This document shows, piece after piece, positions 1 through 64,000 of a stretch of 64,000 nucleotides of DNA. The translations under genes were made by a program, and so were the position numbers. Source of the DNA: Polytrichum commune (taxonomy: Eukaryota > Streptophyta > Polytrichopsida > Polytrichales > Polytrichaceae); contig OX485807.1 in assembly GCA_950295325.1 (NCBI GenBank), positions 48,080,440 through 48,144,439 on the forward strand, read 5' to 3'. Position 1 is the first letter of the stretch, and every line of letters starts with the position of its first letter. The notes beneath the pieces are model-generated. The model saw only the letters and a list, made by a program, of their open reading frames with translations. It had not been told where the DNA came from and did no database searches.

Positions 1-852
1 GGGGTTGTTTACACCATGGACTATGAAGTCGACCCAAGGTTCAGTAAGAGCATTGATTGGCTGTTGAATTCGTCCTGGGATCACTGCGGTTTACACCAAG
101 GAAAAAAATGTCAAAATGATCATGAAAGCCAAGGTCCCCAAAATACATATTCAAGGCCTAAATTATCCATTGCCATGGTCCAACGGGTTTTGCAGTGAGA
201 GAGGCGAAAGAGGTGGTATGGTAAAAAAAAAACAAGGTCCATGGTAGAGAAATGTCGTTGTGATTATTTTTTTAATGAAATTGTTTTGGAGGTTGTAGAA
301 AAAATGGTGGTTCCCCTTTATTATAGCTTAACGTTATATTTTGATATTGCAATATAAAACACCATTATTTTTAGCATTCTCTTATTTCTCTTGTATATTT
401 TCAACATAATTTAGGTAGTAGTGTGTGAATTTGTTTTTGGGTAATATGGATGAATAGACTATTGTTGAGGATTTGGGTAGAGAGTTGCAAGGAGAGTGAT
501 CACACATTTCACAATATATGCCAAAAATGACAACTCAAATTTTCTTGAGCAACTAATCATTGATTTATCAAATGTTGCATAGTCTTAATCTGCTCCCTTC
601 TCATTTGAGTGCATTTCGACCTCTGCCAATTACATCCATGTTCAATTTTTTGAGAAGATGAAAATTAGAGAATCCTTATGGAGTTTAGGGTTTTTTTATG
701 TAAGATTTTGTAGACCTTACGGAAAATATTTTATAAACATATTGACCGCACATAACGTGCTTCAAGTGGGATACTATTGGCCTATGATGTTTCAAGATTC
801 CTACGAGGATGCTTGAAAGTGTGATCCATATCAACATTACTCTTGTAAGAAT
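1..852. other. AT-rich stretch, no gene recognised
   Basis: Only short open frames occur (the longest is about 60 codons at 16-198) and none shows a recognisable motif. Homopolymer A runs occur near 220-230. It lies outside the inverted-repeat pair that begins at about 853, so it is probably flanking DNA of the composite element. Confidence 0.5.
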
Positions 853-972
853 GTAGGGTTTAATATGCCGATTCAACCTTCATATGAGCGGTGAGCAGTG
901 AGCAATAACTAATGAGTAGATTACAGTGAGAAAAATTCAAGAAACATACTCATCACCGTGGGTTTGGTATCC
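853..972 (+). repeat. Left terminal inverted repeat, putative MULE
   Basis: The segment contains TAGGGTTT, then TATGAGCGGTGAGCAGTGAG, then GTGGGTTTGGTATCC. The reverse complement of 21709-21839 contains the same blocks in the same order with substitutions and small gaps (TAGGGTTT; TATGAGCGATGAGCAGTGAG; CACGGGTTTAGGGTAC). A long imperfect inverted repeat of about 120 bp is typical of Mutator-like elements. I could not find a convincing 9-bp target duplication, so the exact outer edge is uncertain. Confidence 0.45.
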
Positions 973-1582
973 TATTACCACATACTTGTAGCTCAATCAT
1001 CAACACATGTTACATGCCAAAAACTAACTTGCTAATTGATTGCTCCAGTTCATATGAACATTTGAAACAATGATGGAAGCTATAAAACAATGATGTTGTG
1101 GAAATCATTAGGATTTAGGGATTTTAGACAATGGTCACACAAATCAATGTCCACTCTTAGTGGTTATTTTATAAAAACTAGATAATTGCCACCAAAAAAA
1201 AAACATGTGCACATATGTACCAAGTCATGTGCAAGACCTCTTCATGCACCTATATTCTATTCTATTCTATTGTTTATTATTCTCCTTATTATTACAAACA
1301 CGAACATTACATTCCTCTGCCTCCATATCCATGTATGTCAAGATACGAAGATCATAATATTTAGATCTACTTCGCATTGGAGGTGTAATAACATTTGCTA
1401 ACCATATCGCCTCAGACTCGGTATACACATGGAGAATCAATTGATGAGGGGGGGGGGGACATTGCTTCCTTCATTTTTCTACACGCAATATCCAAAAAAT
1501 TTAAAAACAATTGGTGGAAGACTAATTAGTCCACAAGAAAAACCAAAATTTTAAAATCAGTCAAACCAACAAACTTACATAT
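973..1582. other. Non-coding, subterminal region of putative MULE
   Basis: No gene is recognised. An 11-base G run lies at 1448-1458. The segment separates the left inverted repeat from the 3' end of the minus-strand methyltransferase-like relic and would be its downstream region. Confidence 0.4.
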
Positions 1583-3272
1583 TCAAGCAAGATTTCCTTG
1601 GAACTTTTTGAATAGGCTCGTCATTATCTTCGCATGCAATGCTAATTGATTGCAAGCCATGGACAATAGGAGGTGACAATGAATCACACAAAGGGCTAAT
1701 ATTGCGTCAAAAATTGCCGAGTATTTTTTGAATGCAACAAGGTGTCGGCCACTATGACGGCAAGCATGAATAGATGCACCTGCAATAAATATAATCATGC
1801 ACATCATAACATATTTGTCATGTACAAAAGACTTAATTCTAAAATTTACAAAAAAAATGTAAAAAAATGTGTCTAACTTGTAGATGCATAAGAATCAATG
1901 ACAACATCTCTTGGTTTAGTCAATGCTTCAATAAGAAATTGCAAAGACTCAGGGTCTTTCTCACGTGCTCCTCTCCATGGGATATTTCCGTGCATCAATT
2001 GAGTCTTGGACGTAGTATGATTGAAAAAGATATCTAGGGCCCCCACTTCCATTGGAGAAAGACCACCCACTTTGTTGAAAATAAATTGTGGACGGGGCTC
2101 CAATCGAAAGAACATCATGACCCGAAACCGTCGAGTTTATATACAATGTTGTATTCTCATTATTAAAAAATAGTTATTTGTCATGATATTAAACAACAAA
2201 TATAATCCACATATATTAAAAAAAAAAACTTGAAGATTTAAGATAAGAGTATACTGTAAGTCTTATATCTATTGGTAGACACGATGGCAATTCATTTATT
2301 GTCCACCAATTCTTAGCCAATGCAAATTCATATGAAGTAGTATATGCCCTAATACCATTCCTAACAATTTTAAACTCTGGAAGAAATAATAACAATGAAG
2401 CATCATCTGTGAGAAAACCATCTGCAAACTCAAATAAAACCTCTATGTGCTTTCAGTTGTGTGCATTCCAAGATGGAATTAAATCTGGAAGATAAGACAC
2501 ATTCGGAACATGTAGACCCTCTGGTAAATCCGCAATGATAAATTTATAAATTTCGGACGAAACATGAGTCTTACAAGCATGGCCAACCTATAAACCAAAA
2601 TGAAATATATTAGGATTCTATAAACAAGAAATAATTGTTTACAAGCACAAGAAATTGCAAAAACATAAGAAATTAAATAATGTTGTTCAAGCTTACTAAC
2701 ATTTCTGACAAATTCAAACGCAGACATCAACACTGGGTTGTCGATTGCACCATTTTCCAACATATTGAAGATTGACTCGTTCTTCACAAACGTAGAAACC
2801 TTATGTATATTGGATTCATCAGAAGCTTTAACAACCACATGTTGAGATTGAAAAACAAAATTTGAAGGTGTTAAAGCAATAACAATTTGGGGTGGACTAA
2901 GAATTAATGCAATATCATCAAGGTGCAAATCAACATTGCATTTATAATTTTGTGGCATTGGTACAGATGGTAGCGGTGGCGGTGACGGTACAACCACTTC
3001 CGCTAGTACAGAAGGATTTGGTGTAACATGCGTTTTCCGTTTACGTTTACCTCTTTTCCCAACATGTTGTTGCTCTTCATGAGGCCCTTTCTCCATTGGT
3101 TTTGATGGCTCTGTAGAGAACCTAAGACTTTCTTCTTCGGTGGGATAGAAATTTGTTGGATATTCAATAAATCATGGACAATGAACCAATAAATGATAAG
3201 TCCTATGATACCATTTTTTGGACAGAATGTGTAATTTTTAGTTTTGAAGGGTAGATGAAGGACAAATTTCAC
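1583..3272 (-). pseudogene. DNA N4/N6-methyltransferase-like multi-exon relic
   Basis: Read on the minus strand, an exon from about 2587 downward gives FIIADLPEGL, which resembles the DPPY-type motif IV region. Near 1990-1878 the frame gives IPWRGAREKDPES and then DVVIDSYAST. A GT/AG intron (1877-1780) joins in frame to ASIHACRHSGRHLVAF, the glycine-rich SAM-binding motif of amino-methyltransferases. Motif IV preceding the SAM motif matches the beta-type order. Upstream at 3096-2697 lie a basic patch (KRGKRKRK) and a proline-rich segment, with another GT/AG-like intron at 2696-2588. An in-frame TGA in AHN-stop-KHIEV replaces what is probably Trp, and other frame breaks are present, so it is not functional as it stands. 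Family assignment rests on motifs only; a shared Rossmann fold with another methyltransferase family is the main alternative. Confidence 0.45.
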
Positions 3273-3277
3273 TCAAG

Positions 3278-5552
3278 ACTGTTAAAATAGTGAAGAACTA
3301 GGCAATTAGTTACTTAGAAAGGGAAACATGCAAGTAAGATAGAAGTTTCCTCGCTGCCCATAGTACCAGAGGATATCAGAAGTCATGCAATGAACATGTG
3401 ACAATTAGTGATGCATTTTTTGGTATCCCAGTTCTTAACAGATGTGACTCTTAAGTAGAGGAAGGAAGAAGACAAAAAAAAAAGAATCCAATTTTTGATT
3501 CTCCTCTCGTGAAGAGAGTGAAAGTGTTTAGCTTATTCGAACTCTCCTGATTACCGAATATAAATGGGTGTGAAACCCATAGTTTTCTTGTAAATTATAC
3601 TTGCAAATATATCAAACTGCCTTCCAATCATTTCTCTCTTGCCAAGTATGTGCTTAAGCGTTCAAAGTGTGAATCTTATGTTTGATAAAGTGTGTAAGAC
3701 TGGAATGTGAAATTATTGCAGAGGTAGGAGGCTGGTGTTTAGAGTGAAATTCACTAGAAGTAAAGAGTCATACGGTCTGAAGAGGATTGTCAGTTGTGGA
3801 GTGTGAAACTCCTACTAATCTGAAGAAAGGATTTATGATTGTCGTGAAGACATAATGAATTAAGTGCTTCTTGGACAGTATCTTGAGGTTGCAACCTCAG
3901 GAGAACGAGTTCTTGATATTTAAAGTGGTCGGGTGTGAAACCTGGGGATGCTCGGTGAGATTCATATTGACAAGTGTTGAGGACTCACTGAAGTGCTTAC
4001 TTTCTACATGTGCTCGGAGCAATTCAAATTTGTCTTAATTTGAACTCGTTTGGAAATGTTGTGAGAGCTCCAGAAGTTCATGATCAATTTGCGTTCTCAT
4101 GGACAGGATTACAAGTTCCAGAGTGTTAAAGAGTGATAAACTTCTTGAGAAGTTAAAGAAAGAGTAAGTATTAAATAGTGACATTTGTATAGACTCCCCG
4201 AGTGAATTTGTGAGGGGAATCTGATTCCAATACAAACCACCTTCCGAAGCGTGAAGCTATTATGTAATAAGAGCGATGGTTTAATTCGTATCAAACATAC
4301 CAGGAATGACTTCACTTGATTTTAGAAACCATCGGCAGATTAGCCGAGGGGAAGAATGCGTGAGTTGAGTTTGTGAGGAGCTCTACGTCATGAGAGTAGG
4401 AAACTGGAAGTGGCGAACCTTTCAATCAATAAGATGACTCTAAGTATTGATCGACCAATTACTCTCTGGGATTAGTCCAGTTAATGAGAGAGACCCCGAA
4501 TTAATCAAATCTCCCCCTGAAATCCTCAGATTCGGGAAGCGTGTTTTCTTTTAAGAACATCACCCAACTCTCCCCGTTGTCGAAATTGGCATTCCTCAGA
4601 CAAGAATTCCCCAGCATTGAATCTTGAAGGAACGAAGTCGTGGGATGAGATTCGGGTTTTTTTTCGTAACCTTGATTCACAAGAGTTCAAATTTCGCTAT
4701 TAGGACTGAGAATCTTAATTGCATCCTAGTGAACTCCACTGGTTCCTCTGTGGAAGAAGGAAAATCAACTCTTTATGACTTTGTAGTACTTGTTGAGAGA
4801 AAAGTCGTGAGCCTCTAGTAAACCAGCGAGCAATCTTGGAGGCGGTGTGTGTGTGCACGGCGAGGAATTGCTGTCTCAGATTGAATTAGGCGTAGGGAGA
4901 AACAGAGAAATGTCGGAGGAAGGAGAAATCGCGAAGTCAGGAGGAGAAGTTCTCGTCTAAAAGGAGGAGGAGCTGTGGAGTTAGGAGGAGCAACGTCCAC
5001 ACCCATATCGATTGGGATAGCCAACAAAGGCAGGTATAAAACCTATCTCTCTACAATGGCTAATGTGACTAGATGCTTCTTTGATACTCTAAGACGATTA
5101 CTGGACACTGGTTACTAGTCACTTGGAACTGGTTACTAGACGTTTCTCTGGGTACTTGTGACTGGACGCTTACTTGGAACTTGGGACTAGACTTGTTACT
5201 GTTCTGACCCGGTTCGCCTTAGACGTTTCTCGCTTTGTTCCCGGTTCGCGGCTTTGTCACTTGTAACTAGATTTTTATAAAAATTCCCTAAGTCCTAATT
5301 TTTTACAAGTATGGAAATGTGTTAAATAGTATCATTGTTTGAGTAATGAATAAATCTATTTATGATGAGTGTGTGACAAGTCAATTCACATGAAAATAGA
5401 GTTATTATAATAATTAAGTGTCAAACTCATTCCATCACCCCTTTGAACTATCAATCGACCTTATCGTGACAAACTAAAGATACATCTGACACTCATTTAG
5501 TCTTCCCTGGGTGTTTTTCAAGCTGGAACCCTGGATGAAAAAACTGACTACA
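3278..5552 (+). repeat. 5' LTR of gypsy element 1
   Basis: The 3' end is well fixed: CTGACTACA at 5544-5552 is followed by three bases and the primer site. The last 65 bp resemble the LTR end at 60530-60594. The body holds several degenerate copies of GTGTGAAACYC (near 3569, 3798 and 3929), a common LTR-internal pattern, and the TATA box at 5034-5040. No coding sequence is credible here. The 5' limit is uncertain because there is no second LTR for comparison. Confidence 0.55.
5034..5040 (+). promoter_or_regulatory. TATA box in LTR 1
   Basis: TATAAAA sits in a GC-richer context about 515 bp before the LTR end, in the place expected for the U3/R promoter of a long gypsy LTR. Transcription would start about 30 bp downstream. 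Confidence 0.45.
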
Positions 5553-5555
5553 TTT

Positions 5556-5573
5556 TGGCGCCGCTGCCGGGGA
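5556..5573 (+). other. Primer binding site, tRNA-Asp type
   Basis: TGGCGCCGCTGCCGGGGA matches the classic plant gypsy (Athila/Tat-like) primer site, complementary to the 3' end of tRNA-Asp, with one difference from the usual TGGCGCCGTTGCCGGGGA. It starts three bases after the LTR end, as expected. Confidence 0.85.
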
Positions 5574-5780
5574 AGGCTACGGTCGTCAGAATTTAGTTGA
5601 TAAGGCATTGATAAAGGTCACAGAGTTAAAACTACAAATCAAGCCAAAGTCATATTTTGCATATATAACGGTGAACAAAATAAATTGAGAATAAGTCCTA
5701 GACTATTCTTACAATTTATTTCTACCCTGATAAAGGAAAGCAATATAGACATGAGCTAAAAATTTGGGGGATGAATTTAA

Positions 5781-6765
5781 ATGTGGCCTTGGGACCCCAA
5801 AGTGAAGGGTTCCTGGAAGTGTTCAGTTGCCCTCTTCACTTTAATCGTCGAATTAAGTGATAAGGCTCAAACCAGTAACAAACCAGTCACGTCAAAGTCA
5901 AATATTCGTTTTATTGAGTGGAAACCTAAGGAAACTAACCTTAATAAGTGGAGTAGATTTCCTAGGGAGAGATTTCTAACACAAACTGTGTTTGCTCGAT
6001 CTCCATTAGAATATGGAATTAAAACCCTTCCGTTAGAAATACAACAAATTATTGTGACAAAAGTTTGGCAGAACAGAACCATCATCGAAGGTACTGAAGA
6101 CACAAAGGATTTCAGTAACTTTGAGGAAAGAGACTATCTATTAAGTCAGTAGCTTGAACATACGTTATTAGCACCAGGTGGAGAACAATTAATGAAAGAA
6201 GCTCAGGATGCGGTAAGGAGAATAGAAAATGTGGCCTTGGGAATCTATCCCGCCAAAGTCAGAAAGTTCTGACAATTGGCTTTACCAAGGCTCACATTTA
6301 TTTACCGCACTTTATCGTTTTTACAAAGCCTCTTTTTGGGGTGTAGGAATTCATATAGGACAAAATCACTCTATCTATCCTAAAGGGTTTAGAGATAATT
6401 TTCTTAAACTACCCATCCACCTCTAGTCAAAGATCTTTGAAATAGTCTGGAATCATGGTGAAGGGTTTAATGAAATTATCATAAACAATGGGTACCCAAG
6501 GTTGAGGGTGGATCTTCGATTTATGTTTTTGGTTTACAGCCAACATAAAGACGAAAATTTTCTTGCCAACAAGTTTGGGTACGGTTGTTGGAACAGTGGA
6601 ACCTTCACTAAGAAAGAGGCACGTTTTTATTACGGGCCTTTTGATCCTTATACAAGTGTGAATATCCCAGATTTCTCCGATTCTTCCTTCAAAGGCAAAG
6701 ATTACATCAATTTTGAGAAATTATGCCTACATGGAAGAAAACGGTACGTAAAATCATATAGATAA
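5781..6765 (+). pseudogene. Leader open frames upstream of gag, unrecognised
   Basis: Three plus-strand frames (5781-6152, 6229-6426, 6502-6765) lie between the primer site and gag. The first two both begin MWPW from the same repeated words (AAATGTGGCCTTGGGA at 5779 and 6228), so they may be copies of a short leader cistron. I recognise no domain. They could be an extra N-terminal gag segment broken by stops, or an accessory frame of this element family. Confidence 0.3.
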
Positions 6766-6779
6766 GTATAAAGGAACAA

Positions 6780-8909
6780 GTGAAACCATATGCATTTTCC
6801 ATACTGGAACCTGCACATGCAAAGTCTCATGCACAAACAACCTCAGTACGAAAAACAGCCAATGATAAGGCTAGAGAGGATCGTGCTGTGGCGAGAGACT
6901 ATCAGAGAAAGAAAGCGGAGAGAAATAGGGATTGGTTAAGATCTGTCATAAAGTTACACAAAGAACAAACCGATAGTGAAATAACCGAGGGAGATCACAT
7001 TCCGGTTGAGGACGACACCTCAACAGGCATATTATCACCTCTTAAATCCCAACAATTAAATTTTGGTTCAACTTCGGGAGAATCACAAAATCAATCGATA
7101 CCACCCTCTCAAGTTTTATTAATTCCGCCACCACCACCACCACCATTTCCACCACCACTTCCAATGGCGCAACCAAATCCGAATCCTCGTATTACTAATG
7201 TAGTACACATTCCTTATTTTTTAGGACGGCCAGGTGCTGATCCTGATACACATATTGCTAAATTTGAAGTAACATGTGCTGCGAATAGCATTCCTCCTGC
7301 TAAATTTCAAGAGGTCTTTGCCGCCTCTTTACAAGAAGATGCCTTCGCATGGTACTTAAGGCAACCCGCATTTGCGGATTGGAATGCATTAAAAAATGCC
7401 TTCCTGGATCATTTTCGACCCCTAGGTTTTGCTAGTAGTTTAAAAGAGAAACTACGAACCATAAGGATGGGTATAAATGAAGGGGTGGACAGCTATTACG
7501 GGCGAATGCAAGATATCCTGCAACGTATGGGAGTTCACCAAATACCTGACAACTTCCTTATGAGCATTTTTATTGGAGGGTTATATCCTATAGAGTTAAA
7601 AACATATGTGAAGGAAGGTCGTACGGCGACCTATGCGCAAGCGTATGCTCGTGCCAAAATTTGGGAGGAGTGTCGTTTGGAAGATGATTTGGTCATCTAT
7701 ACGGACAACACTTACTCAAATAACCCTATACCTCCCCATATGGGAACTTTTCCCATAACTAATCAAAACCAACATTATATAACGGATATGCATCCTTCCA
7801 CCACTTTTACCACGCCTATACTTTCTAAACCAGCCGGGATGACGTCCTCAACCCATGACCCCACCATAGCTAAACATGAAGATGCTATCATGAACTTAAC
7901 TAAACAATAATTGACAAAACTGTTAGTTAAAGTCATGAAAGGAGCACCAAAACGACCCCAAGTTACTAATGAACGCACAAATGTATGGTGCACAAATTGT
8001 AAAGGACATGGTCATGTAGCTAACGAGTGTCCTACTCCCCAAGGCATCCGAATCAAATGCACTTATTGTGGGGGTAATCACTCGGTGAGTGAGTGTTGGA
8101 ATTTGAGACCCCAGCGTTGTGTTAATCAAATTGATGATAACAGAGATCGTCCATGGCAAGAGGAAAGGTTAGGACCAAGACCAAATTCTAATTACAATCC
8201 CAAAAGAAATTTTAATAAACGGCCTGTACCTATTAATTTTCCAAACCGACCCAGCTGAGGAAGGACAAATGGTCCACCCAACTGGAACAGGCCTCCATAC
8301 AATGCTAACACTCGAAATTACAATACTGGTAATAATGATAAAAGGAAAACACCGGTCTGTTATAGATGCCAGGAGCTAGGACATTATGCCAATGAATGTC
8401 CCAACCCCAGAAAATCACAAGACTATGTTCCTTTGTGCGGTAATTGTAAAACTGCGGGTCATCCTACCGATGAGTGCCCTGAACCTAAAAAGGATGAAAG
8501 AGAGTGGAAGACAGGCAAGCATGTTCGGATCCAGGATGATAAAGAAGACAGAGGATCCAGAAATGTGAACCATGTCCAACATACGATACACCGAACTACC
8601 CCACATCCTGGTACGACTGTCAACGCGGTTACCACTCGATCAAAACGAGTAGTAGACCCCTTACCAGTCCCGGATGATAATAGTGACGAAAAGAGTTTGT
8701 CGTATGAGTCCCAAACCAATGGAGACCCACTTGTCCATGTCACCAACTCAAGTAAAAGCCAAAGGGGCGGTAAATTCGAACCCCACAGTGATACAGCCGG
8801 TGCCAGTGGTGGCACCCGTTACTCTTCCATAGAGGGACCTTCGCCCAAATTTTTCAGGAATCAGGAAGGCTCCAACCTCTATAACCAGACCCGGTCAGGA
8901 AACTGTTAA
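6780..8909 (+). pseudogene. gag: gag polyprotein with four CCHC zinc knuckles
   Basis: One reading frame runs through two in-frame stops (TAA 7908-7910, TGA 8256-8258) to TAA at 8907-8909. The N-terminal third is charged and followed by a proline-rich run (near residues 117-130). The retrotransposon gag core follows (HIAKFEVTCAANSIPP, AFAWYLRQ, LKNAFLDHFRP). Downstream come four zinc knuckles: CTNCKGHGHVANEC, CTYCGGNHSVSEC, CYRCQELGHYANEC and CGNCKTAGHPTDEC, the second with one residue fewer before its His. The product would package RNA and form the particle. Both stops can be explained by a single C-to-T change (CAA to TAA, CGA to TGA). Pol lies in the +1 frame relative to gag. Confidence 0.85.
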
Positions 8910-8979
8910 GTTACCCCCTTATAAAGTAATTAATATAGGAAGTAGTAGCAAGAAGACTACCTCCCGGAGAACTCGGGTA

Positions 8980-10896
8980 ATGGAGCTAGCCACTGGATTA
9001 CATCAATATGACATCATTAGCGATTTAGATAATATTAGACCACAAATCACTATGAGACAGTTGCTAGCTATAGCCCCTCATTGTAGGAGTAAGTTAAGTT
9101 CGTCCATGATAAGAAAGAAACCAAAGATGGTAGATATTCATGACGTAACACTAAGTAAGGATCCTGGTGCTCCTGCAGTGGATGTTACTATTGACGGTGT
9201 ATTTATACCTGGATTCCAGGTTGATACAGGGTCAAGTGTTAACCTCATGAGTGTGGAAACCTTAAATGAATTAGGAATAACTAAAATGAATCCAACACCG
9301 ATTATCCTAAAAATGGCAAACCATACCCGCACTAAACCATTTGGAGAACTACCCCAAGTATCAGTAATAGTTGCCGGAAAAGAATATAAAATCAACTTCA
9401 TTGTTTTCCGAACCTCGGATGCCGTGCAACCTATACTTGGCATCCTAGGGCGTCCATGGTTAATCCTTGCCCAAGCTAAAGAAGATTGGGGTAAAGGGAC
9501 TTTAACCTTAGGACGTGGGTCCGAGAAAATGATTCCGCCATTGTTTCCTACTAAATATCAAGGAGAAACCCAAGACGATGGTACAGAATTTTCTTCGGAT
9601 GAGTCTGATTCTGAGACTGACTATGCACTTAGCGAAGCCATTCATAACGTCAAGAGTCATTCCGATATAGTCTCATTGGGTATGGGAGAATATTATTTTC
9701 CTTTAGGTGACGAAGATTCGGATGACGCAATTCTTCAGTGGCAAAAATCAGTGTGTAATATTGTCACTACGATTGCCCCAGACATGGATCACCCACCTCA
9801 ACCTCTTGATAAAGGAAAAGCCTCCCCTTATAAAAAACCGGAAGTACCACTAGCTTCTGAGGAGGACTGGGAAGATGCCATGTTTTCATCTTCCACTCCT
9901 ATCAAAAGTTATGTCTCTAAGGATGTGTGTAAAGAAATGAATTTGGGTACGGAGGAAGCTCCCAAAATCATTAAAATTTATGAGAAAATTTCTTACACCG
10001 AATGGAAATATTGGTATAATTTCTTTAAACGAAATATACATGTATTTGCATGGACCTATAAGGATTTACGCGGTGTACCACCGGAGGTATGCGAACACAA
10101 AATTGTGTTAGAAGAAGGTGTTGCCCCGGTGAGACAAAGACAATATAGAATGAACCCTAAATATTCTCTTTTAATTAAAGAAGAAATTGATAAGTTATTA
10201 GAGGCAGGGTTCATTTACAAAGTTCCTTATAGTGAGTGGGTTTCACCCATCATTGTTGTATCCAAGAAAAATGGGAAATTACGGATTTGTCAGGATTTCC
10301 GTAGATTAAATAGTGTCACTAGAAAGGATTATTTTCCACTCCCTTTCACTGACACTATGTTAGATGCGGTATCGGGTCATACAACCTATTCGTTCATGGA
10401 TGGATTTTCCGGGTATAATCAAATTCAAATCTATGAACCTCATCGTTGGTACACTACATTCACCACTGATTGAGGGACCTTTGCATACATGGTTATGCCA
10501 TTTGGTTTATGCAATGCTTCCGCAACATTCCAACGCGTAATGACCGAAGCATTCCAAGAATATTTACGGAAGTTTATGGAAATATTTTTGGATGACTTCG
10601 CGGTCTTTGGAATTATGGAACAACATGTTGATTATCTACAAAAGTGTTTTGATAAATGCATGGAATTCGGTATTTCCATAAACGCGGCCAAATCCGCCTT
10701 CCTCGTTCCCTTTGGCAAGTTAGTGGGGCATATTGTGTCTGAGAAGGGAATAGCTACGGACCCGGATAAAGTCACTATTATTGCATCCTTACCAATTTCC
10801 ACTACGATTTCAGAAGTAAAAGAATTTCTTGGCCATACAGGTTATTATCGCCGCTTTATTCATAAATATGCTATTATAGCAATGCCTTTAACATAA
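8980..10896 (+). pseudogene. pol: pol: aspartic protease and reverse transcriptase
   Basis: The protease active site VDTGSSVN lies at residues 81-88 from the Met at 8980; an open frame extends upstream of that Met (KLPPYKVINIG), so the true start is probably a gag-pol fusion. The reverse transcriptase fingers and palm show RICQDFRRLN and SFMDGFSGYNQI (first catalytic Asp). A TGA at 10471-10473 replaces the expected Trp before GTFAYMVMPFGL, and the frame continues to FLDDFAVFG, the YxDD-equivalent box. TAA at 10894-10896 replaces a probable Gln. Both stops fit single C:G to T:A transitions. All catalytic residues I can check remain, so decay looks moderate. Confidence 0.9.
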
Positions 10897-11724
10897 TTAT
10901 TAAAGAAAACAGATACACCACCGGTATGGACGACAACATGCACTAATGCTTTTAATACTCTAAAAAGAAAATTAGTGACTGCCCCCATATTAATACCACC
11001 TAATTGGGAGAAAGACTTCCACATATATGTGGATGCCTCCAACGTGGCCATAGGGTCAGTTTTGAGCCAAAAGGATGATAAAGGGCGTGATCACCCGATA
11101 TATTTCGCGAGTCGTCAATTAGTGCAAGCTGAAAAAAATTACTCCGTCACAGAACGTGAGGCATTAGGTATGATTTTCTCAGTACAAAAATTCAGACATT
11201 ATTTATTGGGAAATAAGATGATTTTTCATGTTGATCATGACGCCTTAAAATACATGGTAAATAAACCACAATTAAGTGGGCGTATTGCGCGATGGATATT
11301 ACTTTTACAAGAATTCGACTTCACTGTTGAAGTTCGTCCTGGTAAAAGTTATGCCAATGCTGACCACCTGTCACGTCTAAATGAGGAATTAGATGACGAA
11401 CCCATTGATGATTCATTCCCCGATGCACAATTATTCTTTGTTGACGTTATACCTCCCGAATATGCTGAAATAATTACTTATTTACAAACTGGTATATTTC
11501 CGGAAGAATATAATGAAAAACAAAAACAAAGACTAGCTTATAAAGCAGGGCCATATACAATAATTGCCGATACCTTGTATAAGCAAGGAAAAAATGGTGT
11601 TCTTCGACGTTGTATTACAAGCTCAGAAATTCCCCAAATTTTAAAGGCATGTCACGATAACCCGGCCGGTGGACATTTCGCGGGAGATGTCACCGCACGC
11701 AAGATATTACAATCAGGTTATTGA
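10897..11724 (+). pseudogene. pol: pol: RNase H and start of integrase
   Basis: The frame is continuous with the RT segment. IYVDASNVAIGSVLSQ carries the first catalytic Asp, YSVTEREALGMI the Glu and FHVDHDALKYM a further Asp, typical of the gypsy RNase H. ADHLSRLN marks the RNase H end, followed by a linker and the integrase H-H half of its zinc-binding domain (CHDNPAGGHF). TGA at 11722-11724 interrupts the usual Tyr-Trp-Trp-Pro block at a Trp codon. Confidence 0.85.
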
Positions 11725-12288
11725 TGGCCGACACTATTTGCGGATTGCACTACCTATACTCGGCAATGTGATTTGTGCCAACGAATAGGTAAACCTACTA
11801 CCTCATCCGCTATGCCTCTTACACCAATTTTAGCGTTAGCACCTTTTGAAAAATGGGGTATAGATCTCGTTGGTCCTATCAACCCACCTAGTCGACACGG
11901 TTGTCATCGTTATATTTTAGTAGCTACGGATTACACTACAAAATGGGCGGAGGCCGAAGCCACTAAAACTAATGATAAAGTAATTGTTGCCAAATTTCTT
12001 CGTGAAAATATTATGGCACGTTTTGGTTGCCCTAAAGAACTTGTGAGTGATAGGGGTACTCATTTTGTCAATGATGTTATTGAGGAATTAACTTCAAAAT
12101 ATAAAATCAAACACCAATTAACTACACCCTACCACCCACGAGCTAATGGTCAAACTGAAAAGACTAATGGCATTTTATGCAAAATTATTACTAAGACGGT
12201 CCAAGGGTCTATGACTGATTGGGATACTAAATTGATTGATGCATTATGGGCATACCGGATGGCGTATAAAATTACTATTAAGTTGTGA
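11725..12288 (+). pseudogene. pol: pol: integrase core, truncated
   Basis: This follows the TGA in frame: WPTLFADC then QCDLCQ completes the HHCC domain. The catalytic core shows WGIDLVGP, LVSDRGTHFVND and ANGQTEKTNG (D, D, E). The reading is cut after AYRMAYKIT. The homologous fragment at 49052 continues into FTPFQLVYG and a GPY-like module, so at least the C-terminal domain is missing here. The break coincides with TGTGAGG, the start of LTR 2. Confidence 0.85.
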
Positions 12289-13636
12289 GGCCAAACCCAC
12301 CACCCTTAAGCGTCCTAATCCAGGTGATGGTTTTGAGACTTGTATGTGTCACACCAAAAGTAGCAACATAAGATATAAGTCACATCTCAATGAACCCCCA
12401 ACTTCTCTTAAGTCATGATGTTTTATTAATGCAATTTTCTTGAGTGGGCATAGCATTGGCCGCCTCAAGGGTCCATCCTACGGCCTTAGCTACACATGCT
12501 CTTAAGGACTTCCTTCTTGAAACCTTAGTTCTGGCCGTTGATTCTTCACTAGTGCTCGTCACCTCGCTGAAGTTGTGACTTGTTGACTCCATGTGATGAG
12601 TACACAAGTGTTAAAAAACACTCATCACTCTCATCACTTAGCGTTACATCCTCTTCCGCAATTCTTCGCCATTCACTCCCAAGTTCGTTCATTCTTCGCC
12701 ATGACACCCTTAAGTGTTTGATTACAATCCCAACAACTTAACTACAAGTTCCCCCCCTTGATATCACCTTATGATGCCTTGTAGTCAACCCCCTAGCTAA
12801 ATGCTCATTACCTAATTAGCATTAGGTAATATTCTTATTAACTAACTATGACCCAATCTAATATCCCAGCTGTCTAACTTCTGAACCCAATACTGTATTT
12901 CCTGCAACTAAATACTATATTTCCCAAAGCTCTAAGAGCTCAACTCCTTAGAGGAGAGAGAGCTTTAAATTCAACATGAATGTGGATGCTACAATTCTAA
13001 ATGCCATGATTCCAAACACTATAAATCTAAATATCATGAATCTGAATTCTATAAGTCACATATAACAAGCTAAGCTCTAATTGTCTCAACCAAAGACTAC
13101 TCCTAACAAATGTCAAACTAACTTCAAGGTGAATTAGTCTTGGATCTTCACCTTGAGACCTTGCACGTATATGTGCTCCGTTTTTGCTTCCCATACCCAC
13201 ACTTATAACACGTGGGGTGCCAAGGAGCACGAAGGAGAAGAGGATGAGAGAGGGAAGAGTGAGGGTTTATATAGTGAGTTGAGAGGGAGTAGGTGAGCAC
13301 CCTCAAGATAAGCCCTTGTAATCATTTCCTACTTTGTAGGCTCTTATCTTATCTTCTAAGTCTTTGTCTCTTAAACTAACAACATAGATCCTAATTCAAA
13401 CATTTAAACCAAGGAACTACCCTTGGTTCACCACTCCCTACGCTCACCTAACTAAGGAACTTCTTCACGCTACCTACTTCTAATAAATCCTCTCCACACT
13501 AGCCTAATGACTAAACATAACTTCATTCAAACTTCACTCTTTTTATATTTTTGTGGATAATCATAAAACATCAAAACATAACTTCTAATGGTTTCGAAGG
13601 GTTAAGAACACATGTGAGCACCATTTTGGGCTCACA
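12284..13636 (+). repeat. LTR 2, inserted in gypsy 1 integrase
   Basis: The segment begins TGTGAGG exactly where the integrase frame is cut and ends GGGCTCACA, giving 6-bp inverted ends (TGTGAG/CTCACA). A primer-site-like TTGGCGACC follows three bases later. It contains a TATA box near 13268. No coding potential is seen. The partner LTR and the resumption of integrase were not found, so it may be a truncated insertion or a rearranged junction. Confidence 0.4.
13266..13274 (+). promoter_or_regulatory. TATA box in LTR 2
   Basis: TTTATATAG lies in a purine-rich context about 370 bp before the LTR 2 end, consistent with an LTR promoter. This is motif evidence only. Confidence 0.35.
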
Positions 13637-13790
13637 TTATTGGCGACCATCGGGAGATAGATCCCGAATTTCTTGCTCCGAAGATAAGTGCCAATTCACG
13701 CTTTGTACTCCTTACATTTACTCCCGAAGTACTAAGAACATATGTGAGCACAATTTTTTGGGCTCACACACTGGCGGATGTGGGTGGTTT
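13595..13790 (+). repeat. Duplicated LTR end with hairpins and primer-like site
   Basis: Two copies of about 50 bp, 130 bp apart, each hold a perfect hairpin with arms TGTGAGC and GCTCACA (13613-13636 with a 10-bp loop; 13743-13768 with a 12-bp loop). Each is followed by TGGCG (TTGGCGACC at 13640; CTGGCGGATG at 13771). The arrangement looks like a tandemly duplicated LTR terminus plus primer site. Confidence 0.45.
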
Positions 13791-14266
13791 ATTCGCCGTT
13801 TGATGAAAGAACTCGTTTGTCGGAGCAAACATGCTGGCCATTGTTCTTCCGCTTGGTTTCTTTATTGGCGTTCCACTTGAAGTGTTCGCCTCCCTCTGCA
13901 CTCCATGTGCCTCCTGCGCACAACCCTCACAAAATGGTATTTTTTCCTTTTGGCCGTTCCAAAACGTTCAATTTCTCTAAAGCTTCTAGCCAAAATAATG
14001 TCTACTTTTAGATTTTTTTCTTCCTTCTCCACTTGATGCCCCCGGGGACACAATTCAAATCGGAAGAAAAAACCCTCATGCGAGTGGATTAAGGATTTTT
14101 TATTGACAACAATCTCATTTTTTCATGTGATTTTATGTTTTCAAATCACTTACAATCAGATTTTGCATAAGAAATACAATTTCCATGCTTAGTACTTTAG
14201 AAGTTCAAGAGGTGTTATCAATTGGAAAATTGCCTCATCTATACATAGAAATTATGAAATACTTAC
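13791..14266. other. No gene; intron-like flank of the 14.3 kb exon
   Basis: Short open frames on both strands lack motifs. On the minus strand this follows a strong splice donor at 14266, so part of it was probably intron of the methyltransferase-like gene before the retroelements arrived. Confidence 0.35.
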
Positions 14267-14640
14267 CGGTGCATTGTAAATGGAAGTGCATTCTCCTTCT
14301 TGTTCTGCGTCAGACATAACGTTGGCAGTGTTGCTCACTTGTTTGTCATCATTATTTCAAAAAATAAGGGGTTGTTTACTATCTTGCGTCTTGATTTCAA
14401 CATTCTCATTTTCTTCTATTGCAGGAAATTCTAGTACGCGTGCAGTGTCTTCGATATCACATAAAGTGACCCTACCTATCTGTCGTTCCATTTTGGCCCT
14501 ATGTAATTGCTTTGTGCTAGAAAACTTCAAATTCTTCTTCCTTCTTCTCCTCTTTGCCAAAGTCATGCACCCTTCTTGTTGCATTTCTAAGTCCTCTTTT
14601 GTACACACTTGGTCTTGTTTACAAAGACCGTTATGATGAA
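14267..14640 (-). pseudogene. Minus-strand exon, probably of the MULE-borne gene
   Basis: The minus-strand frame reads through KEDLEMQQEGC, a basic cluster KRRRRKK resembling a nuclear localisation signal, and an acidic stretch. One in-frame TGA follows, and the exon ends in SIYNAP at a textbook donor (CCG|GTAAGT, boundary 14267/14266). Orientation matches the methyltransferase-like exons at 1.6-3.3 kb, which lie downstream on the same strand beyond the nested retroelements. Linking the two is inference. I do not recognise the protein. The opposite-strand 118-codon frame lacks any comparable support. Confidence 0.35.
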
Positions 14641-15149
14641 ATTAAAATACACACCCCACTAATGGGTTGGGTTCTGTATGATTAGGTTATCAAATGAGAT
14701 ATTTTTTAGGGTTTGTTTTAGGATTCTATGTTTTGTCTACAAATAATTTTTTGTTATTATTATGTGTTGTTTATTTATGTATTATTAGATGTTATGATGT
14801 CATGCATTTCAATTTCAATTTCATTTAATATTATATTATACACCATTCAACATAAAGAGCCTGTTACGTTCAATAATATTGTATAGTGCATCTATTGCAT
14901 TCCATCTCTATGGCCACCATTAGAGCTCATAGATCATTTGTTTCATTCACGTTGCCACTTCAAAATGATGGTCACATAGGTGTTTTAGAGGATCTTCTCA
15001 GTTTGAGGTTCAATTTCCAGACGGGAACCGTGTATTTAGAGCAGAAGATGTATTCCGCGAATGGACAAGTCTGTGAAACAATCATGATCCAAAAGAATAG
15101 AATTGACGATGGTTCGATGTGGGTTTTAGGGCCTCGTTTGTAGTGAGTG
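14641..15149. other. Short unrecognised plus-strand frame, otherwise empty
   Basis: An 85-codon frame at 14886-15143 (starting MHLLHSISMATIRAHR) ends in TAG just before the TGTGA that opens LTR 3. It has ordinary amino-acid composition but no domain I can name. It could be a first exon lying between the divergent MULE genes, or chance. Confidence 0.25.
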
Positions 15150-16129
15150 TGTGAACCCTTAGAGTGGTCCACCACTCCGCGGGATCACTTTTAGTTAGGA
15201 TTTTAGTATTAAAAGTTAGAATTCAGGGAATTTAGGGAAAAATTAGTTCATTTATCATTTAGTCTAGAAGAAGGAAGGTGAATTACCGAGGACTTCGGGC
15301 CTTCAATCGGAAGAAACAAAAATCTAGTGAAGGGTAAGGTTGGCCAAAATGAAAACTAAGTAGTGCTAGAAAATAGTTAAGTAGAAAAAAAATATGCTAG
15401 CTAGTAAAAACAGCTAGCTAAGAAAATGTTAGTTTATTAGTTAATATGGGCCACACAAGATAATTGGAGGTGTTTGGCGTAAGAATGCGAAATCGGCTTG
15501 AAGATTTTTGAAGAAAAAAAACAAAAAAAACAAAAAAAACAAGGGGGCTACTTGTTCACTTACCCCTTGCCAACTCGATGGCAAAAATTTAGAATTATTC
15601 TAAGGTTTCATGTCGGAGCCACCTCAGCGAGAGGGTGGCAACTTCAATCGGGAAAAACCCCCGAGCCGAAATTGTGCGAAAAAATTCAAAGAATGAAGCC
15701 GGTGGCGGAGGGGTCCAACCCTTTTTTGAGAGGATTTAACCCCTTCCACTTTGTAGACTCTCTCTTCCTCTAATGCTTGGACGAAACCCTGCTTCAATGT
15801 AGTTAGGAAAAAATTATATCTTACATTTTCAATGGACTAAAAGAAAGACTTGAGAAATTCCTCTACTATTTCTCCTAGTTAGAATGTGTGTTTGTTAACA
15901 TCCAAAAATTTCTTCATTTCTTTTGTAGAGGTAAGTTAGATTGTAGAATTGTAAGTGGAGGCATTGTATACCTCAGCTACCAATGCCTTGAAAGCTTAGT
16001 TCATAATCTAGAAAAAATTACTTATCATTTTTTTCTTAGAGATATTTCCTATAGCTATTTATAGCCGTTTTCCATTTGTGATTTGGTTAAGGTGGCAATT
16101 AGTTATGAATTTTCAAAGATGGAATAGGA

Positions 16130-16690
16130 AAACTGGGTGGTCCTTTGGGTAGCGGCTGCTGGATCAGACATGCTAGCCCAATAAAAGTTTTAATATTGAA
16201 AAATTATATTTTTTCCAAATAGATCTTTTGTCTAACTTTCCAAAATTGTTTAGAATGTTTGATTTGAGCAAGATTTGAATTAGATATGCATTTTTTAAAG
16301 CGGGATATGTAGTTTGAGATTTCTTGGTTGACTGCTGCATTATAGAGAGTCTGTTGGATTCATCTTGGCTTAACTTGCTAATACAATTTTTTTTTCAAAT
16401 AGATATTTTTAATATTTTTCCATGGTTATTTAGAACATTTTATTTGAATAAGAAATGGATTAAATAAGAATTTCTAAAGACGGGATACATAATCTAAGAT
16501 TTTCTGGTTGACTGCTATCTTACAAGGAGTCTGTTGGATTCATTTCGGCTTAATCTGCTGATATCATTTAATTTCAATTAGAACTTTTTGATAGTTTTTC
16601 AATGGTGTAAGGAAAGTCCAGATCTAAGTAGTAATGAATTTTTTATGAATTTTTTAAGTTGAAAGTTGGATAGGTAGGTTGGAAGGATGG
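16130..16690 (+). repeat. Diverged tandem repeat, about 185-bp unit
   Basis: The ordered words GGTTGACTGCT, GAGTCTGTTGGATTCAT, GGCTTAA and AATAGATNTTT recur at about 16328 and 16509, with weaker versions at about 16140 and 16570-16690. Roughly three full-length to partial copies are visible, with a period near 185 bp. Confidence 0.6.
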
Positions 16691-17066
16691 GTTGAATCGA
16701 CCTCGCATTTCCAACCCTAATAACTTTTGCATTTCTTATCCGATTAAAGTGATTTTTAGATTGTTGGAAAGATAATTACGTGCACTAAATAAATTTATTA
16801 TGCTTGGGCCTAAATTATAGTGCAAAAGAAACAATTGATATTTCAATTGTTAACTAATGTAAGCTTTACAATCAAATTAGTTACAAGGAAGAAGACAAGG
16901 TCGACGTCCGGGAAGTGGAGTAAGGAAGGAGGTAGCGGCTCGACCTACATCGAGCCCAATCAATCGAGGAGAATTGAGGTAAACTAACTAACCCTAGCCT
17001 TCCATTTAGGATTGGAGGGAGCACGGCCAAGGTATGCATTCCTAAACCCACTTACCTATCTCGTAA

Positions 17067-17091
17067 GGTCAAGTGGCTTGACCACTTGACC
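17067..17091 (+). repeat. Perfect 10-bp stem hairpin
   Basis: GGTCAAGTGG, loop CTTGA, CCACTTGACC. It lies inside LTR 3. Function is unknown. Confidence 0.7.
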
Positions 17092-17800
17092 GCCAAGGGA
17101 ATATCCAACTCTATGGTTTTTGGGCCCCTTGGAATGTTTTGTGGTAGTAGCTTTATTTATTAGCAAATTTCGTATGTGGTAAGTTGGATTTAATCACCGA
17201 CACGACCACTCTGAATGTTGTTGATGAAGATGTGACATTAATGACCCGCGAATCCACTATTATGTTGTTGGCCCCATAGATTGGGAGTAATGGCCTCAAT
17301 TTATGAAGATTGTGCAACATGTTGAACTTACAGGTTATCCGTCACCCTAGTCTCATTAAGTTGCATTTCGTGGTCTATCCTGTGTAAATACACTTAACAA
17401 TTAATACATACAAAACAAACTGTTAATCCTTGTTGGCAAGAGACCCGAATCGGAAATTTAACTCGGTAGAGTAACACCACCCTTCGGACCGTTGAAGTCG
17501 GAAGGGTTTGAGATGTTACTTGACCTTCAAGGGACGTGCACGAGGCCTTAGAAGGTTCCGAGCTAAGGGATGCACCAACCAGGTAAGGGGTGATGCCTAA
17601 TATATGAATGTAGTAAGGTAGAATGTGCAAATAAAATTAACTAAATAAGAAGGAACTTATGTGAAGGGTGGGACTTAGGCGAAGTCCCCTCACTTAAGAA
17701 ATTAAATATAACTAGGTAAAGAAATAAGAAATAATTGAATGGTCTATCAAATCATCGTTATTCCGTTCATTGAGCTAGGGGTGGTATGAGTCACATCCGG

Positions 17801-17818
17801 TTGGTGTATATCAGAGCC
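17801..17818 (+). other. Primer binding site, iMet type with insertion
   Basis: TTGGTGTATATCAGAGCC resembles the usual TGGTATCAGAGC primer site but has four extra bases after TGG. The spacing to the LTR 3 end (five bases) fits a primer site. The insertion would impair pairing with initiator tRNA. Confidence 0.45.
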
Positions 17819-18158
17819 ATCTCAATTCACAAGTTAGGATTGTTTTGGTTCCAAGGCTGGTGTGTTTGCGCTTAGAATAGGTTGTATGTTTAGGTTCGAA
17901 CTAGTTATGAAATTGATTAGTGAAGTTTAGAGCCACAATAGCAAAAAACTAACGTCCAACCTCCGAAGATACAACAATGCATATTTAATTTTCCTTAAAA
18001 ATCTAACTACTCACGTTATACTCATATCATCTGGGTTCGACTTGGGCACGTGCAAGTGCATACCACCTTTACCAACAGGCTTGTGTGATACTTTTAGGCT
18101 CCCTCGGAAGGGGGTGGCCCAAAACCACCACATAGTGATGGGTCTTTTTTAGTCCCAA
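17819..18158. other. Short remnant after LTR 3, no gene
   Basis: No open frame with a recognisable motif. This is probably the stub of the retroelement's internal region or the MULE promoter area. Confidence 0.35.
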
Positions 18159-21100
18159 ATGCAAGCTTCAACTATTATATTGACAAACCAATCTGGCGCA
18201 TCCACAATTCAAATGACAGATTTTCCAAATGTTAAATTGGAGCGTGATGATAATGTTGTGTGTATATTATCAGATTCTGATGATTATATTTGTGCAACCG
18301 TTCATCTGTCGAACAGATCGTCATTTTTTAAAAAATATTCCTTATCAAGTTCTTTGCATGCATCCAAATCCTCATGTATTCCTTTGTCCAAAAAGTTTGT
18401 TTGTCGCGACACACCTTTTCAACATCCTCCACTACACTTTTCGCCTTCATCTATAGGGTTGACTATCATTGATGCCTTGAAGTTCACAAAGTCTAGGAAA
18501 TGTCAAAGTCGGATCTTGCTTCAATTGATTTTGAAAATATAGTGGTTCGCGATGTTAAGTACTTACCATCTTCTTTCGATGGTGATATTTTATTTGTCTT
18601 ACCCCTTGTGCCACTTGGAGTTCTAAGTGCATATGGCTGCTCAATGGATGGCATGGACAAGATGTGCGATGGCCGCCCTTGGTGTACCACCAAAACCACA
18701 AATATCCAAAACGACTTTGGATTGTCCTTTCGACGATCTACTTGTGCAGGTCATCTCTAATGTCAGAATGATCACTGCGATTACATGCATCGCAATGGAG
18801 GTATGTGCAATAGTACTGAGTGAGCAAGTTCAGCTCATCTTCCATTTGTTATGGGTGATGTTGCCCCTGCTAGATCTACTTTTGAGTGTAAGATATGCTG
18901 ATCACCACCTATGTGCATTGCTTTGTATCATGCTTGCATATTTTATGTCAACTCCACATCTACTAAGATGTCAAGGGCTTGCATTCATCTTGGTATGCAT
19001 GATCACCCTATATACAATGGTGTATGTCGTGAATCATTAGACATGGCATACCACTACGTTGCAAATGAAGTGTTGAAAACACCCACCGCAACAAATTCAA
19101 CTATTGTTTTGGGTGCAAGCAAGCAATTATTGGCCGATTATCTTCTCAAATCTCCTACTATTGGTGAAGGCCATCACCGAGTTGGTTTATCATTAGAGGT
19201 GGTCATGGACAAATTCAGTAATCTTGCATTCCCAAATTGTCGTGATTTTGTATCTGGATCAAAATGCTTTGTGCGTAGTGGAATGAAACCTATGAATAGT
19301 ATTATGGCACTTAAAGACCATTCTACTTTCAAGTTTGTCCATGGCAGTCGGTTCCCAGAGCAATCAAAAGACAAAGTGTTTGTTTTCAAGATGTCCGTGG
19401 ATCTTCCAGGTAGTGGTGTGGAGCTTGTAAAAAGAATGCAAGTTGGGCGGGATATGGAGAACTCTTGGATTATGTTTGACCATGTAAAACGTATGAAAGA
19501 TTGAACAACAATGGCTTGTCTTGTGTACGATAGTCGATATTGTAAAGTGTTGACCATTGCGTGTTGTGACATGCAATCTAAGGATGATACATCATAAACT
19601 CTCTTTTGGAAAAATTTGAATGTTGTAATGGCAGAGAATGGTGTTTCAAAGGTAAATTTTAAAGGGTTCATGGCAAACAATGCTCAAGCTAGTTGGAATG
19701 TGGTGAGGATGATTTATGATGATGGTGATCCAACTTTGTCCATGGTCGCACGTGAGCGTTGATGCCTTTTTCATTGGTCTGTAAGTTTGGATAAGGTGAC
19801 ACAAAATTATATCAACCCATTCTTGCAATTTCAACACAAACAACTTTGCAAGGATTACAAAGATGCAAAAACAATGGACGATGTTGAAACTAAGTACTAT
19901 GTCATTCGTTCTTGGTGGTTGTCATTCGGAGCTGCCACAGAGGAAGGCATCCTCGGCCTTTCAGAGTGGTTGGGATTTTGGCATTTTTGTTACAGACAAT
20001 GGGGTGGTCACATGTTACTTATAAGTGCATAGTAATCTACATTATTCAATGTCATTGAGTTTTTATTTATTTATTTTATTTCTAACATATCTATAATTCA
20101 TTTTTTCTAACCCTATACTTATGTGTGGTTTATAGGATATGACAATCGAAAAACGTGCAGAAATGCCAACATGCAACCTTGCAGAAATTGTACACAAAAA
20201 ATGGCTCCAACAGTCCGGCAACATGCTGACTTGTTTATATGAAGCAACAGTGGATGACATGATTCGTGCCTTCATGTAAATTGCAAATTATCGGGCATGG
20301 TTGAAAGGGGGATTAGATGGTAAAGGCCCGGATTCTGCATCCTTGAAACTCAAAGCAGCTGCTAGGTGTGGGGATCGAAAAATGTTGGCTGATGCTATGA
20401 AGTCTTACCTAGGGGCAGAAGACGCCAATACCAGAGATTGTGCATTAGAAGGGTCTGAGTTATTTAGATCCACCAAACGAAAATTCAACCTTCTACCCGG
20501 TGCCGATTGCGACTCTCATCGACCCGACAAAGTGAATTATTCCATTCCTCGTCCTAATACCCGGACAACTCGCCAACGCATAGAGGAATCGTTGATTTTT
20601 GCAGAGCATGTTGTGGTTCATACTACATCTATGTTAGAGACTGAATGTTTCGTTTCCAATTGGCACATTGTAAGATTACCACCCAACTCAGCTAAACGAT
20701 GTTGGGCATTGCAAGCCATTATAGGGACTATGTGCAATGCCAAAGTCGGGAGCAGCAAACATGACACACCTGCACCAACATACAGAGGGCTCAAGAAGAA
20801 ATTTTGTTCTACCAACAATGTGGAGTATGAATTTTGGTTTTGCCCTGATGACATCAAGCGTTGTGTAAGTGGTACTAAGAAGAAATATGTGTTGGATTGG
20901 CCTACAGTGCCCAACACTTGGCCAGTGAAGATGGGTACCAATCTATCAAGAGAGGAGGTGTTGGCACTGGAGGACGCCAATTTTCAACTATAACAAAGGG
21001 AGGCATTGTCCCCTTGTCGTAGGCTTTCAACAATACCAACCCTTCCTATCCCTCGCTCGCATTTTTGTATGCCAGTGAACCCGAATGCCCACCCTACATT

Positions 21101-21503
21101 CAGGTTTGGAAAGTCAATGCGTCATAATGCAACATTACCGACGGCAGATCAAAAAAACAAATGGGAGAACGCTGGACTCATGGACGGTTACTATGTGGTT
21201 GGTGTCACTGCCATTCCATATGCATGCTATGGAGTGATAATCAACATTGTCTCCAAAGAGGATATCACATACCCCATCACAATTGGCGACATCCCGCATT
21301 GCACATGTCTAGACTTCACGAAAATATCTTCTCAAGCATTGGGAAAGAAAAGGAAATGGGTGTATTGCAAACATCTTTATTATGTCTTTAGATTTTTGTG
21401 CAAGGTGGATTATGAGAGTGATAAGTTCATTCATGTACCTACATATACGTACAATGAGATTATGCGCCTACTTGAATTTGGTGGTGTTGTAGAATGTGAG
21501 TAG
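18159..21503 (+). pseudogene. MULE-type transposase with SWIM zinc finger
   Basis: The plus-strand pieces form a single protein in order. An N-terminal part has a SUMO-interaction-like VVCILSDSDD (about 18263-18292). A segment with RACIHLGMHDHPIYNGVCRES follows, then a DDE-like core (MFDHVKRMKD; FKGFMANNAQASWNVVR; CLFHWSVSLDKVT). After a likely GT/AG intron near 20030-20136 comes a C-terminal part with a SWIM finger (HCTCLDF at about 21299, then YCKHLYYV near 21367), the zinc finger common in Mutator/FAR1-type transposases. Stops interrupt it: TGA 19502-19504 at a probable Trp codon, a TAA at about 19595 at a probable Gln codon, a TGA near 19760, TAA 20277 and TAA 20991. The probable second catalytic Asp in FMA(D) reads Asn. 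The protein would cut and join element ends in the nucleus, but this copy is dead. Confidence 0.7.
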
Positions 21504-21708
21504 TTGTGCAAGTGTTGGTTGTAACTTCATGTATAAGGATGTCAATAAATGACATGTATTGGTTTGGATTATTATAATAAAAATCAGCAATGGATTGAAA
21601 ATGCTTTAAATGATCCATGGCAATAGGGCCCTTTCACTTGTGCTTCATTTAAAATACTGGCAATTTATAATTAAAAATATGCAATTAATTTGTCAAAATT
21701 TTGGTTGT

Positions 21709-21839
21709 GTACCCTAAACCCGTGTGTCTTTATTAAATTTGGATTCATTGCTCATATGTTACTGCTCAACGCTCATTACTCACTGCTCACTGCTCACTGC
21801 TCATCGCTCATAAGATAGCTTCCCTCAAGAAAACCCTAA
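21709..21839 (-). repeat. Right terminal inverted repeat, putative MULE
   Basis: The reverse complement matches 853-972 in ordered blocks. It holds four or more copies of the 7-mer TGCTCAC, giving a small internal minisatellite. It lies about 200 bp after the transposase stop, as expected for an element end. Confidence 0.45.
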
Positions 21840-22837
21840 TGGGAATACAACAATGATGGGTGGTGACTAGGGACAATGACCAAATAAAATATGGCCCCAT
21901 GCAGCTACAACACATTTGAATGACTACATGATGCCTCCGTGATGATTTTGCAACAAATTTTGGTGGGCTTCAACACATTTGTTGAAGATGGACCACAAGC
22001 CTTTGCAAAAACATCATACTTGTGTTCATATATTATTGGTTTGAGCCCCAGTGTAGTTGTGCCTCTTGTTCTTTTTCTTTTTCTTTTTTAACAAATGGAA
22101 GGCCTTTGAACATTCCACAGATATTGTCAAACTTCGTCATGAAGTCTAAAGTCTCAATGAGAAGATAGACTAGAAGTCAAATGAAAAGGTGACAGTTCCT
22201 TAAGTGTGAACATGGTGAAAAAGTGGGTATCTGGACCTTCTGTTCAAGTCCACCTAGAGCACCCTTAGATCAAGGTTCATAGGGGTTTAGTGAACAACCA
22301 TCCATGCATTTTTAAATTTCTCTAGGTTTCTCTTTAGATTAATCAAAACTTCAGTCTTTAAAAATGAAGGTTGTTCTTATATTTTTATTTAAAAAAAAAT
22401 AGAATCCTTTGATAATGAAGTGACTTGCTCTGAGATCCTTGCATTCAAAAATTGTGTATACTAATTAATGACCAATTTCTATAGATGATTTTATTATTAT
22501 TATACGAAGCTATTTTTATAACTCACATGTGTCTAAGCCATTGAAATACTAGGCATCAAACGTACTATACACTTGAAACACTACATTCTAAGACATCAAA
22601 AACCATTCAAATTTGTATTTTAATTTACAGGAGTTACCACCCTAGGGAAAACATGTGCACTGCACAAATACCTATACTAAGTGCACATGAAATACCATGT
22701 GAAGTTGTGAGGACAGAGATAGAGGGAGCTTTAATTGATGACACATAAACTTCTTAATTACTACACTTGCATAGAAGTTGACCTCTTACTGTTGGCAGAG
22801 AGGAACAATTCTTTTCATTTCATCTCATGTTTTAAGC
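21840..22837. other. No gene recognised
   Basis: AT-rich sequence with a CT-rich run at about 22070-22090. No open frame of note and no repeat pairing seen. Confidence 0.5.
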
Positions 22838-22840
22838 TAA

Positions 22841-23224
22841 GGGCCGGTTCACACTATGCCCAAGTTGAGAGGAGAAGCGTCACTTTTCTGGACCAAACTA
22901 TGTGGAGAGGAGAAGCCTTTGGGCTCAAAAAGTATATTAAAATAATCCACTGTGAGATTTTGAATATGTTAATGAAAAAAAAGTTCGGCCTCTTGACGGA
23001 AGTTTGGGTCGAGCATTTTTCTCGACCCAAACTTTGCTCGAGAGGCTGAACTCTTGGCGCCATAACTTCCTAAAAGTGCTGCCACCTAGGCTCTTTTGGA
23101 GGCGACGTCCTTTGGACTTCAGCCTCTAGTGTGAAGGCCGAGAGGACGGACTTTGGACATTTCCGCATTTTCATTGGTCCAAACACTTCTCCTCTCGAAG
23201 TTTGGCCATAGTGTGAACCGGCCC
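22841..23224 (+). mobile_element. Tourist-like MITE (PIF/Harbinger type), 384 bp
   Basis: The ends are inverted repeats of about 37 bp beginning GGGCCGGTTCACACTATG on both strands, with a few mismatches further in. It is flanked by TAA on both sides (22838-22840 and 23225-23227), the 3-bp duplication typical of PIF/Harbinger elements. It has no coding capacity. An internal hairpin (arms AGTTTGGGTCGAG and CTCGACCCAAACT, 23001-23033) sits near the middle. The G-rich ends and TAA site fit Tourist MITEs well. Confidence 0.85.
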
Positions 23225-23227
23225 TAA

Positions 23228-25165
23228 TTATCTAGAGACACTTGAAGAGGCAACACCATGTATTTGACTCACTACAATGTTTATGATATTTAGTATCACA
23301 TGCAAAATAGTGTCACTTATCCTATTTTGAAGCATATGTTAGGTTACATTGTTGACTAACAACTTCACCATACGTGTCGTCTCATGACACTTGGCATTCC
23401 AATGCACTTACTTATATCTTGACATGAGTATGTTCAATAGTGATATGAGGTGGATGTCTGTGTTCCACAATGATCTACAAGTTGACTAAAGTGTACACAA
23501 ATGACACTTGCCATTTGTATGCTCAAGATTATCTTCCCCTTGCATACTAAAGCTATCATCTAACGTATCCCAATGTCATAACGAAGATATTTTTCACTTG
23601 AAGAAGTTACTTATGTTGACATATGGAATCATATTCCTGCAATTAATGGGCGTGACACTTTGTGACCTCTAGACATCTAGTTTAGGCCCTTCTTAAATAG
23701 TATATGTGACACTAAATACCATAAAAGGTGTAGTTGAAATTGGATATTCAGGTTGACTGTGTCAAGCAAAAATTAGTTCGACAATTATGAGCTCAAATTT
23801 AACCCAAACTCAACATCCGCACCTTGATCACAAATTTTCAAAGTTGACGTTACATACCCTTGAAACATTCACTATACAGTCTATCTCAAAAGAAAAATAA
23901 ATCAATGCTGAGCCTTATTTTGTGATGACTAAGACTACATGTCAAGCTTTTTTGGGTTTGTGTGTCGATTCACCTCATATGTTGAAACACTTTCACAGCA
24001 TTTCGATGACATTGAACACATGAGAATGCTGATTGGGGTGTCAGAATTCCTTTCACAACATTCTTCCTGTAGTAAGTGCACTTTCAGATCTGATGCCAGG
24101 AGAAGAGTCGGAGTTGGAGCATGTCAAATTTCCCTGTGATCTTGAATCATGAATTTGGAGATGCTAAGTAACTTGGCAACTGCACAACAAGCCAATCACT
24201 TTTGACGCAATGTACCAATTAGACTTGCAGGTAATAGAGTGCAAATGCATATATTTGCGAGTGATTGGGTGTGCCAGGGGATACACCTAGCAAACGAGTA
24301 CAAAGTAATATCTGCTCCTCTTTGCATGCCTAAATTACTGTGCCAGGCCATTGAACGCCCAATTTAACGTTTCCAGTGTAACTATTAGACTTGAGAGGCA
24401 TCACAAGTGAGGCCATAAAAAGTAGTTATATATACATATATATAGATTAATCATGTATTAAAATATTTATCACAGTGTGAGCATCAGCCTAAGGAAGACA
24501 AGCTGGAATGGTGCCTGGCCCTGTTATAGCCTGAGTTTTTTGTTTGGCATAAATTGAGGTATCATATTCTAGCTGCGAGGTTTTGATCTTTGGGCTGATC
24601 TTTAAATGGAGGCCATGCACAAACGGGTCTGCGAGCATGTTCAAAAGTTTACGAGATTCCTTGAGTACAAACTTTGTGTAATTCCATACAAATGAATATG
24701 CTATCGAGGAGATGCAAATTTGGGATATGGAGAAGGTGGTGGTCTTGTACGGTACATGGGCCTTATGTGGTTACTCTTCTTAATTGTACACCTATATATG
24801 AGTGGTATATGGGAAGGCTTGTAGTTAAGAACGGACAATAAATTGACACATGTTACAATGAGTTTGGACTATGTGCTTAAAATAAAGACATAGTCACTCT
24901 AGGTTCAATAAGCTAACATAGTTAGGAGGAGGTCCTGTGTGGCCACTTGAAGAGAAAAATACTCTTCGGTGTCATGATCTCTTATTACTTTGCATCTTGC
25001 AACACTACTTTTCAAACTTGAAATGACAATCTTTGAGATTCACAAATTCGTAATCACTATTTGAATGGGACAATTTACAACATGATTCAAACAATCGAAA
25101 TTGTTTGTGAAGTGTCCACAATAGGGTCACATACTTCACAATTCGCACCAAATATTAGTGTGGCA
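23228..25165. other. No gene recognised
   Basis: A moderately AT-rich stretch with scattered stops in all frames and a short TATATA-rich tract near 24427-24445. Nothing pairs with known element ends. Confidence 0.5.
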
Positions 25166-25645
25166 TTAAAATTGATTGCCATATTAATTCAAGTGGTCTC
25201 CACACTTGTTGATAAACAACAAATGACATTGTCCCACATGCAACCAAGTGATTGCAAAAGATGTCAGTTACACGGGTTGATGATGAATAGTGTAAATCAC
25301 ATCTGTGGTGTAGCTTAGTGAGCTAGGCTTAGCTAGGAAGTAGACTAGTGTTCAGTGCAGGATACATGATGCATGTGACATGACTTACAAGTTAGACTAA
25401 ATATTTGATCTAGTGTGACCTTAAAATTTATGTGCCACGTTAATTAGAGTGGTCTCCATACTTCTCTCAAAACAAGAAGTGTCCCACATGCCAAGTGATT
25501 GCAAACAATCCCATTTACACGAGTCACTCAGTGATGAGTAGTGTGGGCCACACTAAACTGATAGAGTAGTGTAGCTTAGTGAGCTAGGAGACAGACAAGT
25601 GTTGTGTGCATGGTCCATGAAGCAGGTGATTACATGTGGTTGGCT
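25166..25645 (+). repeat. Tandem duplication, about 255-bp unit, two copies
   Basis: Copy one begins TTAAAATTGATTGCC at 25166 and copy two TTAAAATTTATGTGCC at 25421. Shared ordered words include GTGGTCTCCA, GTCCCACATGC, CAAGTGATTGCAAA and GTGTAGCTTAGTGAGCTAGG. Divergence is high enough to suggest an old duplication. No coding sequence. Confidence 0.75.
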
Positions 25646-26680
25646 ATGAAGATGTGAAAGTGCTCTGTGATCTTTTGTGGCTGCAAATGAAACTACCGAA
25701 TTAGTAACATCTGGAACTTCAATGGGCTAGCTGGTTGGGGGAAAGAAGGGTTGTTGGGCCCTGAAGCAAGTGGTACACAGGGTACTGCTCGAATCTTCCC
25801 TCAAGTTCTGAACTGTTTATGTCCAAGGTACTCTAATTTATTGCCATGGATATTTTCTCACACTTACTGGCTTTCAGTTGTGATTTGGTGAGAGCTGCAA
25901 ATACTTCCCACCGGCTTCCACTTTGTGTAATATCCGACCAGCATGATCTCAATCATTATCTGATACCCGCATTTGGCTAGCAGCTTCATCACATTCCAGC
26001 TGAAAGAAGAAAGGTCATTAGGGAAATTTGAATTCAGGCAGTTTGCATTTGTACCTTGGTCCTTACTGACAGATCACTCCAAAGCTTAGTACCACCACCA
26101 GGAAGTCATGGGAAGTAGCCTGCCTCACGGATTTGTTGAAAAAATCAAGATGACAAGCTGATGGAAATTTGCACAAATTAGGTAGACCGGTGCAAATCAA
26201 CGTTTCTTTGATCGGCAGTATAAAGGAGCTGGCAGCAGCATTTCGGAGGCAGGTGATGATGAATGATGTTAATCAGATTGGCTTGAGAAATTGCCATCTG
26301 ACTCATATAGCCTGAATCCCTGATACCAGAAAACATATGCTGGATTTGAGAGCTTCAACTACATTCTGGAACTTTGGAATGGTGAGGGCACATGGATGTT
26401 GGCGTGTGCACCACTATATATATGGATGATTGTTGATGGTGAGATGTTGAGCGGACATGGTGCGTGAATGGTTTAAGACAATTGATCATATGCGCAGGTG
26501 CAATAGACCGGGATGGCATGGGTCCAAACTACACTTAATACTGTATTTACTATCACTTACTATTTGGCATTATGCAGTGCTATCGATATTTATTATATAT
26601 CTCATTTTTTGTGAACAAAGGTTAAATTGGTTGGCTGGACATTATAGGACATCTTTACTTGATAAAAAGATACATTAATA
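25646..26680. other. No gene recognised
   Basis: GC content is somewhat higher than neighbouring repeats, but no long frame, splice-linked exon chain or RNA structure could be supported. Confidence 0.45.
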
Positions 26681-26689
26681 GCAAAAAGA

Positions 26690-27930
26690 TATAGCACTGT
26701 GTAACTCCGAATAGTAAGTGACACTAAATACAACATGTAGTGTAGTTACTTTACATGCAATCAAGGTGTGCAGTCAATCATGTTTGTGTTAGAAGTACTG
26801 ATAAGCTACTGTCAATATACATAAGTTATCTTGGGTTTCTGGGTCTGGCGTTTTTATGTAGATGCAGCTATGTAAGTTAGTATGTTGTACACAAAACTGG
26901 ATCTTGCAATTGAGGTGCTGTGCACTCACTCAAAATATTAGTCAACTTTACAGTACTGATTATCCACTGTCAGTATACATAATTTCTGGTAAATTCTGAC
27001 TTTACTTTCTGTGTACATGCAGTTACTGTATAGACTATGTATATAACAAACTGGATCCTCAAACTATACATGCAATCGAGGTGTACACTCAAGTAGATTA
27101 AAAATATATGTAGTATTGATAATCTTTTGCTGATTTCCATAATAAATCCTGGGTAAATTTTGACTTTACTGTTATTTATGTAAATGGGCTGCTATATAGG
27201 TACACATATAAGTTGAAACTTTACTCACATGCAGTTGAGATATGCATACAATCATATTCGACTTAGAAATACTGATCACCTACTGTTAAAGCTTAATGCA
27301 CATAAATCCTGGGGAGATTCTGCTTCGCTGTTGTATATGTAGGCGGCTATGTCTACTAGGAAATTGGATCTTCAAACCCTGTATCCAGTCGAGCTGTACA
27401 CTCATTTATATTAGACTAAAATTCTACTGGTAATGCTGGGTAAATTCTGACTTTAGCCACTACAGTTATTTTATGTAGATGCAGCTGCTGCTGCTCTGTA
27501 GGAGGTCAATTATGTATACAGGAAAACTGGATCTTATAACCTTACATGCGTTTGAGGTGTGCGCTCACTCAGACAATTGAGACTAATAATCCACTGTTTA
27601 AAACTTAGTGTGCAATGATAAATACTGGGTAACTTCTGGATTATAATCACTGTTTCTAGCGTAGATCCAGCTGAATGCTATATTGGAGGCGGTCATGTAT
27701 ATATGAAAACTGGATCTTTCAAACTTACATGGAACTGAGGTGTGCACTTACTCAGGTAAGACTAATAATCTACTGCTAAACCTTCGTGTTCAATGATAAA
27801 TCCTGGGGAGCTTGTAGCTTAAGAATTACTGTTTTACAACGTAGATTCAGCTGAATGCTATACAGGAGGAGGCGGTTATAACTCATATTGCATACACGAA
27901 AAACTAAATTTTGCTTAATCTTACATGCCA
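26690..27930 (+). repeat. Seven-copy diverged tandem array, about 160-bp unit
   Basis: The landmark resembling GAGGTGTGCACTCA recurs at about 26765, 26915, 27075, 27235, 27390, 27555 and 27740. Each is followed by a TACTGATAATC-ACTGT block, then CCTGGGTAAATTCTGACTTTACTG-like text (split by variation), then TATGTAGATGCAGCTGCTAT, then AACTGGATCTT. The period is 150-180 bp and copies differ substantially. No frame is kept open across units. Confidence 0.8.
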
Positions 27931-28902
27931 AAACATTTTTCAGCTGCATGGTTGCATTCCATTCTATATTTAGCATCTGAAATGGGCCTCCACTGCCTTA
28001 GCTTTAAGGGAAGAAACTTAGAAAATAGGGAGAAACTACTGCTAGTTCGAATAATGAATAGTGTCAGTTTAGATAGTTGCAATATTTTCAATGATAGTGT
28101 TGTTATGAGTAGTGATTCCATGGAATAATATTGGGATAAATAGTATTTCCTGCAAATATTCTTGGAATGAACAGTAATTCTTGCACATCGTGCCGGGAGT
28201 ATAACTCCACCCAAATTTCCAATTTCAGTTTGAATGTATGAATAAAAAATAAAAAATTCCCACTTTGTTTGAAGGGCCTACAGAATATATTTCACATATT
28301 CCAGGTCATGGAACCGACCCACATGGCTGAATAATGTGCAGTGCAATGAAGAGGAGTAGTCACTACTAAGTCTAAGATAAAATTGTAGAAGTGGTAAGTA
28401 CAGGGCAAGGCCCTGACTGGATCTTATGGGAGACATGTGAGGGAAAGCCGCTTTGTCAGGCGAGGTGAGCCCCACAATTGGCCACTGAAGCCGGTTGAAG
28501 CATGAATTGGGCGAGGCCTGCCTCCATGCATCTCTACTGCAACTCGATCGACTTTGCACTACTGCATGGTACTACTTACAACATTCAGATCTGTGGCGAG
28601 CATAATAATTCAGGCCAGCAGCTAGAAGGCAGCAATCCAGCATCTAGACTTAGTATAAGAGGGCGAAGAGCCGCGAGCAGCAGCCAGGATACTCGGAGGC
28701 GTTGGAAGCTGAAAACCGTTTGTCGTGGTCCTCTAAATTATTAGTCCTGGTTTAGTAGGCTGCTGGGGCTGATGCTGATGCTGCTGCTGCTGAGGAGGAT
28801 GTAGTGCAGCAGGCAGGCGAGGAGAAGGTGAAGAGGCGCACAACGTCAAGGTTATCCAGCTCCCCTGTACTAGTGCATTGCATGGGCTTGCTTGGAGGTG
28901 GG

Positions 28903-28930
28903 CTATGGACTATGGACTATGGACTATGGA
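28903..28930 (+). repeat. 7-bp microsatellite CTATGGA x4
   Basis: Four uninterrupted copies of CTATGGA followed by a degenerate one. Confidence 0.9.
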
Positions 28931-31538
28931 CCATAGTTAATTTTTTTTCCTTTCCTTGGGGAAGGGCTTTATTGAACTTTACCTTTCTCCATGCCTCCCA
29001 GCCCCCCAGTCCCTGCACGAACGATGACTGCCCTTAATTGTCTTCTTGCTGCAGGATTAACAGTACTTCATTACAGACTAGTGATTCTCTCGAAAGAAAC
29101 GGCTGCCCAGAGATCAGGGCTGTTGCAGATCAAGCAAGCGATCGATCCGCTGTGACTTTCTGAAGAAAGATTCTGTTGTGTTACTTGGCACCCACGACGC
29201 AGCTGATGAGAGGCTCTAGACCTTACCTTACCTTGGCTGAATGTTGCCATTGTTATAGCTCATCTTCTAAATCTCCTTCTTGACAGGAGTGCAGGTGTGA
29301 GAGAGTTACATGATGATCTTCAGGGTCAAGATTTCATATTTGGAAAAGACAGATTGAGTGCTATTACTTGCTGTAGCTATAAGCCTTATAATTTTTCCAT
29401 ATATGTACTTGGCAAAAAATTATGAGCTCCAAAATTGGGGTCTTTCTTTTAAAAGCGGTTGTTGGGTGGCGCTAGAAAATTCACGGGTCACGTAGAAGTA
29501 AGTAACTGCAGCTGGTGCTGTTTCTGTTTCCAGAGGTCAATCCTCCACAACAACAACATCATCATCATCTTCCGATTGTGAGGATCACCGTAGACTGGCT
29601 CCTGTGAATGATTGCTGACTAAATTATCAGGTGTTATGAGTTTGGCAACTAAATGATCCTCCAGAGACAGACTCAATTGATCCTGCTTCGTCTTCAGTTA
29701 ATTATCTCCATTCCAGCCAGATCAGAGAATGATTCCTGCAGACCAGTGCATTACAGACGAAACTAGAATAGCTAGCTACGTAGGCGTCACCGAGGATTGT
29801 CTTAACCAACGTCTTCTTATTTGGCGATTTGTCGCCAAATTTTGTCGTTATAACAGAAAACAGAATATTCTATAGCTTTCCATCCATTTCATAGCCAGAA
29901 AACTCTTACAAATCTAAAAAATTGGATAAAATCATCAGATTTGGAGTGAATACGCCCACTTTCGATGAAAATTTGTATTATCATCCATATGTGGCTTCAT
30001 CACTTTAATAATTGTGGCCATCTTGAATTACAAAATCACTGGTCTTGACATGGATATTTTTATCCACACTTTCCAATGCATACAGTTGAAAGTTCCTATC
30101 TTGTGTGAGCCAGCCGTACGTGTTTGACTGTATAAACATGCGCATTATTCTGCAACTGAGGCTACTACTTTCCTCTGGATGTTGATGAACGTCATTCAAG
30201 TACCTTGCAGCTAGTTAGTTAGCTAGCTAGCTAGGTAGCTGCATACTGGGACAGTTGATGCCACTGCAATATCCATACCAGCACAATCTCGGAAGCACTT
30301 GTCATGCACACTGCATGTGTGATAATCAATCTCGGTTACAGTGGTTAGAGATCTTAGTCTTTTCCCAAATTTTCTCAGCTGCCTGTGGAAAGGAATTGCA
30401 CGTTGTTGATGTATATTAAGTCATATGATTGAGACAGATAATTCCTTCAGGTACGTGCTCCTATATATCACAAGTTCTACATATATCTAGTGCTTGTCCT
30501 AAGCTAGAGCGGATGCCCCCGGGGCCGCCCTCTACAGGGTCTCTACAGTACCCGAGGATTGGTCCTACTCTAGTATCTGAAGCTTTAGTGAGCTCGCTAG
30601 GGCTTCCATTCCTTGTGCAAAAATTATATGACCCAACTTCTCGGATGAACATAACATAAATTCCCAGGAGACTGCAAGCTGCCCGTCCCGGTAGAGATAC
30701 CAAAAACAGTTGTCTATGGTCAGCCTGGCAGGGATCACACTTGAGATAAGATATCAAGATTTAAAAGCCCCAGGGTGGAATTTTTAAAAGATGGCATTGT
30801 TCGTCAGATACATGCATCCACGCAACTGATTATCAACGCAATTGAAGTGTAATTCATAGTGTAAGAGTGGGTAGGTACTCAAGGAGTTCACAAGAAGGCT
30901 CCTTTAGGCGCGTTTGATACTTAAGACTAGGAGATTGAATTTCTGGAAATCTTGTGACCTGATCAATCCAAACTTCGAAGACCACCATAGTCTAAGCTCA
31001 ATGATGCAGCGTTTCATCAATCACTAATGAGGAAAAACAAAATGGGGAAACACACTACTATAGCTAGCTTAAAAGTTACAATTCTGATTCCTGTGTCACC
31101 GTGATCACTACTGGCTGCTGGAACAGGCTAACACCCAATGCACACAACAATACGTAACCGTGAACAGCCTATACATTGCATGAGAAATTGCTGCAGGCTC
31201 ATCATATGACAGTTACTCTGACTCCTTAACCCAGAACTGTGAGACACACACAAAAGTTAAAACCACAATCAGCAATAGTCCCTCAACCTCCATCATCAAC
31301 AAGTCCCCAATCTCTGACTGTTCCAGTCCTCCAACCAGGGTTTGCCATGAGCTTTTATGTACCAGTGAACTCCTTCAACCAGATGAACTAGACCCAGGTG
31401 CTAGTAGCTAGGGAATTATCAATATCATCTGTTTGAAGAAGTGCACCGGCACAGAAAACACTCCCAACAACAACAACAACTTAGAATATCTCTTGCTGTA
31501 TCTCCGATCCCTCCACGCACCACACTCTCAGGTCCCCC

Positions 31539-31575
31539 TGTCTCTGTCTCGCTGTCTCTCTGTCTTCTGTCTCTA
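31539..31575 (+). repeat. CTGTCT-rich simple repeat
   Basis: Repeated CTGTCTCT units. On the minus strand this is a GAGACAGA tract within the possible 5' leader that follows the TATA box at 31766, a common feature of plant leaders. Confidence 0.8.
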
Positions 31576-31763
31576 GGCCAAGTTGTTGCTGCCGCTAGCT
31601 GCCTGCGGCCTGCTGCCCGGAGATGATGAAAAGGGAGATGAAAGGGTTACTGAGGGGAGGAGAGTCATAAGCTTAGACTGATGAAAACTAGTGGACTACT
31701 GAAGCTCCATGGCATGGGAGAGTTGGAACTGGTGGGTTTGTGGAAAGTTCGAGATCAGCAGCT

Positions 31764-31775
31764 CCTATTTATACT
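31764..31775 (-). promoter_or_regulatory. Minus-strand core promoter TATA box
   Basis: The minus strand reads AGTATAAATAGG, close to the plant consensus TATAAATA, with GC-rich flanks. A GA-rich leader-like region follows at 31575-31539. No coding sequence was found downstream on that strand, so the target is unknown. Confidence 0.4.
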
Positions 31776-33353
31776 CGTGCTCGTGACTCCTGTCTCTGTA
31801 AATAAGTACACATGCGGTAAGTTGACCCGCACGCAAAAAGCCTCCCGTAAAATTTTGAGGATGAGGACGTACGGCCGGCGTGCAATTGGGCAACAAAGGA
31901 ACCAACCGAATCGGGTAATTGATTAATTAACTCTGTTGGACGGATGGCCAGTTTAATCATGCCACCATGTAGGTGGTGGGCCTTTTCGCATTTCCACCCC
32001 CCTGCATCGGTTGACAAACTGTTGTGTGTGGTAAAAAATTCTAACTCGGCCTCGTGCTCTTGGAGCTGGGGAGGTGAAAAGGTAGGAGTCAACTAGACTA
32101 CGACAAGGAAATTACTATGATTGTTGGATTAGCATGAGGAGGTGTTTCCGAATTAGTCTAAACTCTAGAGGGGCTTTCTCTCAAGATCCTTTTACCTTGG
32201 TAAGATCGGTTGGGCCCACTTCAAAGAGCAAGACATCGAGCTCCGGTTCCCCACCACCGCCATCATCGTCGTGTGTTTGTGGCTTAACGTACTACTTTAA
32301 CTTGGTGGCACGTGGTTGCATTGTTTATGGTATCTAGTGTCGTTAGTTCAATAGTGTTGGTCTCCCTATATTGAAACCTCTGTTACATGTAGATATTATA
32401 CTTATTATGGTTGTCGAGATGTCGTAGGTCGGATTCTCAAATCATGTGGAACAGTTGTGTGACCGGTATTGGCTTAGGTTGTTCATCCTTCTTGGGGTAT
32501 TTGTGGTTCCACCAAGATCACCCAAGAGATCCTTCAGGTTTTGGTGGCCATGTGTTTTCTTGGACAACAAATACAATATTTTTTTAGGCGCCCAACCCCA
32601 AAAGGGGGGGTTGAGATACTACCAACTAGTGCCAATATAAAAGTTTAAACTTGACTTAAGTGTGATGAAATTAAAATGAAATTTCAAAATTGTGTGAAAA
32701 GTGAACTAAGTTGTGATGTTACAATGGTGGAAGTTTGGAACCAATTGTAAAAATACACATCTTGATTATGACTCTAATTATTTGTACTCTAACAAAAGTG
32801 CTATTTTTGTGAAATAAATCATTAGAATATGTGATTTTACGACTAAAAATTGCAAGTAGTTATTTTGTAATTAAATATTAAAGTGGAGATCTCTCCCCAT
32901 TTTCAAAGTATCAGGTCGTGAATATATGGTGAAACATGGATCGCCCTTAAGTTTCCAGCCCCTCTTTACTTCACTCCATATCTATAAACTTTCATCCTTT
33001 GCATTAAATGTTAAAATTTTTACTATGCTTATTCCAAATAATTAATCGATATGTTGACAAGTACTTCAAGTGTGGCAAGTCATATTGAGCATAATTTCTA
33101 TAATCACATCTCCGTGTCAAATACATCCAACAAAATAACATTATTACTGTAAATCTAAAACTTCCGCAACCCATAAATCATGGTTTGTCACTTTAAAGCA
33201 TGGTGAGACCATGACTGGACAGTGGACTTTTGAAACAACATTTTAGTTTATTTTGATTTAGCAAGGGTGATTGGCATTAAAACGACAAAGATGTTGGGAA
33301 TGTAAAGTCCCCGTTTGTGGATACATTTGATCATTTGTAAGTGTAATATCTTT
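31776..33353. other. No gene recognised
   Basis: Short frames only. A C4/G7 patch occurs at about 32595-32610. The left part (31776-32100) would be upstream promoter sequence for the minus-strand TATA box. Confidence 0.45.
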
Positions 33354-33646
33354 GTTAGGGTTGCATGGTTCCCATTAAAGAAAAATAGAACTAGAGATTA
33401 GACTCCACAAGCAAATACATATACACAAAGGCATATGAACAATGATTGGAGTGAGATAGTCGTCTTTATTTCTTGCCTTGCTCTTTATGATATTTTTTCC
33501 TCCTTGATGCATACAATGCATATGGGATATCTCAACTCCCACTTCCCACAAACCATATGGGTTTATTCAAATCTTGTTAATTCTTATACTTCTAAGAGCC
33601 ACAATCTTATGACTACAAGCAACCTAATAATGCTCTATCTTCAACA
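33354..33646 (-). repeat. Copia-type LTR relic, minus strand
   Basis: Read on the minus strand it begins TGTTGAAGATAGAGCATTA and aligns along its length with the plus-strand LTR at 41457 (shared blocks ATAGAGCATTAT, ATCCCATAT, TGTTCATA, CTAATCTCTAG-like). The right boundary is set by the TGTTGAAG start shared with 40494. The left boundary is approximate. Confidence 0.6.
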
Positions 33647-35771
33647 CAATCTAATCTTCTAACTTCAACAACTCTAGTGTGTGTTGACCTTCTCTGCATG
33701 ATCTAAACTTAGATCACTTTCATCTTTGAGTTGGGCTGAGGTCACCGCTACATACTTAAATGGTGTTGCGTCATTGACAAAGGAATAGTAGTGGAGTCCA
33801 CCACCAAAAAGTGGCAATAGTGCTTCATTTGTCAAATAATATAGTAATAAAATGACTTCTAGAGTTGGCAACTTCCTTCGTATTTCAGCCACTTCAACCC
33901 ATACACCTACATAAACTCTTGAATATACACGTAAAGCTATAGTCTAGTTAGATTCACTTTGATGGTTTGATAGTAGAGTCAAAGGGCATTGAAGTCGGGC
34001 CAAGGCTACCAAGTAGGATCATTGTGTAGAAGTCGATGATCACTTTAGGTGCAACACTAGGCATGATGTGTGCAATTTGCAAGTTCAATGGCCACAAAAA
34101 AAACAACTAGATATTAACTGTATCTAGGCTTATGCATGAATCATGGGCATAATGATATTGTACAATGTAGTTCTATTGGCAGGATGATAGAAATGGTGCC
34201 AAGAATAGCCTTAGAATATGGACTGCATCTCTTGGTTTGAACGATTTTTTTTGCATGTACCTTGTGTTATTTCAATATCAAAATTTTGGACTAGTATTTC
34301 ACACACACTACTTCTCAAAGTATGTGTAATTAGGACCGTCTTTAGTTTTTTCCTTCCAAACAATTTGATTTGCAATGTCCATGTATTGAATTAGGATATA
34401 ATATTAAATATGAATACAATGTCATCTTTGGGGTTCGATCAAGTCCTAGTGTACAAGTTAGGGGTTATAAAGATATCAACTGAGACAAGAGAACCAAAAG
34501 AATCCACGAATCATGGACTCAAGAAAATTGAACCTCACTTGGAAAAGTACAAACATACAAACACCTCTCTCTTTTTGTTTTGGGTTGGGGCTCACTCTAG
34601 GATAGTTACGTATTTCAAAATGAATATTAAGAAGCTTTGATACTCATTAATCATATCTAGATCACATAATGTCAAATATTTCATGAATCCAAATGCATTA
34701 ACCTTCTAAAGATTTCTAATTTTGTTTTTAAAAATCCATGACATTATAAAGCATGTCTAGGGTCTCAATTGCGCAAAGTTGTTGATCATAACATCTAAGT
34801 ATGCAACAAGCCCGGGCAGATTGGGGAGCGGTTGTTACTAGCAATAGCAGGCTAAAAACTTGCCCATGAAACCATGGTCCCTTACATGATATATAGATAT
34901 AGATATATAGAAAGAAAACCCTTGTCGCAAAGAAGGTGACATGGAAGGTTGTTCCCAACGACCATCCATTATAACTTATCCAAAGCGATATTGATGTCAG
35001 GCAACCACATATACTTTTATAACTAAATATGTGGTGGTTATAGCTAAATAACCAACACGTAGTCTAGTTCTAGTTAAATGAATGGTTGCTCAAGACAAAA
35101 TTTCTTCTACTAGTGTAGGTGCTTCCACCTTCACCTTCACATCAAGCCTTTCGGGCAGCAATTTCTAAGGAACTCGTTTCACCACCCTTGAGCATCCTCG
35201 TGTCTTCATTTTAACTATTAGGCGCAAAAGTAGTCCATATGGGCCTGGCTGGAAACATAAGATCTGTTAGAGTTATTTGTAAAGTAAAGGAGATGAAACC
35301 ATGGGTTTAGTCCCAAATCTTGAGTTTATGAGAATTAACACAAAGTCACCCAAGTTTTGTTAATGCTTAAATTACTATACATAAAGAGTGGTTTCGGGCT
35401 ATTAAAAATCGGCTTTCTAGCTTATCCTACTAGGATGCATGGGCCAAGCTAGCATAGAACCCGTCATCTTAATCCCAGATTGTCTCACGCACATACCCTG
35501 TTTTAGATCATAATATTCTCTAGAAGTTTGAGAGGTGGAGAGAGGAGTTCCCAAAGTTTGCACCTAACTTTCACAAAAGGCTCTAATGTATGACAAGCTA
35601 TGGATCAAACCACGGTGTTTTCCCCTTTTGAGAAACTTTACGGATAACTCTATTGTGTTTGAAGCCAATGAGACTCGCCATCTCCAAAAGTTGCGATTTC
35701 TTATAAGTTAAGGTAGGACCGATGTTGTTTGCCAATGCTTTTTGCCTTTGAATGGATGCACTTTTTGTCAC
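33647..35771. other. No gene firmly recognised
   Basis: A 72-codon minus-strand frame (33892-33674) has even composition but no known motif. A GATATA-type microsatellite lies near 34890-34912. If the minus-strand LTRs at 33646 and 40494 belong together, this is the 3' internal part of that old element. Confidence 0.35.
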
Positions 35772-35773
35772 TA

Positions 35774-36823
35774 CATTCCACCCTCAATAAGTGTTACCCC
35801 TATAAGTGTTCAAATCGCATATGTGTTAAGGAAAATTGCATTCCTTAAAAACCTTCAAATTTTACACTAGTAAGTGTCAAATGTTAACCATTAAAAGAAT
35901 TCAGAATAATTATGCTCCCCTCTTCAATGTATACACCCCGAATAAGTGTCAACTTGGATGGAAGTGAGGCTATAAACTTCTATAACTTGAATGAAATTAT
36001 TGTTACATGCATACATCATGCATACAATCACTTTTAAATGTATAGTAGGTCAAAAAAATTGCTTGGAGTTATTACATCAACAATCATGAATTGTTGGAAA
36101 CATACATATATTATTTCAAGGTTTTTTGACAACATGGAAGCAGAGGAGGTGACCATGAGAGATAGAGAAGCTCAAGAAATATTACAAAAGAAAGAGTTGG
36201 AAGAAATTACTACCTTACTGAAAAACTGGCATTGGTGTCTAAAGAGAGTGAAAATGGGCCCACTATAAATGCACATGAGTTCATCTATTATGAACTAGAA
36301 TTTGATCTAAACAATCCATACACACCTACTGAAGAAGAGGAAATTAAAAGTATGCTTGATGGAGGAGGTGATACAACTGATAATGAACTTATTGAAGAAA
36401 TTGACAATGTGCAAATTAGTGATGTGGTGGTAGATAGAGTAGGGTTCGAGGATGCTAAAAGTGCATTAACGACCTTGAAATTATTTTTGGAACAAAGACC
36501 TATTGATGTTACACCTTCCATCCAAAGCATTCAAGCACTTCAAAAAGAAATAGGATCTTGGCGTGCACAAGAATCTCCCTAAACCACTTTAGATTTGTTC
36601 TTCCATTACGCTTAGATGTATGATGGCATTTATATCTTATGTATTTTTATCCTTTATTTATATAAGTTCTATTTTTCAAATTCCAATGTCACACTTGAAG
36701 TGTTATTCATGTAAGTGTTACAAATTGTCGATGCTACCCTTGTTAAGTGTTAAAGTGTTAACACCACATAAGTGTTATAAGTTTCCTTGCTCCAAATTGC
36801 TAACAAATATTGAGGGTGGATTG
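35774..36823 (+). mobile_element. pogo/Tigger-like element, deletion derivative, 1050 bp
   Basis: Imperfect 23-bp terminal inverted repeats (20 of 23 identical; both start CA and share TCCACCCTCAATA) are flanked by TA on both sides (35772-35773 and 36824-36825), the target of Tc1/mariner-pogo elements. It contains the C-terminal part of a transposase. Both subterminal regions are studded with the word AAGTGTTA and close variants (at least four on the left and five on the right), probably protein-binding repeats. The catalytic part of the transposase is missing. Confidence 0.75.
36038..36582 (+). pseudogene. pogo/Tigger-like transposase C-terminal fragment
   Basis: The fragment reads ITSTIMNCWKHTYII, matching the typical TIxNCWxHTGI block that follows the DDE domain in Tigger/pogo transposases. 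An acidic tail follows (TPTEEEEIKSML, DDAKSAL-like). Two frames overlap at 36232-36268, so one frameshift separates the NCWKHT part from the acidic tail. The DDE domain and DNA-binding N-terminus are absent. Family call rests on the NCWKHT block and on the surrounding inverted repeats with TA target. Confidence 0.6.
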
Positions 36824-36825
36824 TA

Positions 36826-38275
36826 TAGTGCATGTAGTAGATTACCGTTGGGCAAGGCTTGGGATTCATGACATTTACGTCAACTCATTCATCATAGATG
36901 AAGGGGCACCAGTAAAAAAAATCCCTAAATCAAGATCGAGGGCTAATTCATTCCAAATTTGACACCACTAGACAAATATGGTGTTTCTTACTCTATTATT
37001 AAATTCAAATCAATTTAAAATAGACACTTACAAGTTATTATACAATTCACTGCATTTTCACCTTCACACTGGATGAGTTTACATAGACACCACACATCCC
37101 TAGCTGTTGGGTGGTGAGGTTCTTAGTATATCAGAAAGAAGTGCACTATCTACTTAAATATACGCAACTAGGAGCCTAAATAATGCTTACACCGGTCTAA
37201 AATTCAATTAGTGTGTACATAACCAATCTCGGGGGGTTCACTCCCTCTTATATTTTGCATACACGTGCATTCGGGACCTATTTATTGGGGGGGTTATTTA
37301 TCTTGCAGAATATATTATAAGGTGATGGTATTTTACATGTAAAAAACCTGAAAATATTATATGTGATGGTATTTTGCATGTAAACATGTTTCATTATTTT
37401 AAAATCCCTTATTTTACATGTACATTTTTTACAAAATTTGTCTACAATGAATATATTGGACCCTCTTTTTTATCGCACGTTGTTCTACGATTTTCGCCAG
37501 TGCACCCCCCGAGTAACCAATTCACAGTTTTGAGATTTTCAAATTTGTGGTCCACACAAATCATCTTAGAAGTCAACATTTTAAATTCTGATACTGAGAT
37601 AAATCATTCAATGAAAGTCATGGTTGTTTGCCGGTTTTATCGAATCCATTGGATCCAAAATATTAAACATTGTGAAGTAACGTGAGACCGGGGATTTGTG
37701 ACAACCATGTTAGACTTTAGTTAAAGGTGAAAGCATTGGGAAGTTGTTATAGCTCAAATTATTCATTTCTAGCAGATAATAGATTCAATCGCATCATTAG
37801 CACCAACTAAATGGGTCCAAGCATGGTAATGTAAACACATATTGTTTCTTGTCAATAATGTTATACTAAGTAATTTGAGACTTTTCATTGTCTCAAATTA
37901 ATATAAGGATGCCAACAACATGAAGTCACCCTAAACATAGGCTACGGCATATAAGCAAGCTATATATTATTAGTCCAATCTCAAAGTTAATGGTTGGTCA
38001 ATATAAGCACATTAGATAGAGCACTTGAAACCTACTACAACATAAAATCAAAAGAATACATGCATATTAAATACCAAATCTTTCAGCTTACAAAATTACA
38101 GCATTGTAATAAATGCATATTGATTGCAATATAGGAGTTTTGTCCCAAACAATATTTATTTATTTATTTACTGGATATTATATATAATTATTCATCCAAA
38201 CCCAAACATAATATGATTTGTAAGTCACCCAAAGTCTAGCCCAATTGCATTGAACGTACAATGCACATAGACTTA
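36826..38275. other. No gene recognised
   Basis: AT-rich. A 24-bp phrase (GTGATGGTATTTTACATGTA and variant) occurs twice, at about 37322 and 37364. The 103-codon plus frame at 37374-37685 has no motif. Confidence 0.45.
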
Positions 38276-39545
38276 CTAGTAGCCTACTACATTTTTAAAC
38301 ATGCTAATTTTATAATAATAAATCAAGTACAAATTGTTAGATAGTATTGGTGGTTGTTCACAACCAAAAAACTTGACTTCTACCAAGTTCTCATTGGCTT
38401 GATTTACCCATGAGGCAAGCAAGGTTGTTTTTTTGCAAATTTTAGGTATTTTTGAGGGATGGATAGTGATCCACTCTGATACTTCCATGGTTTCCATGCT
38501 ATGAATATGGAAACTATGGCTATTTAGCTTAGACCGTGCTCAAAATCCACCCTTCAACAGAAATTATAAATCTTATCCCAGCCTATGTGATGACGGATCA
38601 CATCTTCATTACATGTTGTTGGTTGGTAGTACTCCACACAAATATGGCGGAAATGAGGACTAGAAAGTACAAAAATATGGATGAGTCAAGGCTCTTGCCA
38701 CCCAACCAGTTTAGCATATGTCTCATTTTCACGACGAACTATGAGCATATAACCTTCATGACAATCCATTGCAACATGGAAGGAGGATGGGAAACAATTA
38801 CTAGCAAACCCAATGTAATGGTTGTCCTCGTCAAACTCCCCATTGTCCAAAAGCCTAGCCTCCGATGCATGAACATCCACACAACTTTGTGGCCAAAAAT
38901 CATGCCTCAAAGTAAAGGGTTATCTTGATGAAGGTCCGTCAAAGCTAAACGAACACATGTCCAATAGCCTATCCAATTCCATATTAGTGGTGAAATGATC
39001 CACCAACATCCACTGCCCACAGACGTTCCCAATATTGTATAAAACCCTCTATGCCCTTTATAATATCTTCCACATTCTTCATAGGTATTGGTTTGCAAGG
39101 TTTAGGTTCCCCATCTAGTAATATCACCTTGCCCTCCTCGTTAACTTGCCAAATAAAAAGCTCCTCCAATGGGCTCCAATCTTGTGTCGTGCACAATAAC
39201 TTATATTGTACATGGCCAAAATACTGTCATCAGGCATGTAAAACCGAAATTGTGGAGCCTTCATGTGCCCAATCAAATGGTGAGCTCCACTCCGAAGATA
39301 TGGTTCTATAATGCTTTGAAGTTTGCTACCTCCTCAATCATATATGGGATGACGGGAATGTTGTCCAACTGCATGTACAACTTTATTAAGAATGAGATTG
39401 TTGGGAAATCCTCCTCATGCAACTTCATGCTCCACCGCCCAAAATATGCATCAATATCATCGTGTGTGACCCACCAATAGAAAAGATACAAACACCTCCT
39501 TGGAAATGCCTTTCGCAACCACCAAAGACCAATAGGCAAAAACAA
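38276..39545 (-). pseudogene. Unrecognised minus-strand coding relic
   Basis: Several minus-strand frames follow one another in order. One at 39545-39306 includes FPRRCLYLFYWWVTHDD. The next, at 39196-38984, has DWSPLEELFIWQVNEEG. A third, at 38910-38686, has FHVAMDCHEGYMLIVRREN followed by AKLVGWQEP. Composition looks protein-like (many Trp, Tyr, acidic residues) and better than the opposite strand, with stops and frameshifts between pieces. I cannot name the family. It lies between two minus-strand copia-like LTR pieces, so it may be cargo or the coding region of that old element. Confidence 0.35.
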
Positions 39546-40329
39546 ATATGTTTTTATTATCTTTGGCGCAGTTGTCCAATTGGACCTTCATAGTGGGGGG
39601 CAATTTTTTGCAATCAAAGGCTTATTGGGGGATTTTGGCAATGAATCCAAGCATGCATGTTTTCCATCCAACTCCGCCTCATATAAAGGTATCAATCCAA
39701 AATTCTTAAGTAACTATCTTGAACAATATGCAAATGGTTTCTCTAGATCACGCAAAAATCGTGCAATGACCTAATGGGGTTGTTTGAATCTGTTGGATAC
39801 AAAATGGACAAACTTGACATCACCATGGTCATGAGTAATCATCCCTACAAGAACAACCCAAAGACTCGTTGTTGAGTAAGGAATCCAAATTGATTACGCC
39901 TACACTCCTAAGTGTATAAATAAAGTTGTAAAACCCCGTAAAATTAAAGATTCACTAGCTGCGACATTGGAGAGAACAATATTATTTGTAACCAAAACGG
40001 GTAGCTTAAAGAGTCCATCGTATTTTTGATTCGATCCTTAAAACATAGTTTTGTTTGGTCCATTTTATCATGGATGATTGTGAGGACCTCCAATGGCCTA
40101 ATGATGGACAATGCTTTGTTTGTTTAATAATCATTATGATGCGTCTCTTGCATGTTCACATGCTTGAAATAATTTGATTGATGTGCAACATAAGACTTGG
40201 TCCCAATTGTATGTGCGTCCTGAAGGTGCTTCAATGTCTCGCATTTGGGACACTGAGCAAACTTATCACCACGTCTTTTGTAATGTAGTTGTTGAAGTTT
40301 ACTTTCTTAATCACACTCAAATTGGACAA
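39546..40329. other. No gene recognised
   Basis: Only short frames. It may be the 5' internal part of the putative minus-strand LTR element ending at 40494. Confidence 0.35.
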
Positions 40330-40494
40330 CGAAATGGGCTTGCCCTTTATTGCTCATTTTTAACTTAGTTCTCACAAACAATACGGGATAACTCTTTATT
40401 CTAGTTCTACAAGCCTTGTAGGTTTATTACAACCTTATTCTTTCTAGCATTACATTTCTATGACTACAAACGATCTAATGCTCCAACTTCAACA
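40330..40494 (-). repeat. Copia-type LTR fragment, minus strand
   Basis: The minus strand begins TGTTGAAGTTGGAGCATTAG at 40494 and contains GAGTTATCCCGTATTG, matching the LTRs at 33646 (minus) and 41457 (plus). It abuts the plus-strand RT fragment without spacer. The inner limit is approximate. Confidence 0.55.
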
Positions 40495-41409
40495 ATGTGG
40501 ATGATTTGATCATATTGGCAAGCAATGTAACCCAATTGAATTGGCTCAAATTGGAGCTCAAGAAGGAATTTGATATGAGCAATCTCGGAGAGTTGCATAA
40601 TTGCCTAGGAGTGGAATTTGAGAGGAATAGAGAAGCCCATACCATCACCATGAACCAAAGGAGCTATATCAGGGAGGTCCTCAAGCGTTTTAACATGGAA
40701 GAATGCAAACCGGTTGGAACTCCATTCGATGCGAATTCGAAGTTGTGAAATCTTTCGGATGAGGAATTTGAGAATGTGCAAAAGGGAGATGGAAGGTGTT
40801 TCATACAAGGTTGGGGTGGCATCTTGCATGTATGCAATGATGGGTATGAGGGCCAATATTGCATTTGCGGTAAGTATGGTGAGCCAATTTATGTCAACGG
40901 CATGTCTACCGCATTGGATGGCCGTGAAACGCATCATGAGATAATTAAAGGGCATTTTGGAGTTCAATTTATACCTCGAAGGCAAGGATATTGCCTTAAG
41001 AGGATTTTGTGATATGGATTGGGCGGGAGATGGAAATGACCGGCAATCCATAACGGGGTATGTTTTCCTTGTTAGTATTGGAATCATTTTGTGGAAATGC
41101 AAGAAACAATCAACCATTGCATTGTCCACTGGTCATTACAAGAAGAAAGTGGTTTGGCTTAGCCAACTGTTGGCGGATGTGGAATACAAGCAAGAAGGAC
41201 GGATATTCATCATGTGCGACAATCAAATATGCATAGCACTTGCAATAAATCCCACACACCATTCTCACACCAAACATATTGACGTACAACATCACTTCAT
41301 TACAAAGAAACTAGAAAACCAAGAGATATGTTTGAGGCATTGTCCAACAAAGGATATGATGGCAAACATACTGACCAAACCACTTGCAAAGGATAGGCAT
41401 CCAACATAA
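40495..41409 (+). pseudogene. pol: Ty1/copia RT C-terminus and RNase H, broken
   Basis: It opens inside the RT active site (VDDLIILASN), continuing with LGVEFER and MNQRSYIREVLKRFNM. A TGA at 40746-40748 and frameshifts follow. RNase H segments are recognisable: IAFAVSMVSQFMS, FCDMDWAGDGNDRQSITGY, IMCDNQICIALAINPTHHS and the terminal KHIDVQHHFI, DMMANILTKPL. A deletion removes part of the EAEY region (STGHYKKKVVW). The order and the final HIDVQHHFI box define copia. The left part of pol is missing, cut at the LTR junction at 40494. Confidence 0.9.
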
Positions 41410-41443
41410 ACAAAGGCAATGGATTTAAAAGCCTTTGACTACT

Positions 41444-41456
41444 CGCAAAGTGGGAG
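41444..41456 (+). other. Polypurine tract of copia element
   Basis: CGCAAAGTGGGAG immediately precedes TGTAAAAGG, the LTR start, as in other copia elements. Confidence 0.6.
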
Positions 41457-41730
41457 TGTAAAAGGTAGAGCATTATATTGCTCATAGTTAATAGAAATGA
41501 AATAGAAGAGGCATGAAAAGCAATAAGGCTAAAATAAGGGCACAACCCTCGTTCGAAGAGGAATAGGAGTTATCCCATATTGGGTGTATGAACCAAGGAA
41601 AACAAAAGAGTAATATAAAGCAAAGTAAGGAGAGCATGATACCATCTCATTCCAAGCATTGTTCATAATATGTCTTTGTGTGTGTATATGCTTGTGCAAT
41701 CTCATCTCTAGCCCTATCAACTTCCAATAA
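41457..41730 (+). repeat. 3' LTR of copia element
   Basis: Starts TGTAAAAGGTAGAGCATTAT after the polypurine tract. It aligns with the minus-strand copies at 33646-33354 and 40494-40330. The right end near 41725-41730 is estimated from where similarity to 33354 fades. Confidence 0.6.
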
Positions 41731-41852
41731 TAGCCTCACCCACAATGCAAACGAGTGTGTGTACAAGAGGCATGAGTCACAAAGACCTTGAGAAAGGAGA
41801 TACATGGTGAATCAAGTACAACCCTAATCCAATCGTAGGCCAAGAGGGTAAC

Positions 41853-41870
41853 CAGTGTTCAAGATTGAAG
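41853..41870 (+). repeat. hAT left terminal inverted repeat
   Basis: CAGTGTTCAAGATTGAAG is identical to the reverse complement of the right end. The 8-bp target duplication lies immediately outside. Confidence 0.95.
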
Positions 41871-41992
41871 TCTTCAATGCCCTTCAAACGCAATTTGGCC
41901 CTTCAAAACTCTCAAAACAGCCCTTCAAAATGCAACCCCAAACTCAAAATGAAAACTTCACTTGACGTCCTCAAAATTTTTACACCCGTCAA

Positions 41993-42010
41993 CACTGTAG
42001 CGCTACAGTG
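41993..42010 (+). repeat. 18-bp perfect palindrome in hAT subterminal region
   Basis: CACTGTAGCGCTACAGTG is followed at about 42021 by another half-site CGCTACAGTGAC. It may be part of the transposase-binding or regulatory region; this is inferred from position only. Confidence 0.7.
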
Positions 42011-42265
42011 ACGAGGAGGTCGCTACAGTGACAACCTCAACACCTAGCAAATGATTCATTCAACATCGATCTGACTTGGAATTCAACTTTTTATGTCTTG
42101 CAAAATATTGGAATCCAACCCTTTCTTTGGTAAGCATTGAGTCAGTGTTGTAGTGTGATGTGATTCAATCAATGTGAAATCAGTGTTGATTTGGGTCTAC
42201 AAATTTAAAGGTTTGTGATGTAATTCACAGGCTAATCACGAATGAATGTTTTTTGTGGGGTGAAG

Positions 42266-42388
42266 GCCAGCACACTGGTAGTGGTGGAGCATGATGGTGG
42301 GGTTCTGAAAGGATCATCAATTAGTGCAATTGCAGCTGCGAGTGCATTAAGGGAAGGAAGCACAATCCAAGCTCCATCCAGCTATTGA
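42266..42388 (+). pseudogene. Captured ETF alpha subunit fragment
   Basis: After a possible AG acceptor the frame reads STLVVVEHDGGVLKGSSISA and then IAAASALREGST before a TGA at 42386. This resembles the N-terminus of mature electron transfer flavoprotein alpha (STLVxAEHxGGxxKxxSLxA...AA). ETF alpha passes electrons from mitochondrial dehydrogenases to the ubiquinone pool. Only about 35 codons are kept, so no function is expected. It lies inside the hAT element in the transposase orientation. Confidence 0.55.
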
Positions 42389-42470
42389 TAAGGTACTGAT
42401 TCAGGCTTTGAAATGTTGTTGTTTACAATTATAGCTCTGGCTCCTTAAGGATTTACACCACTTTTGAGGA

Positions 42471-42598
42471 TGAGCTTCTTAGGTTATACACTATTTTTAA
42501 GGGTGAGAGTGAAATTTGTTGCATCTTTTAAGCATGAGCTTCTTAGGTTAAACACCACTTCTAAGGGTGAGAGTAAAGTCTGTTGCATTCTTGTGCCA
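42471..42598 (+). repeat. 64-bp tandem duplication inside hAT
   Basis: TGAGCTTCTTAGGTTA at 42471 recurs at 42535. Both copies continue into AAGGGTGAGAGT and GTTGCAT. Non-coding. Confidence 0.75.
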
Positions 42599-43270
42599 GA
42601 GACCGGTTTCGTCATCTTATTGTGAATGCAACTGATCAAATTGATGAATTAGGTTATTATTTAGATATCTAATATAGCATGTCCTTCATAGGTCGGCTAT
42701 GCATCTCTTGTGTGGATGGACTAGTGAAGTTCTGAATCTCTGTTATCTTTGAGGTCTCCAGTGAAGTATATGCATGCATGTCATTTTGTGGCTGGATGCA
42801 TGTGAATTTTAGCCAGTCATGGAGATGTATAAGTTAGGGTTGCAAACTCAGTTTGAGTGGCTCTTGGCAGTGATGAGGAGGTGGTCCGATCAGACCAAAT
42901 CTAAGACGAGAGGTAGGTGAGATATTACAGTGGATGTGGACTAGAAAAAGCTCGGCAGTTCATGATGTTGCTTTGCCCACTCAATGTGCCTCGTGAAGAA
43001 GATTCAGGGGGTTGTGTTATGTATGTTAGGGTTTTGGGTAATATATTCAAGAAAATTTTGGACTTATGTTGAACTCAAGAAAATGGGTGTCAAAAAGGAA
43101 ACATGACGTTGTCATTGTTTGAGATGGTAGGAAAACTTGAGTGAAGTTACGAGTGATATTTCTGTAGTTTGTGTTTTGTTCTGACATGAAACCGCTTTGC
43201 CATGTACTTTGCTATGTTATTTCAGATGAAAAATTATTCCAAATTTGTGTCTGTTAATGCTCTTTGACAG

Positions 43271-43707
43271 GAAGAGTTTCAGCTTGCCCTCTTCAAATGT
43301 CCCTCAAGTGTCTTGTTTTTGGCCCTTTAAATGTTTTCCTATGCTCGGGTTTATTCCACCTTTGACCCAAAAACAAATCTGTATCGTTGGCTTGGCAGGT
43401 TTTTGATTTGTTTGATGTGAAGCAAAATGGAGTGATTGAATTTGGAGAATTTGTGCATTCTCTCAGTGTCTTTCATCCTCATGCTGATTTGGAAGACAAG
43501 ATACAATGTAAGCCTCTTCACATTCTTTCTAAAGTTTCTATGGTTTACAATGCAATCCTCTGGTTGTAAAGAGTCACGTGATGATAGTATGCAAGTTAGA
43601 CCAAACTTGTACTCACTAGCACTGAATAATGATTTTTTCTTCTGATGGATACAGTCGCATTTCACCTCTACGACCTGCGAAAAACTGGCTACATTGAACA
43701 AGATGAG
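43271..43707 (+). pseudogene. Captured calcineurin B-like (CBL) exons with introns
   Basis: Three consecutive exon-like blocks are kept. The first, at 43271 after GACAG, gives EEFQLALFK and then decays. The second, 43399-43507, gives [19 protein letters not shown] then SLSVFHP and DKIQ. The third, 43655-43707, gives AFHLYDLRKTGYIEQDE. The junction 43507/43655 splices with GT/AG to restore Phe in frame (DKIQ-F-AFHLYD), and the last exon ends GAG|GTACC. Two 12-residue EF-hand loops are visible ([12 protein letters not shown] and DLRKTGYIEQDE). CBL proteins sense calcium and activate CIPK kinases. The N-terminal myristoylated part and the C-terminal EF hand are missing, so this is a transduplicated fragment taken from genomic DNA, since introns remain. 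Confidence 0.85.
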
Positions 43708-43935
43708 GTACCTTCACTACCCTACAAAATTGATCTCACAATGGATCGTTACCTGTTAGACCACCATCTTTCTTTCTCCAAGTTATTTCCTGCACTTTAT
43801 TTTTGCTTTTGTGTGGGTGGAACTTTTCATGTGAACTTTGCAGAGTGGGGGAGTGACTTACATCAGAAGCAATTACAGTTGTAACTTGCCGATTAGCATC
43901 AGTGCTTCTGATGAAAAACACACGGTTCTTATCAG

Positions 43936-44497
43936 GTACACGTTGGCATGGGGGGTGCAGAGCACATTCTGAAAGAGATTTTACCTTGTGGCTGCGAGGT
44001 GCCATCTTCATTTGAGACGATCGGTAAGTCATGTGGAGTGAATACATTACTCACTTGAAGTCCACTCTTGGATACGTATCTGAGACTACATGTTTATTAT
44101 ACAAAGGTTGTTTACTGTAGGATGTGCTCACATATTTGCTCTTAGAGATCCATAGTACATACTTGAGACTTGAGGTTATGGTTATAAAAAAGAAAGAGAT
44201 TCTTGGGTGTTTTTGGGTATCTGTCTTTATAATGAATAGATTGAGGATCAATTCTGTGGGCCAAAATGACCTCAGGACTCTATATTTTGTAGTGCTAACA
44301 GGCTTTCTCTTGTGTCATTCGAAGAGGACAAGTAAAGGATGTTTGGAACATGAACTTTCTGCATGCCTCCTCTTTTTGAATGAGCAGAAATATTATTATT
44401 GTCCATTTTCTTTGAAGCCAATTGTGTTCATTGTTTGTTGCAATGCCAATGTTTGCAGAAGAATCCAAAACTGAAGACGGTGGTGAGCAATCAATGA
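43936..44497 (+). pseudogene. Captured Trm5-like tRNA methyltransferase exons
   Basis: The exon 43936-44023, bordered by ATCAG and GTAAGT, reads [21 protein letters not shown], split here as [10 protein letters not shown] and [11 protein letters not shown]. This matches the conserved pre-catalytic segment of Trm5 ([14 protein letters not shown]). A second block at 44459, after TTTGCAG, reads KNPKLKTVVSN, corresponding to the DKNxxxKTVVNK motif. The exon between them is not apparent, so part is lost or diverged. Trm5 methylates G37 of tRNA. It follows the CBL piece by only 228 bp and has the same orientation. A stop is reached at 44495-44497. Confidence 0.6.
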
Positions 44498-45070
44498 TAT
44501 TGTGTGTCACTGCAGCTTAGAGTTAGATTATTGATTGACTAGAGGCAGTAGGTAGTCTTGAAAGCTTAGGTTTCACTGATGAGGGGAGATTTTGGCTTGG
44601 TGTTCTTCTCCCTTGAGTGCTGCATTTTATTAAATCGTTTGGAGTCACAGCTGTAGGTTGTGGAGAGATGAAAATTGAAAAACCTTCAAGGTTGAGAGGT
44701 TGTACAGTCAGTGAAGTGCTTCAGTTGTGGGATGCAGTTTGTAATATAATTCATCTTTTTTCTTTTGTTTTTTCTTTTACCGTTTCCAGGCTTGAGATCA
44801 GCTACACCGTCACCACTGAGGTGGCATGTTTGAGGACAATACCTATATAGAGGTTGGATTAGCAAGGTACTAATTGACTTTGACAATAATCTCATGTTAC
44901 TTCTTTGGTTAACTACGGACATTTAAGTCTGGCTACCTTCATTGAACAAATTGATGTGCATTTGTAAACTGATTTACTAGGATCTATAGGTCATAAATGT
45001 TTATGAATATACCTACAAAAAATAATGTGATCTACAATGAGATAAAAAATGCAATGATCATAATGTTTGG
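44498..45070 (+). other. hAT internal spacer, possible further captured piece
   Basis: A 77-codon frame (44617-44850) and an acceptor-like TTTCCAG before GCTTGAGATCAGC (about 44790) suggest another exon fragment, but I cannot identify it. The transposase promoter would have to lie here or further upstream. Confidence 0.3.
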
Positions 45071-47302
45071 TTGGTGTGTCCAGAATTTGATGGCCTCAAG
45101 TTCACGAAGAGGGGGGGTCGTCCATCGTGGGATGCACGTCAACTGGATCTCAACTTTTGTTTTGCTAGATCCGACTCTAGAGAGTCCACGGCGATCAACG
45201 AAGAAGACTGTAATATGGACGTGGAGGTTGATATCAAAAACACACCAGATGCAACTGAAGTGACTTTGTTGCCAAATTCATCTAGAGCTTTGATACGAAA
45301 ATTCAACAATAAATGGAAGATTGGTCGCCGTTGGTTGTATTGGTCCAAACCTCCTCATGGTCCAGTTACTGGAGTGATGAAGTGCGAAGCTTGTGAGGAA
45401 TTCAAGCTTGGTGGAAGGGGATCTAAATCATGGGGTGGGAATGGATGTTCAACTATTCAACTCTCTGCAATTAAACAACATGAGAAATCTGATGATCACA
45501 AATGGAGCTACACACGATGGATGGCAAGGCATTATCCTAGGACTGGAGGACCAGTTACGCCAATTGAACCAGGTCTCCAGAATATGGTGGATCGTGAAAA
45601 GGGCAGAATTCTCATTGTCATGAAACTCTTGTATTTTGTTGTTTATAATGATCTACCATTGTTACATTATGTTGAACAATGCAAGATTCATATGCTCCTC
45701 TCTACTCCGGATATGCCTACCAATACAGAGTATTCGTCTTATACAAATGTCACTGCAGCAATGGGCTTTTTGGATGCTATATCTCAACATTTAAGTTCCA
45801 ACCTTGTTCATGAAGTAAAACGCAGCTCTATATACTCAATATTGATTGATGAATCAACTGATCATACATGTGAACCTCATCTAATAGTATACATTTGTTA
45901 TTTGACGGGAGGAGGTTTTGATTCGCCATGTGTACAGTTTGTGGAGCTCATGCCTCTCTCACGCGGAACTGGGGAGGTTATGTTTGAATGCATCAAAAGT
46001 TTGTTGGTCAGACTTGGATTGGATTTACAGAAACTAGTGGCTATAGCTACTGATGGTGCATCTTGTATGACTGGAGTGCACCAAGGTGTGGTGGCTCGAC
46101 TTCGTGTATTGGTACCTCATCTTGTTGGAACACATTGTACTGCTCATCGTGAGGCGCTAGTTGCGAAGGATGCGAACAATGAATTTTTGTGCTTGGGATT
46201 TATTGATCGGGTGGCCAATATGGTGTACGAGTGGTTGGGTAAATCAATAATTCGTCGTGGAGTTTTGGAGAAATTATTGCTTGCATTCCGTGAAGAGTCC
46301 CGTGCAGCTTTACAGATCCATTCGGTGAGATGGTTATCCCGTGGCTTGGTCATGGAGAGATTGGTATTTTGTATGCCTGCAATTTTAGAAATTTGGGAGG
46401 TTGAAGAACCCACATGGTACAAGGATCTAACTTCTCTTCAGTTCCAATTTTTCATTCACATGCTAGCTGATATATTATCAGAGTTGAATAAGGTCAATCG
46501 CAAGTTTCAATTTGATCTTGTAGATATCACTAGCATAGCTTCTACGATTGATGTAACAATCAGCTTGTTTCATAGACACTATCTGGGTGTAAGTTTTGGC
46601 CTGACAACCAAACACCTAGGAAAGCTTCTCCGCGAGGTGGTACCCAATGGGCAGATATTGTATGTTGATAGTTTTGGGTGTGAAAAAATGCATATCTTGC
46701 ATTATGATTCCATGCCCGAGTGTGACGTAGGAGGCTCATTGGAGGCATGCATCATGTTGGGGAGGCAGTATGTGCAGAAGATCATCGATTCACTCAATGA
46801 TCGATTTTCTGACTTGTCCATTTTCAATGCGGCCCGGCTTTTTAGCCCGAAGCACTATCCCGTAGATGAATTGGACAGAGGGACATTAACGGAACAATGG
46901 TTGAACCGGTTGGTGACACATTTCCGTTGGAGCGATGACCTTGTTAATCAATGCAATGCGGAATTGCTAGAATTCGTGGAGATGTTATGTTCCGTTTGTG
47001 AACGCCGAAATATGCAAGAAGCTTGGGTTTTTTGTGGCAATGACCGGGAGTTCATGATTAATTGGCCAACTATGATGTCGCTATGGCAAGCCATACTTGT
47101 GATCCCAACTAGCACTGTTGTTTGTGAGCGTGGTTTTTCAAAGCAAAATTGGGTTAAGAGTGAAAGGAGAACTAGACTCAACCTTGACACACTAGATGCT
47201 TTACTGAGGGTTAGTCTAAATGGGTTAGGAGTTGAATTCATGGATTGGGATAATATTTTTGAATCTTGGAAAATTGGCACAAGAACCAACAAGCGTAGCT
47301 AG
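45071..47302 (+). CDS. hAT-family transposase, intact 743-residue frame
   Basis: A single uninterrupted frame from the Met at 45071. A BED-like zinc finger lies at residues 105-143 (C105-x2-C108, H137-x5-H143). The RNase H-like core shows YSILIDESTDHT (D260) and VAIATDGASCMTG (D328), then CTAHREALVAKDA and a conserved RWLSRG block. The C-terminal hAT dimerisation region is near residues 675-725 (LVIPTSTVVCERGFSKQNWV, RTRLNLDTLDALLRV). The overall pattern resembles the KIAA1586/ZNF862/C17orf113-type hAT proteins. It would bind the element ends in the nucleus and excise them. The start is the first in-frame Met; an upstream exon is possible because 45011-45070 holds several alternatives. With perfect ends around it, this copy is a candidate autonomous element. 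Activity cannot be judged from sequence. Confidence 0.9.
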   Translation: MVCPEFDGLKFTKRGGRPSWDARQLDLNFCFARSDSRESTAINEEDCNMDVEVDIKNTPDATEVTLLPNSSRALIRKFNNKWKIGRRWLYWSKPPHGPVTGVMKCEACEEFKLGGRGSKSWGGNGCSTIQLSAIKQHEKSDDHKWSYTRWMARHYPRTGGPVTPIEPGLQNMVDREKGRILIVMKLLYFVVYNDLPLLHYVEQCKIHMLLSTPDMPTNTEYSSYTNVTAAMGFLDAISQHLSSNLVHEVKRSSIYSILIDESTDHTCEPHLIVYICYLTGGGFDSPCVQFVELMPLSRGTGEVMFECIKSLLVRLGLDLQKLVAIATDGASCMTGVHQGVVARLRVLVPHLVGTHCTAHREALVAKDANNEFLCLGFIDRVANMVYEWLGKSIIRRGVLEKLLLAFREESRAALQIHSVRWLSRGLVMERLVFCMPAILEIWEVEEPTWYKDLTSLQFQFFIHMLADILSELNKVNRKFQFDLVDITSIASTIDVTISLFHRHYLGVSFGLTTKHLGKLLREVVPNGQILYVDSFGCEKMHILHYDSMPECDVGGSLEACIMLGRQYVQKIIDSLNDRFSDLSIFNAARLFSPKHYPVDELDRGTLTEQWLNRLVTHFRWSDDLVNQCNAELLEFVEMLCSVCERRNMQEAWVFCGNDREFMINWPTMMSLWQAILVIPTSTVVCERGFSKQNWVKSERRTRLNLDTLDALLRVSLNGLGVEFMDWDNIFESWKIGTRTNKRS

Positions 47303-47514
47303 GGCATTATCACTAGAAGAGGTGGAGTTAGATGGTTGATTCTTAATTCTTCACATTGTATTGGAAGCATGCACCATATAAATCATGCATAAGTTTAATA
47401 TGAGTTTTTAATATTTTATTTCTATATTACTGAATTGACGTCTTGAATTTGAACTAGCCTTTCAACCAAAGGGCTCAAATTTTAGAGCCCTTCAAAATGA
47501 AACTCATATGAGGG

Positions 47515-47532
47515 CTTCAATCTTGAACACTG
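47515..47532 (-). repeat. hAT right terminal inverted repeat
   Basis: Reverse complement of CAGTGTTCAAGATTGAAG, followed immediately by the second AGGGTAAC at 47533-47540. A hairpin-like GGGCTC/GAGCCC pair lies just inside (47471-47490). Confidence 0.95.
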
Positions 47533-47540
47533 AGGGTAAC

Positions 47541-49430
47541 CCCTAGGCAATATACGAATGAAAGAAGGGTCAAGTTTGAACCTAAGAATGATTTTAGAAG
47601 AGAAAAAAAATCCCCCATATAGAGAAGGTGATTATTGGTGGGAGGCAGGAGGCCCTTACTTGGGAAATAAATATCGCAAAGGCAAAAGACTATACTACAA
47701 ACCAAGTTTAGAATAGAAGGATATTACAATGGCAATTGCCGAGATGATTTTAGAAAAGAATGATATTACCCCTACAAAAGCCAAAGTTACTAGAAGGAAG
47801 ATGGATACCCCTACCGAGGAATTCCAAGAGGACTAATTAACCACAACATGTATGAATATACCAAAAGCTTGATGGATAGTAACAACACCAAGACAATGCC
47901 AAAAATTAGGTATCCTGGCAAACCTCAGCAAGAAGGCAACCCTAACAAGTGTTTTTACAATCATTAAAAAATACACCAAAAGCCGGATTGTCCACATTTT
48001 ATCAAAAATCAACAAGAGTTTGACGGATTTAGGAACACGAATCCAACAATGGGAGCTAACATAATGTACCCTACTATTTATTTAATGACCACAAATACAA
48101 ACAAAGAAGAAAGTGAGAGTGAAGATGGTGATGATGAAGAAGATTCAAGTAGTAGCAGCTCCGAGGAGCCAGAAGACCACCAAAGAGAAAATAAAAAGCA
48201 AAAAACTTTGATGATGAAAAAGAAAATGCATGATGAATTTCATAACAAGGATAATTTTTTTGTGGAACAACCAATTGGAGCCAACAACAATGAATAGAAA
48301 CAAAAAAGAAGGTTCACCGGGAGGTGAATGAACTAATTAAGCAAATACATGAGGACGAAGGCAGAGCTCTACCCACACCAGGAGAGTTCACACCTTGGTA
48401 CCCATAAGAAAAGAAATAGGTAGAGAAATCCTAAATGTGGAGCCTTGAGAGAGGGAGTACTCCCACCAAGACCCAAACAAGGGTGAAAAGAATTATAGAT
48501 AATGTAATGAACCACACAAAAACAAATATTTCAATAGGGCACTTGCTAGAAATAGCCCCTTATTGCAAGAAATGGATAATGGCTACACTTATCAGCCATG
48601 ATGAGGAATCAAAGAAACCGGCTCAAACAATCAAGTGACAACAAAGGCATTTGACAAAGAAATGCCCATGATAACAATGATTGTAGAAAATAGGCGCATA
48701 CCAAATGCATTAATTGATGGTGGATCAAGAGCAAATATCATCACAAATACATTGAGAAAGAAATTGGGACTCAAGAAGATTAAACCTGCAGCTTTTACAA
48801 TAAAAATGGTTGACCAAAGGAGGGTGAGTGTTACAGGCACACATTTTGTCAATGATGTAATTGAAGAATTAGCCAGTAAATTTAAATTTAAACATTGATT
48901 GACTATTCCTTATCACCCACTAGATGTTGGTCAAACCATAAATACCAATGGAATTCTTTGTAAAATTATGACCAAAACAATACAAGGTTCCATGAGTGAC
49001 TGGGATATTAAATTAATTAACACATTATGGGCGTATTGTACTACGTATAAGGTTATGACTAAGTTCACACCTTTTCAATTGGTATATGGTTAGAAGGCAA
49101 TCTACCCATTGAATTGGAATTACTATCATTAAGGAATGCCATTAATGAGCATCTCGGAGAGGCCGAATCATTAGAAGCCATAATTAATGTTCTTGGAAAT
49201 TTCAATGAAATTCAAGGTCAAGCATATTTAAATTTAGTCGCCATTCAAAAATGGCATAAGTCTTATTATGACAACAAAATGAAAGATAAAAAATAGGACC
49301 TATGGATTTTGCGCTACTTTATGATGATAGAATTTGGAAATTTCCAAGGAAATTTAGATTATATTGGCTAGGTCCATATAAAGTACACATAATTCATGCA
49401 AACGAATGTGTTCAATATATAAATTAGGGC
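47541..49430 (+). pseudogene. pol: Gypsy element 2 relic: gag-PR fused to integrase by deletion
   Basis: A degenerate zinc-knuckle-like region (NKCFYNH-stop-KIHQKPDC, near 47950) and an acidic linker (48100-48170) precede pol. SIGHLLEIAPYCKK (about 48530) matches the pre-protease region of gypsy 1 (RQLLAIAPHCRS). Protease ALIDGGSRANIITN follows, then at about 48840 the frame passes straight from RRVSVTG into integrase THFVNDVIEELASKF, skipping RT and RNase H (over 2.5 kb). The integrase core continues through stops (PYHPLDVGQTINTNG, where the catalytic Glu of QTE is replaced) into FTPFQLVYG. A C-terminal GPY-type module (KFRLYWLGPYKV) lies around 49340-49385. It is the sequence into which the hAT element appears inserted. 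Confidence 0.8.
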
Positions 49431-52400
49431 AAGAGAGTGGTTGTGTTCACAAAAGGGTGAGGTTAACATACCATAACCACTCAAGTCGAGGATCAGTGGT
49501 ATGCGCAACAAAATTAGGGTGAAGAAGGGCAAATTGAGGAAGGATTGAAGCAAAGAACAAAAACGGAAGGGCTTGAGGGTGAGGCGACGCAGTTACTGAT
49601 TGAAGACTAAATTTTGAGTTTTTGGAAACCCGTTGCCTTGGATTATGTAAACTAACCTTCATCTTCATTTACAAATGAGTAGCATTGGTTGAGTAGTAGC
49701 TCTTGTTGTATCAATATGTAACCAAACCACTAAGTAATATGCTCATGTGCCTCAATTGAAAAGACTATGGTCTACTCCATGGTAGAAATACTAGGGGAAT
49801 AAACAAGCTACCTGAGTGTAACAAAAAGTGAGAAATAAGGAGTTGTAGGAGGAATGATTATCAATCAAACATAGATAGTGAGCTGAAGATAGAAATTGTT
49901 TGAATATTAGCAAAAAAAAAAAGGGTAAAAAAGTAGAGCGAGACTATGAAGTGAACGTGGTAGCTCATTAGAAGAAGAAAAAAATAACAGTAAATTGGAA
50001 GTTGTCAAAGGAGATGTTGAAAGGCAATTTTCTATTAGAACAGTTGATAGATCAACTCTTGAAGACTATTTCTTCTTGGAGAATGAATACTACCAGTAGC
50101 ATTTTTTTTTTCATCCACTGTCCATTTTTTGTAGGCAAGAGATTTACCAAAGTCACAATAGGCATAAGTGAGAGAAAGTGGGATTTGGCAACGCATCTTG
50201 GTTTTAGTAATATATCAACAAGAGGGTATGTTCTCAAAGACAATGGCAACTATAAGCTTCAACAATTGCCAAGAGAAAAATGAGGTATTGAATAAGTGCT
50301 TCAATTATCTCTCAAACCATGTAGTCACAAGAGGAATTACCTAGATGTGTGGTGAGTACAATAAAAATTGCCATAGGAGTTGTTGTAAGGTAATGGTTAG
50401 GATCGTAAATAATTTAATTAGTTGTCTTCAAAGAATGGTCTTAATATTTAATAAATTTTAAAACTGATTCTTCTCATAAGATGACCCCTACAATCCTAGA
50501 AATTCCTCTGCAATACCAAATCCACTTCCTTTATAAGTCAAGAGGCATAAAAAAAACTTCACACAGGAAGGGAGGTTTTATAGGCTGAAGAAATAGAGCA
50601 TCATGTTGAATTTTGATACTATGATGGCCTTGTGAGTGAGAGGAAAAACTAAAAAAATTGTACAATACCTAAGCAAAAAGGAAAAAATCAGTCAATCAAA
50701 GAAGAGAAAACTAAATGAAAAATCTATAATTAAGTGAGGACCAGTAAGTTATAAGCTATTGAATATTGTACTCAGTAGGTTTACTGTCATGAAAATTTGT
50801 ATAAGATGTCTTATGTAGTGAACTAGAGCAAATAATGCAAGAAATTTCTTGAGAATGAAGATCACTAATAATAACCTTGATGTAATCTTTTTGCAGGGAT
50901 AGGACAAACCTTGTTACATACCATAGCCTTATAACCTCATAGAAGACATATTCCATTGTTACCATAAACAAAACCTTTTAAACCTTTACCTTAAAAACTA
51001 CCCCTGATAGGCTATAGTCAGGACCAATGACACCTAATATCCCTATTGAAGCTCTTCTTTTACCCAATATACCCTGCAAATTTCAACAGATGATGGCCAA
51101 TAATAGAGCCAATATGGAAAAAATTGGAGTATGAGATTTTTTGTTGTGGGTACGTGATGTAGATAAAGCAATACAAGAGCAAAATGTGACCCATTTTGTG
51201 CACACATACCACTTGAAGACTAAGATAACTACGGTGGGAGATGCAATAATGGAATTTTCCACTACGACAATTGCAAAAAAAAATTAGTTACCATCAGTGG
51301 GGCTTACGCTAGCGACTATGCCGAGTCTTTCAAAGACGAAAGCTGAGGAGATTTTCGAGTGTAGAGTTAATTGGGTTAAGGATAATAAATGAAAGCTAGA
51401 AGGGGTGTAACATCATTAGAAGGGTTGGCTCAAGTTAGTGAATTTTTATTTATTGTTTCAACCCGAGGAACATCAAGTGGACCACAAATATATAGTGGCG
51501 GTTATTCGTACCTAGGAAGGAGACAAAGTCAATTGGTCTTTGATTGTGTAGTAGAGAATCAATGAGGAGATCTGTGGAGTGAATTTTTCATTTTTGTAAG
51601 TCTGAATGGGGATCAGAAGTAAATAGGTCTCTATTTGAACTATAAATTCTTAAAACAATAATCTGAACAAGGCAATTAATTGTTTGTACCTGTTAAGCAG
51701 CCTGGTAGGACTATAGTCTGAGTCGGAGGCAAAAAGAGAGGAGAGAAGGCTGTGAGAGCCGAAGGGGGAGACAGGTTGAGAATTTCTTAGAGTTTTTTGT
51801 AATCTCTCCCAGTGAATTTTCTCCTGGAATGTCTTTGCAGTGATTGAGGTGTGTACTGAAGTAAGGCCAGAGGAGAGTGATTCCTCCAGAGCCGGACTAT
51901 AGACTGTGGTTGCAATATGTGCTAGTGAGGTTGAACTGTATTGATTAAAGAGGTCTTTACTGATGTGGTGGAACTGCTCTGATTGGATGTTTGGACTCGT
52001 GATTATAGTCGTTGTGTGCTTTTTGTGAAGTAAATACGGAACTTTGCAGAGGTTCAGTTCAGGCCATGGTCTAATTTCTATAGTATGTGCATTTACTCCT
52101 CGTACAGAAATGTAAGTCATGTCAATGGTCTGTATTGTATTACGATAAGTGAATATGGTTTGAGCGTATGGTAGAAAAGGGAGATTACGGAACATGACTG
52201 ATTAATTTATTCGGATGTTGCTCTCATTAATTACCTTCCATTATGTTATCACTTGAGAGGATCAACGGGAAAACTGTGTGTACGTAACTGATGGAGATCA
52301 CAAAACTTACAAATGCAAGTAATTACTATTCTAAGATATCTCGGTGAGCGAAGGGCAACTTGTTTAATTCTCTCCAAACTGTTTGATAATTCTCCCGCAG

Positions 52401-53621
52401 TCTTGAACTTACCCCAACAATTTCTCAAACTCAACTGGTTCATTGTGGATTAACTGCCGATTCCTCCCGAGCGCAATTTGAGAGTTTGAGGGAGATCGAG
52501 CCCGATAACTGTTCCATTAATAAACATATGTATATGCAGTCGTTATTACATGAATGATCATTGAGATTAAATTGTCGCTGAGGTAAAGGAGTGGGAAACA
52601 TCCAAACTATGGTCTCACCTCGGTAGGCCTAGAATTTATACATATATTTCTATTATAAATACAGATCATGGCAGATACTTTATGTATGTGACTCCGGCAG
52701 TATGGTAAAGGATGAAAGGAATTCATACTTTGTTGTGGATTAATTATCTTAATTCCATGCTATATCAAATTGATGCATATTATATTAAGGCCGTTGCCTG
52801 TGAGAGGAAGGGTTGTATTAATCAACACCTAATTATGGGGATAATTACAGAGATGATAGTCCATTTATGGTGTAGCTAAGGCAATTGTCTGAGATATTTC
52901 CGAAGGCTTTTTCATGTTGACATAGCCTAGTAGGGAAATAGATTGAATGATAAATATTATAGAGTTATTTAGTTGTAATAACCATATTCTTGAGTGCATA
53001 AGATTATCAAGAGGCGATAGACTTTTCACGGTTGTACTTACACAATTCTAAGTTGCCTCTATAATTAATTGCATATTGAGTCGAGTGTCCTTAACGTGAT
53101 TACATTTGTTAAATCAACTCGGGTAAGGAATGTTGTGTCGTTGTAATATGTGAAAGGTTTAAAGAGCTGTAGCACCGGTTTCCCGGATACACTTAAATTG
53201 ATCAAGGAACAAGACCATTGTCTTAGTTGTGTAAATGAAGAAAATGTTTCCTTAAAGATTATGATGGAAATTGAAAGGACAACATGTTGAGTCCATTGAC
53301 TTTGAAAGGTTAACTTGATGCGGAGGGGACAAGAGGACATGCCGCTTATCCTACTTGTAAGATTTGATTATTTCCTAAGACCTTAAAAGAAGCTAAGGTT
53401 AATTGGAACTTTTACCATCTTTAAGAGATGAACCATTTAAACACTATTCATAATAATGAAACGAGTTGTTAAGTCAATTGTCTTGAGATTCGAGTATATA
53501 AAATTGGAGTTTTGAATAGACTCAATGCGTTTATGAGAGATGTGAGAATATGTTAACGTGCATACGTGGTGATGACCTATTGACGCATGAAACGAGAACA
53601 TGATTACTTTGATTCAAGTAA
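49431..53621. other. Decayed LTR-element sequence, no gene supported
   Basis: Frames are short. A 181-codon minus frame (52195-51650) has Ser/Thr-rich, low-specificity composition and no motif. The plus strand of that segment (GAGAGGAGAGAAGG, then CTTTTTTGTAATC-like text) looks more like LTR or leader sequence. Words such as GACTATGGTCTAC (about 49765) recur in the LTR pair downstream. Confidence 0.4.
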
Positions 53622-54134
53622 GGTAAAAAGACAATCGTCGGACTGTGAAATTAAGATGGGATCTAACTAAAGAAGACTGACTATACTGAAAGGATTACCG
53701 CACTGCCTTTTTCAAGTTACACTAAATGGGATTAACGAATGAAAGACTATGGACTACACTGAAGTGCCCTTGGCTTCGGTAAAGAGACAAAAATGAGATA
53801 CTATTGCAAGATCATTGACTATGGTTGTGCCTATGCTTGTGCACCGCACTTGGTCCAATTAAAATGAACTCGTTGCCAGACTATCGACTGGGAAATTAAA
53901 GTGAGGTGTGAGACTGTCACGTTTGCATGTACTGACATGGAGAGGCTTTTAGAGTTTTTATCCCTTACCCGTAAACCATTTGTCAAGCATAATCCAAAAT
54001 GAAGTGAAATAACCTTGTGTTTTCCCTAATAAATCTTATCTAAGACACCTAGATGTTGTACAAATCACCTTTTAAGTCTTTCTTGATTGTTTCCATGGGT
54101 TTTTGTTTGTAACCAAAAAGCTAACTACAAGATC
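53622..54134 (+). repeat. LTR-like direct repeat, copy A
   Basis: Aligns with 54925-55434 along its full length. Shared blocks include GTGCCCTTGGCT, AATGAGATACT, TGCACCGCACTTG, AAAATGAACTCGTTGCCAGA, GAGACTGTCAC and ACACCTAGATGTT. It shows no frame. Probably an LTR of a gypsy element. Confidence 0.7.
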
Positions 54135-54924
54135 CAAACTCGGAAGGCACTCCATCCAACCGTAATACATCTTTATTCGGCTTTTCTCGTTTCTTGTTTA
54201 TGTGAAGGGGAGAGTCCAAGGGCAAAAGTGAATGTGGTGGGACAACCAAGTATGCCTCTCCATGTTTCACCAACGTCACCAAACCTACTCATGTTGGAGA
54301 AACACATTGGGATTGTGGTAATTATTTTTGGGATTTTTTACTCAAAACAAAAATTAGGTGGAAAATATATATCAAATGAACTAGAAAATACCTAGCATGC
54401 AAATATGAATATGTTATAACACTAGGATCCTAAAAAGCAAGACCATAGTCTAATAGGAGGAGGTTTGAGCTTACAAATATGGATAATCCCCTAGATAGGG
54501 AGAGAAAATACTTGAAAAATAAGGCTCTCGAGAGGAGAGCGTGTGAGCATGAGGCTCCAAATATAATCTTGTAATTTTTTGAAGTATTTCAACGTTGGAT
54601 TTTATCAAACTTGATTGAATAAGATTGTTTTGGATAGCAATATGGGTATATACATTAGAGTATAATTGAATCATGAGATTTATTTTTTGTTGGGTTATTG
54701 GTTGTGAGCGATTCTCTTCAGGGCTAAGGAGTGATTCCATGGCCTGGGCTAAGGAATGAAGTGTGTAGCATGTCATATTTCAACAATAGTCCATGTTGCA
54801 GAGCACTTATGAGAAATTGGTGAAGTTGGAGATTGCCGTTAGTGTGAGTGAATTGACAATGTAAAAGCGAAACTACTCAAGGAATGACTATTGGTAATTA
54901 AAGCAACGTACCTTCCCCAAGACT

Positions 54925-55434
54925 CGGTAAAAGACCATTGACGGACAACAAAATTAAAATCATATTTAATCAAAGAAAATGGGAAATTATGAAAGGATAA
55001 CTGCGCTACAATTTCAAGTTGAATTTAATGGAATTAATTGACACGAGACTATTGACCACACCAATGTGCCCTTGGCTCTGGTAAAGAGAAAAAAATGAGA
55101 TACTTTATGCAAGGCAATTGACTATAATTGTGCCTATGTTTGCGCACCGCACTTGATCCAAATAAAATGAACTCGTTGCCAGACTATTGCCTGGGTAATT
55201 AGAGTGAGGTGAGAGACTGTCACAGTTACATGTACTATGCATGAGTTATTTTATAATCTTTTTATCCAAATTTGAATTAGTAATGCTTATGAAATTTGAA
55301 ATATTCTATTATAATTATGTGATTGTCCTAAATAAAACTTATTTGTAACACCTAGATGTTATATGAATGACATTTTGAGCCTTCTCCGATTGTTCCTTGG
55401 TTGTTGGTAATAACAAAAAACTAAACACGAGGAT
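54925..55434 (+). repeat. LTR-like direct repeat, copy B
   Basis: Second copy of the 53622-54134 unit, with a period of about 1.3 kb and substitutions throughout. The 790 bp between the copies has no coding sequence, so the pair is not a normal complete element; a tandem LTR duplication or a deletion derivative is more likely. Confidence 0.7.
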
Positions 55435-57670
55435 GTTGAAATCAAGGGTTACCAAATTGGAAAAGCAAATAATCTGAAGAGGAAAAAAAAATAAAAAATG
55501 AAGTTGGTACAAGAGAAAAATGTTGAATGTCTGTAGCAAATCAATTAGCTCTTGCAAGACAAGTTCAATGGCCATCGCCGCTATGAGCAACTACATGTTC
55601 AAAATGCCTCTCTTAAGCAATAGCTAAAAGATGTCTAACAAGACTATAAACGCTTACAAGATAGAGCCAAAGGAGAGGGTGACAAATGATGGTCAAGAAG
55701 TCAAGTAACACTAATCCCATCGAATCAATGTTTATGGTCCCCTCGACGTCAATGACACCCTTGAGGTCTATGTTATCCTTGTCATTTGCTTCTCTGCATT
55801 TTGACATTTGTACTAAAATGTGGTAGCTAGAAAGTAAGGTGGTACCCAAGTTTACTTTTCCCCATCTTTACCATGTTCAACATGATCTGCTAATGACGAT
55901 GGTTGGACTCAAGCTAGAAAGGTGGCTTAACCAAGAGCAATTTCAAACCTTGTGGGGTTTTTTGTGACAAATTCAACATTAAGAATTTATTGACCAAATC
56001 TTGGCCCGCAAGCATATGAGATTATTAGATCATTTCTCAGCCTTTGTAGTCATTGGGGACATTGGAGCTAGGAATTCTTTGTATTATGGCAATTGCGAAG
56101 AGCAAATACATCATCGTAGAAGAGTGGATTGGACAAATTATGAAACCCACATGGTCCAACAATTTTATGGATAAAGCTGAGAAACCATGAGCAAATGGAA
56201 AATTAGCCAAGAGAAGGTGTTGTCCTTGGTAAAAAAATGAAGACTCTTTGACAATGGTTTTAAGTTGCAACAAGATGAGGGTTCATAGTTTGGCTCAGGG
56301 GGACAAATATACTAGATCCCATTATGTTTATAATTGGGACAAAGCGATAGAGACGGTGGGGAGATATTTGAAGACCATTGGCACAAGGAAGGCACTAGTT
56401 TTTGCAATGCAAACGCAAGTACGATTTCTAGTGGCACCCCCTGGCTATATTCCTAGATATCTTAGTGTCATAGTCATACCAATGGGCGACTCTACTGCAA
56501 ACCAAAGATATGTTGATAATTAATCAATATTATTTGATGATGAAGGTGAATGGTCAATTCTTATATAGGCCGCACGGATTTTGGAAAACTATGGACTTTC
56601 TCGAACGGACCCAATAGTTGTTGATTTAATTTATAAACAGTAAGCAAACTATGGTCATTCGAACCACCCCCGGTAATATAGATGCATCCGCAATTTTGTT
56701 CGTATGCAAGAAAACACAGTGGTCACTCAACGCGACTATAGCCTTTGTAGAGTGTAATTGGCCACAAATTCAGGGTGCACCTGGATTCAACACACCCGCA
56801 CTATGTTGGAATGCTTATAAAAGAAAATCACGACCATTGCACTTACAATGACCAAATTGTTTTTGTGTTGATGTACTTTATGCTACTTTAGCTGACTAGT
56901 GTCCAAGATGAATGTGTACCCAAATCGATTCAGAGACTACACCAAAGAAGGAAGAATCACAAGGGGAAACAAATTGACAGGGCAGCCTCGGAGAGAGAGA
57001 GAGACAGAGCAGCCTCGAACGAAGACGGAGCAGTAGACAGAGCTAGCGGCCGAGAGGGAGATCACCGCGAGGGACAGGTGGAAGATGGATGGCGACTACA
57101 TCTCATTGAGGCCCGGGCAGCGGGTAGGAGAGAAGACCCGGTTAAGGAACCCCTAGGCTAGGTATTTGAAGGCGAACGGGGAGCCAGCTAAAAGACTAAA
57201 GGGCGGCTCGGGAAAAGACACGTTAAGTTAGGGTTTGGCTAATAGGATAGGACGTAGAGCTATTAGTAAGTAGAAGTAGAGTTAGTGGCACTTAGTCACC
57301 CTTTTAGGGTAGAGTTTAGTGAACAAGGAGAATGCCTTTTGAAGGGTAGATGAAAGGACATAAGGGGGATGGCCATTTTGGATGAACATAACTATTTCAA
57401 CCGCCGGCAATGAATGTTGGTATTTTGAATGAACGGAGCATGCGGAAGGAAACCGTATCCACACGGCACATCTAGGAAAACAAATGAATGACAACAAATC
57501 CACCTCATGAGTACATCTAAATTTAGCACGTGGTTGCTACTGTAAATAGATCCGTCTAGTTAAAATTAGACTGCATCTACATTGCAGGCTTAAAATAGCC
57601 AATTTGTACATGTGGCATTAGGGGACTAGGACCTAACCGCCCGTTCAACAAATCAATAGATTTTGGAACC
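55435..57670. other. No gene recognised; GC-rich GA tract near 57.0 kb
   Basis: A 91-codon plus frame (56248-56523) has no motif I know. A (GA)n run lies at about 56989-57008 inside a GC-richer 300-bp block that looks like LTR or leader DNA preceding the TATA box at 57671. Confidence 0.4.
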
Positions 57671-57678
57671 TATATAAA
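57671..57678 (+). promoter_or_regulatory. TATA box upstream of GAA-rich minisatellite
   Basis: TATATAAA followed by GGGGGCAC. It is placed about 65 bp before the purine-rich repeat array, consistent with an LTR promoter whose transcript would begin with the repeats. Confidence 0.45.
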
Positions 57679-57734
57679 GGGGGCACAAAGGGGCCCTAAA
57701 GCACCTCATTTTCAAATACGACTATTCAACGTGA

Positions 57735-58205
57735 GCGTCGAAGGCGAAAAGACTCGAAGACTCGAAGACCTTTTGAAGAACTCGAAGATCGGAAGGCTTC
57801 GAAACCGAAGGGCCGCAAGGTGAGAAGACTTGAAGACTTTTTGAAGGACTCGAAGTCCGGAGAGCTTCGAGACTAAAGGACCACGAGACTGAAGGCCGCG
57901 AGACTAGAGGCCCGCGAGACTGAAGATTCTTTCAAGACCGAAGGCATTCGTTTGAAGACGAAGGCATTTTGAAGCCGAAGGCTAATTGAAGAAGAACTTT
58001 TGAAGACTAAGGCATTTTGAAGATGAAGTCTAATTGAGGAAGATCGTTTTGAAGACTAAGAAGATTCTTTTCAAGCCTAAGAAGTTTTCTTTTAAGACGA
58101 AGGCATTTTTTAAGAGACTAAAGATTCTTTTCAAGTTTGAAGACTAAGAAGATTTGAGGAAGATATTTTTGAAGGATGAAGACCGAAGGATGATTTCAAG
58201 ACCGG
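57735..58205 (+). repeat. GAAGAC-rich minisatellite, about 470 bp
   Basis: Degenerate units of 15-20 bp built on GAAGACTNGAAG and GAAGGCATTTTGAAG repeat through the block. The plus strand is very purine-rich and stops occur in every frame, so it is not coding. Probably the 5' leader or R/U5 area of a decayed LTR element. Confidence 0.8.
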
Positions 58206-60169
58206 AGAATTAAGCTCCACAACTAGAGGATTCAAGGGAAACCAAACAAAAGAATCTCTAAGTTCTCGGAGTAATTGAAAGCATCAAAGGGACTTCAAAC
58301 CATCATTCGAGAATAAGAAAATTCTAAAACTATCAAGTAACCAATCACGCATTGAAGTTTCTACATCATACCAAACTAGGTTGATTTACTAGATACGATT
58401 ATGGAAACACTCAAATCGCAAATAAAAGATTTTGAACTTGATTGAGGATATTGGAATTCCAAATGAGGGCAAAAGGATTTAGAGGAATGAGAATTTGAAT
58501 AGGAAATGGAGCAAACTCTTTGATGAAAGAATTCATGATGAATGAATAAGGAAATTCTTATACTTGAATACTATCTAAGTGAATGAACTTGCATTAGTGA
58601 GGAAGTATGCTTGAGACCTATCAAAGCTACATACTCTCTTAATAAAGCATACTTAGAATATATGAGAAGGTAGGAACGGGACTAAGTATCCAAACCATGA
58701 AATATATTGAATAGAGTGTCCTTGAGACACTTAACCTCGACATTAGGATTTAGGGGAACATAAGCTTGAAAACTTAGGGCACTTTCTCCTCCGAGATTTA
58801 CTAAGAGGAACATCATGTTAGGAGCAATATGCGTTACACCACCTTCAAGTTTAAAAGTAGGCTAATTTAGATAGGTGTAGTGTCTGTGTAAACCGGTCAG
58901 CATCGGGTTACACTGACTAAGGCTGAGGGTTGAAGGTGGCCTTGATAATGAAACTTCGCCATCAATGTCAATTGCCAATATTAATCACGGCAAAAAAAAT
59001 TGATATTGCTCAAATTACAATATTGTCCTTCACATTGGATAAGACTTGTGGAGGCAATGACCATACCCCATTTCATTGAAGGTGTGCATACCAACCTGAT
59101 TAATGAATTTCCATTCACGAGGGTAGGACCTTTTGAAAGATTCATGAAATGGCAGAGGAAGAATAATCCGCATGCAGCGGCTAAAGACAAAGATCTTCAA
59201 AAGGCAATGCAAAGGAAGCTAAACAAAAATGATATGAAAGAGCCAAACAAACCATAAAGATGAAGACGCTGAAGGTTCAACTAAGAGAATGAGGGTTGGC
59301 AGGGGCGCCAACAAATAAAAGAGTGGGCTATGTCATCTAATGTCTTTGGATGGAATTGATGCATTTTGAAAATTTTGTTAGAATTTGGTCTAGCTCTTCT
59401 CTATAAACTTTGTTTTGCCAAGAAAACATTGAAATTTTCACTCTTAAGTTAGAACAAGAGAATAATGAACTAAGGGTTGAAGCAATTTTGATTATTGACC
59501 AAAGATAGCAAGATTGTTGAGTAAGGACCATAGACATGTGCAAAATGTGGAGAATTAGGACAACCCTTCCCGAGATGGGCTATGGACAAACACACCGCAT
59601 AGCCAGGTCCCTAGCTCTTTCTCCATATATACTTTAGGTAGTCAATAATCAAGATATAGAGAATAATTGAAGGAATTGTTTTTTTGGTATGGGAATATGT
59701 CTCGAGAAAAGAGAGGACTATTGTAATCAAGCAAATTGTTCCAACCATAGTTTGAATATAATATTGGGTGTGAAGCCCTCTTTCTATCAATATATATTTG
59801 AGTGACTTATGTTTGTGAGTGTCCATTATCTTTGTGTAATTGGTTGAATTAACCTTCAAAATTCTTGTGAAGAGATTTAAGTTGTGGTGAGAGCCATTTG
59901 TGAATATGATAGATTGAAAATAGCAAGATGGTGAAAGACCTTGGACCTGTAATTCTCTAGTGGGTCATAATTATGGTTAGTATCGTTCAATTATCCCAAA
60001 ATCATAATTTATTTGTCTTCCATGAGGCTTTAGAGTAAATTCGGTTGTCTATTCGGTCCCAGCCCGGGGGTCCCAGTAAGGACGATGGTCCCACTACCTC
60101 ATTAAAATGAAGATAAATTAAAGAACGACATAACCCGCAAGGTTCACACTATAATATTTCATGATCCAC
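58206..60169. other. Mostly non-coding; one short unrecognised frame
   Basis: An 85-codon plus frame at 59000-59257 (MTIPHFIEGVHTNLINEF, PFERFMKWQRKNNPH) has a basic, gag-like tail but no defined domain. Shortly after, GGGCGCCAACA (59294-59304) is the reverse of a GGCGCC-type primer site, which might mark a minus-strand LTR element; the flanking evidence is weak. Confidence 0.3.
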
Positions 60170-60594
60170 TAAATTATCAATTAATTAAGGAGAGACTATA
60201 GTTCGAATTGGGGTGCCCTTAGCCTTGATAAAATGTGGATTACTAGTTCCTAAAAATAACTATTGATGAGCCGTGATTCCTTGCATTAAAAACAAACCCA
60301 TGGTATAGCGAGTTGTGACTACTAGACTATGGCTGGTTGTAAGGGAGAAACTGCGCAACTGCACAATTGCATCAAGTGCACTAAGTGACCCTTTTAATCC
60401 CCTTCTTAATCTTTTTATTCCATAAAATTCATCTCAAATAAGGTCTTACGTAGATTTGGTACCTTAATTTCATTCTAAAGTCATTATCATCCATCAATTA
60501 GCCTAATAGTGGCACTCAGAGTTCATTTTGACACTCATTTAATCTTCGATGTGTAGTTTTGTTACTTGGAATCCAATTCAAAAACTCATCTACA
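60170..60594 (+). repeat. LTR 3' end, same family as gypsy 1
   Basis: The last 70 bp (GACACTCATTTAATCTTC through AAAAACTCATCTACA) parallel the end of the gypsy 1 LTR at 5490-5552 (GACACTCATTTAGTCTTCC through AAAAAACTGACTACA). No primer site follows; instead coding sequence of the RNase H tail begins within a few bases. The 5' limit is approximate. Confidence 0.55.
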
Positions 60595-61593
60595 CAGACC
60601 ATCTATCGAGAATTGATAGTGGAGAAGGACTCTCAGGGGTACAAGGCCATTTTGAAGATGCATTTCTTTTCATGGTACATGTGCAACCTTTTGAAGACTG
60701 GCGGACATTTTTTATAGAATATTTTACACATGGGAAGTTATTAGCGGTCACATTGACCCCTAAAAAAAGATAAAATTAGGCTACTAAACAAATAAATTGT
60801 TTGGATAATGACAAGTTAAAACATGTAAGTATTACCAAAAAATACACAAATGTATAGTTGGTGACATCATTGAAGAAATCCTTAGTGAAACCCACGAACA
60901 CGAGGGTACAAATTTAAATCTTATTTCAACTTGGCATTATATGTTATGCACACCATACTGGTGGCTCACTAGTCAAAGAGATGTCTTGGATTATTGTCAA
61001 GAATGCCCAATATGTAAAATTACAAGTAAGCAAGCTTGCCCTATCAGAATTTGAAGAGGAAGAAGAACCACCACTCCCAAATCTATTGGTAGCTCAAAAA
61101 GATGTGTTAGGAGAAGTGGATCCAGATTGCACAACCCTATGGAACATGATGGGAGAGTGAGATATCTAAAGAAGAAAATAAATTGATGGCTTACCATGGT
61201 TAATTTTTCATAATTAAAGAAGGAGAATTACATTGAATCTTTTAGAACAATATCATCAAAAGATGCCTACCAAAAAAATATGTGAGGAGCTACATCAAGG
61301 CCCTCCACATCAATGAGAACCAACATTACCCAATAAATGCCACTAAACAACTCATTTCATAAGGACCTTATTGGTGGCCTACCATAGTTGAAGACATTTC
61401 CTTGTTAATTTCCCTTTGCAAAGAATGTGAAGAAAAGGAGGAAGAGCTACCTAAGGAGATCAACCTATCAAACCTTAATACCTCACAAGAAATGATACCA
61501 TATAGGAACACAACAGAGGATTGGAGGACACCTATCTTCGAGTATATGGCGCACTCAATGAAGAATCAGGATGAATACTCAATGATAGCATAG
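60595..61593 (+). pseudogene. pol: Gypsy RNase H tail and two integrase zinc domains
   Basis: TDHLSRIDSGEGLSGVQ at 60594 corresponds to ADHLSRLN of gypsy 1, and the linker continues to FEDWRTFFIEYFTHG (about 60690). An integrase HHCC-like domain follows near 60890-61030 (HEHEG, WHYMLCTPYWWLTSQRDVLD, CQECPICK). A second HHCC-like block sits at about 61285-61440 (ALHINENQHYPINATKQLI, GPYWWPTIVEDI, CKEC), and a second linker-like EDWRTPIFEYMAHS at 61522. The two blocks are different sequences in tandem and the second linker lies after, not before, its zinc domain. Stops and frame changes make it non-functional. Confidence 0.65.
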
Positions 61594-61779
61594 AAAAGTA
61601 ATACGAGAAATTGAACATTACACATTAGAAAAATGAAAACTTAAGATAATGCAAAAGAATGAAACAACAAAAATATACATTGCAGGTCTTCAAATAAAAT
61701 AATGGATATAGAAAATGCACATTTATCAACAAAGACACCTAACCATGGACCAAATCTGGCACCGAGCTTGATGGATGTG

Positions 61780-62500
61780 AGGATGTTGGGGGTATTAATT
61801 GTGGGAAGAGTGAGTAGTGGGTCTAATTGTTGATATGCTTGGGGGTGGATTTGTGAGTGGTGTGGTGGGAATAATAATTAAACTTGTTGTAGAGCATTTT
61901 TTATTAGTTCGGGGGTATGTTTAAATTTTGGACAAAATTTTCTCGGTGTGAGGATGGTAGTGGTATTCATGTTTTGTATTTATGCTAGGGTGGTGATATT
62001 ATACATGTATAGTTTGTTGAGGTATTGTTGGGTTTTTCTTCTGGCTTTGGGGGTGAGGTTTGTGGAAGTATGTGAGTTTGTTGGATTGAATGTTGGTTGT
62101 GGTTGGATGTGTGATGCTTTGATTTGTGGGATCTTTTGTTATGAGTGTGGTGGTTGGTGGAAAGTATTATGTTTGTTGGTGTTGTTGAGGGTGTTGAGGG
62201 GGATGGTTATGATTATGAGTAGTTTGATTGTGGGAATTTTTTTTGTGGGATGTGATGTGGGTGTGTTTTTGGGGGGCATGGTATGAAGTGTTTTGGTTGG
62301 TGGGAGTTGTATGTGTATGGCGAAGACATGAATCGCTATGCCTATGTATGAGACAAAGAATTTGATATTTGTTATTGATAAGATTGTATGTAGTACAATT
62401 GATGATGATATAGATTCATTGTAGAAAAAGACTATGAGATTTCTATCCATAGTATTGGTTTTGGACTTGTTGTTGGGTTTTGGCTTGGTTGGTGGTAAAG
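61780..62500 (+). other. G/T-rich, C-depleted tract
   Basis: For about 700 bases the plus strand is dominated by G and T with very few C, producing a 112-codon hydrophobic-looking frame (61948-62286) that is probably a by-product of composition. The following 600 bases have the opposite trend (C over G). Confidence 0.6.
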
Positions 62501-63150
62501 TGTGGAAGCCTAATGGTGGGTCTTAGAATTATGTAGTGTGATTGTTAAAGATTTATTCTTTTTTTACCCCCAATAATTGAAGTATTCCTACTAGCTTCCT
62601 ACTGTCCAATCTTTTCTATATTGGCTAAGTCACCAATTGTGGTACGGCAACTAGAATATTGCACGATATTAATCACATGATTGGTGGACCCACCATTATA
62701 ATAGTTGCTATTACCTATCTCTAGACGCTACCCCTTAGGAATTCAACTCCTTTACTTTCTCAATATTTTCTTCCTAGTAATGGTTTCTATTGCTTACCAT
62801 TATACATATAAAGATACTATTTTCTACCCCCGTGCCTCATCTAGACTCTATAGATTCCTTAGCATAGTACAATGTCACTGATACCAAACTTGCTTCCAAC
62901 TCTTAAGTTTCCTAATATGGCTAACTACATGCACTTCATTGGAGATGTGGCCACTTACTTAACCATTTTAGACTTCACATACACACACTTGCAATGAGGA
63001 ATTCCAACAACATCAACAACGTCCTCACTAGTTTATTCAAAATGGTAACCACGATCAAACCTTCATAACACTTGGTCACACCTTGACATTGTTCAATCCT
63101 CACTCAAATATTTCCTTCTTTGCTAATATCTTCTCCCTTATCCTCATTTG
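62501..63150. other. C-richer non-coding stretch
   Basis: No gene recognised. Composition flips relative to the preceding tract. Confidence 0.5.
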
Positions 63151-63184
63151 ATATATACATACATATATATATATATATATATAT
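63151..63184 (+). repeat. (AT)n microsatellite
   Basis: ATATATACATACATATATAT followed by further AT units, with a perfect run of eleven AT at 63163-63184. Confidence 0.95.
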
Positions 63185-63192
63185 TTTTGCTA

Positions 63193-63612
63193 CTAGCCCT
63201 TATTCTCATTATTTTCCTGTTGAATTTCCAAAAAGAAACTTCTATCTACCATAAACAATAACCTCCTCCTTTGTGGGTAGTGTACGATGTGTTTGATGCC
63301 TGAGGCCTTGGAGGCAAGAGGCATTGCATGAATTTTGGGAATGCTTGCCATTAGACCTCGCATCCATTGGTTGGATTGTTGGTATTCTTGTACCATGGTC
63401 CCCATCGAGTGTTGTATAGTTGTGGCTTGCCCGTGGAGAATTTTGGTGGCAGTCTTCACTTGCTTATCCATGTTATGGTGGATGCTAATGAGTGCAGTGG
63501 CAATCTTCCCCCCAATCTTCTCCTCCCACTCCATCATGGCTTTGGTGAAGTGTCTTTTGTTTAAGAAGGGGTTGTTCCCAACAATGTTGGTCATACTTTG
63601 TATTTGTTGCAC
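63193..63612 (-). CDS. Hypothetical 139-residue frame, unrecognised
   Basis: Minus-strand frame with Gln/Met/Lys-rich, helical composition (MTNIVGNNPFLNKRHFTKAM, WEEKIGGKIATALISIHHNM). It could be a coiled-coil or gag-like remnant. No domain, no upstream signals, and an overlapping 96-codon frame on the plus strand, so it may be chance. Low confidence that it is a gene. Confidence 0.2.
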   Translation of the reverse strand: MQQIQSMTNIVGNNPFLNKRHFTKAMMEWEEKIGGKIATALISIHHNMDKQVKTATKILHGQATTIQHSMGTMVQEYQQSNQWMRGLMASIPKIHAMPLASKASGIKHIVHYPQRRRLLFMVDRSFFLEIQQENNENKG

Positions 63613-64000
63613 TTGGCCTCTCTAGCTAGAGCATGTGCTAGGTGAATAGCCGTCTTGTTGGGCTCCGTGCCATCTATGCTACTTTTGTGTGGTATAAGAT
63701 CAACTTGTCACCCTAGGATGTGGAGAAGAGTGTTAAGTCACTCCATGTAGACCGCAAACATTGTATGTGGCACCACTCGGCTTGCATCCCATTTGGGTGG
63801 TTATTTGCATATTCAAATCTCACTCCAACTATGTTGTTTTGCCCATGGTTTTCTTGATAGCACTAGTGATTGTCGATTGTGTCTACCGTTGTGGGGAAAT
63901 TGTCAGCAACTAAGGTAGTGTTAATATGGAGTTTGGAGGGGTTCCCAAACTCCTTGTCTCATTACGCACTTACTCTTAACTTCTCTTGGATGTAAGCGAT
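63613..64000. other. No gene recognised at window edge
   Basis: Scattered stops on both strands. If the 63193-63612 frame is real, this would be its upstream region. Confidence 0.35.

Follow-up and report, generated by a model that had tools for sequence, protein, structure and literature searches.

The window, which is the whole 64,000-nucleotide stretch of Polytrichum commune DNA that was analysed, carries a hAT element of 5,680 bp at positions 41853-47532. The element is bounded by perfect 18-bp terminal inverted repeats (TIRs), located at 41853..41870 on the plus strand and 47515..47532 on the minus strand, and is flanked by two identical copies of the 8-bp target-site duplication (TSD) AGGGTAAC at 41845..41852 and 47533..47540. 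These features were read from the sequence, and the first-pass annotation had placed both ends at exactly the same coordinates and had reported the same duplication. The left TIR starts with CAGTG, which agrees with a published description of hAT TIRs as at least 8 bp long and starting with (T/C)A(A/G)NG (PMC6027215), and the 8-bp TSD is likewise of the length that defines hAT elements. A longer TIR consensus given in the same source, [T/C]AGNGNNG, is mismatched at the eighth base (PMC6027215). We rejected a chance origin of the ends, as this is the only combination of an 18-bp TIR and an 8-bp TSD within the whole window, and 20 simulated windows yielded two occurrences of a 10-bp TIR with an 8-bp TSD. 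The longest left part retained by the internally deleted derivatives that were fetched spans element positions 1-344 (41853..42196, plus strand), and three of the four GCCCTTCAA motifs in the element lie inside this left end.

The transposase open reading frame is located on the plus strand in the right half of the element. It extends over 753 codons from stop to stop (45041-47302), and the first ATG at 45215 gives a protein of 695 amino acids (45215..47302). The frame is therefore open as initially proposed, although the length of 743 codons given at that time does not correspond to the distance from ATG to stop. Two Pfam domains are recognized on the same strand: a zf-C17orf113 zinc finger (45371..45529, E 7.6e-12) and the hAT C-terminal dimerization region Dimer_Tnp_hAT (47063..47206, E 8e-6), whose score of 26 bits exceeds the cut-off of 21.4. 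A published survey lists D180, D248, R318, W319 and E572 of Hermes as essential hAT residues, and all five have counterparts here (D212, D280, R372, W373 and E638), as located by reading motifs rather than by structural alignment. The further conserved residues C308, H311, F641, S642 and an arginine 14 positions after the glutamate are also present. A structure model predicted from the single sequence has a mean pLDDT of 33.6, which is too poor to judge an RNase H-like fold, and a comparison with PDB sequences gave no relevant match for the transposase.

Host gene fragments within the element

Between the left end and the transposase lie pieces of host genes, all of which are oriented like the transposase, as had been claimed. 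Some of these come from a gene for a CBL protein. The first CBL piece (42935..43835, plus strand) starts in intron 2 of a donor gene on contig C1, which we read as having eight exons, and ends just inside exon 6; it is about 92% identical to this gene. About 274 bp are deleted within the piece, including the end of exon 3, such that only the first 26 nt of this 60-nt exon are retained (43271..43296), followed by the complete exons 4 (109 nt, 43399..43507) and 5 (53 nt, 43655..43707), all on the plus strand. The earlier description of three exon blocks with introns is thus accurate, because the 26 nt of a third exon add to the two complete ones. The exons of 109 and 53 nt are bordered by GT/AG, the top PDB match of the CBL exons is CBL4 (E 1.2e-22), and 37 of 54 residues are identical. 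No figures for published CBL exon sizes were found in the literature, and the sizes were settled from the donor gene. The same gene gave a second, separate stretch, which corresponds to its 3ˊ flank (44491..45002, plus strand, 90% identical), and the capture model is corrected in this respect.

A piece of a Trm5-like methyltransferase gene occupies 43834..44490 on the plus strand and matches its donor on contig C2 at 93% and 89% identity. It includes two exon parts, one with a stretch of 16 residues (43936..44023) and one with the residues KNPKLKTV (44459..44482), both on the plus strand, and 206 bp of the donor are absent, including an exon for 25 residues. The fragment itself is recognized by none of the domain and sequence libraries searched, and its motif was not found in papers. 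Its assignment is borne out through the donor gene, which matches the Pfam TRM5/TYW2 methyltransferase family at 3.7e-25.

The third proposed source, ETF alpha, is a probable host gene donor as judged from sequence similarity. The candidate exon piece (42260..42392, plus strand) contains a frame change and a stop, and its similarity is weak but consistent, with an E value of 0.0064 for Pfam ETF, under the curated cut-off, and 11 of 27 residues identical in human ETFA. Searches of PDB, NCBIfam and plasmids gave no match for it. The surrounding segment (42015-42654) contains two tandem 64-bp units that are 86% alike (42461..42588, plus strand). It is followed by cargo to which no source is assigned (42655..42934, plus strand), and which has no match in the fetched stretch around the CBL donor.

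The first-pass annotation had named contiguity of the gene pieces in the host as grounds for abandoning capture. The donor genes lie on C1 and C2, and therefore the CBL and Trm5 pieces are not contiguous: they were captured from host genes on different contigs. Four junctions could be read at base level, namely CBL to Trm5, the Trm5 deletion, Trm5 to CBL flank, and the CBL deletion, and each has 2-4 nt common to both templates. The Trm5 piece sits exactly between the two CBL stretches, with overlaps of 2-3 nt. Such overlaps are weak evidence for any particular route, as they fit end joining too and may reflect chance. A further, smaller CBL junction is located at element position 1361.

Sister copies in the genome

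A search of the 408-Mb genome from which the window derives, with scoring of 40 among 910 first-look candidates, revealed at least six places that carry the whole transposase query at 97-100% identity. In the five copies additional to the element in the window, the transposase region is 97-98% identical to it, and the cargo differs. This is the variation that the initial annotation proposed to look for, and the lack of any other copy sharing both ends and transposase, which it regarded as fatal to capture, was not observed. The frame is uninterrupted in four of the six full copies, including the one in the window. Values of pN/pS range from 0.41 to 1.02 (14 of 15 copy pairs, those with differences), and strong purifying selection on the transposase is therefore not demonstrated. 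No relatives of the element were matched in viral contigs.

The TSD is a perfect 8 bp in four full copies, the one in the window among them, matches at seven of eight positions in another, and is absent from the copy L015. The right tip of L018 is altered, and some copies are therefore not clean insertions. In addition, ten sequences were fetched from among the 34 other places; nine of these retain both ends, as internally deleted copies of 1,373-1,602 bp, and all nine have a perfect TSD.

Among the six full copies, CBL exons are present in three, the ETF-alpha-like segment in four, and some Trm5 sequence in four, and different material is found instead in two. The segment around the ETF-alpha-like piece is common to L014, L015 and L018, and the unassigned cargo that follows it is mostly common to L014 and L015, which are about 70 kb apart. 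In each of the six, the transposase is preceded by the CBL 3ˊ flank, either whole or from 44570 on.

Origin and fate of the cargo

The separate donors, the kept introns and the cargo variants demonstrate capture for CBL and Trm5. We consider it very probable that the element, having its own ends and a full-length transposase frame, is potentially autonomous and belongs to a recently active hAT family, that host gene DNA was taken up by an ancestor, likely through break repair, and that the cargo was reshuffled afterwards. Under this model, a double-strand break inside the element, arising after excision or fork collapse, would have been repaired by copying from other chromosomes, likely through template switching guided by microhomology. 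Genomic DNA of CBL and Trm5, and probably of ETF alpha, would thereby have been placed between the left end and the transposase. The enlarged element would then have moved by ordinary cut-and-paste, with cargo subsequently exchanged among sister copies. We infer this repair route, the order of events, the direction in which the CBL flank was transferred, and present mobility. More tentatively, transposase-bearing copies might themselves perform the capture, with an early acquired CBL 3ˊ flank perhaps serving the transposase gene as leader or promoter, and with other host gene pieces repeatedly swapped in beside it by later template switches while mobility is kept.

The cargo could alternatively have been brought in by another fragment-carrying element, such as a Helitron or Pack-MULE, that inserted into the hAT. 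Multiple fragments on the same strand are likewise typical of Helitrons. However, neither strand of the cargo contains a Helitron-like 3ˊ end, the search for nested TIR and TSD pairs gave one candidate compared to 0-5 in each of 10 simulations, and both the exact placement of Trm5 between the CBL stretches and the piecewise swapping of cargo among copies speak against such an insertion, which we regard as improbable in the extreme. A Helitron identity was rejected, as the cargo lacks the 3ˊ hairpin and CTRR end, and TIRs and a TSD, which Helitrons do not have, bound the complete unit. Fusion of neighbouring insertions, whereby two hAT copies around host DNA come to move as one unit, deserves somewhat more weight but is still unlikely. 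Fusion, the model of Catoni et al. and of Gisby and Catoni, has been put forward for Pack-TYPE elements of plants, hATs among them (PMC8903248), the spacing of L014 and L015 fits local hopping, and the two CBL stretches could have been a single block that was later cut up. Yet fusion would import neighbouring DNA, whereas the CBL and Trm5 donors lie on separate contigs. Moreover, internal remnants of element ends do not exceed those in 30 shuffled controls, and the fetched donor stretches (9.5 kb for CBL and 9.9 kb for Trm5) contain no hAT match beyond the cargo.

We also weighed whether cargo exons are spliced to the transposase and have a function, either in a chimeric CBL-Trm5-transposase protein or in control of the donor genes. 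When predicted splice sites are used to join the last ETF-like bases, exons 4 and 5 of CBL and the Trm5 exons, an open frame of 98-106 codons leads up to the transposase ATG, and the upstream frame is read in L015 and L018 as well. However, the exons were joined in 127 combinations, the stretch from acceptor to ATG has a coding signal no higher than that of random open stretches, and the upstream reading falls in a different frame in L014 and L016. A function of this kind is thus very unlikely, and a protein with a cargo-derived N-terminus was not adopted, given the absent coding signal and a frame kept in some copies only. Rather, the gene fragments are probably passengers, given a truncated CBL exon 3, a lacking Trm5 exon and a broken ETF frame.

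Relation to known gene-capturing elements

Gene capture has mostly been described for elements that lack a transposase; transposase-bearing ones are set aside by the method of at least one automatic survey (PMC8903248). Like Pack-TYPE elements, including Pack-hATs, the element described here has captured coding DNA between its TIRs, but it carries a transposase frame, whereas Pack-TYPE elements are defined in that source as non-autonomous. The pipeline described there labels any transposase match as autonomous, and an element such as this would therefore fall outside its Pack-TYPE count (PMC8903248). Animal Pack-TIRs, for which gap-filling and FoSTeST models have been proposed, share the microhomology at breakpoints (1-36 bp, median 2) and the suggested template switching (PMC8277862). 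Many of them are described as single-copy with a bias towards nearby donors, unlike the two donors on other contigs found here (PMC8277862). A 2026 review treats the capture of unlinked genes by DNA transposons as still partly open (PMC13317346). Because copies with uninterrupted frames, deletion copies, cargo variants and two donors occur in one genome, this hAT family can serve to order the steps of capture and to test whether gap repair or the fusion of adjacent insertions is the better account.

The maize elements Ds2-22 and Ds-l4-354 are also hATs with intron-containing host fragments copied from another chromosome, although they are described as nonautonomous whereas the moss element has its own transposase frame (PMC3260210). 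The first-pass annotation regarded a transposase-bearing hAT with intron-containing fragments as unusual. The kind is already known: Hatvine-6 (hAT-6_VV) of grapevine has been described in the same terms, with 35 elements carrying more than 90% of the transposase and 17 having potentially functional ORFs (Benjak et al. 2008, PMC2528002). In that account, the copies have transposase and TIRs in common, while the remainder, often unique or present in few of them, frequently matches intron and exon sequences of grapevine. The likeness, drawn from the published description, lies in shared ends and transposase with cargo that varies between copies. The two differ in their TIRs (18 bp here and 13 bp in Hatvine-6) and TSDs (8 bp and 9 bp) (PMC2528002), and the present case is resolved to base level for two donor genes, the deletions within their pieces and four junctions. 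With the same anatomy documented in Hatvine-6, the element in P. commune is therefore a new case of a known process.

Ends, transposase and family of the hAT element

The hAT element at window positions 41853-47532 (5,680 bp; here W) has perfect 18-bp inverted repeats starting CAGTG at its two ends and is flanked on both sides by identical AGGGTAAC, confirming the inverted ends and 8-bp duplication reported in the first-pass annotation. It is the sole such pair of an 18-bp inverted repeat and 8-bp duplication within the window. Pairs with 10-bp repeats arose twice in total over 20 simulated windows, and the real window has one, W aside. Four of the five GCCCTTCAA motifs in the window lie just inside W's two ends, a placement that would be expected of subterminal motifs.

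The transposase had been described as a 743-codon open frame. It is indeed open, and its length is 753 codons between stops, or 695 amino acids from the first ATG at 45215. Because three other full-length copies (L014, L015 and L016) have an in-frame ATG further upstream, giving 706, 706 and 760 amino acids, the ATG at 45215 is a putative start. Pfam recognises a zinc finger of the C17orf113 type (7.6e-12) and, at 8e-6, the dimerisation region of hAT proteins, with DUF4371 scoring under its cut-off. By motif reading, the protein has the D, D, R, W and E called essential in a plant hAT survey, as well as that survey's further conserved C, H, F, S and R.

A search of the 408-Mb assembly (64 contigs, with the window on the 52.9-Mb contig C5) with the transposase region gave 910 first-look candidates, 40 of which were scored. 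The whole query is present, at 97-100% identity, in six places: W, two on contig C3, one each on C1 and C2, and another on C5. Duplications are perfect in W, L014, L016 and L017; that of L018, a copy whose right tip is altered, matches at 7 of 8 positions, and L015 is without one. Four copies (W, L014, L015 and L016) have a transposase frame that is open throughout; in L017 a single base of it is deleted, and in L018 a stop interrupts it. Since pN/pS ranges from 0.41 to 1.02 among the 14 of 15 copy pairs with differences, selection on the transposase is at most weakly shown.

The other 34 scored places hold only the 3ˊ part of the query. Of the ten that were fetched, nine retain both ends and sit between perfect 8-bp duplications; in them, a left end of 176-344 bp is joined to a right end of ~1.2-1.4 kb (1,373-1,602 bp overall). 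In the tenth, L027, the left end was not found. Autonomous elements with internal-deletion derivatives are exemplified by Ac and Ds, and the full and deletion copies here match this usual picture. At another fetched place, L023, a second element with the same ends (positions 5618-7697; 2,080 bp; flanks matching at 7 of 8 positions) lies ~150 bp from a deletion copy.

Origin and variation of the cargo

The first-pass annotation proposed that W had captured pieces of three host genes, and parental loci were found for two of them. With all four candidates scored, the CBL block matches three hAT copies (W and two on C3) at 98-100% and a single locus outside hAT copies, on C1, at 92%. Aligned with an Arabidopsis CBL4 sequence, the C1 locus reads as a complete eight-exon CBL gene, from MGCFHSKQ to the stop, and its exons of 60, 109 and 53 nt correspond to W's pieces. 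The presence of this gene suggests that the host is a plant. The first CBL piece, with introns kept, runs from donor intron 2 just into exon 6; it lacks ~274 bp, which comprise the last part of exon 3 along with most of the following intron. W also carries, at 90% identity, C1 sequence starting ~70 bp past the CBL stop codon (the 3ˊ flank). Identities of 606/654 for the introns of the first piece and 462/512 for the flank would allow a single capture or two captures close in age. Apart from the cargo, nothing in the C1 stretch matches W, so the flank probably passed from the host gene into the element rather than in the opposite direction.

The Trm5 block leads to a locus on another contig, C2 (eight of eight candidates scored), with reading frames that match TRM5-TYW2_MTfase (3.7e-25); W is without 206 bp of this donor, one exon included. 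The third piece weakly resembles ETF alpha, and its reading frame changes inside the piece.

The cargo also varies among the six full-length copies. L014 and L015 have W's set plus a ~410-bp insertion. L018 has the ETF-alpha segment and a 1.54-kb block common to L016, L017 and L018; its Trm5 sequence covers just the later part of that segment. L016 and L017 are without ETF alpha, CBL exons and Trm5, and have instead a stretch with a thioredoxin-like peptide (L016 element positions 201-488) followed by the 1.54-kb block. The best PDB match of this peptide is TXNDC5 (E 0.0085), and Pfam gives one unrelated match (0.089). We take it to resemble plant QSOX, which suggests a further captured host gene. 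The CBL 3ˊ flank lies upstream of the transposase in all six copies, as a shorter part in L016 and L017 and as two pieces in L018. Separately, the L014 insertion (element positions 2702-3112) is bounded by inverted ends of 42-48 bp and probably by a 9-bp duplication, and L018 contains an insertion (3515-4819) that has tandem repeats and inverted ends of 30 bp.

The kept introns, and donors that lie on separate contigs, suggest that genomic DNA rather than RNA was copied. Read base by base, four junctions have bases common to both templates: AA (CBL to Trm5), TTG (Trm5 internal deletion), CAA (Trm5 to CBL flank) and TCAA (CBL internal deletion); a further CBL junction, the fifth, is smaller. 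The most likely route by which host gene pieces would have entered the element is break repair with template switching. In published animal captures, breakpoint microhomology has a median of 2 bp, and gap filling or stalled-fork template switching is the explanation given (PMC8277862); work on maize invokes repair errors following excision (PMC3260210). Fusion of neighbouring insertions, as outlined in PMC8903248, fits worse, as the CBL and Trm5 donors are unlinked and no internal element ends remain. A nested Helitron or other element as the source of the cargo is not supported.

Coding potential and neighbouring features

W cannot make intact host proteins because CBL exon 3 is cut, one Trm5 exon is absent and the ETF-alpha frame is broken. 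When joined at predicted splice sites (127 combinations tried), part of the cargo can be read without a stop into the frame ahead of the transposase ATG; that upstream stretch shows no coding signal. This upstream frame can also be read in L015 and L018, and not in L014 and L016. The fragments are considered passengers, and the CBL flank may now serve as leader of the transposase gene. A perfect 16-nt inverted match links the end of CBL exon 5 (window 43697-43712) and the transposase gene (46111-46126); it is one of many features examined, and any such pair occurred in 2 of 400 simulated elements.

Elsewhere in the window, retrotransposon remains at 6762-12285 comprise several broken frames with gag, protease, RT, RNase H and integrase (Pfam), in an order that fits Gypsy. 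A cluster of long open frames at 18153-21500 is without clear family match (glycosyltransferase-2, 0.0023, weak and under cut-off) and may represent an ancient gene or mobile element. At 37228-37513 lies a 286-bp candidate small transposon, ending in 10-bp inverted repeats CTCGGGGGGT and with the same 8 bp, TAACCAAT, on either side; two pairs of this kind arose in the 20 simulated windows. A Copia-type reverse transcriptase remnant (RVT_2, 1.3e-16, at 40479-40745) and a frame after it that has no Pfam match together span 40479-41406, ending ~0.4 kb ahead of the hAT element.

Comparison with known hAT elements

The first-pass annotation called it unusual for one hAT to hold both a transposase and intron-containing gene fragments, a combination already described for grapevine Hatvine-6. 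According to Benjak et al. (PMC2528002), members of that family have a common transposase and TIRs, the remainder often matches genic introns and exons, and ORFs are potentially functional in 17 of 35. Such transposase-bearing elements are filed as autonomous by the Pack-TYPE pipeline (PMC8903248). On these accounts, W resembles Hatvine-6 as a transposase-bearing hAT carrying genic intron and exon sequence, and is therefore not new in kind.
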